38,398 nt of DNA from Chloroflexota bacterium (GCA_016210485.1 JACQUD010000036.1:1-38398); one strand, 5' to 3'. Positions 1 to 38,398 are shown, numbered from the stretch's first letter. Notes: generated by a model from the sequence alone, not told the origin. Program-made: numbers and translations.

Positions 1-911
1 CCCCGTCGGAGCTTTGCATACTCTGCCACAACCCGTCGAACGTGGACAACCCGGCGGGGGTGACTGCGGCCAACGGCGGACCTATCGATGCGGCGCCGGA
101 ATCCAGCAACTTCAAGCTGATGATCCACCGTATTCACACTGGCGAGGACCTGACTCGTGACTTCACCAACTACCGGAGTATCGGCGGGGGGTTATTCATC
201 TTCAATGAGGTGCGATTCCCGGGCGACCGGAGGAACTGCGAGAAGTGCCATATACCTGGCTCCAACCTGCTCCCGTTGCCTGCAACCGAAGCCAATACCG
301 TGGCGCCGCGCGAGCTTTACTCGCCCTTGGGCCCGGCGGCGGCGGCCTGCCTGGGCTGCCACGATAGCACAAAGGCTAGCGCTCACGCCCAGACAATGAC
401 GTCGTCTTCTGGGGAGGCTTGCGCAGTGTGCCACGGCACAGGGAGAGACTTCGACGTGGCCAAGGTGCACGATGTCTCGAAGTCGCTTGGTGAGGAAGTG
501 CCTACCGCAGTAGCGAGGGCGACCGGCAATGGCTCCTACGTCGCCGATAACGGTGACACCTTCGGCTTCGCATTCACAGCTATGCAACTTGATGGGAATG
601 GCAATGCCTCAGGCGAATACCAGCACCGCAACACCACCAAGAGTACTCTCATTGTGGTAAAGGTTCTGTACATGAAGGTGGTAGGAAATGAATTATGGCT
701 GGGCGGCACTATCACCAAGGCCGAGGGCGGCACAGAGGGGAAGGCTGGTGATGACCGAGTGATAAGGTTCCAGGACAATTTCCCAGGGACCGACCAGAGA
801 ACAAGGATGCAGAGGCTCAACGCCGGTGAAGCTCTTAACGCCCCCAAGACCGGCAATCTTGCCGACGATTTCCTGCGACCTCTGGTAAGCGGCAACATCC
901 TGATACGGTGA
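1..911 (+). CDS. Multihaem cytochrome c, C-terminal part (5' end outside window)
   Basis: The reading frame is open from base 3, and a CxxCH haem motif (CILCH, nt 15-29) lies before the first possible start codon (GTG at 42), so the gene begins outside the window. Three more haem motifs follow: CEKCH (237-251), CLGCH (348-362) and CAVCH (420-434). This spacing and the text around them resemble OmcA/MtrC-type decahaem cytochromes, which carry electrons to or across the cell surface. After the last haem, about 150 residues without cysteine form a glycine- and beta-rich tail (YVADNGDTFGF onwards) that looks like an extracellular beta-sandwich module rather than more haem domain. A strong terminator follows at 1003-1041. 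The number of haems in the whole protein and its location cannot be judged here. Confidence is high for multihaem cytochrome c and moderate for the OmcA/MtrC subfamily. Confidence 0.85.
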   Translation, partial: PSELCILCHNPSNVDNPAGVTAANGGPIDAAPESSNFKLMIHRIHTGEDLTRDFTNYRSIGGGLFIFNEVRFPGDRRNCEKCHIPGSNLLPLPATEANTVAPRELYSPLGPAAAACLGCHDSTKASAHAQTMTSSSGEACAVCHGTGRDFDVAKVHDVSKSLGEEVPTAVARATGNGSYVADNGDTFGFAFTAMQLDGNGNASGEYQHRNTTKSTLIVVKVLYMKVVGNELWLGGTITKAEGGTEGKAGDDRVIRFQDNFPGTDQRTRMQRLNAGEALNAPKTGNLADDFLRPLVSGNILIR

Positions 912-1002
912 AGTGATGAATACCGTGAGGATGAAGGTGAAGAACTTCGCCGTAACCAAGGTGCACGCCCGCTAGAGGCGGGGAAGCTAAAGAACTACAG
1001 TC

Positions 1003-1041
1003 CATCGGGGGGAGGATGGCCCTCCCCCCGATGCGCTTTTT
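1003..1041 (+). terminator. Rho-independent terminator after the cytochrome gene
   Basis: A perfect 13-bp stem (arms 1003-1015 and 1021-1033, CATCGGGGGGAGG and its complement) with a 5-nt loop is followed by a run of T (1037-1041). It lies 91 bases after the cytochrome stop and before the cyclophilin gene, so it ends the cytochrome transcript and isolates the next gene. The rest of 912-1106 shows no other gene. Confidence 0.9.
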
Positions 1042-1106
1042 ACAAAGGTAAGAAGGGTCGTTTACCAGTAGAAACTGCTCAGAAGGAGAGGGTTGAAAGA
1101 CCAGAC

Positions 1107-1739
1107 ATGAAGGGATACCGTCAAGGCCCCATGGTGGCGCTGATGCTGGCAGCCCTGGCGCTGCTGGCCTCCTGCGCCGGCAGCCCTAGCACCACACCAA
1201 CCCCACAAGGAGGCACCCTATTGAAACAATACTCCAGCCCACCCCCTATGACCATCGACCCCAGCAAGAGCTATACAGCCCGCATGGAGACCAGCGAGGG
1301 CGTCATCACCTTCGATCTCCTGGCCAGGGAAGCGCCCATCACGGTAAACAACTTTGTCTTCCTGGCCCGGGAGGGCTTCTACGACGGCGTCAAATTCCAC
1401 CGCATCATCAAAGGCTTCATGGTGCAGTCGGGCGATCCCATGGGCACCGGCCGGGGAGGCCCCGGCTATCGGTTCAACGATGAGCCAGTAACGCGGAACT
1501 ACGTGAGAGGGACCCTGGCCATGGCCAACGCCGGGCCCAACACCAACGGCAGCCAGTTCTTCATCGTCCACCAGGATGCCGGCCTGCCCAAGGCCTACAC
1601 CATCTTCGGACTGGTCACCGATGGCCTGGATGCCCTGGATAAGATAGCCAACACCCCCGTTACCGCCGGCCCCAGTGGAGAGGTGTCCAGCCCAACCCGC
1701 GAGGTGACGATCCGGCATATCGACATAGTAGAGAAGTAG
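1107..1739 (+). CDS. Cyclophilin-type peptidyl-prolyl cis-trans isomerase, lipoprotein
   Basis: This 210-residue protein catalyses cis-trans isomerisation of Xaa-Pro bonds, probably on secreted proteins outside the membrane. The N-terminus is a lipoprotein signal (hydrophobic stretch followed by the lipobox LLASC, Cys about residue 23). A Ser/Thr/Pro linker leads to the cyclophilin fold from about residue 58. Typical active-site segments are present: VKFHRIIKGFMVQSGDP, with the catalytic Arg in FHRII, then NTNGSQFFI, and a C-terminal IFGLV segment. The Trp that binds cyclosporin in eukaryotic proteins is not at its usual place, as is common in bacteria. An SD-like GGAGAGG lies about 13 bases before the ATG, rather far. 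The gene stands alone between the cytochrome terminator and the 1941 operon promoter. Confidence 0.92.
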   Translation: MKGYRQGPMVALMLAALALLASCAGSPSTTPTPQGGTLLKQYSSPPPMTIDPSKSYTARMETSEGVITFDLLAREAPITVNNFVFLAREGFYDGVKFHRIIKGFMVQSGDPMGTGRGGPGYRFNDEPVTRNYVRGTLAMANAGPNTNGSQFFIVHQDAGLPKAYTIFGLVTDGLDALDKIANTPVTAGPSGEVSSPTREVTIRHIDIVEK

Positions 1740-1893
1740 CCCAAAAAGCGAAAAGACGGAAGGCTGGAAGCGCTCGGTATTGTTTTGGAGTATCTATTTG
1801 ACCAGGATAACGAATCAGGTTAAAATTAGACCTACTTCGAGGCGATTCCGACAAATACGTCGCAGAAGAGAGCTAACTTTTTCCCTTAGCGAA

Positions 1894-1902
1894 TGTTATA
1901 CT
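1894..1902 (+). promoter_or_regulatory. Putative extended -10 promoter for the 1941-5050 operon
   Basis: TGT-TATACT (1894-1902) is an extended -10 element, 38 bases before the ATG of the NEW3 protein. The -35 position at the right spacing (TAACTT) is poor, which is usual for extended -10 promoters. An AGGAGGG ribosome binding site lies 8 bases before the ATG at 1941. The remainder of 1740-1940 holds nothing else recognisable. Confidence 0.5.
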
Positions 1903-1940
1903 AAATAAGCCTATCTCACAACGTTAGGAGGGATGCCGAA

Positions 1941-3158
1941 ATGCGTCTGCTGCGCGCCCTTAGTTTGGCCCTTATCTCCGGGATACTGGCGCTGATCCCT
2001 CTGGCTCCTGCCCTAGGTCAGGAGCCAACGGCCCAGGTCACCCTCTGGACCGAGGTCCCTGGGGTCATTATCGCCAGTGGGGAAGAATATTACTTCCCTG
2101 TCCACGTCACCAACAACGGCCCTACAGGCCTGTTCCTGAATATGAGCGTAAGCCCAGCTCCATCGGAGTGGGGGGTCAGCCTGGTGGACAAGGACTCTGG
2201 CACACCCAGGGGAGTGCAGCGGGTCTATGTTAATCCTAAAGTTAACCCTGAAGATGTGGGCTTCACCATCTTTTTGCATGTCTGGTCCTCTGGAGATGCG
2301 CCAACAGGAGACTACGAGTTCGTGGTGACGGCCCAGGACCTGGGCACCGGTAAAGAATACACCCTCACACTGAAGGCTACTCTGAAGGAGGCCACATCCG
2401 CCAATGCTGGCCGCTCGGCCAGGATAGAAACCACTTACCCTCAGCTCAGCGCCCCGTCCGGGCAGATCTTCGAATATTCCCTCCTCCTGATAAACGATAG
2501 CTCTGATAATCTCACCTTTGACCTTCAGGCCCAGACCCCCCCTCTATGGGACGTCGTCTTTCGGGACTCCTACGAGAGGCAGAAGCAATTCTCCAGTATC
2601 GGGGTGAAAGCCAAGGGCACCGAGTTCATCACCGTGAGCCTCACGCCTCCTACGAGTGTGGAGGTGGGAAGCTACAATGTGCGTGTCACCATCCGGGCTG
2701 GGGAAGTGACCGCCTCTCAGGACCTGGTGGCCACGGTTACGGGCATGTTCGAGATGAAATTGTCCACCCCCTCGGGCCGCCTCAACGCTGACGCTACGGT
2801 GGGCAGAGAATCCAGCTTCCCCATCCTGGTAACCAATACGGGAACCATGCCCATTCAGAACGTGGGCCTCAGCGCCAACTACCCCCAGAACTGGAAGGTA
2901 ACATTCGACCCTGCACGGATGAACATCCTGCAACCTTACGAGTCCCGGGAAGTGAGTGTGACCCTGATCCCAGCCCGCGGAGCCATAGCCGGTGACTATG
3001 CTATAACCTTATTCGGCTCCTCGACCCAGTCCTCCCACAATATCGATATACGGGTATCCCTGGGGGCCCCCACTATATGGGGCTGGGTGGGGCTGGGCAT
3101 CGTCCTAGCCGTCATCGCCGGGCTAGCGGGCCTCTTCGTCAAGGTAGGTAGAAGATAG
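1941..3158 (+). CDS. Secreted, membrane-anchored NEW3-domain protein (COG1470-like)
   Basis: This 405-residue protein has a signal peptide (about residues 1-26, cleavage near ALGQEP). It has several tandem beta-sandwich repeats of roughly 100-120 residues that match the NEW3 style (VHVTNNGP, LLINDSSDN, VTNTGTMPIQNV). There is one C-terminal membrane helix (about 380-402, IWGWVGLGIVLAVIAGLAGL) and a short basic tail. It should therefore be displayed outside the membrane and anchored at its C-terminus. The stop is only 2 bases before the ATG of the ABC ATPase, so the three genes 1941-5050 form one operon. NEW3/COG1470 proteins often sit beside ABC-2 exporters, probably as an extracellular accessory. 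The substrate is unknown. The start is supported by AGGAGGG 8 bases upstream. Confidence 0.8.
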   Translation: MRLLRALSLALISGILALIPLAPALGQEPTAQVTLWTEVPGVIIASGEEYYFPVHVTNNGPTGLFLNMSVSPAPSEWGVSLVDKDSGTPRGVQRVYVNPKVNPEDVGFTIFLHVWSSGDAPTGDYEFVVTAQDLGTGKEYTLTLKATLKEATSANAGRSARIETTYPQLSAPSGQIFEYSLLLINDSSDNLTFDLQAQTPPLWDVVFRDSYERQKQFSSIGVKAKGTEFITVSLTPPTSVEVGSYNVRVTIRAGEVTASQDLVATVTGMFEMKLSTPSGRLNADATVGRESSFPILVTNTGTMPIQNVGLSANYPQNWKVTFDPARMNILQPYESREVSVTLIPARGAIAGDYAITLFGSSTQSSHNIDIRVSLGAPTIWGWVGLGIVLAVIAGLAGLFVKVGRR

Positions 3159-3160
3159 CC

Positions 3161-4093
3161 ATGGCATTAGCCATCGAGACCCAGGACCTGACCAAGACCT
3201 ACGGCTCCTTCGTAGCCGTGGATAAGCTGAGCCTCTCAGTGGAGGAGGGGGAGGTCTTCGGCTTCCTGGGCCCTAACGGGGCGGGAAAGACCACCACTAT
3301 ACTGATGCTCCTAGGCCTCACCCAAGCTACTTCGGGCTCGGCTCGGGTCCATGACTACAATGCTCTCCATGACTTCATGAAGCTGAGAAGCATCACCGGA
3401 TATCTTCCGGAGAACGTGGGGCTCTACGACGACCTGACGGCCGAGGAGAACTTGCTCTACACGGCCCGCCTCAACGGCCTGGGCCGGGAGAAGGCCCGAG
3501 AACGCATCGCCTGGGCCCTGGCGCGGGTGGGGTTGGCAGAGGTGGCCCAGAAGGTAGTGGGGAAGTTCTCTCGGGGAATGAGGCAACGCCTGGGCATCGC
3601 CGACGTCCTCATCAAACAGCCCAGGATAGTCTTCCTGGATGAGCCTACCGCCGGGCTGGACCCCGAGGGTGTGAACCAGCTCCTGAATAATATCACCTCC
3701 CTGAACCGCGAAGAGGGTATCACTGTCTTCGTCTCATCCCATATGCTCCATCAGGTGCAGAAGATATGCCACAGGGTGGGCATCCTCTCCAGAGGGCGTA
3801 TGGTGGCCCTGGGGGCCGTAGGGGAGCTGAGCCGGCAGGCCTTCGGCCAGGACAATATGATCATCGAGATTGAAGTCCGCGGAGAAGACGAAAGGCTGAG
3901 GGATAGTTTGAAGCAGGTGAAGGGTGTGAGGAGCCTGGAGAAGGAAGGTCCTCTCTTGGTGCTGGATTGTGAAGCGGATGTGAGGGCGGAGGTGGCTCGC
4001 GCAACTCTGGAGAGCGGCTGCTCAGTCCTGGAGATCCGCTCCCGTGCCCTGGGGCTGGAAGAGCTCTATCACCAGTATTTTCACGAGGAATAA
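3161..4093 (+). CDS. ABC transporter ATP-binding protein (ABC-2/NatA-CcmA type)
   Basis: A 310-residue cytoplasmic ATPase that energises the permease encoded next. Visible motifs are Walker A GPNGAGKTT (about residues 38-46), the ABC signature FSRGMRQRLG, Walker B IVFLDEP followed by TAGLDP, and the switch His in SSHML. The C-terminal 80 residues (from about 230) form the extra domain common in the drug/Na+/copper exporter class. That class exports or extracts substrates and does not use a binding protein. The ATG follows the NEW3 stop by 2 bases, and the permease GTG starts 3 bases after this stop, so translation is probably coupled. The exported substrate cannot be predicted. Confidence 0.95.
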   Translation: MALAIETQDLTKTYGSFVAVDKLSLSVEEGEVFGFLGPNGAGKTTTILMLLGLTQATSGSARVHDYNALHDFMKLRSITGYLPENVGLYDDLTAEENLLYTARLNGLGREKARERIAWALARVGLAEVAQKVVGKFSRGMRQRLGIADVLIKQPRIVFLDEPTAGLDPEGVNQLLNNITSLNREEGITVFVSSHMLHQVQKICHRVGILSRGRMVALGAVGELSRQAFGQDNMIIEIEVRGEDERLRDSLKQVKGVRSLEKEGPLLVLDCEADVRAEVARATLESGCSVLEIRSRALGLEELYHQYFHEE

Positions 4094-4096
4094 GTA

Positions 4097-5050
4097 GTGC
4101 GTAGTCTCTTCGCCGTATTTCAAAAGGAGTTGGCGGACCAGCTGGGCAGCCGGCGATTCTTTATCTTCCTGCTTATGGTGGGCTTCGGCGGTCTCTTGGC
4201 CAGCTATATGGCCACCCAGGCCATACGGTCGGGCATGTTGCAATCTCCCAGCCAGAGTTTCGTCTTCTTGCAAATGTTCCTTCTTAGCGAGGGTGTCTTG
4301 CCCCCCTTCACATCCTTCGTATCCTTCTTCGCCCCCATGCTAGGCCTGATACTAACCTTCGATGCCATCAATCGTGAAAAGACGAGCGGAACTCTGAGCC
4401 GGCTCCTGTCCCAGCCCATCACGCGAGACGCCGTCATCAACGGCAAGTTCCTGGCAGCCCTGGTCACTATAGCCGTCATGCTCTTGAGCATTCTCATACT
4501 GGTCATCGGTCTGGGGCTGCGTATCCTGGGCGTTCCCCCCAGCTTTGAAGAGGTGCTCCGAATCATCGCCTATTTCGGCGTCACCCTGATTTACATCGGT
4601 TTCTGGATGTCCCTGGCCATGCTGTTCTCCATACTCTCCCGACGCGTCGCCACTTCGGCCCTGGCGGTCATCGCCATATGGATATTCTTCGCTTTCTTCA
4701 TGACCATCATCTCCGGAGCCATTGCCGACCGGGTGGCCCCGCTGAAGGATGACGTACGTACGAACACCGAGGAAGAGGTGCTCAGGAACGTGCGAACCCA
4801 GGATATGATAGGGCGCATCTCGCCTTTGCAGCTTTACAATGAAGCTTCCACCACCGTGCTACATCCGGGAGTGAGGACACTGGGACCTGTTTCCTACAGC
4901 CAGGTGGCGGAGTTGATTCCCTCGCCCCTATCCCTGCGCCAGAGCTTGGTCCTGGTCTGGCCTCACATCACATCGCTGATAGCCATGACCTTGGTCAGCT
5001 TCGCCATATCTTATGTTGTCTTCATGAGGCAGGAGATAAGGTCTTTGTAG
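4097..5050 (+). CDS. ABC-2 type permease (NosY-like)
   Basis: A 317-residue integral membrane protein with about six hydrophobic segments. One is near residues 20-40, followed by a large extracytoplasmic loop, four helices in about 75-220, and a last helix near 290-312. The start region (FAVFQKELADQLGSRRFF) and the motif FDAINREKTSGTLSRLLSQP are hallmarks of ABC-2 permeases of the NosY/NatB kind. It pairs with the ATPase at 3161-4093 and the NEW3 protein at 1941-3158. The start is GTG at 4097, chosen because the frame opens there directly after the ATPase stop. A weak hairpin at 5086-5101 follows the gene. Confidence 0.9.
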   Translation: MRSLFAVFQKELADQLGSRRFFIFLLMVGFGGLLASYMATQAIRSGMLQSPSQSFVFLQMFLLSEGVLPPFTSFVSFFAPMLGLILTFDAINREKTSGTLSRLLSQPITRDAVINGKFLAALVTIAVMLLSILILVIGLGLRILGVPPSFEEVLRIIAYFGVTLIYIGFWMSLAMLFSILSRRVATSALAVIAIWIFFAFFMTIISGAIADRVAPLKDDVRTNTEEEVLRNVRTQDMIGRISPLQLYNEASTTVLHPGVRTLGPVSYSQVAELIPSPLSLRQSLVLVWPHITSLIAMTLVSFAISYVVFMRQEIRSL

Positions 5051-5085
5051 CCAGGGGAACAGTCTGTCCCGCCAGGACCAAGGCC

Positions 5086-5101
5086 GCTTATTTGAATAAG
5101 C
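5086..5101. terminator. Weak bidirectional hairpin between convergent genes
   Basis: GCTTAT-TTGA-ATAAGC (6-bp stem, 4-nt loop) lies between the stops of the ABC permease (plus) and the crotonase gene (minus). No clear T-run follows on the plus strand, so its role as a terminator is tentative. Confidence 0.35.
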
Positions 5102-5115
5102 CGCGGTAAGATTTC

Positions 5116-5931
5116 TTATCGCCCTTTGAAAACTGGCTCCCGCTTCTCGATGGAGGCCCTCACCCCTTCTTTATAGTCCTCGGTGTTGTGGCACATATTT
5201 GTATAGAAGCTTTCAAGGACCATCTGATCCTCCGCAGAAGGGGCAATGTCCGCGGCCCGAGTTATGAGCTTTTTGCCCAGGCTTATAGCGATGGCTGGCC
5301 CTTTGGCAAAGCGCTCCGCCAGCGCCCGGGCCTCAGGCATGAGCTGGTCATGGGGCACCACTTTACTCACGATGCCATACTTCTCTGCCTGGTGGGCATC
5401 GATAAAATCACCCAGGAGCATAAGCTCAAAGGCCCGCGCCGTTCCTACCAGGCGAGTCAGAAGATAAGTCTCACCTACGTGGGGAGGGACGCCCCGACGG
5501 ATATACCTGGTGGAGAACCGGGCCTTCTCCGATGCGATACGGATGTCACAGAAGAGGGCGAAGGCAAAGCCAGGGTCGACGGCAGGTCCATTCACAGCGG
5601 CGATGGTGACAAGCCGGCTGTGGTACAAAGAGGTAGGGCTGAAGCCTCCGAATACACCCCTTCCAAGGAGGACGCGGCTCCTAGTTTCGGCACCTGTCGC
5701 CTCCGCGTCCAGGCGGCTGGCCACACGACGCATATCCAACCCGGAACAGAACCCGGGGTCAGCCCCCGTCAGGATAAGGGACAGGATAGCCAGGTCGCCC
5801 TCGGCATCCTTCAGGGCTTGCCCCAGTTCATCGCCCATGGCATCAGTCAGAGCATTGAACATCCCAGGGTTGTTCAGGGTGATGGTGGCTACCCCGTTCC
5901 TCTTTTCATAGAGGATATGCTTGAAATCCAT
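5116..5931 (-). CDS. Enoyl-CoA hydratase/isomerase (crotonase) family protein
   Basis: A 271-residue crotonase-fold protein acting on acyl-CoA thioesters. I chose the ATG at 5931 because GGGGAGGG lies just before it; the longer frame to 5991 has no such site. Family marks are the first oxyanion segment GADPGFCSGLDM, the second NGPAVDPGF, and CDIRIASEKARF. The two positions that hold catalytic Glu in rat enoyl-CoA hydratase (Glu144 and Glu164) appear to be non-acidic: GFAFALFCD where CELAMMCD is usual, and YIRRGVPP where PEI.LG.IP is usual. Straight hydration is therefore unlikely, and isomerase, thioesterase, decarboxylase or C-C hydrolase chemistry is more likely. The gene stands alone on the minus strand, so its pathway is not shown by context. 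Confidence 0.85.
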   Translation of the reverse strand: MDFKHILYEKRNGVATITLNNPGMFNALTDAMGDELGQALKDAEGDLAILSLILTGADPGFCSGLDMRRVASRLDAEATGAETRSRVLLGRGVFGGFSPTSLYHSRLVTIAAVNGPAVDPGFAFALFCDIRIASEKARFSTRYIRRGVPPHVGETYLLTRLVGTARAFELMLLGDFIDAHQAEKYGIVSKVVPHDQLMPEARALAERFAKGPAIAISLGKKLITRAADIAPSAEDQMVLESFYTNMCHNTEDYKEGVRASIEKREPVFKGR

Positions 5932-6095
5932 AGCCCTCCCCCTTTCTTTTTTCAGGCCACTGGGGATAGACCTTTTTAGGGACATAGGCATTTGCCGAAA
6001 AAGGCCTTCACCTAAAGACTCATACTATCACAAGTGTCAATAGGCCCAAGATGGGGAAGGAGAGAGACCCCAAAACAATCTACGAGTGGAGGAAG

Positions 6096-6464
6096 TCAGG
6101 TAGCCAGAGCTTCAGCCTTGTCTCGAGCCTGAGCCAGCAGCCGATCGAAGGCGGCTTTGTCTCGCACAGCCAGGTCAGCCAGCATCTTTCGGTTCACCGC
6201 CACCCCCGCCCGGCGAAATAGGCTCATGAGAACGCTATAGGAGATACCCTGAGCGCGGGCAGCGATATTGATGCGCTGGATCCAGAGCCGACGAAAGTCA
6301 CCCTTACGCTCCCGGCGATGAGCATAGGCATAGCTCAGGGCCTTTATCCAGGATTCCTGGGCCTTCTCGTAAAGAAGATGTCGGCTGGCCCGATGACCCT
6401 TGGTCTGGGCCAGGACCTTGTGGTGTCTCCGATGGGTAACAAATCCGGCTTTAACCCGAGTCAT
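6096..6464 (-). CDS. rplT: 50S ribosomal protein L20
   Basis: A 122-residue basic protein that binds 23S rRNA early in assembly of the large subunit. The N-terminus (MTRVKAGFVTHRRHHKVL) and the core segments (SYAYAHRRERKGDFRRLWIQRIN, in two blocks) are typical of L20. Length is normal. It is the last gene of thrS-infC-rpmI-rplT; its ATG is 3 bases after the L35 stop, with GGAG before it. L20 represses its own operon in several bacteria; I saw no obvious rRNA mimic here but cannot exclude one. Confidence 0.98.
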   Translation of the reverse strand: MTRVKAGFVTHRRHHKVLAQTKGHRASRHLLYEKAQESWIKALSYAYAHRRERKGDFRRLWIQRINIAARAQGISYSVLMSLFRRAGVAVNRKMLADLAVRDKAAFDRLLAQARDKAEALAT

Positions 6465-6467
6465 AGT

Positions 6468-6668
6468 CTACACTCCATAAGGCAATAACCTTCTTATTCG
6501 AGACCGGTCCCGAGGGTGCACAGGCACCATTTCATCGAACATGCCGGTCGTCCTGCCGGGCTTTTTCCGGCGGAAGTGGCTTTTCCCGCCCTTAACTCGC
6601 ATAAGTTTGCCGCTTCCCGTAATGCTAAAGCGGCGCTGGGCCCCTTTATGGGTCTTCAGTTTAGGCAC
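6468..6668 (-). CDS. rpmI: 50S ribosomal protein L35
   Basis: A 66-residue small basic protein of the large ribosomal subunit. MPKLKTHKGAQRRF at the start and KSHFRRKK in the middle are diagnostic. The start is GTG at 6668. Its first 8 bases (GTGCCTAA) contain the infC stop codon, so the genes overlap by 8 bases and are likely translationally coupled. GGAAAGGGG lies upstream inside infC. Confidence 0.97.
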   Translation of the reverse strand: MPKLKTHKGAQRRFSITGSGKLMRVKGGKSHFRRKKPGRTTGMFDEMVPVHPRDRSRIRRLLPYGV

Positions 6669-7191
6669 CGTTCCCCTTTCCTACTGCTTTGACCTTTTTC
6701 GAGAGAGAGAGGATAACGCTCATATTTCTTCCCTCCAAAGCCAGGGGGCGCTCCACCATGGCCACATCTTCCAGCTCTTTGATAGCCCGGTTCATCAGGT
6801 CTCGGCCCAATTCCATGTGGTCCATTTGCCTGCCTCGGAAGATGACGGAGAGCTTGACCCTATCCCCTTCGTGCAGAAGCCGTTGAACCAAGCGCATCTT
6901 GAACTGGAAGTCATGCCCCGCCACCTGGGGCCGAATCCTGACCTCACGCATGCTAACTTCGTGCTGGCTCCGTCGGGACTGGCGCTGCTTCCGGTCATGT
7001 TCGTATTTGAACTTGCCATAGTTCAGGAAGCGACATACGGGAGGCACAGCCGCCGGAGCTACCTCTACCAGGTCAGCGCCCCTCTCCTGAGCCATCCGCA
7101 GAGCCTCACCTATAGGCAATACCCCGATGCGCTCATCCCCATCCCCAATGACCAGCACCTCTCGAGCGGTGATTTCTTCGTTGACGCGCAA
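6661..7191 (-). CDS. infC: Translation initiation factor IF-3 (start codon uncertain)
   Basis: IF-3 binds the 30S subunit, keeps 50S away and checks the start codon. The N-domain (RVNEEITAREVLVIG), the lysine-rich linker (about residues 65-85) and the C-domain (KMRLVQRLLHEGDRVKLSV) are all visible. No ATG or GTG is available at the 5' end. TTG at 7191 gives M-RVNEEI but sits 21 bases from the GGAGG at 7213-7217. The frame stays open upstream through basic codons (IKNERRRIGIAKEL). ATA at 7203 lies 9 bases after that GGAGG, and ATT at 7242 is the codon type used by enterobacterial infC. The given coordinates use the TTG as the conservative choice. An internal promoter (7245-7273) precedes the gene. 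Confidence 0.9.
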   Translation of the reverse strand: MRVNEEITAREVLVIGDGDERIGVLPIGEALRMAQERGADLVEVAPAAVPPVCRFLNYGKFKYEHDRKQRQSRRSQHEVSMREVRIRPQVAGHDFQFKMRLVQRLLHEGDRVKLSVIFRGRQMDHMELGRDLMNRAIKELEDVAMVERPLALEGRNMSVILSLSKKVKAVGKGNGA

Positions 7192-7244
7192 CTCTTTAGC
7201 TATCCCTATACGCCTCCGCTCGTTTTTTATCCGTGTTGTAATTT

Positions 7245-7273
7245 TTTATAGCACAAACTCTGCCGAGAGTCAA
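7245..7273 (-). promoter_or_regulatory. Internal sigma-70 promoter for infC-rpmI-rplT
   Basis: On the minus strand TTGACT (7268-7273), a 17-base spacer ending in TGC, and TATAAA (7245-7250) form a near-consensus promoter with an extended -10. It lies in the 90-bp gap between thrS and infC. The expected transcript start is near 7238, downstream of the ATT at 7242, which argues against that ATT as the start codon for this transcript. Confidence 0.7.
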
Positions 7274-7332
7274 AGGGTAAGGGACATGGGTGTTCCCCGG
7301 CCATGTGGGCAGAAAAATGTTGGCAAGCGATC

Positions 7333-9063
7333 TCAAGGATTGGCCCGCTCTCTAACAGCCAAGGTTATCTCTTCCAGGAAGGCCTCCAGAGGCTGACCTC
7401 TATCCACTCCACCTTGACGCCGTCGCACCGCCACGGTGCCTACGGCTGCCTCCTCGTCTCCGACGATGAGCATATATGGGACTTTCTGCCCCTGGGCATC
7501 TCTGATCTTAGATTGCATCCGCTCCGGACGGTCGTCCACCTGGACGCGGATGTCCTTTTCCTTCAGTTTGACCAGGACCTGCCCTGCATACCCCACATGG
7601 CGGTCGGCGATGGGGATGATGACGGCCTGGACTGGGGCCAGCCAGGGAGGAAAGGCCCCAGCGTAGTGCTCAATAAGGCCCCCGATGAAACGCTCCAGGC
7701 TGCCCAGCACTGTGCGATGAATCATGATGACGCGATGCTCTTTGCCATCCTCACCGATGTATGTGATGTTAAAACGCACTGGCAGGTTCAGGTCCACCTG
7801 GCAGGTAGGCCCTTGCCATTCCCGGCCCAGAGCATCCCACAGCTTGACATCTATTTTAGGGGCATAGAAGACGCCGCCGCCTTCGTCCACGTCGTAAGGC
7901 ATCCTGCGCTCTTCCAGCACCTGGCGCAGGGCATTAGTGGCGAACTCCCACTCCTCATCCGACCCGATGGATTTCTCCGGACGCGTGGCCAAATAGGCGT
8001 GATACTTGTAACCGAAGATCTTCAGCATGAACTCGGTGAGGTCCAGGACGCCGTGCACCTCCTGCTTCAGTTGGTCGGGCCGGCAAAAGATATGGGAATC
8101 ATCCTGGGTGAAGCCCCGCACCCGAAGCAAGCCATGAAGCACGCCGGAGCGCTCATATCGGTAGACCGTCCCCAGCTCCGCATAGCGAATAGGCAATTCC
8201 CGATAGCTGCGAATGGTGCTCTGGAAGATGCAGATGTGGCCAGGACAGTTCATAGGCTTGGCGCGATATGGATTGCCGTCGATGTCCATGGGCGAGTACA
8301 TCATGTCCGCATAGGCTTCCAGGTGGCCGCTGATCTTATAGATTTCCTCGCTGGCAATGTGTGGCGTATACACCGGTTGGTAGCCGCGCTTCAGGTGCTC
8401 CTCTTTCCAGAAGGTCTCTATCTGATGCCGGATGATGGAGCCATTGGGATGCCAAAGGATGAGCCCAGCGCCGATGTTGGGATTGACGGAGAAAAGGTCC
8501 AGCTCCTTGCCTAGCTTGCGATGGTCCCGCTTGGCGGCCTCAGCCAGGCGCTGGAGGTGGGCCTCCAGGGCCTCTTCAGTCTCGAAGGCGGTCCCATAGA
8601 TGCGCTGGAGCATAGGGCGATGCTCATCGCCATGCCAGTAGGCCCCGGCTACGCTCAAAAGCTTGAAGGCCTTTATCTGTCCCGTGGATTCTACGTGGGA
8701 GCCCCGGCACAGGTCGACGAAATCGCCGTGGCGGTAGATGGTGAGGGGAGCCCCCAGCTCTTCGATGAGCTCCAGCTTATAGGGCTGCCCCCGAAAAAGC
8801 CGCTGGGCCGCCTCCGGGGTGACCTCCCCCCGTATGAAGGGGAGGTCAGCGGCGATGATCTCCCGCATCTTGGCCTCGATGGCCTCCAGGTCGTGGTCAG
8901 TCAAAGGGCGAGGGAGGTCGAAGTCGTAGTAGAAGCCATCCTCTATAGTGGGGCCTATGCCCAGCTTGGCCCCGGGGAAAAGGCGGAGCATGGCATCGGC
9001 CATGATATGGGATGCCGAGTGGCGCAGCCGCTCCAACCAATCGCTCGTTTTTTCGGGACTCAT
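7333..9063 (-). CDS. thrS: Threonyl-tRNA synthetase lacking the TGS domain
   Basis: A 576-residue class II synthetase that charges tRNA-Thr. The usual N-terminal TGS domain of about 60 residues is absent: the protein starts directly with the editing domain (HSASH near residue 15, the HxxxH pair). The second half of the editing site follows (DLCRGSHVESTG). The catalytic core shows MNCPGH (zinc-binding Cys), RGFTQDDSHIF, and the motif 3 segment RTVLGSLERFIGGLIEHYAG. An anticodon-binding domain closes the protein (VQAVIIPIADRHVGYA onwards). The frame has no room for TGS upstream, because an extended -10 promoter sits at 9087-9092. It is the first gene of the translation operon. Confidence 0.96.
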   Translation of the reverse strand: MSPEKTSDWLERLRHSASHIMADAMLRLFPGAKLGIGPTIEDGFYYDFDLPRPLTDHDLEAIEAKMREIIAADLPFIRGEVTPEAAQRLFRGQPYKLELIEELGAPLTIYRHGDFVDLCRGSHVESTGQIKAFKLLSVAGAYWHGDEHRPMLQRIYGTAFETEEALEAHLQRLAEAAKRDHRKLGKELDLFSVNPNIGAGLILWHPNGSIIRHQIETFWKEEHLKRGYQPVYTPHIASEEIYKISGHLEAYADMMYSPMDIDGNPYRAKPMNCPGHICIFQSTIRSYRELPIRYAELGTVYRYERSGVLHGLLRVRGFTQDDSHIFCRPDQLKQEVHGVLDLTEFMLKIFGYKYHAYLATRPEKSIGSDEEWEFATNALRQVLEERRMPYDVDEGGGVFYAPKIDVKLWDALGREWQGPTCQVDLNLPVRFNITYIGEDGKEHRVIMIHRTVLGSLERFIGGLIEHYAGAFPPWLAPVQAVIIPIADRHVGYAGQVLVKLKEKDIRVQVDDRPERMQSKIRDAQGQKVPYMLIVGDEEAAVGTVAVRRRQGGVDRGQPLEAFLEEITLAVRERANP

Positions 9064-9086
9064 GTTAATAAAAACACCTATGGGTC

Positions 9087-9092
9087 ATTATA
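9087..9092 (-). promoter_or_regulatory. Extended -10 promoter upstream of thrS
   Basis: TGC-TATAAT on the minus strand ends 24 bases before the thrS ATG, giving a short leader of about 17 bases. No good -35 is present. The leader leaves no room for a T-box riboswitch after this start site. I saw no other element in 9064-9219. Confidence 0.6.
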
Positions 9093-9219
9093 GCAAAGGT
9101 AAGTCCTTTCCCGCCATGTCTGGGGGGAACTGCCGCCAGGCAGCGGGCAAACCTTCGGATCACTGCGAATTTGCTTTGTGCAACGAAGAATCGTCTTTAG
9201 GAGATGCCTCGGGCTACTG

Positions 9220-9999
9220 CTATTTCAATCCTCTCTCCTGGTCGCGGCAACCCAGTAGATAGGTCCGGGCGGAGTCGGCAAACAGGGGAGCGTCGCCAGT
9301 GCACAGATATTGAAAGCCGGCCTCGCGCCACTGCCTGTAGGCCGCTGGATTGCGGGCGATGGTTCCAGCTATCTTACCCGCCCCTGTTATTATCTGGCCC
9401 AAGTTCATGATGGCCTTGATTACCTCGGGATGAGTGGGCTGGCCGGTGTAGCCCATAGAGGAAGACAGGTCAGTGGGGCCAACGAACACCACATCTACGT
9501 TGTCGATGCGGGCAATCTTATCGGTGTTCTTAACCGCTTCCACCGTCTCTACCTGCACCACCACCAGGGTCTGCTCGTTGGACATCTTGACATACTCGTC
9601 CAGAGGCCGCTCGATTCCAAAGCCTGTCGCTCGCATCCCGGCCAGGCCCCGTTTGCCCAGGGGCGGATACTTCACCGAGTTCACCACGGCACGGGCCTGT
9701 TCCTCGGTGTTGACCATGGGCATCTGTAATCCCAGTGAGCCGGCGTCCAGGTAGCGGAGGATGTTCTGCGGAGAGTTGAGGGCGACACGCGTGACCGTGC
9801 TGATGCCGGTGGACTCAGCGGCACGGACCATGTGCTCCACGGTCTCCACATCGGGTGGGCCATGTTCGGCATCTATGATGACGAAATCGAAGCCCAATAA
9901 CCCGGCAACCTCAACCAGGTCGGGTGATGGCATGGTGCAGAACATACCGATTGTCCCCTCTCCGGTGCGCAACTTCTCCTTCAGTTGGTTTTTTCGCAT
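9220..9999 (-). CDS. HpcH/HpaI family aldolase
   Basis: A 259-residue class II, metal-dependent aldolase of the HpcH/HpaI (phosphoenolpyruvate/pyruvate domain) family. It cleaves 2-keto-4-hydroxy acids to pyruvate plus an aldehyde at the end of aromatic or sugar-acid pathways. Motifs in order are FVIIDAEHGP (catalytic His with the preceding Asp/Glu), GSLGLQMPMVNT, a basic segment KYPPLGKRGLAG, and VVQVETVEAVKN with metal-binding Glu, then VFVGPTDLSSSMG. The ATG is supported by GGAGGG 5 bases upstream. It lies downstream of the solute-binding protein gene on the same strand, separated by 310 bases that contain a hairpin, and may be part of the same regulon. Its natural substrate is not evident. 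Confidence 0.92.
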   Translation of the reverse strand: MRKNQLKEKLRTGEGTIGMFCTMPSPDLVEVAGLLGFDFVIIDAEHGPPDVETVEHMVRAAESTGISTVTRVALNSPQNILRYLDAGSLGLQMPMVNTEEQARAVVNSVKYPPLGKRGLAGMRATGFGIERPLDEYVKMSNEQTLVVVQVETVEAVKNTDKIARIDNVDVVFVGPTDLSSSMGYTGQPTHPEVIKAIMNLGQIITGAGKIAGTIARNPAAYRQWREAGFQYLCTGDAPLFADSARTYLLGCRDQERGLK

Positions 10000-10309
10000 G
10001 TAAGCCCTCCACTAAGGTAATCCCAGTCCGATGAAGGCTATGTAGACCGTCAGAGCTCAGGCAGACTCTTGGGGGGGCCGAGAAACAGGGCAGACCCAGG
10101 CGGTGAGAGCTCCTGAGGTGATAGCAGAGCATTCCCCCTCCCCCAGCGAGGAGCCAGCCAAGGGAACTATACAGGAAATGCCGCCTGGCGTCCACAGGCG
10201 AGCGCCAGGCGGCATATAACATAGCAGCGCCAGATTTGGCCCCTGAGCCCTAATTCCTCTGTTTGCCTTCTTTCAACTATTCCGTTAATAAGTAAGGTGC
10301 CTCAGTGAC
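10000..10309. other. 310-bp intergenic region between aldolase and solute-binding protein genes
   Basis: No gene is seen here. The only clear structure is the inverted repeat at 10178-10215. The aldolase ribosome binding site lies at its left end. I found no good promoter for the aldolase in it, so that gene may depend on read-through from the solute-binding protein transcript. Confidence 0.5.
10178..10215 (-). terminator. Strong hairpin downstream of the solute-binding protein gene
   Basis: A perfect 13-bp stem (arms 10178-10190 and 10203-10215, ATGCCGCCTGGCG and its complement) with a 12-nt loop. On the minus strand only TTTCC follows, so it could be a weak terminator or a 3'-end stabilising structure that keeps expression of the aldolase below that of the binding protein. 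Confidence 0.6.
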
Positions 10310-11782
10310 TCACCGCTCCACGGTGAAGAAATTAGCCGGTGGGGGAGGATACTGGCCCCAGAAGTTCATAGAGGCATTCTCGACCCACTTGTGCCAGGCC
10401 TCCCTGGTCATCCCTTCCTTGGCCAGCTTGAATATAACCTTGCTAGCATAGGAATATTGCTCGAACTTATACCACTGGGTATCTGCTACCCAGAAGGTGG
10501 TCACAGGGTTCTCCGGCCAATACTTTTTCTCCACCAATGAGGGGACGTCCAGGCGCGCCATCGAGGCCAATCCGCCCTTCTCTCCGGCCACAGCCTCTTG
10601 CCCACCCTTGCTGTAGCGCCAGTTGACGAACAGCAGGGCGGCATTAGGATGCGGCGCTTTCCCCATCACGCTTATGGCATCGCTGCCGACGATCGGTGCT
10701 GGCTTCAGGTCGGCAAAGGTTCCGACTTTGATCCAGGTGACCTTGTTGAGCACCGCCGCTTGCTTAATGCCTGAGGCACTAGCGGCGCCGAACGATACGC
10801 TGATGGCACAATCACCCCTATTCAAGCCGGCGGGCTGGCCCGCAAAGGTAAAGAAGAAGCGATTGCCTGTGTTGTAGAGGTCGTAAAAGTAGTCAACGTA
10901 CCAATCGGCATAATTGTACTCCCGGAAGTTGTTCCAGAACTTGAAGTCGACTACGGCGTAGGCAGTGGGCTCCCACTCGCATATCTTATTCTCCTTCCAC
11001 CAGGGGTCCAAGAGGTCCTGGGGCTTCTGGGGATATTTCTCCGAGGATACTATGTTGGTGTTTACAGTGTAATGGCCCGCAGGATAGTCTATAGCATCAG
11101 TCCGAAGGAGAGTATATGGTGTCAGGATGGGGTCGAAGAGCCACGCATTGGGGTCTTTGACATCTATCAGAGCAGGGAGGTTATCGATGCGCTGGAGAAA
11201 GCCCCCCGGCTCCAGGGTGCCCGTTTGCTCGGGCGCTCCAATAGCCACGACATCAGCTATGTACTGGCCGGCCCTGGCCTCGGACTTTATGCGCTCCACC
11301 ATAAGGCTGGGGGGAAGGCCTATGATCTCAAGGTCAATGCCGTAGGTCTCCTTGAAGAATCTAGTCGCCAGGTCGCCCTCCCATGAATCGCGAACGAGGT
11401 CAAAGCAATAGCATGTCAGCTTGCCCTCTTTCTTGGCCGCCTCCACAATTTGGGCCCACTCGGCGTCGGAGATGGTGTCAACAGGGGCAGCGCCAACGTT
11501 GGGCGGCCTGGGGGTGGGAGTAGCGGTGGGGAGCGGAGTCGGGGTTGGAGTGGCTGGGGGTGGGGTCACCCCGGGGGACAGTGGGGTTGGGGTGGGTGGA
11601 ATAGAGGTGGGCGTTGGCGGAACACGGGTCGGGGTTGAAGTCGGCGGAACCGGCGTAGGCGTGGGGGGCCTGGGAGTGGAGGTGGGTGTGGCCTGGCTGG
11701 CACAGGCGGACAACAATGCCAAGATACCTATTAGAGCAAGTAGAACCGCGATGGCAAACCAATGTTTGCTCCAGGACATCAT
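10310..11782 (-). CDS. Iron-type extracellular solute-binding lipoprotein
   Basis: A 490-residue lipoprotein that captures a ligand outside the membrane for an ABC importer. The signal peptide ends in the lipobox LLSAC (Cys about residue 27). A long Pro/Thr linker of TPTP-like repeats (about 32-95) typical of Chloroflexota follows, and then the binding-protein domain ([19 protein letters not shown] onwards). The ADVVAIG segment, the YTVNTN segment and the [17 protein letters not shown] segment fit the Fe(3+)/polyamine/thiamine-type family. This family also binds many organic anions, so iron is not proven. AAGGAGT precedes the ATG by 8 bases. Its promoter region (11854-11882) is a paralogue of the one before the CoA-transferase operon. 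The matching permease is at 19216. Confidence 0.88.
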
Positions 11783-11853
11783 CTTGTTGTACTCCTTCTA
11801 CCTAGTTATTTTGAATCCCCATCGGCCTCTACGGAGCAGGCCACGATGCTGCC

Positions 11854-11882
11854 AATATATCACAGCTCAAAGAAACTGTCAA
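11854..11882 (-). promoter_or_regulatory. Sigma-70 promoter A, for the solute-binding protein gene
   Basis: On the minus strand TTGACA (11877-11882), a 17-base spacer and TATATT (11854-11859) form a near-consensus promoter. The surrounding stretch, roughly 11805-11893, aligns with one indel to 19023-19112. The shared parts are the flank CTCGA(A/G)TTGACAGTTT, the -10 with TATATTGGCA, and a downstream block with ATTCAAAA. The rest of the gap 11783-12083 shows nothing clear, including no convincing promoter for the marR gene. Confidence 0.8.
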
Positions 11883-12083
11883 TTCGAGGCATCGTAGTAG
11901 GGACGCTCCTTCAATAGATACTCCTGCAGCATCGCCACTCTATGATGCTCGTAACTAGCCAGGGCGGAGGGGGTTGGGGCGGGCCGATGGCGGGCGCTAC
12001 CACTCGCTAACTCTATCCCGGTGTCATACAATAAGGCCAAGGACTAAAGGCTACTGCGAGAGGCAGTGCCAGGAGAAGGTAAA

Positions 12084-12572
12084 ATGGACGATAGAACGCA
12101 CACCAATGATGAGATATACTCACTCCTATCGTTCATGCGCACATCGGACATGTTCGACAGATACATGCAGATCAAGTTCGGCGAGATGGGCTACAACACT
12201 ACCAGGGTCGGCCTCCTGACCGCCCTGAGCAACCACGGCGGTGAGATGACGCCGACGGCGCTGAGCAAATTACTATTTCGCACTCAGCACTCGATCACTT
12301 CGGTGGTGCACACCTTGCAACAGAAGGGAATCGTCGAAACGGTGGCCAACCCTGCCGACGGGAGGTCCACGCTAGTTCGCCTCACAGAAAAAGGCAGGAC
12401 AGGAATAGCCCGTTGGATTCCGACAGGGGCTCAGATCGCTCGCTCCGCCTTCGCATGCCTCAGCGAGGACGAGTTAACCAACCTCAACACTATCCTGAGA
12501 CGGATGCGCGCGCATCTGTATGGGCTACTAGAAGATGCCAACCCGCAAATGAGTGGAGAGCAAACTAGCTAG
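12084..12572 (+). CDS. MarR-family transcriptional regulator
   Basis: A 162-residue winged-helix regulator that usually binds DNA as a dimer and releases it on binding a small phenolic or acyl-CoA ligand. The ATG at 12084 is chosen because AGGAGAAGG lies just upstream; a GTG at 12066 is less well placed. The recognition region (MTPTALSKLLFRTQHSIT) is followed by the wing with the family hallmark ADGRSTLVRLTEKG, where D and R in DGR are conserved. It is divergent from the solute-binding protein gene and convergent with the six-gene enzyme operon. It is the obvious candidate to control the two matching promoters at 11854 and 19073, but I did not find a clean palindromic operator in either. Confidence 0.9.
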   Translation: MDDRTHTNDEIYSLLSFMRTSDMFDRYMQIKFGEMGYNTTRVGLLTALSNHGGEMTPTALSKLLFRTQHSITSVVHTLQQKGIVETVANPADGRSTLVRLTEKGRTGIARWIPTGAQIARSAFACLSEDELTNLNTILRRMRAHLYGLLEDANPQMSGEQTS

Positions 12573-12689
12573 ACGTGAATGTAGAACGGCCGCACACGTC
12601 GGTGCCCTCTAGCCCCCCGCGAATTCGATTACTACTTTCACGTTGGCAGGGTGGTGCCGTTAGAGATGATGCTGGAGGAGACTGCTCTG

Positions 12690-13352
12690 TCAAGTCCCCA
12701 GAACAGGCCTAGGGTGAGCTTCGCTAGGGAGTGCGGAAATTTCAATGAGGTCTGAGCGAGTTAAAAAAATACTGGGGTAGGCATGCTGAGAAAACCGTTC
12801 CAAAGCTGCCTGCATATCTTCAACGTGGTAAATACAGTCAACCGGGACTACTGTCCAATAGTTTCTCAGGTAGAAGCCTAGCACTGCGTGGTTAAGGCAC
12901 ACATTGATGCCGCCGCCAGTAATCAGAGCGTAGTACTGTGTTGGGTCGGGAACCAACATCGTCAACTCACGTTCCAGGTCCGTCTTGTAGAATGGGTCAT
13001 GGGAAAACTTCGGCACAACAGTATCCCCCGCTTGTGGCTTCAGTTCTTCCACAATCTCCGCAGCCCAGGTGTCCATCTTGCAGTATGGCTTCATGCCGAA
13101 AATAGCAAACTCGGGTTCCTGAAGAGTGCGCATCGACTGGATATAGATGATGGGGATACCAGCGTTACGAGCCTGCTGTGCCAAGCTGTTGATTGCCGAG
13201 ATAACCCCTGGCATAGTCTGAGCACGTACCTCTGAACGAGTACTTACCTCGTCGTATATCTTACCCCCAGGTTTGCAAAACTCATTTTGCATATCCACAA
13301 TTACCAGAATGGCATTTTGTGGATTTGCGTAGACACGCTGTAGTGTTTTCAT
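12690..13352 (-). CDS. Isochorismatase-family cysteine hydrolase
   Basis: A 220-residue hydrolase of the isochorismatase/nicotinamidase superfamily, which cleaves amides, carbamoyl groups or enol ethers. The catalytic triad is visible: Asp in VIVDMQNEF, Lys in VVPKFSHDPF, and the nucleophile Cys in GGGINVCLNHAVLGF. The start has AGGTAGGAG upstream. It is the last gene of the 19005-12690 operon, 19 bases after the bicupin. In characterised pathways such enzymes deaminate maleamate, N-carbamoyl amino acids, biuret or nicotinamide. Alongside a ring-cleavage-like cupin this could mean degradation of an N-containing aromatic, but that is inference. Confidence 0.92.
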   Translation of the reverse strand: MKTLQRVYANPQNAILVIVDMQNEFCKPGGKIYDEVSTRSEVRAQTMPGVISAINSLAQQARNAGIPIIYIQSMRTLQEPEFAIFGMKPYCKMDTWAAEIVEELKPQAGDTVVPKFSHDPFYKTDLERELTMLVPDPTQYYALITGGGINVCLNHAVLGFYLRNYWTVVPVDCIYHVEDMQAALERFSQHAYPSIFLTRSDLIEISALPSEAHPRPVLGT

Positions 13353-13371
13353 GGCCGCTCCTACCTAGTCA

Positions 13372-14529
13372 CTACTTCTTTTTGTCACCCCTTCCCGCTT
13401 GCAAGGCCTTCCACTCTGGGCACTCCTCCCACACTTCGAAGCCTGTTCCCAGGTCCACCCCCAGAGGCTCGTATAGGTTCGGGATGCCAGCGATGAGCAG
13501 GGCAGGCTTATCCGAATCCGTGTTGAAGTGCTGGAAGATGGTGGGGTTATTGGCATTTGTTGGGAAAAAGAGCATGTCCTCAGCTTCCCAGTCGTGCTTC
13601 TTGCCATTGAGAACAGTGTAGCCCTTCCCTTCCCATATATAGGTGAACCAGCCGCCCTGGTGTTGTATCTTGCCGCTGCGGCTTCCAGGGGGAATCTCTT
13701 GAACATAGACGACGATGGCCCTGTGCACCACGTCTTTGATATTGGGGTGCAGATACCACTTCATCTTTCCCTGCTGGTTGACCTCCCAAGGAATATCGTC
13801 GAAGCGGATGACCGGCCGGCCAGCCTTCACTTGCAGTCTCTGCTCGTCGCGTATTTTAATGAGCTCTTCCAGGCGGTTCGATGGCTCCTTTATGTCGTAT
13901 TGTAATACCGACGGACTTTGGCCAGAGCCTGCTGCAATCTTCCCTGCTCTTTGAACTTGTTCCCCCTCTCTGTACTGGTCGTTCGGCTCCTGGCCCACGT
14001 ACTTGCCCCGGTACTTCTCCCACAACGGGCTACCCTCCATCTGCTCCCAAGACTCGCCTATGGCGTGGGTATAAGCGAGGTGCAGGGCCATCCATCGAGC
14101 GGGTTTATCGCCGATGTTGAAATGCTGATGCTCACATCCTCCTGGCTTGAGGGGGAGCATGATGAGATCGCCCTTCTGCCAGTCCTGACGCACCTCATCG
14201 ATCACCGTGTAACCCTTTCCATCCAACACGAAGAGGGACAGGCCACCCTGATGACGATGGCGCCCGGAGTGATGGGGTATAAGCTGTTGGAAAGGCGAGA
14301 CACTATCGTTCGCCGCCCGATTGGCCCCCCACTCGGGGTTATACCAGCGGATGAGCCCCTGAGGGAAGAGGCGCCAGGGGATCTCTTTGCCCTTGATGAC
14401 AACGTTGTTTTTCACCCTCTCCTGGAGGGCGCGCCGCCTGGCCCCTGCCCGGTCTTCCAGCTCCTCGACAGTGTCCACAATGAACTCAACATCTATGCCT
14501 GGCTCTCTCATCCTCTCCCGTTCTGGCAT
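13372..14529 (-). CDS. Bicupin protein (gentisate-dioxygenase-like)
   Basis: A 385-residue protein with two cupin barrels. The first (about 95-170) has HHSGRHRHQGG as the His-rich metal motif and ends in CEHQHFN. The second (about 260-340) has KIQHQGG and FQHFNTD. Both carry the GKGYTV turn and the same strand order, so the halves look like an internal duplication. Bicupins of this size include gentisate and 1-hydroxy-2-naphthoate dioxygenases, which open aromatic rings with Fe(II). The set of metal His differs enough that another oxygenase, isomerase or lyase activity is possible. It sits between a CoA-transferase gene (84-base gap) and the isochorismatase gene (19-base gap) in the same operon. 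Confidence 0.82.
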   Translation of the reverse strand: MPERERMREPGIDVEFIVDTVEELEDRAGARRRALQERVKNNVVIKGKEIPWRLFPQGLIRWYNPEWGANRAANDSVSPFQQLIPHHSGRHRHQGGLSLFVLDGKGYTVIDEVRQDWQKGDLIMLPLKPGGCEHQHFNIGDKPARWMALHLAYTHAIGESWEQMEGSPLWEKYRGKYVGQEPNDQYREGEQVQRAGKIAAGSGQSPSVLQYDIKEPSNRLEELIKIRDEQRLQVKAGRPVIRFDDIPWEVNQQGKMKWYLHPNIKDVVHRAIVVYVQEIPPGSRSGKIQHQGGWFTYIWEGKGYTVLNGKKHDWEAEDMLFFPTNANNPTIFQHFNTDSDKPALLIAGIPNLYEPLGVDLGTGFEVWEECPEWKALQAGRGDKKK

Positions 14530-14613
14530 GACGACCCCCTTCGATTATTACCAAGTATGAGCGTTATTGAGCACTGCTACTCCGGCTCGCTTATCGACAG
14601 CCCATGGGCGATG

Positions 14614-15915
14614 TCAGGGGATATGGGGAGCTGGCTCGAGGCCGATGTGCCCCTCCCTCTCCAGTCGGGCGTATTCCTCATCGGTGTAGCCCAAGAGCTC
14701 CTTGTAAACATATTCGTTATGCTGTCCCAAATTGGGGGCGGGGTAGCGAACGCGCAGGTGCCCATAGCCGGACATCCGCAGAGGGCTGCCGGGGAAAAGA
14801 TAGCTCCACCCGCCAGGAGCGGTGACTTCCTCGAAGTGTTCCCTGGCCAGGAGTTGGGGGGCCTCAAATACATTTTTGGAGGACAGCACTGGCCCGCACG
14901 GAACCCCTTCTTTTTGCATGAGATGCACAATATCGTAGCAGTCTCGAACTCGGGTCCACTCCAAGATACGCCGATCCATTTCGTCCTGTTTACGATAGCG
15001 GCCCACGATCGTGGCCAGCTCGGGGTCCAGGGCCCAATCGGGATTGCCCAGGGCCCGGCAGAAGCCCTCCCACTCCTCATCGTCGTGGACGGTGATGTTA
15101 ACCCACTCGTCCGCCCCGGCGCAGGGATAGCAGCCGCAAGGGGCCGCCGAGGGGTGGCGGTCGCCCAGGGGTGAGTGCAACCTCTTGTTGAAGATGTAGT
15201 CCATGAAGAACCAGCCGAGCAGGGGCATGAAGTTCTCCACCTGGGCCATCTCCACCAACTGGCCCTGGCCGGTGCGTTTTCTGTGGTGGAGGGCCATGAG
15301 GGTTGCCAGGGCGATGCCGGCGCCGGCGCATCCGTCCGAGATGTCGCTGCCGTGAATGTTTGAGGGGGACACATCGGGGTATCCCCTGAGAAGTCCGTGG
15401 CCGGAGAAAGCCTCCAGGGCCATGGCCAGGGCGGGGCGGTCGCGGTAGGGGCCGGAGAGGCCGTAGCCCGAGGAGCGCACCATGATGAGGGCGGTGTTCA
15501 CCTCCCGAAGCACAGGGTAGTCTATGCCCAGCCTGGTCATCAAGGGAGGGCTGTTGCTTTCTACGAGGACATCGGCGACTTTTATAAGGCGCTTGAATAT
15601 CTCCACACCTGCGGGCTGGCGCAAATTCACCGTCATGCTGAGCTTATTGCGATTGAAGGCGTGGAATCCGCTGCTGCGGTTCCAGGGGTCGGGGCCGGGG
15701 TCTGAGCGGGGATAGCCCCAAAACGGGCTTGCCCGCAGGACCTCCTCTTTGGTGGGACGGGCCCTGATGCCCCGAGCACCGTATAGCCAGTTCTGAGTGG
15801 ACTCAACCTTGATGACCTCCGCCCCCAGGTCGGCCAGGATGGCAGTGCCGAAATTACCGGCAAACATGGGGCAGATGTCCAATACCCTGATCCCCTCCAG
15901 AGGGAGCTTATCCAT
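14614..15915 (-). CDS. Class III CoA-transferase (CaiB/BaiF), catalytic Asp present
   Basis: A 433-residue CoA-transferase that moves CoA between carboxylic acids through an aspartyl-CoA thioester. The ATG at 15915 follows GGAGG by 5 bases; the longer frame to 16095 runs into the neighbouring gene and is rejected. Family segments are LEGIRVLDICPMFAGNFG, LADLGAEVIKVE, NRNKLSMTVNL and SGYGLSGPYRD. The expected catalytic Asp is at about residue 194 (SDGCAGAGIA, matching the GDSNSG region of formyl-CoA transferase). It starts 16 bases after the PPOX-like gene stop. The second CoA-transferase of the operon appears to lack this Asp, so the two may be subunits of one enzyme. Confidence 0.93.
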   Translation of the reverse strand: MDKLPLEGIRVLDICPMFAGNFGTAILADLGAEVIKVESTQNWLYGARGIRARPTKEEVLRASPFWGYPRSDPGPDPWNRSSGFHAFNRNKLSMTVNLRQPAGVEIFKRLIKVADVLVESNSPPLMTRLGIDYPVLREVNTALIMVRSSGYGLSGPYRDRPALAMALEAFSGHGLLRGYPDVSPSNIHGSDISDGCAGAGIALATLMALHHRKRTGQGQLVEMAQVENFMPLLGWFFMDYIFNKRLHSPLGDRHPSAAPCGCYPCAGADEWVNITVHDDEEWEGFCRALGNPDWALDPELATIVGRYRKQDEMDRRILEWTRVRDCYDIVHLMQKEGVPCGPVLSSKNVFEAPQLLAREHFEEVTAPGGWSYLFPGSPLRMSGYGHLRVRYPAPNLGQHNEYVYKELLGYTDEEYARLEREGHIGLEPAPHIP

Positions 15916-15931
15916 TCCAGCCTCCATCTCG

Positions 15932-16462
15932 CTATATGACCCCGAGCCCAAGAGTCGGGGTTTCAGTAGTTGCTGCGACGCCTGACACCGATGCTCGATC
16001 GAAGTGCCGCATATGGGGATGTTTCTTGTCTTCCTCCTCCTTCCGCACTGAGAATGTTTCGTTCCTGACCTCCACAGGCTCGATAAGCCACACACCGGCT
16101 ACCTCGGAATCGGGCCCCTCCTCGCGTCGAGCTTCCAGATAATGTTGCTTGAAGATGGGGCCACTGATCACATATCTGTGTGCCTTTCCTTTGATCTGGT
16201 AGGCGTGCCCGTTGCTGCCCACGACCAACACCGAAACCACTTTGTCATACCACACGCTTCGAAGCATGTTAGCGTTGGCTCGGGACGATTCCATCGCCTC
16301 CCGGTAGACCAGGAGTCCGTCGTCCTGAACGGTCAAGCTTCCCTTCACTACAGCGTGGGGGTTCCCTTGACCATCGGTTGTAGCCAGGATCTTCAAGCTG
16401 GCGCGGTCCTTGAGCAATGAGATGACCTCCGCTGGCAGAGTCGCTGCTGCTATCGATGCCAT
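15932..16462 (-). CDS. PPOX-like (pyridoxamine 5'-phosphate oxidase fold) protein
   Basis: A 176-residue split-barrel protein, probably a flavin- or deazaflavin-binding reductase or oxidase. Typical segments are LKILATTDGQGNPHAV, then VYREAMESSRANANMLRS with the phosphate-binding pattern, and VSVLVVGSNGHAYQIKGKA. ATG at 16462 is chosen because AGGAGG lies 8 bases before it; a GTG at 16471 touches that site. It begins 12 bases after the radical-SAM-like gene stop and ends 16 bases before the CoA-transferase start, so it is tightly embedded in the operon. Anaerobes use such proteins to move electrons from flavin to small molecules; the partner here is unknown. Confidence 0.85.
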   Translation of the reverse strand: MASIAAATLPAEVISLLKDRASLKILATTDGQGNPHAVVKGSLTVQDDGLLVYREAMESSRANANMLRSVWYDKVVSVLVVGSNGHAYQIKGKAHRYVISGPIFKQHYLEARREEGPDSEVAGVWLIEPVEVRNETFSVRKEEEDKKHPHMRHFDRASVSGVAATTETPTLGLGVI

Positions 16463-16474
16463 GTAACTCACCTC

Positions 16475-17752
16475 CTATGCCACAACATCGGGGAGGTCGA
16501 GACGGCTGAGGTCTACGTCTGGACGTGTGGTCTCGCTTCGGTAGTCGGAGAGAGCCACTCCCAGCCCATACTTCCGCCGGATATCGCGAATTCCGACCGA
16601 GAGCTTCACGCAGTACTCGAGGGAAGGCTGTGCTTGCTTCTGCCCGTAGAAGGCGGAGTCCTGCCGCACCCGCAGAATGTTCAGGCGCGCGCTCACCCCA
16701 TGCCGGGCAAGGAACTCGGTCCCTTCCAGAGTAGAAGCTACCGCCTCATCCATGGTTTTGAACCCGTATGGCTGTGCCATTTCTGCCCCCCCCACCCATT
16801 GGGTGCGAACGTTGCCTCTGCCGAACACTTTGACGGCGGCGACGAGGCTGTCTATCCAGTATTGCCTCCCAAAATACTTGGCCTTGAACGGGCATATCCA
16901 CTCGAACAGTTTCTCATCCCAGACCTCGAGGTTTGGCCCAACTATCGCTGCGCCTGCCTCGCGCAGGCGGACCAGTGTTTTTTCCGGAAAGGCGCTGGAA
17001 ACCAGCCGCACCGGGAGGCCTTTGCCTCCAAAACACCTCTTCAGCGTCTTCAGAACCGCTATGTAGGAGTTTGCCTCGTTTTCATAGGGAGTAGCCCCCG
17101 CGGGATCTGAACCTGCCACCAAGTGCATTTCAGTCCATCTTCCCGGCTCCTTCAGGGCCTCGCTCACCGTTTCGTATATATCCTCCAGGTCTGCATCAGT
17201 CTTGGGCCCCTGACTCCCGCGCCTCCGTCCTGTGGCGAAGCAGAATTTACAGGGCTGGCCTTCACTCCAAGCTTGGCAGTAGCTGTGGGGGTTAAGTTTC
17301 AGGCAATCTGAATCAGAGTGTACGATGTGATGCATCGGGGTCCCGCGACTGGTCTTCTTGCCATAATAGTCAGGTATCGTGTCCAGGTAGACCTCCTCCA
17401 CCGGTTCTTCGCCATCCACCAGCATTAGCTTCTCACCGATGATATCCAGAGAATATGGGACCAGCCCGCCCCTCAGCAGGGCGGGCCTCCCGGGGCCTAT
17501 TAGGGTGAAATCTGACCCCAAGAACGAAGAGCCATCCCTGAACGTCCCGCCTCCCAGCTTCCACGGCGCTCTCTCCCCTCCCGGTTCCCCCTCATCCTCA
17601 AAAACGGAGTTCGATTCACGAGCCCTCTCCATCGCCCGGTCGGTCATGGCCACGCCACGTAGCCCGGCATCGATCTTGCGAATGACAAGCCTGGGCACGT
17701 CAGGATACTTCGCCGCGACCTCCTTGAAACTCATGCTGCCCCTCTGACTCAT
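16475..17752 (-). CDS. Radical-SAM-like enzyme with CX8CX2C cluster motif
   Basis: A 425-residue protein that I place in the radical SAM superfamily by layout. The ATG at 17752 has AGGAGGAG just upstream; the GTG at 17779 does not. Its cysteines are Cys150, Cys159, Cys168 and Cys171. The CKFCFATG end looks like a classic radical SAM cluster loop, but the first Cys is eight residues away (CX8CX2C) instead of three. Later segments fit the TIM barrel: MHLVAGSD, VRLVSSAFPEKTLVRL, NLEVWDEKLFEWICP, and VFGRGNVRTQWVGG. From memory these resemble the MSMEG_0568 (nitrilase-cluster) radical SAM family. It lies between two CoA-transferase genes. The reaction is unknown, and other Fe-S chemistry is possible. 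Confidence 0.75.
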   Translation of the reverse strand: MSQRGSMSFKEVAAKYPDVPRLVIRKIDAGLRGVAMTDRAMERARESNSVFEDEGEPGGERAPWKLGGGTFRDGSSFLGSDFTLIGPGRPALLRGGLVPYSLDIIGEKLMLVDGEEPVEEVYLDTIPDYYGKKTSRGTPMHHIVHSDSDCLKLNPHSYCQAWSEGQPCKFCFATGRRRGSQGPKTDADLEDIYETVSEALKEPGRWTEMHLVAGSDPAGATPYENEANSYIAVLKTLKRCFGGKGLPVRLVSSAFPEKTLVRLREAGAAIVGPNLEVWDEKLFEWICPFKAKYFGRQYWIDSLVAAVKVFGRGNVRTQWVGGAEMAQPYGFKTMDEAVASTLEGTEFLARHGVSARLNILRVRQDSAFYGQKQAQPSLEYCVKLSVGIRDIRRKYGLGVALSDYRSETTRPDVDLSRLDLPDVVA

Positions 17753-17793
17753 GATGTCTCCTCCTTCGGTAGAGACCACTGTCTCTCTCCTCG

Positions 17794-19005
17794 CTAGATG
17801 ACCCCGGTTTCACTCATCTTCACCAGGTCCTCTCTGGTGTATCCTAACTCGCCCAGAACCTCGGCGGTGTGCTGGCCCAGCAAGGGGGGCGGCCTCCGCA
17901 GCTGCCAGGGCGACTCAGGCAGAATGAAGGGACGGCCCGGGATGGTCGTCTTCCCCAGGACGGGGTGCTCCACCTCGGTCCAGAATCCCCTGGAGTTGAT
18001 GTGAGGGTCTCCTAGCAGCTCCTCGACGGTATTGCACGGGGCACAGATGACATCGGCGGGCACGGCCTCCTCCCAGCATTGTTTCTTGGTGCGTTGCATC
18101 ATCCAGGAGAGCAGCATGCCGGCTATTTCCTCGTGATTTTCAAGCCGTGCCTCTTCGGTAGCATAGCGGGGGTCGGTGAGGAGATCGGGCCTCCCCAGCA
18201 TTTGGGATACCTGTCTCCAGCGCCCCATTCCGAACCACTCCACATATCCGTCGGCGCAGGGAAGGGCTCCCGTGGGCGGAGAAGAGACGATGCGGCCTTC
18301 CATGGGCTCTCGGGTTTCCTCAGTCTTGGTGAACTGGTACCCCACCTGGTGAGTCAACCGGCCATCGCCGAAGCTGACCAGCAGCTCCATGAGAGACAGA
18401 TCCAGATATTGTCCTCCCATGCCCTGCCACTGCCTGGCGAAGAAGGCGGCCAGGATGCCGATAGAGGCGTAAAGCCCAGCCACCAACTGGGGCATAAACT
18501 GGGCGCTCTTGAGGGGCTCTCTCTCGGCCACGCCGCCGCCGAACTGTTTCCCACCGACGCCCTCCAGCACCAGGTCCGAGACCTTGAAGTCCCGATAGGG
18601 GCCCGTTTGGCCGAAGTTAGAGATGGAGGCCATGACCAGCTCGGGCTTTATTCTCTCCAGGGCGGGATAGTCCAGGCCGAAGGAGGCCATGACGCCGGGA
18701 CGGAAGCTCTCCACCACTATGTCGGCACCCTTGACCAGCTCCTGGAAGATGCGCTGCCCTGTGTCGCTCTTCAGGTTCAGGGCGATCGAGCGCTTGTTGG
18801 TATTGAGGTGGAGGAAGAGACCGCTCCTCTCAGGGTGGGGGATGTCGTCGGGGAAGGGGCCCAGGCGGCGAGCGGAGTCGCCCTCCCCCGGCTTCTCTAT
18901 TTTGATGACGTCGGCCCCGAAGTCGGCCAGGAGCTTGGTAGCGTAAGGGCCGGCGATGTGGTGGGTCAGGTCCAGGACCTTCGTATCGGAAAGGGCTGGC
19001 TCCAA
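17794..19005 (-). CDS. Class III CoA-transferase (CaiB/BaiF), catalytic Asp apparently replaced by Gln
   Basis: A 403-residue CoA-transferase family protein and the first gene of the six-gene enzyme operon. TTG at 19005 is chosen because AAGGAG lies 7 bases before it and homology starts at once (SDTKVLDLTHHIAGP). The longer frame to 19161 crosses the promoter at 19073-19101. Family marks are LADFGADVIKIEKPGEGD, NTNKRSIALNLKS and SNFGQTGPYRDF. In the region where the catalytic Asp should be, the sequence reads MPQLVAGLYASIGILAAF, which places Gln (about residue 173) at that position. The C-terminal half is otherwise complete (VSQMLGRPDLLTDPRYAT, then the closing LGELGYTREDL). A non-catalytic partner subunit, as in two-subunit CoA-transferases of anaerobic toluene degradation, is one explanation. 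Confidence 0.92.
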   Translation of the reverse strand: MEPALSDTKVLDLTHHIAGPYATKLLADFGADVIKIEKPGEGDSARRLGPFPDDIPHPERSGLFLHLNTNKRSIALNLKSDTGQRIFQELVKGADIVVESFRPGVMASFGLDYPALERIKPELVMASISNFGQTGPYRDFKVSDLVLEGVGGKQFGGGVAEREPLKSAQFMPQLVAGLYASIGILAAFFARQWQGMGGQYLDLSLMELLVSFGDGRLTHQVGYQFTKTEETREPMEGRIVSSPPTGALPCADGYVEWFGMGRWRQVSQMLGRPDLLTDPRYATEEARLENHEEIAGMLLSWMMQRTKKQCWEEAVPADVICAPCNTVEELLGDPHINSRGFWTEVEHPVLGKTTIPGRPFILPESPWQLRRPPPLLGQHTAEVLGELGYTREDLVKMSETGVI

Positions 19006-19072
19006 TAGGGGACTCCTTATACGTTGTTTTGAATACCGATCGACCTCCACTGGTGGAAGCCAGGGTATTGCC

Positions 19073-19101
19073 AATATACCATGACTCTGATAAACTGTCA
19101 A
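19073..19101 (-). promoter_or_regulatory. Sigma-70 promoter B, for the CoA-transferase/radical-SAM operon
   Basis: On the minus strand TTGACA (19096-19101), a 17-base spacer and TATATT (19073-19078) form a near-consensus promoter. The same hexamers, spacer length and flanking sequence occur at 11854-11882. The transcript would start near 19066 and have a leader of about 60 bases before the TTG start at 19005. No comparably good promoter is seen on the plus strand for the permease gene in 19006-19215. Confidence 0.82.
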
Positions 19102-19215
19102 CTCGAGGTATTTCGAATGGTCTGCCGCACAGGAGCCCACAGGGGTACTCTGACGAGACAATAGGTCAAAAGGGGAAATGCTACAGGTATTACCTTAAGA
19201 GAGGCTGTTCGAAAG

Positions 19216-20940
19216 ATGCGTTATGTTGCCATCCCCTGCAGTATCTTAAGACATCTTCGTCCCTACGTCCTAGTGCCTTTTCTGGGCCTTCTGGCCCTCT
19301 TTCTGGCCTACCCCATATTCATGGTAGTATATGCCAGCTTCAAGGGAGGGCCTCCTGGGGTCGACACGCCGTTTTCCTTCGAGGGCTATACCCGGGCGTG
19401 GTCGGAGTGGGCCACCTATAAAGCCCTGATAACGACCTTTGCTCTGGCGGTGCCCAGGGTGCTTACCGGAGTTATTTTCGCCATCTTCGCCACCTGGATC
19501 ATCACCCGAACCAACACCCCGCTTCGATGGTTCTTCGAGGAGATGATATGGCTGAAGCTCTTTTTGCCCATTTTACCCATGGTGATGGCGTGGCTGCTCA
19601 TCGCCGGCGGCCGGTCGGGGGTGCTCAACAAATTTCTCATGGATGTCTTAAACCTGTCCAAGCCGCCGCTGGACATCCAGTCCTACTGGGGGGTGATCTT
19701 CTATTCTTTCATGCTCTCGGGAAGTTTCTTCTTCTTGTATATGGCGCCGGCCTTCCGCAATATGGATGCCAGCCTGGAGGAGTCGTCCCGGGTCTCCGGG
19801 GCCAGCAACATAAGAACCCTGTTCCGCATCACCGTCCCCATGATGATGCCCGCCATCCTGGGAGTAACCTTGCTGGTATTCCTCTTTGTGCTGTCCTCCT
19901 ATGAGATAGAGCTATTCTTCCTGGCCCCCAAGGGGGCCTATGTCTTCAGCACATGGATATGGTGGGAAGCCAGCAAGATACCGCCGGACTATCCCTCGGC
20001 CATGGCCATGTCCAGCGTCTTCCTGATATTCGTGGCCATAGTCATCTACCTCCAGTCCAAAATATTGGGCGGGCGCCAGTTCGTCACCGTCACGGGGAGA
20101 GGCTTTGGCGTCAGGCTCCTCGACCTGGGGAAATGGAGGTGGGCTGCCTTCGCCTTCATGGCAAGCTGGACTCTGGTCGGCCTTGTTCTCCCCATGGTCA
20201 TGCTGATATTGGGCACCGTCCAAAACGCCTACGGCGTGCTGGGCAGCGGCTATACCCTGGACTACTGGAGGGAGGCCCTGGGCCGCCCCAGCATCATCAG
20301 GAGCTTCAGGAATACCCTGATGCTGGGATTCATGGCCGCTAGCGCGGGCGTTATCCTATATGGCCTCATGAGCTACATATACATCAGAACAAGGCTCAGG
20401 GGGAGGCAGCTTATAGAGATACTGAGTTGGGTGCCCCGGGCAGCGCCGGGGGTGGTGCTGAGCCTAGGCATAGCGTGGGCTGCCCTGGGCGGCATCCCCG
20501 GCCTCGACTTCCTCTACGGCTCCCTGTTTCTCATGGCCGCAGTCATCCTGCTGGAGGCTACCCCTCAGGGGATGAGGATGATGAACGGTGGCATGGTCCA
20601 GCTTTCCGCGGAGCTGGAGGAGGCCTCCCGAGTCTCAGGGGGCTCCTGGAGCCACACCATGAGAAGGGTAGTGGTGCCCCTGCTCATGCCTACCTTGCTC
20701 CATGCCTGGTTGCTTATCTTCCGGGGTGCCACCAGTGCCCTAGTAGTCCTCCTGTTCATATACAGGCCCTCCTCCAAGGTGCTCGCCATCGATATCTTCG
20801 AGCGCATGCTGACCAATCAGCCACAGCAGGCGGCTATACTGGGGGTGCTGCTCACCGCCATCAGCATGGTGGTGGCCATCGTGGCTCGCGTCCTGGCCTT
20901 CCGACAGAGGCGGTCCCTGGAGATCGGCGGCGGAGTTTAA
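19216..20940 (+). CDS. ABC transporter permease, iron/organic-anion type, two fused permease domains
   Basis: A 574-residue membrane protein with about twelve helices. Two copies of the binding-protein-dependent permease domain are fused in one chain, as in FbpB/SfuB-type importers. Each half carries the EAA loop that contacts the ATPase: MDASLEESSRVSGASNIRTL in the first half, and SAELEEASRVSGGS with a nearby RRVVVPLLMP in the second. GAGAGG lies 11 bases before the ATG. The gene is divergent from the CoA-transferase operon. The matching binding protein is at 10310-11782. No ATP-binding gene of this type occurs in the locus, so the ATPase must be encoded elsewhere or shared. The gene converges on DUF2851 with a 30-base gap. 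Confidence 0.92.
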   Translation: MRYVAIPCSILRHLRPYVLVPFLGLLALFLAYPIFMVVYASFKGGPPGVDTPFSFEGYTRAWSEWATYKALITTFALAVPRVLTGVIFAIFATWIITRTNTPLRWFFEEMIWLKLFLPILPMVMAWLLIAGGRSGVLNKFLMDVLNLSKPPLDIQSYWGVIFYSFMLSGSFFFLYMAPAFRNMDASLEESSRVSGASNIRTLFRITVPMMMPAILGVTLLVFLFVLSSYEIELFFLAPKGAYVFSTWIWWEASKIPPDYPSAMAMSSVFLIFVAIVIYLQSKILGGRQFVTVTGRGFGVRLLDLGKWRWAAFAFMASWTLVGLVLPMVMLILGTVQNAYGVLGSGYTLDYWREALGRPSIIRSFRNTLMLGFMAASAGVILYGLMSYIYIRTRLRGRQLIEILSWVPRAAPGVVLSLGIAWAALGGIPGLDFLYGSLFLMAAVILLEATPQGMRMMNGGMVQLSAELEEASRVSGGSWSHTMRRVVVPLLMPTLLHAWLLIFRGATSALVVLLFIYRPSSKVLAIDIFERMLTNQPQQAAILGVLLTAISMVVAIVARVLAFRQRRSLEIGGGV

Positions 20941-20970
20941 GGCGAAGAAACAACGTTGCCGAGCAAGGAT

Positions 20971-22272
20971 CTAAGGATTGCCCTCTTTCAGAGGACAGGC
21001 CCGGCAGCCTCCCTGGTAGCAGACGTTCCTCTCCAGGTGGAGCAACCCCTGCTGGCGACATGCCGAGGTGAGCGCCCCGGCCAGAGCCGGGCCCAGGCAG
21101 GCCCTCACCTGGCCCAGGAGGCCGTTATCGGGAAGCTTGGGATGCCTTTTGTAAACCTTAAGGCACCTCTCTGCTAACTGATGCCTCCCTTCCCTCCGAG
21201 CCCAGGCCAGGAAGAAGGGAAGCACAATATTCACCGCCATCTCCCGGGCCCGACCCAGCCCCACCAGGGCACCAAGGTCTCCGGGCGCCTTCGTCCCCGG
21301 ACACAGATGGCAGCGCCAGTAGTCGTCGGCCTCCACCTTGAGGCCCCGGGACAGCTCCCCGGCCACCCTGGCTTCGGAGCCTTTTTCCAGGAGGGACTTC
21401 AGGCCTTCGAGGAGCCCCTGCCTTCGAAACCCCACCGCCATCCGGGCCGCCCCGGCCAGCCGCCGCGCCGGATGGTTCCCCGGCCGCCCCCACCGAAGCC
21501 AGGGGACAGGTATGGCTACCTCGCCGCCACAACGAGCCCGGGCCAGCTCCAGACAGCGCTCCCAGGGATGGTCCGGGGGCAACTCCCTCTGGGAGGGAAG
21601 CAGGCCGGCGGCCCCCAGGAGAAAGGCCTCGGCCTGGGCTACGGCCTCCTCATCTTCCATATTGCCAATATACCCCTCCAGCTGGCGAAGAGGCACCCTG
21701 TCCGCCAAGTTCCGAAAGGCATCTTTGTTACCGGCGTAGCCCAGAGCGCCCAGAAGACCCCGGTAGAGCACCTGAGGGCCCTCTCCATCTCCCATCTCCT
21801 CATAAAAGCAGGCAGCCTTCTCCTCCAGCCTTTTTCCCCCAGCCCGGTCCAGGAGGAGGCCGAGGTCAGGGCGGGGAGAGGCAGCGGCCACCTCCGGAGA
21901 TGGGAGGTCGGCCTCCCCTATCCAGGCATCCAGCGCCAGGGTGGGAACCTCCTGTCCATTCTCCAGACGAATAGGCCTATGAGTATCGTCCTGGGCCACT
22001 AGGTGCAGGATAACATCGTTATAGGCCGGATCTCGGTGGTGGCCGTGAGCCCGCCACAGGCTGGACAGGCGGTGCGCCTCCACATCCCCTCGAAGGAGCT
22101 GGCCGCTCTTACCCGCCAGAAGGGCACCCTGGAAGTCGGGGCCCCCCTGTCCGGGGCGCCTCCCGGGGTAAGCCACCTCCCAGCTCTCGCCCTCCAATTC
22201 CAAGGGGCGGCGTCCGGAGGCTCGGCGCCATAGCTCCGCCAGCTCCGCCTCCGTCATCTCACAAGGCTTCAT
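20971..22272 (-). CDS. DUF2851 family protein
   Basis: A 433-residue protein that I recognise as DUF2851, whose function is unknown. The N-terminal block is conserved-looking: GGPDFQGALL (about residues 42-51), LRGDVEAH, HGHHRDPAYNDVILHLV. The middle is helical. The C-terminus is cysteine-rich: CHLCPG, then ACRQQG, then NVCYQGGCRACPL, ending in a CX4CX2C group. The PD...(D)VE pattern near the N-terminus plus a C-terminal Cys cluster is reminiscent of Fe-S nucleases of the PD-(D/E)XK type (Cas4/AddB style), but the Lys is replaced by His (VEAH), so this is only a hypothesis. Its ATG overlaps the stop of the HTH-macrodomain gene by ATGA, so the two are co-translated. Confidence 0.82.
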   Translation of the reverse strand: MKPCEMTEAELAELWRRASGRRPLELEGESWEVAYPGRRPGQGGPDFQGALLAGKSGQLLRGDVEAHRLSSLWRAHGHHRDPAYNDVILHLVAQDDTHRPIRLENGQEVPTLALDAWIGEADLPSPEVAAASPRPDLGLLLDRAGGKRLEEKAACFYEEMGDGEGPQVLYRGLLGALGYAGNKDAFRNLADRVPLRQLEGYIGNMEDEEAVAQAEAFLLGAAGLLPSQRELPPDHPWERCLELARARCGGEVAIPVPWLRWGRPGNHPARRLAGAARMAVGFRRQGLLEGLKSLLEKGSEARVAGELSRGLKVEADDYWRCHLCPGTKAPGDLGALVGLGRAREMAVNIVLPFFLAWARREGRHQLAERCLKVYKRHPKLPDNGLLGQVRACLGPALAGALTSACRQQGLLHLERNVCYQGGCRACPLKEGNP

Positions 22273-23030
22273 CTATCCCCCATAGAGGCATCGCCCGTAT
22301 TCCCCAGGGCCTCTTGAAAGGCCAGGTAGGCTCCCTCCCCCCGCAGAGCGAAGACCACCTCTTCGACGGAGGCCGGCCCCGCCAGGAAGCCCTTGACCTC
22401 CTCCAGCATGATCCGGGCGCATTCCTTCACGGGGAAGCCGCCCACCCCGGTGCCCAGGGCGGGGAGGGCCAGACTCCTCACACCCAACTCCGCCGCCCGC
22501 CCCAGGGCGCTGGCCGTGGCCTTCCTTATTTTGTCGGCATCGGTGGCCAGGTCCTGGCCCATGACGGCGGCATGGATGACGTATCTCGCCTGGAGGCGAC
22601 CTGCGCCGGTGATGATGGCCTCCCCTATGGGTATAGGGCCTTCCCTCATCGCCTCGGCCTCGATCTCCTCACCTCCCTTTCTTTTGATAGCCCCAGCCAC
22701 CCCACCCCCCATCCACAGGTGATTGTTGGCAGCGTTAACTATAGCCTCCACTTCCAGGTCAACGATGTCCCCTAGATAGAGCCGAATGATCGCCTCTCTA
22801 TCATCGGGGACACTCTCAGTTATCGTTGCCTCATACTTGAAGCCGGCATGCTCCGCCACCAGGCTCAAGAGGGTAGCCGAGGCTCCTCGGGGGCGATACA
22901 GCCCCGTCTCCCACTCGCTGATAGTCTGCTGCCGGGTGCCCAGCTCCCGGGCCAGTTTCGCCTGGGTGAGTCCCAGGTGCCGCCTCAGGCCTCGCACACT
23001 GGAGGCATCCCAGCTAGGCCGCCTTTTCAT
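22269..23030 (-). CDS. Fusion of XRE-type HTH and macrodomain
   Basis: A 253-residue protein with an N-terminal Cro/C1-type helix-turn-helix (about 12-62: VRGLRRHLGLTQAKLAREL, then QQTISEWETG) joined to a macrodomain (about 80-245). The macrodomain keeps the ADP-ribose site: IVNAANNHLWMGGGVAGAI and PALGTGVGGFPV. It should bind or remove ADP-ribose or a related ligand and bind DNA through the HTH. ATG at 23030 is chosen: the frame continues to a TTG at 23066, but that TTG is part of the -35 box. The promoter puts the transcript start at about the ATG, so the mRNA is probably leaderless. The next gene, DUF2851, overlaps by 4 bases. An inverted repeat inside the promoter suggests self-regulation. 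Confidence 0.93.
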   Translation of the reverse strand: MKRRPSWDASSVRGLRRHLGLTQAKLARELGTRQQTISEWETGLYRPRGASATLLSLVAEHAGFKYEATITESVPDDREAIIRLYLGDIVDLEVEAIVNAANNHLWMGGGVAGAIKRKGGEEIEAEAMREGPIPIGEAIITGAGRLQARYVIHAAVMGQDLATDADKIRKATASALGRAAELGVRSLALPALGTGVGGFPVKECARIMLEEVKGFLAGPASVEEVVFALRGEGAYLAFQEALGNTGDASMGDR

Positions 23031-23037
23031 GCCGCAG

Positions 23038-23066
23038 ATTATACACGGAATAGTGTAAGCAGTCAA
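23038..23066 (-). promoter_or_regulatory. Sigma-70 promoter with operator-like inverted repeat, leaderless HTH-macro gene
   Basis: On the minus strand TTGACT (23061-23066), a 17-base spacer and TATAAT (23038-23043) form a near-consensus promoter. The distance from the -10 to the ATG at 23030 is 7 bases. The spacer contains TACAC-N6-GTGTA (23042-23057), a perfect inverted repeat that would be hidden if RNA polymerase were bound. It is well placed for the encoded HTH protein to repress its own operon. Confidence 0.75.
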
Positions 23067-23096
23067 GGCATTTTGACTCCCACTCCCATCCCTCCC

Positions 23097-23126
23097 TTGA
23101 CGCCATATGGGGCGAAAAGTTAAACT
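23097..23126 (+). promoter_or_regulatory. Putative sigma-70 promoter for the COG1751 gene
   Basis: TTGACG (23097-23102), an 18-base spacer and TAACT-like TAAACT (23121-23126) precede the gene at 23165 by about 38 bases. The AGAGGAGA ribosome binding site lies 4 bases before the ATG. Confidence 0.5.
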
Positions 23127-23164
23127 ATATCCAATAGCGCGGGCAAAACAAGAGAGGAGACAAG

Positions 23165-23800
23165 ATGTCAGAGGTCAAGTGCACTTATTTCGAGCAGATA
23201 GGGAGGGCCAACACCGAGATCGCCCTGGCCCTGGCCCGGCAGCGGGCCATGGAGTTGGGGCTGGATACCGTGGTGGTGGCCACCACAGTGGGGGACACCG
23301 GCGCCAGGGCTGTGGAGGTCTTCCGGGGGATGAAGGTCATCGTGGTCAGCCACTCCCACGGCTTCAAGGAACCCAACACCCAAGAGATGACTACACAGAA
23401 TCGAGCCAAGATCGAGGAGCTGGGGGGGACAGTGCTCACCTCCACCCATATCTTCGGCAGCGTAGGCCGGGCCATCCGCCGCAAGTTCAACACCTATCAG
23501 ACTGAGGAGATTATCGCTCAAACACTGCGCATGCTGGGCGAGGGCATCAAGGTAGTAGTTGAGGTATCAGCCATGGCCGCCGACGCCGGTCTGGTGCGCA
23601 CCGACAAGGATATCCTGGTCGTCTCCGGCACAGGCAGGGGAGCCGACACCGCAGTAGTGATGCGCGCCGCCAACACCCAGGACTTCTTCAATATGAAGAT
23701 CAAGGAGATAATCTGCAAGCCCCGCCTTGACCCGCCACCGTCACAGGCTGAGCAGCGAGGCGAGGCGGCTGTCCCTGCGCAGCGGCCCCACCACAGCTAA
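23165..23800 (+). CDS. Pyruvate kinase alpha/beta-domain-like protein (COG1751)
   Basis: A 211-residue protein resembling the C-terminal alpha/beta domain of pyruvate kinase without the catalytic barrel (COG1751 group, function unknown). Marks are TEIALALARQRAMELGLDTVVVATTVGDTGARAVE, seen as two blocks, then VIVVSHSHGFKEPN, and a second Rossmann-like half ending in VSGTGRGADTAVVM. The pyruvate kinase C-domain binds allosteric effectors, so a ligand-sensing role is conceivable. The last 25 residues (Pro/Gln/Arg-rich, after ICKPRL) look like read-on sequence. They overlap the 3' end of the M16 peptidase gene by 60 bases on the opposite strand. Confidence 0.8.
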   Translation: MSEVKCTYFEQIGRANTEIALALARQRAMELGLDTVVVATTVGDTGARAVEVFRGMKVIVVSHSHGFKEPNTQEMTTQNRAKIEELGGTVLTSTHIFGSVGRAIRRKFNTYQTEEIIAQTLRMLGEGIKVVVEVSAMAADAGLVRTDKDILVVSGTGRGADTAVVMRAANTQDFFNMKIKEIICKPRLDPPPSQAEQRGEAAVPAQRPHHS

Positions 23801-25006
23801 ATTCAGCTTTGGGGGAACCAGGAGGCCCTGAGCCACTCGGCGCAGGTCGGCGGCGGTGATTTTGTCCACAAGGGCCAATATCTCGTCCACAGCCATGATG
23901 CGTCCCCGGAGGAGCATCTGGGCGCCGGCCCACCCTGAGACGCTCCTGCTGTCCTCCATGCTCAGCAGCAGGCGGCCTTTGCTCATCTCCTGCGCCTTGG
24001 TCAGTTCCTCCTGAGGGACCTCCTTCTCTTTAAGACGCCGCAGCTCCTGGGCGATGGCGGCTAATGCATCCTGGACCCGTTTAGGGTCCACAGCGGCATA
24101 GACGGTGAAAGCCCCTGAGTCCAGGAAATGGCTGACGTAGCTGTGCACCTCGTAGGCCAGGCCCTGTCTCTCCCTCATCTCCAGGAAGAGGCGACTGCTC
24201 ATACCCTCGCCCAGCACCACACTCAGCAAGTCCAAGGCAAAGCGGTCGGGATGGCCCAGGGATAACCCCCGAGCCGCCAGGTTGATATAAACTTGCTCCG
24301 TTTTCCGGTGTTCCACCTTGGCCCGAAGGGCATCCTGGCTGTCCTGGGCCGGGATCCAGGGGACAGGGGAGCCCCGAGGCCAATCGGCGAAGGTATGGGC
24401 CAGGCTCTCTACCACCCGACCGTGGTCTATATCTCCGGCCACGCTGACCACGATATTGTTGGGGGCATATTGTCGAGCCATGTAGCCCAGCATGTCCTCC
24501 CGAGTCATGCCCCCCACTGTCTCCCGGGTACCGGCCACGTCCCGGCCCAGGGGCTGGCCGGGCCAGAGCACCTCGTCCAAAAGGAGATCCACCCGCTGCT
24601 GAGGGGAGTCCTGGATCATGTTCAACTCGTCCAGGATGACCTGGCGCTCCTTCTCCACATCCTCAGGGTCTCCCTTGGAATGACGCAGCATATCCACCAG
24701 GACATCCAGGGCCACGGGGAAATGGGGCTGAGCCACCTTGGCCCAGTAGACCGTCAGCTCTCGGTCCGTGCCGCCATTGAGAATACCTCCCACCCCTTCG
24801 ATGGCCTCGGAGATTTCCTTGGAGGTGGCCCGCCTCTGGGTCCCTTTGAAGCAAAGATGCTCCACAAAATGGGATATCCCAGCTATCTCCGGAGCCTCAT
24901 AGCGGGACCCGGCGCCCACGAAGATGCTCAGGCTGACGGAGCGGGCGTGGGGCATGGCCGCAGTGACGATGCGTAGCCCGTTATCCAGGACCTCTACCTT
25001 ATACAT
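23741..25006 (-). CDS. M16 family zinc metallopeptidase (processing peptidase type)
   Basis: A 421-residue insulinase/pitrilysin-family protease. The inverted zinc motif HFVEH (His46, Glu49, His50) and the downstream Glu in EKERQVILDE are present, so this is a catalytically complete subunit rather than the inactive partner. The second half (NLAARGLSLGHPDRFALDLL to the end) is the typical C-terminal M16 domain. ATG at 25006 (MYKVEVLDNGLRIVT) is chosen because homology begins there; the frame extends to 25084 through low-complexity Gly/Pro. It lacks a signal peptide. It lies 87 bases downstream of the MBL-fold gene on the same strand. Confidence 0.93.
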   Translation of the reverse strand: MYKVEVLDNGLRIVTAAMPHARSVSLSIFVGAGSRYEAPEIAGISHFVEHLCFKGTQRRATSKEISEAIEGVGGILNGGTDRELTVYWAKVAQPHFPVALDVLVDMLRHSKGDPEDVEKERQVILDELNMIQDSPQQRVDLLLDEVLWPGQPLGRDVAGTRETVGGMTREDMLGYMARQYAPNNIVVSVAGDIDHGRVVESLAHTFADWPRGSPVPWIPAQDSQDALRAKVEHRKTEQVYINLAARGLSLGHPDRFALDLLSVVLGEGMSSRLFLEMRERQGLAYEVHSYVSHFLDSGAFTVYAAVDPKRVQDALAAIAQELRRLKEKEVPQEELTKAQEMSKGRLLLSMEDSRSVSGWAGAQMLLRGRIMAVDEILALVDKITAADLRRVAQGLLVPPKLNLAVVGPLRRDSRLASLLSL

Positions 25007-25093
25007 ACTCCCATCCCCAAGACTTGGGGAGCGGTTTCCCCGCCCCCCAGTCCCCATTCTAGGCCCTGGCCAGGGGCCGGTCAATCTAGCCCC

Positions 25094-25726
25094 TCATGAG
25101 GAAGCCCAGAGGACGTCACCGCATAGGTCAGGCGGGCGAGGGCGACCCAGGAAGGCGGCGATGGCCGGCCTCTCCTGGCCCAGGGTAGTATCATCGCCAT
25201 GGCCGGGATAGACAAAGATGTTATCAGGAAGGGGAAGTAGATGGCTCTGGATGCTGGACAGGATGGTGGCCAGGTCCTGCGGGGTCCTGGTCTTGCCCGG
25301 CCCTCCGGGGAAAAGGGTATCGCCCGAGAACAGGTGCTTGCGAAAACGGAAGCAGAGGCTCCCCGGCGTATGTCCTGGGGTATACATGACCTCCAGGGTG
25401 ACATCGCCCAGGGAGACCCTGTGGCCGTCCTCCAGGGCCAGGTCGGAGGCTACCCCCAGGCCCGGGGCATCCAGAGGGTGGGCCGCCACCGGCACCTTCA
25501 AAGCGGCAATGAGCTGGGGCAAGGCTTGGATATGATCCCTGTGGTTATGGGTCATGAGGATGTATTTCAGTTCCAGCCCCCGGGCTTCGGCCAGGATTTT
25601 CTCCGGCTCGGCGGGGGCATCGATGAGAGCCGCGTGGCTGGTCCTGGGGCATGCCACCAAATAGCAATTGGTGGCGAAGGGACCCAGAGTCATCTTATGA
25701 ATGAGCACCTCTCCACGGTAGTGCAA
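25094..25726 (-). CDS. MBL-fold metallo-hydrolase (glyoxalase II-like)
   Basis: A 210-residue metallo-beta-lactamase-fold hydrolase. The metal motif is THNHRDH (HxHxDH), with the other ligands in YTPGHTPGS, the Asp in FSGDTLFPGG, and the last His in YPGHGDDTT. This composition fits small glyoxalase II-like thioesterases or related hydrolases. TTG at 25726 is supported by GAGAGGA 9 bases upstream. GTG at 25708 would give the more usual N-terminus (LIHKMTLGPFATNCYLV) but has the purine run directly against it. It is probably co-transcribed with the M16 peptidase. Confidence 0.9.
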   Translation of the reverse strand: MHYRGEVLIHKMTLGPFATNCYLVACPRTSHAALIDAPAEPEKILAEARGLELKYILMTHNHRDHIQALPQLIAALKVPVAAHPLDAPGLGVASDLALEDGHRVSLGDVTLEVMYTPGHTPGSLCFRFRKHLFSGDTLFPGGPGKTRTPQDLATILSSIQSHLLPLPDNIFVYPGHGDDTTLGQERPAIAAFLGRPRPPDLCGDVLWASS

Positions 25727-25835
25727 GGCCGCGCTTCCTCTCTCCAGGATTTGCCATAAGGTTAGCAGGGGCCTATCCCCTCTGTCAAAGGGATGGCGGT
25801 ATTGCCCGTTTGCTGGCGCTGGCTTTGACCTACAC

Positions 25836-26672
25836 CTATAAACTGTTACTAGTAGCTTCAGGCTCGGGCACTGCGGAAATAAGGGCCTTTGTGTAGGAAT
25901 GATGGGGATGGCTCAGAAGCTCCTCCGTTTCTGCCATCTCCACAATTTTGCCCATATACATCACCGCTATGCGCCGACACATGTAGCGTGCCACCGCTAG
26001 GTCGTGGGTAATGTATAGATAGCTGATGTTGAACCGCTGCTGCAAATCTAACATCAACTTCATAATCCCGATGCGCACCGAGACGTCCAGCATGGAAGTC
26101 GGCTCATCAGCCACGACGAAGGTCGGGTTGAGAATGAGCGCTCGGGCAATGGCCACTCGCTGCCGCTGGCCGCCGCTCAGCTCATGGGGATAACGGAACA
26201 GATATTGCTTTGGAGGGATGATGCCCACCAGGGCTAGCATTTCCCTCACTCGCTCCTCCCTTTCCTTCAGGTTGCCTATACCCTGGACCACCATAGGCTC
26301 CACTATCGTGTCGTAGATGGTGCGCCTGGGATTCATAGACTCGTAAGGGTCCTGAAATATCATCTGGACCTGGCGCCTGAACTGCCGCCTCAGGCTGGAA
26401 GAGAGGTGTGCCACATCCTGCATTTCGCCACCCAGAGGGAAGTAAATGTGGCCAGCATCCGGTTCAAGGAGCTTTACCAGAAGCTTCCCTGTGGTGGTCT
26501 TGCCACATCCTGACTCGCCCACTAGGCCTAAAGTCTCGCCAGGGCCAATATCTAAGGAGATATCGTCCACGGCATGCACATATGAGGTGGGCTTTAGGAA
26601 CACGTTCCGGCTCACGGGGAACCACTTCCTCAGGCTTTCCACCTTCACCAAGGTGTCGAAAGAGGGGGTCAC
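25836..26672 (-). CDS. Dipeptide/oligopeptide ABC transporter ATP-binding protein (OppF/DppF-like)
   Basis: A 278-residue ATPase, one of the pair that powers the peptide-type importer. Motifs are Walker A GESGCGKTTTG, the signature HELSGGQRQRVAIARAL, Walker B FVVADEPTSMLDV, and the switch His in YITHDL. The protein stops before the C-terminal Cys-rich oligopeptide extension that its partner keeps. The ATG overlaps the partner gene stop by ATGA. It is the last gene of the five-gene operon 31795-25836. Confidence 0.95.
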   Translation of the reverse strand: MTPSFDTLVKVESLRKWFPVSRNVFLKPTSYVHAVDDISLDIGPGETLGLVGESGCGKTTTGKLLVKLLEPDAGHIYFPLGGEMQDVAHLSSSLRRQFRRQVQMIFQDPYESMNPRRTIYDTIVEPMVVQGIGNLKEREERVREMLALVGIIPPKQYLFRYPHELSGGQRQRVAIARALILNPTFVVADEPTSMLDVSVRIGIMKLMLDLQQRFNISYLYITHDLAVARYMCRRIAVMYMGKIVEMAETEELLSHPHHSYTKALISAVPEPEATSNSL

Positions 26673-27652
26673 GACCGCCCTCTCTCAGATTCCTGCACGG
26701 GATGCCAGCAGGCGGCAAACTGATCAGGCCCATGCTTCTCAAAGGCTGGCTCCTCGGTTTTGCAAATCTCAGTGGCATAATGGCAGCGGGGATGAAAGCG
26801 GCAAGCTGAAGGGGGGGAAACCAAGTCCGGGGGGTCTCCTTCCAAGGGCTCCAGGGCCAGCTTGGGACCGTGGAGCCGCGGGAAACAGGATAACAAAGCC
26901 TGGGTGTAGCGGTGGCGGAAATGTTCAAAGAGCACCCCGGTGGGAGCTATCTCCACTATCTTGCCAGCATACATCACAGCTATCCGGGCGCTCACTTGGG
27001 CGATGACGCCGATGTCATGGGAAATGTACATGATGCTGGTGTGGAGGTCTCGCTGCACGCGCTTCAGCTCTTCCAGCACCAGATGCTGGACTATCACATC
27101 CAGCGCGGTGGTGGGCTCATCGGCCACTACCACCGATGGCTGGCAAGATAGCGCCAGAGCGATGACTGCCCGTTGCCTCATGCCACCGCTTAGCTCGTGG
27201 GGATATCGGCGCAGGAGCGCCTCTTCCAACCCAACCAGGCCAAAGAGGTGAGCCGCCCGTTCCCTGGCCTCCTGGAGAGATCCCCTCTGGTGGACAAGGA
27301 TAGCCTCTTCGATCTGGCTCCCCACCCGCGCTACGGGGTTAAGCGAGCTCATGGCTGCCTGGAACACCATGGAGATGTGCTGCCACCGCCAGCGCCGCAT
27401 CTCCTCATCCCCTAGCTGCAACAGGTCCGTTCCGTTGAGGAGAATGCGACCACTGAGGATCCGAGCGTTGTCCGGCAGGACCCGTAGGAGACAAAGGGCG
27501 ATGGATGTTTTGCCGCAGCCCGATTCGCCCACCACCCCCAGGGCCTCCCCCTGGGCCAGGGTGAAGGAGACATTGTCCACCGCTCTGACTTCGCCCTGGC
27601 GCGTCAGATAGTGCATGGTGAGCTCCTCCACTTGGAGAACGGGCGCTGGCAC
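26669..27652 (-). CDS. Dipeptide/oligopeptide ABC transporter ATP-binding protein (OppD/DppD-like)
   Basis: A 327-residue ATPase with Walker A GESGCGKTSIA, the signature HELSGGMRQRAVIALAL, Walker B VVVADEPTTALDV, and the switch His in YISHDIGV. The C-terminal oligopeptide-transporter extension with Cys is present (CRFHPRCHYATEICKTEEP), a place where some DppD proteins hold an Fe-S cluster. GTG at 27652 is chosen because it overlaps the OppC stop (TAGTG) and GAGG lies 8 bases upstream. The frame runs on to 27823, but only inside the permease gene. Confidence 0.95.
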   Translation of the reverse strand: MPAPVLQVEELTMHYLTRQGEVRAVDNVSFTLAQGEALGVVGESGCGKTSIALCLLRVLPDNARILSGRILLNGTDLLQLGDEEMRRWRWQHISMVFQAAMSSLNPVARVGSQIEEAILVHQRGSLQEARERAAHLFGLVGLEEALLRRYPHELSGGMRQRAVIALALSCQPSVVVADEPTTALDVIVQHLVLEELKRVQRDLHTSIMYISHDIGVIAQVSARIAVMYAGKIVEIAPTGVLFEHFRHRYTQALLSCFPRLHGPKLALEPLEGDPPDLVSPPSACRFHPRCHYATEICKTEEPAFEKHGPDQFAACWHPVQESERGRS

Positions 27653-28602
27653 TAGCGGCGCCTCAGCCTGGGGTTGACTACTTCGTCCAAAGCACGGCCC
27701 ACTAGATAGAAAGAGCCGCAAAGCAGTGTTATGGATAGGCCAGCGGGCATGAGGAGCCACCAATATTTGGCGCTGCTCAGCAAGTAGCCAGCAGACTGGG
27801 CGGTGTGGATCATGATGCCCCAACTCATCCTGATGTTCAGTATTCCGAAGAAGGATAGGACTGCCTCGGAGAATATGGCGGCCGTTACGGTGAACATCAT
27901 GTAGAGGAAAGCCAGGGGCAGTAGGTTGGGGACAATGTGAACAAGGATAACATGAAGATGGCTGCCTCCGGACACGCGCGCCGCCTCAATATACGGTTTA
28001 ACCTTGAGCCCCAGTGCCTGGGACTTGATGATGATAGCAGTGCCCCCAAACCCCGAAACTATGCCTATGACGATGGCCAGGGAGTACATATTCAGGTTGA
28101 ATAAAACGCCCAGCACTATGAGAAGAGCAACGGTGGGCATCATGACGATGATATCGGCCAGACGCATGAGAACGACATCCACTACCCCTCCAAGATATCC
28201 CGAAGCAGCCCCTACGCCGGTGCCCACCACCACAGTGACCAGGGCGGCCAGAAGTCCCAGGGCAAACTCCGCCTTGGCGCTATACATAAGCTGGCTCAGA
28301 ATATCGCGCCCAACTGGGTCCGTTCCTAAAAGGTGCGCGATGGAAGGGGCCGCCGGCTGCACAACCTCGTCGAAGGCATATCCTATCACCGGGTCATACA
28401 CTTTGGGGTCCCAGACCGTCGCCATCAGGATGGGATGGCCGACCACCATCAGTGCGAAGACTAGAATGATTCCCAACCCCACCAGGCCAATCTTGTTCTG
28501 AGAGAAAAGGGCCCATAAAGAACTAGCTGAGCGCCAGAACAATTGCGCTCTCACTCGCCAGAGGTGTCCCTGGAGTGCCAACTCAGAAGTCTCTTTCGTC
28601 AT
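27652..28602 (-). CDS. Dipeptide/oligopeptide ABC transporter permease (OppC/DppC-like)
   Basis: A 316-residue inner membrane permease with a first helix near residues 40-60 and five more in the C-terminal permease domain. HLLGTDPVGRDILSQLMYSAK is the family hallmark and EAARVSGGSHLHVILVHIVPN is the EAA loop. The ATG overlaps the OppB stop by ATGA and the stop overlaps the OppD start by one base, so translation is fully coupled. Confidence 0.95.
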   Translation of the reverse strand: MTKETSELALQGHLWRVRAQLFWRSASSLWALFSQNKIGLVGLGIILVFALMVVGHPILMATVWDPKVYDPVIGYAFDEVVQPAAPSIAHLLGTDPVGRDILSQLMYSAKAEFALGLLAALVTVVVGTGVGAASGYLGGVVDVVLMRLADIIVMMPTVALLIVLGVLFNLNMYSLAIVIGIVSGFGGTAIIIKSQALGLKVKPYIEAARVSGGSHLHVILVHIVPNLLPLAFLYMMFTVTAAIFSEAVLSFFGILNIRMSWGIMIHTAQSAGYLLSSAKYWWLLMPAGLSITLLCGSFYLVGRALDEVVNPRLRRR

Positions 28603-29750
28603 CGGTACCGGATCCTGGGGTCGAGCACTACGTAGAGAACGTCAGCCACCAGGTGGGCTACCAGAGCGAACATCCCGGTGAAAAGGAAGGCGCCCACAGC
28701 CAGGGGCAGATCCTCGGTCACGGCGGCGTCCAGCAGGGTCAAGCCCATGCCAGGCCAGGAGAAGATGCTCTCAGTGATCACCCCGCCGTCAATGGCGAAG
28801 GCAAGGCTGAAAACGAAGCTGGTGACCACAGGCAGAAGGGCGTTCCTGGCCACGTATCGGTCCCGAACCACGTTTTCGGGGAGGCCCCTGGCCCGCGCGG
28901 CAAAGACATAGTCCTCTCTGAGAGTCTCCAGCATGCTGTTGCGCGTCAGCAGCATGGTGCCAGCGAAGGAGATTAGACCCAGCGTCAAAATGGGCAAGAC
29001 TGTATGCTTGATAATGTCAAAGGCGAGCCCCCCATATCCTGAGCCCCACCAGGCCAGGACCATGAGGCTCACCACGGCCACCGACACAGCCATAAGTATT
29101 TGCCTGGGGTGAGGCACTCTAATCGCTCGAAGTGCCAGAGCACCGGCGAAGATAGAAGCCAAGAATCCTGCGCCAGTCAGAAGCAAACGAACGAAAATGA
29201 AGTTGCTGTTTACCGTGGTTCTTACCCAAAGCTCTGGCGTTACGAACTTGCCCACAGGGAACCAGCCTAGCTGCAAGGCAAAGATCCATATAATGACCAG
29301 GGCGAACCACGGCGTGAAGACAGTATAAAGGTAGACGCCACCGACGGTGGCCACATATTCCACGGGCCTGCCCCTCCGCCAGGCGATTATCTTACCCAGC
29401 ACAAAGCCGATATAGAAGGAGACCACCGTGGCTGATACGAACAGGAGCAGCGTCCGAGGAAGCCGTTCCAGGATGATAGAGGTCACCGTCCTGGGGAAGT
29501 AACGAAAGGAGACGCCTAAATCCCCCTGGAAGAAATTGCTCACGTAAATGACGAACTGCTGCCAGACGGACTTGTCCAGCCCAAAAGAGGCAGCGATGGC
29601 TCGGCGGCTCTCGGGCGGCACCTTGGGGTCGAGGGTGTATATGGAGGTGTAGTCCCCCGGCTGCGCCTGGATGAGAATGAAGACGAGGGCCAGGAAAGCC
29701 AGCAACACAATGGCCATTTGAACCAGGCGGCGCAGCAGATATCCAGTCAT
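28599..29750 (-). CDS. Dipeptide/oligopeptide ABC transporter permease (OppB/DppB-like)
   Basis: A 383-residue permease, somewhat longer than the usual 310-340 because of extra hydrophobic sequence between the domain halves (about 195-250). MTGYLLRRLVQMAIVLL at the start and the EAA region DYVFAARARGLPENVV are diagnostic. WPGMGLTLLDA is the closing hallmark. The ATG follows the hairpin at 29787-29822 and has no good Shine-Dalgarno sequence, which would lower permease synthesis compared with the binding protein. Confidence 0.95.
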   Translation of the reverse strand: MTGYLLRRLVQMAIVLLAFLALVFILIQAQPGDYTSIYTLDPKVPPESRRAIAASFGLDKSVWQQFVIYVSNFFQGDLGVSFRYFPRTVTSIILERLPRTLLLFVSATVVSFYIGFVLGKIIAWRRGRPVEYVATVGGVYLYTVFTPWFALVIIWIFALQLGWFPVGKFVTPELWVRTTVNSNFIFVRLLLTGAGFLASIFAGALALRAIRVPHPRQILMAVSVAVVSLMVLAWWGSGYGGLAFDIIKHTVLPILTLGLISFAGTMLLTRNSMLETLREDYVFAARARGLPENVVRDRYVARNALLPVVTSFVFSLAFAIDGGVITESIFSWPGMGLTLLDAAVTEDLPLAVGAFLFTGMFALVAHLVADVLYVVLDPRIRYR

Positions 29751-29786
29751 GTTAATGTATATATTCTTTCATTATTGTGGAAGAGA

Positions 29787-29822
29787 TATAGAAGAGGCCC
29801 GGTTTCCCGGGCCTCTTCTATA
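29787..29822 (-). terminator. Intra-operon 16-bp hairpin with GAAA tetraloop
   Basis: A perfect 16-bp stem (arms 29787-29802 and 29807-29822) closes on GAAA when read as RNA on the minus strand, a stable GNRA loop. It starts 14 bases after the stop of the binding protein gene. The bases after it (TCTCTTCCAC) are not a uninterrupted U-run, so partial termination or protection of the upstream mRNA from 3' exonuclease is more likely than a full stop. Confidence 0.85.
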
Positions 29823-29836
29823 GATCAGCTATCCTA

Positions 29837-31795
29837 TCACTCTATCCGCGTGTAGGCCAGAGGCCCGTTGGCTGACTGGAAGTAGTTCTGTATTCCATCC
29901 AGGATGGTCACAAAGGGGAAGATAACGTTCTGGCGGACTGGCTCCAGGATCTGGGTAGTGAAGAGCACCACGTAGGGCGAGTCCTCTGCCAGGAACTCCT
30001 GCATCTTGAAGGCGATCTCCTTAGCCTTATCGATGTCGGTCTCCGCTATCAAGTCCTCGGCCAATTTATCGAACTCAGGGTTAGAGTAGCCTCCGGCGTT
30101 GTTATCCCCCAGGACGCTGTGCTTGGAGTGGAAGAAGTTCTCCAGGTAGGTTGGGAACACGGTGAGGCCCCAGCCCAGAATCCACATATCGAAGTTCTGC
30201 TCCTCGAACACCCGGGGCACTATGACGTTGAAGCCCGTCAGGTTGGCCCTGACCGGTATCCCCATCTCTCTCAGCCATTGCTCAATCCAGACAGCGTAGG
30301 TAGCGCGGAGGGGGTCGTAGCCGGCGCTAGGCGCGAGGATCTCCAGCTCGGGCACGGGCTTGCCATTGGGCATCTTGAGCCCCTGGCCTGGGGTAACAGC
30401 GCGGGCGGTGGCGTTCCACGCGGGATCTGTCGCCCAGGTAAAGCCGGCCCCCTTGAGCAGCTTGACCACCTCATTGACTCGCTGCTCTCTGGTGAGCCCC
30501 TTGCCCAGTTGGGGCACGTCGGGGTTATACCACGCGCCGTTGCCAGGGGGAACCATGGTGTAGGCCGAGTTGGCCACACCTTGAAGAATAGTCTGGGTCA
30601 CGAACTCTTTGTCGATGAGGATGGCCACCGCTTGGCGGAAGGCAGCGATGTCCATGGGCGGCCTTCTCGTGTTGAAGCCCAGATAGCGGATGCCGTTGGG
30701 GGCGTTGACCAGTACTCGTATATCAGATTTGCCAGCCAGTTGTTGCTGGAATCCTCTGGCCATGCCCAGGGGTGTGGTTATGTAGTCGATCTCCCCCTTT
30801 TGCAGCGCCAGAAAAGCCCCGTCATAGGTAGGATAGACGCTGAAGATTACCGAGCTAGCGTAGGGCCCGCGGGTGAAGTTCAGGGATACTTCCCCTCCCT
30901 CCTGACCGTAGGCGACCTCTTTGAAGACCCCGGGCTTTTCTTCCGAGTAAGCGCCGCTCTTATACTGGGTCACTGTGGAGCCGGCGAAGAAGTACTCCGG
31001 GTTCTTCTCGACCTCCACAAAGGCACCTTGTTCCCATTTGACGAAGACCATCTCGGCGGCGGCCGGCTCATTCTGGGGCACAATGGCGAAGAGGGCTTTC
31101 TGCTGGTCTTCCACGGTGGCTGCTTTCCTGGCCTCGTTTACCAGAGGCTCCCAGAAGTGCTTGGCCACAAACTGCTGGCCGGAGACGCCATACTGCCACT
31201 TGGCCAACCCTGGTTGCTTCTTGAAGAAGAACTTCACAGTCTGGTCGCCGACCGTCTCAACTTTAGCTATGAATTCCGGGTCCACCTTATCGGCCCAGTT
31301 TCCGGGCAGCTGGAACTCAAGGGCGGTGTTTATAGTGAAGGCCACGTCATCAGCAATTATTGGCTGCCCATCGCTCCACTTGGCGGGCTTAAGTTTTACG
31401 GTGGCGGTGAGAAAGTCTCCCTCCTGGATAAAGGAGGTGGGGAAGCCTTCGGCCCATGCGGGCACCCAATCGAAGCGGGCGTCGGAGAGCCCGTATAGGA
31501 AGGGATAACGGTTGAGATTTGCGTAGTAGTTATAGGCAGTGGCCCCAGGACCCAACATGAACCAGATGTTGGTGCTGGTGATGTCCGCCGGCATCCCGAT
31601 GCGCCAGACCTTGGGCTGGGGGGTTGGCGTAGGGACGGGTGTGGCTGTGGGCCTGGGCGTGGACGTTGCTGTGGGGCTAGGGACACGGGTGGGGGTGGGA
31701 GTGGGAGCTGCTTTTCCACAGGCGCTGGCCACGAGGGCCAGCAGAATCACCAGGGCAGCGATAACAAGTGATGTCTTCAGACTTCTGCGAACCAT
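29837..31795 (-). CDS. Family 5 solute-binding lipoprotein (dipeptide/oligopeptide type)
   Basis: A 652-residue lipoprotein that binds the ligand of the importer encoded downstream. The signal peptide ends in a lipobox at about residue 26 (LVASAC). A Pro/Thr linker (about 31-60) follows. The family 5 fold is recognised by KWSDGQPIIADDVAFTIN, RYLGFNTRRPPMD, FRQAVAILIDKEFV and the C-terminal AGGYSNPEFDKLAEDLI. AGGAGG lies 4 bases before the ATG. The family takes peptides, but also nickel, sugars and other ligands, and the ligand is not evident. The 190-bp upstream gap (31796-31985) contains a TTGACA at 31900-31905 without a convincing -10. Confidence 0.94.
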   Translation of the reverse strand: MVRRSLKTSLVIAALVILLALVASACGKAAPTPTPTRVPSPTATSTPRPTATPVPTPTPQPKVWRIGMPADITSTNIWFMLGPGATAYNYYANLNRYPFLYGLSDARFDWVPAWAEGFPTSFIQEGDFLTATVKLKPAKWSDGQPIIADDVAFTINTALEFQLPGNWADKVDPEFIAKVETVGDQTVKFFFKKQPGLAKWQYGVSGQQFVAKHFWEPLVNEARKAATVEDQQKALFAIVPQNEPAAAEMVFVKWEQGAFVEVEKNPEYFFAGSTVTQYKSGAYSEEKPGVFKEVAYGQEGGEVSLNFTRGPYASSVIFSVYPTYDGAFLALQKGEIDYITTPLGMARGFQQQLAGKSDIRVLVNAPNGIRYLGFNTRRPPMDIAAFRQAVAILIDKEFVTQTILQGVANSAYTMVPPGNGAWYNPDVPQLGKGLTREQRVNEVVKLLKGAGFTWATDPAWNATARAVTPGQGLKMPNGKPVPELEILAPSAGYDPLRATYAVWIEQWLREMGIPVRANLTGFNVIVPRVFEEQNFDMWILGWGLTVFPTYLENFFHSKHSVLGDNNAGGYSNPEFDKLAEDLIAETDIDKAKEIAFKMQEFLAEDSPYVVLFTTQILEPVRQNVIFPFVTILDGIQNYFQSANGPLAYTRIE

Positions 31796-31985
31796 GTTTC
31801 CTCCTTTTCTGGGCTACTGCCTTGGCCTTGGCTAACTCTTTGAATTCAATGCTTCACAGAGTGGAATGTTGGATAAGTTTCTCATATTCATAGCATCCTT
31901 GTCAAACCGATGCTTCTAACTCCAGAGGCTTCTCCAGCGCTCATATGTAATAAGCTAAAGGTGAGCCGGAATCCGTTCTTGCTTC

Positions 31986-32381
31986 TCAGGTCCTGTTATT
32001 GTCTGGCTGCCCCAGGGAGCTCCTCAGCTGGGCCAGCTCCCCATCCAGACTGCGGATGCGTTTGGACATGTTCTCAAGGATTCGAAAGGCCAAGGAAGGG
32101 TCCTCATGGACCCGGCGGAGGAAGGTCTTCTTGTCCACGGTTAGCGCCCTGGCCTGGCCCAGGGCACGCACTGTGGCTGAACGGGGCTGCCTGTCGAAAA
32201 GCGCCATCTCCCCAAAGACATCCCCACTGCCTAGCACGCTCAGACGGGTCTCCTTGCCTTCATCCTCCCTGACCACCTCCATCTTCCCCGACTGGATGAC
32301 GAACATGCAGTCCCCCATCTCGCCCTGGCGGACTACAGTCGCACCATCCTCATAGACCTTCCCCAAAGCCCGTATATGCAC
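31986..32381 (-). CDS. Stand-alone cyclic nucleotide-binding domain protein
   Basis: A 131-residue protein made of one cNMP-binding beta-barrel (about 5-110) and a short C-terminal helix. EGKETRLSVLGSGDVFGEMALF and RSATVRALG form the phosphate-binding cassette with the key Glu and Arg. There is no DNA-binding domain, so it is not a CRP-type regulator but a sensor module that would act on a partner protein. Its GTG start is preceded by GGAGG, and it lies 15 bases after the stop of the flavoprotein gene, so the two are co-expressed. Which nucleotide it binds is not visible. Confidence 0.92.
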   Translation of the reverse strand: MHIRALGKVYEDGATVVRQGEMGDCMFVIQSGKMEVVREDEGKETRLSVLGSGDVFGEMALFDRQPRSATVRALGQARALTVDKKTFLRRVHEDPSLAFRILENMSKRIRSLDGELAQLRSSLGQPDNNRT

Positions 32382-32396
32382 CTTGCCTCCAGAGCC

Positions 32397-33731
32397 TTAT
32401 CCAGTGCCTTTGCCAGGGGCCACAACTGCTGAGGCAACATCTAGCATGAGGCGTCCCAGGAAGAAGGGACGGATAGCGCGCATAAAGATGTCCTGATAGG
32501 GAGCGCTGCCAGTAAAGGTATCCCACAGCACCATGCTCATACGCGGATTTCTATTCCTCGCGCGCTGCTCACGAGAGACCATGCGCAGCACGCCGCGGCG
32601 AGCATACCGCCTCTGCTGAATTTGTCGGGTAACGGCAAAGACAACCTTCCCGAAAGAGTTGTCGCTGGCGATGGCGCGGCAGGCGGGCCAAAAATAGCGG
32701 CGAAAATCATCGGCGGCTACGCCCCGAAAAATGGCGGTGCGGGCAGCGGGCTTGGCGGTGCGGTAGGCGGCGCCGATGCCGTCCTTGTAGAGGCGAGTGA
32801 TGCCGCTATCTCCAACAAAGACCACCCTGTCAGCAAAGGGGTGCGCGGCGCCACTGATGCTTATCCGAGGGGAGCAGTGACAGAACTCCTCGGGCTGTGT
32901 CCAATCGAGTGGGAAGCACTCCCTCACGGGGGGCGCCTCCAGAAAGGAACGGATCAGCGGCCCGTCTATATCGTGCCCCAGCAGGCATAGGGTAACATAC
33001 TCCCCTTTGGGGATAAGGGCAGCGAACTCCAGACGCGGGATGTTTAGCAGGAAGACATGCATAGAGCTGCCCAGATGCTTCTCCACGAGGTCCTGACCCC
33101 AGCGGAGCTCGCTGATATAAGTGTTGGTGGTCTTAGGCGACTTGTAGCCAATCCCCATCTCTTCGAAAAGCTTCAGGGCGGCGGTGTTCACCCCCACTGC
33201 CACCCCTAGGAGGTCATAGTCCTGCGAGAACCCTCCCCTAACATTTATGCGCGGCCGCCCATTGTCCCAGGTGACGGAGTCCACCCGGCTATTGATCACC
33301 TGAGCACCCAAACCCTTAGCCAGCTCCAGGAGATATCCATCGAAGCTGCGCCACCCGGTATCGCTCATCCCCTTGGGGCCTGCGCCCCGGTATACAGCGG
33401 CGATCCTCATCTCGTGGCGCGGCGTGTCAATGCGCACAGTGCCTACATCCATATGCAGCACATATGAGTCGATGCCCCGTTTGACCACCTCCGGGGGCAG
33501 GTTGATGCCCTCGGCAGCCAGGGCCTGAACCAGGGACTCCGAGACGACCCCTCCGCACATGTTGCAACCCACCGGCCCCGCCTTAGTGAAGTCTCGCGGC
33601 TCGAATATATCCACGGCCAGGTCAAGGCCTATGCGCCGGGCGAAAAGGAGTAAGAAATAGGCGAGCAGGGAACCACTGGGGCCACCGCCTATCACCCCCG
33701 CTCGGGAGCCATTGTCTAGTTGCATGCTCAC
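32397..33731 (-). CDS. FAD-dependent oxidoreductase, geranylgeranyl-reductase-like
   Basis: A 444-residue flavoprotein related to the geranylgeranyl reductase / FixC group. The FAD-binding start is AGVIGGGPSGSLLAYFL. GCNMCGGVVSESLV carries a CxxC pair right after the first domain, and VFVGDSGITRLYKDGIGAAYRT is the C-terminal FAD motif. Members saturate isoprenoid chains of lipids, quinones or chlorophyll. GTG at 33731 is supported by GGAGAG 7 bases upstream. The last 80 residues are basic and could be a membrane-contacting region. The cNMP-domain gene follows immediately, a pairing that suggests the activity is controlled by a cyclic nucleotide. Confidence 0.87.
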   Translation of the reverse strand: MSMQLDNGSRAGVIGGGPSGSLLAYFLLLFARRIGLDLAVDIFEPRDFTKAGPVGCNMCGGVVSESLVQALAAEGINLPPEVVKRGIDSYVLHMDVGTVRIDTPRHEMRIAAVYRGAGPKGMSDTGWRSFDGYLLELAKGLGAQVINSRVDSVTWDNGRPRINVRGGFSQDYDLLGVAVGVNTAALKLFEEMGIGYKSPKTTNTYISELRWGQDLVEKHLGSSMHVFLLNIPRLEFAALIPKGEYVTLCLLGHDIDGPLIRSFLEAPPVRECFPLDWTQPEEFCHCSPRISISGAAHPFADRVVFVGDSGITRLYKDGIGAAYRTAKPAARTAIFRGVAADDFRRYFWPACRAIASDNSFGKVVFAVTRQIQQRRYARRGVLRMVSREQRARNRNPRMSMVLWDTFTGSAPYQDIFMRAIRPFFLGRLMLDVASAVVAPGKGTG

Positions 33732-33809
33732 ATCGGTTCTCTCCGCAAACGCAGGTGCGATTGTTATCGACTATGTCAAGTGCCAGTCAACCCATCCATG
33801 TACTGGTTA

Positions 33810-33815
33810 ATTATA
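33810..33815 (-). promoter_or_regulatory. Possible -10 element of the flavoprotein-cNMP operon
   Basis: TATAAT on the minus strand lies in an A/T-rich part of the 178-bp gap 33732-33909, about 80 bases before the GTG. No strong -35 is found at the right spacing. The gap holds no gene and no visible terminator for the surface protein gene that ends at 33910. Confidence 0.35.
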
Positions 33816-33909
33816 ATATCATACCTATCATCTTAAAACACCTAGCATAGCGAAGGGTCACCGCGCTTAATCAGGCTAGTCAAGTCCGATCCGGCAGGGT
33901 AGTTAGAAC

Positions 33910-36900
33910 TCAGCGCAATACGTAGCCAAACAAGCCACTATCGGGCATCTTATCGGCTATTCCTACATCGGGTGTAGCTGCTACGCCAGCCTGAGTCTCG
34001 GCATAGAACCGAATGTAGTTGCCACTACCCCGCCCGATATCTGCTAGGTTAAACGTAAACCGCAGCTCACTCCCATTTACAAAGGCTTGAAGGCTGGGCA
34101 GGCCGGTCACCTTGCCACCGTAGTAGCGCAGATTATAATCGAATACACCATCTCCATTGATATCCAACTTAATCCGATACTGGAAGTCGCTGGAGATGGG
34201 CCCGGCAACTCGGACAACCATTGTCATGGTTGTGGCATCGTTGCTGACATCGCAGCCGAGCAGGTCGGCGCTGGTGTTAACGCCTGAGGCAATGTCTCCG
34301 GGGGAGTCAGTGCATAGCACGGTGACGACAAACGTATCCGAAGCTGAAGCGCCGTCGTCATCAGTGACCGTGACTGTGACGGTGTGCTGGCCGATGACAG
34401 CGTATGTGTGGCTGCCGGAGATAGTGCTAGTTACAGTTACCACATTTGTGGTCGTGCCATCGCCCCAGTTAATAGTCGCTGTGTACGTATCCCGTGTGCC
34501 CACATCGGTGAAGGATGCCGGAGCAAGAGATACGACCCCGCCCCAGGGCACTGTCTGGTCTGGCCCAGCCTCCACCACTGGAGCAACGTTGTTCACCACC
34601 ACTGTGGTAGTGGCGCTGCCCACACCGGTGTCATCATCGGTGACGGTAACGCTAATGTTGTAGACATCTGAGGCCGTGCCCGTAGGATTATCGTCCAGAT
34701 ACTGGTGAGCAGCACTATAGAAGGTCGACCCCGCCGGTAGAGAGAGAACGGTAGAACCTTCACTCAATCCCCAAGCGATCGCAATAGTGAAAGAGTCTTT
34801 GGTGCCAGGGTCAGAGATGGTGCCACTCACAGCAGCTGTCCCGTTCTCATTTATGGTGCTCCCCGTCGCGGTCACTGTTGGGGCTACGTTGTTCACCACC
34901 ACGGTGGTAGCGGCGCTGCCCACACCGGTGTCATCATCGGTGACGGTAACGCTAATGTTGTAGACATCTGAGGCCGTGGCCGTGGGATTGTCGTCCAGAT
35001 ACTGGTGAGAGGCGCTGAACGTCAGCACATTGGACCCGAGGCTTATTGTAGTGTTGGGCGAGCCATCCCCCCAGCCGATGTCCACGGTATGAGTGTCTTT
35101 GGTGCCCGGATCGCTGAAGGTACCGCTCAACGTAGTAGAGCCGTTCTCGTCGATGGTGCTCGGACTCACGCTCACCACAATATTGGATGGTGGCACGTTC
35201 TTCACTGTTACCGCGAAGGAAGCTGTGCCAATCCGGGTGTCATCGTCTGTAACGAATACTGTAACTGTATAGTTGTCCTGCGGTGTGCCGCTCGGATTGT
35301 CATCGAGGTAGCGGTGCGATGCCGTAAACGTGCCAGAGCCTGCGCCCTGTGTTATGGTAGCTAGCTCCGCAGGAGAACCGTCACCCCAGTTAACCCTAAC
35401 CGTGTGCGTATCCAGCACCCCGACATCGCTGAACGACCCGTTCAGCGTCGACATGTCATTCTCATTGATAGGCGATGTCGTCGACAGAGCAGTGACCACC
35501 GGGGCAATATCCTCCACCGTCACTATTATGGTAGCAGTGCCGATCCCTCCTGCGGAGTCCATCACCTTCACCTGGGTGACGTACTGGTCTGTAGGTGTGC
35601 CGGTGGGATTGTCATCGGGGTAAACGTGGGATACGTCGATGGTCCCGTTTGTGGTCTGTCCACTAACGGACGTGCCATCGCCGAAGTTCCAAATATAGAA
35701 GACCGGAGCAGCCAGATTAATGAAGTCCGGCAGCGTGGCCCGTAGGCTCACTGGACGGTTCTCGTCCACAGTTGCCGTAGGCTCGACACTCACCCTGATG
35801 ACGCTGAGGTTAGCGCCCTTGCCGGTAGCCGTAGATACATTGCCCGCCCCGTCGGCCACTTGCACCATCAGGGCATTGCCGCTAGCGAAGTTAGAAATGC
35901 GAACGGTGTATGGCCCGGGCCCGGATAGCGGCCCGCTGGATGTGGAGATTGCGGTGCCATTGCCGATCTGCAGCACAACTATGCTGACTACATTGCTGGG
36001 GTCGCTGGCATGTACGGTGACGTCTACAGTGGTATAGTCAACCTCTCGCAGCTCTATGCCGCTCACCTGAGGTGGCTGCCAGTCGCTGGAGTTGAAGCGC
36101 AGTAAGTCAAAGGACAAGCTACTGTATAGCCTCTGGATGCCGGTTACGGTCGGGGCCGAGTCGCTATCGCAGCGGAACTGGCCGGGCACTACCACCAGGG
36201 TCTGCATCAAGCCATCGCCCGTCTCCAGGCTGTTGACGGAGGCCAGCTCAGAGGGCCAGAAGGAGGGGAGACAGATCTGACGCTCTTCAGCATCTCTTTC
36301 CCACTCTATGGTGGGGCGCGCAATGAGTGGGTCGAATTCGGAGGTATCGCTGAAGGTAGCGGCGACATTGGGTGCGATATCGTTGGTGAGCATCACTCCA
36401 TGCACTGGGCCGGAGTCATTGGAGGCTAGAGAAGTAACAACGCGCGGCTGGATGGCTCGATCGGCGGTGGCCTGGGCATCCCCGTCGGCGGTGTAGTAGC
36501 TGCCGGAAGGAGTGGTCACCAGTTGCAAGGAGTGGTTGGTGGTGGAGGAAGATGTGCCATCATTGATGGTCAGGGTGAGGTTGCCCCCGGTGGAGCTGCT
36601 GGCGACGGCAGCAGCACCTACGCCGGCAGCCTGGATCTGGTACATGGACAGGCCGTGGAGAGTCGTCTGGGAGGTGCCATCATTGATGGTCAAGGTGAGG
36701 TTGCCCCCGGTGGAGCTGGTAGCGGCGGCGGCAGTAAAGCTTGCGCTGGTAGGCTTAATTTGATACATGGGCAGGCCGTAGAGAGTCGTTTGTATAGAGG
36801 ACTTCTCATCATAAACGGTCATGGCGCTGAGGCTGCTCAGATAGAGCTGTTTGGCGTTCACCAGAGCCTGCCCGGCGTTGGCTCCGCCCTGCATCAGCTC

Positions 36901-38398
36901 TCGGGCGTAGATGCTCAGTAGCTTCTCAGTGCCCCCGAGGCCTTCATCATCGCCGACGCCGAAGCCGGTGCTAGCCACATATATGGCCCGCTGCTGGGCC
37001 ATGGCCTGGACGAAGTCCAGGGCAGGGTTGATGCCCAGGCCAGGGTCAACAGCCTCGGAGCTGCGGTCCGGCACATTCAGCCCGGCGTGGCAGCCGATAG
37101 TGAACACCAGGCGCTGGAACAGGGCCGTAGGGCTGCCTGTGGCCTCAGCCACTTCCCGGCTGCTCAGAAAGTCGCTTATCCCCTGCGTGAAACCCTTGGC
37201 GGTCAGAGCAGCGTAGTGGGCGAAGTGAGCATTCAAGTAGACCACATCGGGGGCTGTGCCGCCCTGGCCCAGGAAGGACGTGCGCAGAGAGTTCATGTCC
37301 CAGTTGTCATCCAGGAGGCGGGTGGTGCTGAGGAGATCGTCCAAGTAATCTCCAGCGACACTGGCACCATCGGCGAAGAAGTCGTAGCCCGTGACCAGTG
37401 CCGTCTGAGGCTGTAGCACGCCGTTGGAACCAATGAAGGCCTGGGCCGCGGCCCTTATCTCCTGAGGCGTCTCCACCAGGCGTCCCAGGGGCAGGTCGGG
37501 GACGTAAAGCTCCCGGCCCTGCCACGAGATGGGCCTGGCATCCACATAGTAGTCATCGGTGAGGTCCTGGCCCGCCAGCATGCTAGACAGGAGCGGAGAC
37601 CCCCATTTGAGGAAGGAGTTGAGGGCGTACATGCGCTCGTTGAAGTTAGTCTCGTCCGGCACGCGGCGATGGGGGATGACATCATCGCTGCCCACCAGAA
37701 CCACGAACTCAATGCTGGGGTGAGCATTCAGGTAGTCCTGGATTATCGTCCTTATCTGGCTGGACACGGTGTTGGCCTCGTCCACCGAGGCCGGGTTCAG
37801 ATCCCACGGCTCGTAGATAATGCTGGGCACCGAGATGATGTCTCCCAGAACAGAGGGATGACTTGCCAGGGCAGTGAGGTCAGCCAACAGGCTGTCCCAG
37901 CTTCCCGGATATAGGGCCTGCATGCGCTCCCGCTGGGTGACGAACAGGGTCTTGGGGGAGGTGTTCTGGATTAGGGCATCTGTGGTATATGTGTGGGAGC
38001 TGACCAGCGATTCACCTGCTACGAGCGGTTTAAAGGGCACAGAAAACTCCACCTGGAGGGAGTAGGGCTCGGTGCTGTAGGCGCCGTTAGCCCCTATGAC
38101 TACGGCAAACACCCTTGTCCCGGCCGTGTCCACTGTGGCCAAGAGGGACTCGCCATCTGTGCCTCGGTTGGCGGAGAAGCCGGCTACGCTGGTATTCCCG
38201 GTGATTATGTTGCTCAGGCCCAGCTCGCCCAGGCCGATGTCTGAGCCACCTATGGCCCCTGCGCCAAGCCCAGTGAAGGGCTGCCCGGATAGTGGGGTCA
38301 TATCGAAGGTGGTCATGTCGAACAGCGTCATATCGAAGGTGGTCATGTCGAACAGCGTCATATCGAAGGTGGTCATGTCGAACAGCGTCATATCGAAG
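33910..38398 (-). CDS. Giant C25/gingipain-like surface protein with PKD repeats (5' end outside window)
   Basis: At least 1493 residues are encoded and the frame is open at the window edge, so the N-terminus is missing. In order from the first Met in the window: an MTLFDMTTFD repeat block (1-30); a beta-rich region; a caspase-like C25 peptidase domain (about 150-530) with likely catalytic His389 (LNAHFAHY) and Cys434 (TIGCHAG); two 40-residue repeats (about 540-620); a linker; five PKD-like domains (about 865-1365); and a C-terminal beta domain with a calcium-loop-like DINGDGVFD. No sortase signal or C-terminal membrane helix is visible. It is probably a secreted or surface protease or adhesin. 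Peptidase activity is inferred from the His/Cys pair and fold-like context only. No operon partner is visible downstream. Confidence 0.8.
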   Translation of the reverse strand, partial: FDMTLFDMTTFDMTLFDMTTFDMTLFDMTTFDMTPLSGQPFTGLGAGAIGGSDIGLGELGLSNIITGNTSVAGFSANRGTDGESLLATVDTAGTRVFAVVIGANGAYSTEPYSLQVEFSVPFKPLVAGESLVSSHTYTTDALIQNTSPKTLFVTQRERMQALYPGSWDSLLADLTALASHPSVLGDIISVPSIIYEPWDLNPASVDEANTVSSQIRTIIQDYLNAHPSIEFVVLVGSDDVIPHRRVPDETNFNERMYALNSFLKWGSPLLSSMLAGQDLTDDYYVDARPISWQGRELYVPDLPLGRLVETPQEIRAAAQAFIGSNGVLQPQTALVTGYDFFADGASVAGDYLDDLLSTTRLLDDNWDMNSLRTSFLGQGGTAPDVVYLNAHFAHYAALTAKGFTQGISDFLSSREVAEATGSPTALFQRLVFTIGCHAGLNVPDRSSEAVDPGLGINPALDFVQAMAQQRAIYVASTGFGVGDDEGLGGTEKLLSIYARELMQGGANAGQALVNAKQLYLSSLSAMTVYDEKSSIQTTLYGLPMYQIKPTSASFTAAAATSSTGGNLTLTINDGTSQTTLHGLSMYQIQAAGVGAAAVASSSTGGNLTLTINDGTSSSTTNHSLQLVTTPSGSYYTADGDAQATADRAIQPRVVTSLASNDSGPVHGVMLTNDIAPNVAATFSDTSEFDPLIARPTIEWERDAEERQICLPSFWPSELASVNSLETGDGLMQTLVVVPGQFRCDSDSAPTVTGIQRLYSSLSFDLLRFNSSDWQPPQVSGIELREVDYTTVDVTVHASDPSNVVSIVVLQIGNGTAISTSSGPLSGPGPYTVRISNFASGNALMVQVADGAGNVSTATGKGANLSVIRVSVEPTATVDENRPVSLRATLPDFINLAAPVFYIWNFGDGTSVSGQTTNGTIDVSHVYPDDNPTGTPTDQYVTQVKVMDSAGGIGTATIIVTVEDIAPVVTALSTTSPINENDMSTLNGSFSDVGVLDTHTVRVNWGDGSPAELATITQGAGSGTFTASHRYLDDNPSGTPQDNYTVTVFVTDDDTRIGTASFAVTVKNVPPSNIVVSVSPSTIDENGSTTLSGTFSDPGTKDTHTVDIGWGDGSPNTTISLGSNVLTFSASHQYLDDNPTATASDVYNISVTVTDDDTGVGSAATTVVVNNVAPTVTATGSTINENGTAAVSGTISDPGTKDSFTIAIAWGLSEGSTVLSLPAGSTFYSAAHQYLDDNPTGTASDVYNISVTVTDDDTGVGSATTTVVVNNVAPVVEAGPDQTVPWGGVVSLAPASFTDVGTRDTYTATINWGDGTTTNVVTVTSTISGSHTYAVIGQHTVTVTVTDDDGASASDTFVVTVLCTDSPGDIASGVNTSADLLGCDVSNDATTMTMVVRVAGPISSDFQYRIKLDINGDGVFDYNLRYYGGKVTGLPSLQAFVNGSELRFTFNLADIGRGSGNYIRFYAETQAGVAATPDVGIADKMPDSGLFGYVLR
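34310..35800 (-). repeat. Five PKD-domain repeats inside the surface protein
   Basis: Five units of about 100 codons share the pattern DENG...F.D.G..D..T..I.WGDG...S..HQYLDDNP...VTVTDDDTG. Two of them are nearly identical at DNA level over 123 bp: 34587-34709 and 34887-35009, exactly 300 bp apart with only five differences. This shows a recent duplication of one whole unit. The fourth unit has lost the GDG turn (WGLSEGS). Confidence 0.9.
36532..36777 (-). repeat. Tandem 40-residue repeats after the peptidase domain
   Basis: Two copies of a unit of about 40 codons, each with GL(P/S)MYQI and TGGNLTLTINDGTS, lie head to tail with a DNA period of about 120 bp. The T/S/A-rich linkers differ, while the NLTLTINDGTS part is almost unchanged. 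Confidence 0.8.
38299..38398 (-). repeat. 30-bp in-frame tandem repeat at the window edge
   Basis: Three exact 30-bp units (38299-38328, 38329-38358, 38359-38388) and 10 bases of a fourth encode the decapeptide MTLFDMTTFD in phase. The array runs off the end of the window, so its full length is unknown. It is coding and has no spacers. Confidence 0.95.

What the first reader, a model, noticed from the sequence alone, without database searches (positions are those of the whole stretch)
9220..20940. Coherent catabolic/transport locus of unknown substrate
Eight enzyme genes, a MarR regulator, a binding lipoprotein and a double permease are packed between two unrelated housekeeping regions. The set (two class III CoA-transferases, a radical-SAM-like enzyme, a PPOX flavoprotein, a bicupin, an isochorismatase-fold hydrolase and an HpcH/HpaI aldolase) fits uptake, CoA activation, an unusual radical or redox step, and C-C or C-N cleavage of an organic acid. 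I know of no described pathway with exactly this combination. The operon relations are read from gene spacing; the pathway is inference.
Basis: partly seen in the sequence, partly recalled or inferred. Interest (0 to 1): 0.72.

Follow-up and report, generated by a model that had tools for sequence, protein, structure and literature searches.

The report
Radical-SAM/flavoprotein catabolic locus with sulfonate links
In an uncultured Chloroflexota bacterium, ten neighbouring genes look like one locally switched uptake-and-breakdown pathway for an unknown acid; its core pair, an unusual radical enzyme and a small flavin protein, lies in sulfur-scavenging gene clusters in several other phyla, so it may be an undescribed oxygen-free way of cutting carbon-sulfur bonds.

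Summary
The ten genes are real. The listed enzymes number seven, not eight, and no ABC ATPase is present.

Co-regulation is now supported by sequence, not only by spacing. The lipoprotein gene and the six-gene operon (CoA-transferase 1, radical SAM, PPOX, CoA-transferase 2, bicupin, isochorismatase) share a twin ~100-bp promoter-leader (75% identical). A stringent pattern of its core occurs only at these two places in the assembled 1.24-Mb, 69%-complete genome.

The full set was not found elsewhere, but parts recur:
- rSAM+PPOX as an adjacent pair in five phyla.
- rSAM with an unequal class III CoA-transferase pair (one subunit lacks the catalytic Asp, as in BbsEF).
- Bicupin or rSAM beside similar binding lipoproteins.

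The rSAM is a CX8CX2C variant in one supported clade with the PPOX-paired proteins. In 8 of 11 such loci, sulfonate/taurine transporters or CysK/MetK/MetY lie within 9 kb, against 0 of 45 other variant-rSAM genes. One locus also carries a sulfite/nitrite reductase and siroheme genes.

Best reading: a CoA-dependent catabolic locus whose rSAM-PPOX pair makes a radical cleavage, probably of C-S. For the window the substrate is unproven, since no sulfur genes adjoin it.

The parts
17794..19005 (-). CoA1: class III CoA-transferase, subunit with the catalytic Asp; first gene of the operon; probable TTG start at 19005
   Evidence: Pfam CoA_transf_3 331 bits; Asp in SDLVLEG aligns with the Asp of solved relatives; closer to 9fn0_A than to 9fn0_B of benzylsuccinate CoA-transferase; start and SD read
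16475..17779 (-). Variant radical SAM enzyme, CX8CX2C
   Evidence: NF045502 168 bits, cut-off 125; motif C168-x8-C177-x2-C180, plus C296 invariant in the clade; AlphaFold2 pLDDT 82.8, best PDB matches lipoyl synthase, PylB, HydE, biotin synthase
15932..16471 (-). PPOX: small FMN split-barrel flavoprotein, conserved partner of the radical SAM
   Evidence: Adjacent in 12 further rSAM-PPOX pairs at 11 loci; model matches HupZ and Desulfovibrio FMN-binding protein
14614..15918 (-). CoA2: class III CoA-transferase, subunit without the catalytic Asp
   Evidence: Ala at the Asp position; Ala/Gly in the CoA2 homologues; closer to 9fn0_B (141 bits) than to 9fn0_A (83 bits)
13372..14529 (-). Bicupin, gentisate-dioxygenase-like
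   Evidence: Cupin_2 twice; nearest PDB gentisate 1,2-dioxygenase at 42 bits; His91, His93, His134 in 23 of 23 homologues
12690..13352 (-). Isochorismatase-fold cysteine hydrolase (amide/ureide type)
   Evidence: Pfam 98.5 bits; nearest solved N-carbamoylsarcosine amidase-like protein and RutB; Asp, Lys and Cys positions read
12066..12572 (+). MarR-family regulator, divergent from the SBP gene
   Evidence: MarR_2 43 bits
10310..11782 (-). Substrate-binding lipoprotein, AfuA-like
   Evidence: SBP_bac_8 and SBP_bac_1; only weak PDB matches, to an iron-binding protein; similar proteins lie within 2.5 kb of 15 of 18 rSAM genes in genome G044
19216..20940 (+). Double ABC permease, divergent from CoA1
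   Evidence: BPD_transp_1 twice; best NCBIfam PhnU2 108.7 bits against a cut-off of 593
9220..9999 (-). HpcH/HpaI class II aldolase; membership in the locus uncertain
   Evidence: Pfam 124 bits, below every equivalog cut-off; own upstream region with no twin promoter; not seen beside the module elsewhere
11791..11892 (-). Twin promoter-leader A, upstream of the SBP gene: TTGACA-17-TATATT at 11882-11854
   Evidence: 75% identical to copy B over ~100 bp
19012..19111 (-). Twin promoter-leader B, upstream of CoA1 and the operon: TTGACA-17-TATATT at 19101-19073
   Evidence: A and B are the only two pattern matches in the genome

Best explanation
This is one locally regulated catabolic locus. An AfuA-type binding lipoprotein and the double permease bring in an organic acid. 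CoA1 and CoA2 together form a heteromeric class III CoA-transferase of BbsEF type that makes its CoA thioester. The CX8CX2C radical SAM enzyme with its FMN partner (PPOX) then performs a radical bond cleavage. The likeliest bond is a C-S bond, so the likeliest substrate is a sulfonated carboxylic acid that releases sulfite. The bicupin and the isochorismatase-fold hydrolase, perhaps the aldolase, process the carbon skeleton. The local MarR protein probably controls the two twin promoters. Shown by sequence: genes, operon order, twin promoters, the Asp/no-Asp pair, the conserved rSAM-PPOX pair and its sulfur-gene neighbourhoods elsewhere. Inferred: substrate, C-S cleavage, order of steps, MarR binding.
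For: Twin promoter-leader in front of the SBP gene and the operon, score 98 against a shuffle maximum of 32, two genome-wide pattern matches. rSAM-PPOX adjacent in Chloroflexota, Omnitrophota, Elusimicrobiota, Geobacteraceae and a pseudomonadote, in one supported clade with the window protein. Ssu/Tau transporters or CysK/MetK/MetY within 9 kb in 8 of 11 PPOX-paired loci against 0 of 45 other variant rSAMs (Fisher p about 1e-7); counting only CysK/MetK/MetY, 6 of 11 against 0 of 45 (p about 1e-5). The Omnitrophota locus has a NIR/SIR-type reductase fused to TusA, siroheme synthase, a CymR-like Rrf2 regulator, SsuABC-like genes, two rSAM-PPOX pairs, CysK and MetK. CoA chemistry recurs beside the rSAM: class III pairs and a class I CoA-transferase directly upstream of the pair in L073. 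CoA1/CoA2 match the two subunits of solved benzylsuccinate CoA-transferase 9fn0 asymmetrically.
Against: No sulfur gene was recognised beside the window pair, nor near the close relative in G058 or the Elusimicrobia locus. The window transporter is not of Ssu/Tau type. No genome was found with the whole set. The bicupin resembles O2-dependent dioxygenases, odd beside an oxygen-sensitive enzyme. SsuA-like proteins also carry other substrates, so neighbourhood alone does not prove C-S cleavage. No ABC ATPase is present.
Confidence: 0.4

Rival explanations
1. A catabolic locus for a sulfur-free (aromatic or N-containing) acid. CoA activation, a radical/flavin step that is not C-S cleavage, ring opening by the bicupin, amide hydrolysis and an aldol split. 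The rSAM-PPOX pair does the same general chemistry (for example reductive elimination or rearrangement) on different substrates in different hosts.
For: Bicupin nearest to gentisate and 5-aminosalicylate dioxygenases with a conserved three-His site; hydrolase near RutB and N-carbamoylsarcosine amidase; aldolase of HpaI type; related variant rSAMs in G044 lie among UbiD, aldehyde:ferredoxin oxidoreductase and FAD reductase genes; no sulfur genes in the window.
Against: Does not explain why 8 of 11 PPOX-paired loci, and none of 45 unpaired, sit among sulfur genes.
Confidence: 0.38
2. Two or three modules that merely stand together: rSAM-PPOX for sulfur scavenging, SBP-bicupin with CoA-transferases for catabolism, and an unrelated aldolase.
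For: The parts recur separately in other genomes; no genome sampled was found with all of them; the aldolase lacks the shared promoter.
Against: The rSAM-PPOX pair is embedded inside the operon between the two CoA-transferase genes with 3-15 bp gaps, and the operon shares its promoter with the SBP gene.
Confidence: 0.17
3. The radical SAM and PPOX make or repair a cofactor or modify a protein, rather than acting on the imported substrate.
For: The fold is closest to LipA, BioB, HydE and PylB, which are biosynthetic enzymes; variant rSAMs also lie beside NifDK-like genes in L072 and L101.
Against: Copies multiply to 17 and 12 per genome, in G044 beside binding proteins and catabolic genes, as expected of substrate-specific enzymes.
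Confidence: 0.05

Closest known systems
Isethionate reductase IsrBHDK with SsuCAB (Rhodobacter capsulatus, PMC11423573)
   Same: Anaerobic sulfonate assimilation, a radical SAM protein, Ssu-type transporter and sulfur genes in one locus; releases sulfite
   Different: Needs nitrogenase-like HDK; IsrB is reported closest to BciD, not to this family; no PPOX partner
Isethionate sulfite-lyase IslAB (PMC6386719)
   Same: Radical C-S cleavage releasing sulfite without oxygen
   Different: A glycyl radical enzyme with an activase; none in the window
Benzylsuccinate CoA-transferase BbsEF (PDB 9fn0)
   Same: Two unequal class III subunits, one lacking the catalytic Asp
   Different: CoA1 and CoA2 are split by rSAM-PPOX in the operon; no other bbs genes found in the locus
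NCBIfam NF045502 variant radical SAM family
   Same: Window protein scores above its cut-off; CX8CX2C motif in 61 of 62 homologues
   Different: A family name without an assigned function; the PPOX-paired clade is not separated in it
Nit1C cluster radical SAM, MSMEG_0568 family
   Same: Distant homologue with a long first Cys spacing
   Different: CX9CX2C, 39 bits, nitrilase context, none of the partner genes

Membership tests
NCBIfam NF045502 variant radical SAM | Score above the curated cut-off | tested here: met
   167.7 against 125 bits
Radical SAM superfamily | Three-Cys cluster motif in a partial TIM barrel | tested here: met
   CX8CX2C instead of CX3CX2C, conserved; model matches LipA, BioB and HydE folds
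IsrBHDK isethionate reductase | nflHDK genes next to the radical SAM gene | tested here: not met
   No nitrogenase-like gene among the locus genes or the flanking genes scanned
IsrBHDK isethionate reductase | IsrB-type (BciD-like) radical SAM | tested here: inconclusive
   The paper names BciD as closest to IsrB; no direct alignment with IsrB was made
BbsEF-type heteromeric class III CoA-transferase | Two class III subunits, only one with the catalytic Asp | tested here: met
   Asp in CoA1, Ala in CoA2; asymmetric match to 9fn0_A and 9fn0_B
BbsEF-type heteromeric class III CoA-transferase | The two proteins form one complex | not testable with these tools
   No complex prediction or biochemistry
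Benzylsuccinate pathway | bbsABCDGH or bssABC genes with the transferase | tested here: not met
   Absent from the annotated locus
Gentisate 1,2-dioxygenase | Equivalog score | tested here: not met
   37 against 442 bits
Gentisate 1,2-dioxygenase | Three-His metal site | tested here: met
   His91, His93, His134 conserved in 23 of 23
HpaI 4-hydroxy-2-oxoheptanedioate aldolase | Equivalog score | tested here: not met
   195 against 369 bits; fold family met
PPOX / FMN split barrel | Pfam PNPOx_N cut-off | tested here: not met
   22.7 against 28.1 bits; fold matches FMN-binding proteins
PPOX / FMN split barrel | Binds flavin | not testable with these tools
   Needs purified protein

The most novel reading that the evidence does not exclude
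The CX8CX2C radical SAM plus FMN-PPOX pair is an undescribed, oxygen-independent, two-protein desulfonating enzyme, spread thinly over at least five bacterial phyla. The window locus is a version coupled to CoA activation that uses a sulfonated carboxylic acid.
Probability: 0.33. Interest if true: 0.85.

Novelty: new variant of a known kind. Interest (0 to 1): 0.62.

Why it matters
How strict anaerobes take sulfur from sulfonates without oxygen is only partly known; IslAB, Xsc and IsrBHDK are the described routes (PMC11423573). A small radical-SAM/flavoprotein pair that recurs beside Ssu transporters, CysK/MetY and, in one locus, a sulfite/nitrite reductase with siroheme genes is a concrete, testable candidate for another. 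If the window version works on CoA thioesters, it would join radical C-S cleavage to organic-acid catabolism in a scarcely cultured Chloroflexota lineage.

Tried and rejected
A single-protein scan of genome contigs found nothing; the four-sequence profile found ten loci. Two paper finds, one hit id, one literature query and two 'of' arguments were malformed; a first promoter pattern was off by one base. The plasmid search gave only distant relatives. The idea that the rSAM is IsrB was dropped because the paper places IsrB near BciD. Co-conservation of the whole locus was looked for and not found in 393 class and 400 phylum genomes, at score thresholds and with an evenly drawn sample. Orthology with the AEP transporter PhnU2 was rejected on score. 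The SBP substrate could not be inferred from PDB relatives. A perfect MarR palindrome shared by both promoters was not found. The sulfur-gene reference proteins were taken from PPOX-paired loci themselves; CysK, MetK and MetY are conserved enough to be seen in the controls, so the test was repeated with those three alone.

Full report
OBSERVATION. The enzymes listed are seven, not eight. The minus-strand operon reads CoA1, rSAM, PPOX, CoA2, bicupin, isochorismatase with gaps of 3-85 bp. The SBP gene (minus) and MarR gene (plus) diverge; CoA1 (minus) and the permease (plus) diverge. CoA1 probably starts at the TTG near 19005 behind AAGGAG, giving MEPALSDTKVLD, so the CoA1-permease gap is about 210 bp. 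No ABC ATPase lies in the locus.

CO-REGULATION. The upstream regions of the SBP gene and of CoA1 hold a twin promoter-leader on the minus strand: TTGACA, 17 bases, TATATT with an extended -10, followed by similar leaders to the Shine-Dalgarno region. About 77 of 103 alignment columns are identical; the score is 98 against a maximum of 32 in 1000 dinucleotide shuffles. These are the two best promoter-like sites of the locus. A 33-base pattern of the core, with up to three mismatches, matches exactly twice in the whole assembly, at these two places, and never in the reversed control. The assembly is 69% complete, so further copies in missing parts are possible. This ties the lipoprotein to the operon by sequence. 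The aldolase has no such promoter and lies 310 bp beyond the SBP gene, behind a strong hairpin; I regard its membership as open. That the MarR protein binds these promoters is inference.

RADICAL SAM AND PPOX. The rSAM belongs to NF045502. Of 62 homologues, 61 match CX8CX2C. Its model (pLDDT 82.8) matches lipoyl synthase, PylB, HydE and biotin synthase best; only biotin synthases are reached by sequence profile, weakly. The PPOX model matches FMN-binding split barrels. The pair is adjacent in G058, twice in G007, and in Elusimicrobia, Omnitrophota (two pairs), Geobacteraceae (two pairs), a pseudomonadote and three further genomes. It is rare: matches at E up to 1e-90 in 3 of 395, 2 of 285 and 1 of 160 genomes of three phyla sampled. 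The tree places the window protein with the other PPOX-paired proteins in a clade supported 99/98. Two of the Elusimicrobia copies in that clade have no adjacent PPOX. The spread over phyla and the patchiness suggest horizontal transfer (inference).

SULFUR CONTEXT. Within 9 kb, 8 of 11 PPOX-paired loci other than the window hold Ssu/Tau-type transporter genes or CysK, MetK or MetY; of 45 other variant-rSAM genes, none does (p about 1e-7). With CysK, MetK and MetY alone it is 6 of 11 against 0 of 45 (p about 1e-5). Five rSAMs that share a contig with a PPOX pair were left out of the controls; control genes are not independent, since G044 and G020 supply many. By genome the split was 7 of 9 against 0 of 19, from my own hand count. 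The neighbours were confirmed by HMM. The Omnitrophota locus L071 is the fullest: a NIR/SIR-family reductase with a C-terminal TusA domain, siroheme synthase, HemB, HemL, a CymR-like Rrf2 regulator, SsuA-like protein, two rSAM-PPOX pairs, nitroreductase, MFS, SsuC- and SsuB-like genes, CysK and MetK. It reads as sulfonate uptake, C-S cleavage, sulfite to sulfide, cysteine, SAM, with rSAM-PPOX at the step that has no other evident enzyme. This is neighbourhood evidence, not proof. SsuA-family scores are mostly below the subfamily cut-off. The window, G058 and the Elusimicrobia locus show no such genes.

COA-TRANSFERASES. CoA1 has the catalytic Asp, CoA2 has Ala; the CoA2 homologues have Ala or Gly. 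The two match the two subunits of benzylsuccinate CoA-transferase 9fn0 asymmetrically. rSAM-CoA1-CoA2 stand side by side also in G007 contig 161 and G020 contig 144, with rSAMs from other branches of the tree. In L073 a class I CoA-transferase pair stands directly upstream of rSAM-PPOX. CoA activation beside this rSAM family therefore recurs with two unrelated transferase classes.

OTHER PARTS. Bicupin homologues, with a three-His site kept in 23 of 23, are multiplied in G044, G058 and G023. AfuA-like lipoproteins lie within 2.5 kb of 15 of 18 rSAM genes and 7 of 10 bicupins in G044 and 6 of 9 bicupins in G058, but of none in G020 or G023; background density was not measured. So the window combines recurrent parts in a set not seen elsewhere.

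MECHANISM. Most likely (inferred): import; CoA transfer by CoA1/CoA2; radical cleavage by rSAM with the FMN protein as redox partner; hydrolysis or oxygenation of the remaining skeleton. For a sulfo-acyl-CoA, a radical next to the C-S bond would expel sulfite, as isethionate sulfite-lyase does by another enzyme class. Genes for 2-hydroxyglutaryl-CoA-dehydratase-like proteins near related rSAMs fit radical chemistry on CoA esters, but this is only suggestive.

KNOWN SYSTEMS. IsrBHDK (PMC11423573) works alike in context but needs nitrogenase-like subunits, and its radical SAM protein is reported closest to BciD. IslAB is a glycyl radical system (PMC6386719). I found no paper on a CX8CX2C radical SAM with a PPOX in sulfur metabolism; the library is open-access only.

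VERDICT. Observation confirmed; interpretation partly supported. A coherent, locally regulated locus of a new combination, with a promising but unproven C-S-cleaving core.

Noticed in passing
G044 (L036-L043, L051, L052) and G020 (L045-L048, L058-L063): Variant CX8CX2C radical SAM genes are multiplied to about 17 and 12 copies in single Dehalococcoidia genomes, in G044 mostly beside AfuA-like binding lipoproteins.
   Followed up: partly
L052:9416-15548 (G044): Glycyl radical enzyme genes (PFL-like with Gly_radical domain for 9416-11854) stand among bicupin and binding-protein genes.
   Followed up: partly
L101:2364-7155 and L072:2528-20438: CX8CX2C radical SAM genes of another branch lie near nitrogenase-like DK genes in two genomes that also carry the rSAM-PPOX pair.
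   Followed up: no
L070:11420-12697, L102:10377-11738, L104:14892-16262: B12-binding radical SAM genes lie close to the rSAM-PPOX pair (domains confirmed in L070 and L102; L104 by sequence reading only).
   Followed up: no
window 25836-31795: A Dpp/Opp-like ABC transporter lies 5 kb beyond the locus; in G007 a Dpp-like transporter flanks the two rSAM-PPOX pairs, with ATPases 46-48% identical to the window's.
   Followed up: partly
window 10160-10215: A strong G+C-rich inverted repeat (GCCGCCTGGCG ... CGCCAGGCGGC) lies between the SBP gene and the aldolase gene.
   Followed up: no
window 33910-38391: A 1493-aa open frame begins with repeats of MTLFDMTTFDM; nature unknown.
   Followed up: no
window 22269-23066: The frame looks like a helix-turn-helix joined to a macro domain; read from sequence only.
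   Followed up: no
L071:106-2502: A NIR/SIR-family reductase carries a C-terminal TusA domain, an uncommon-looking fusion in an Omnitrophota sulfur locus.
   Followed up: partly
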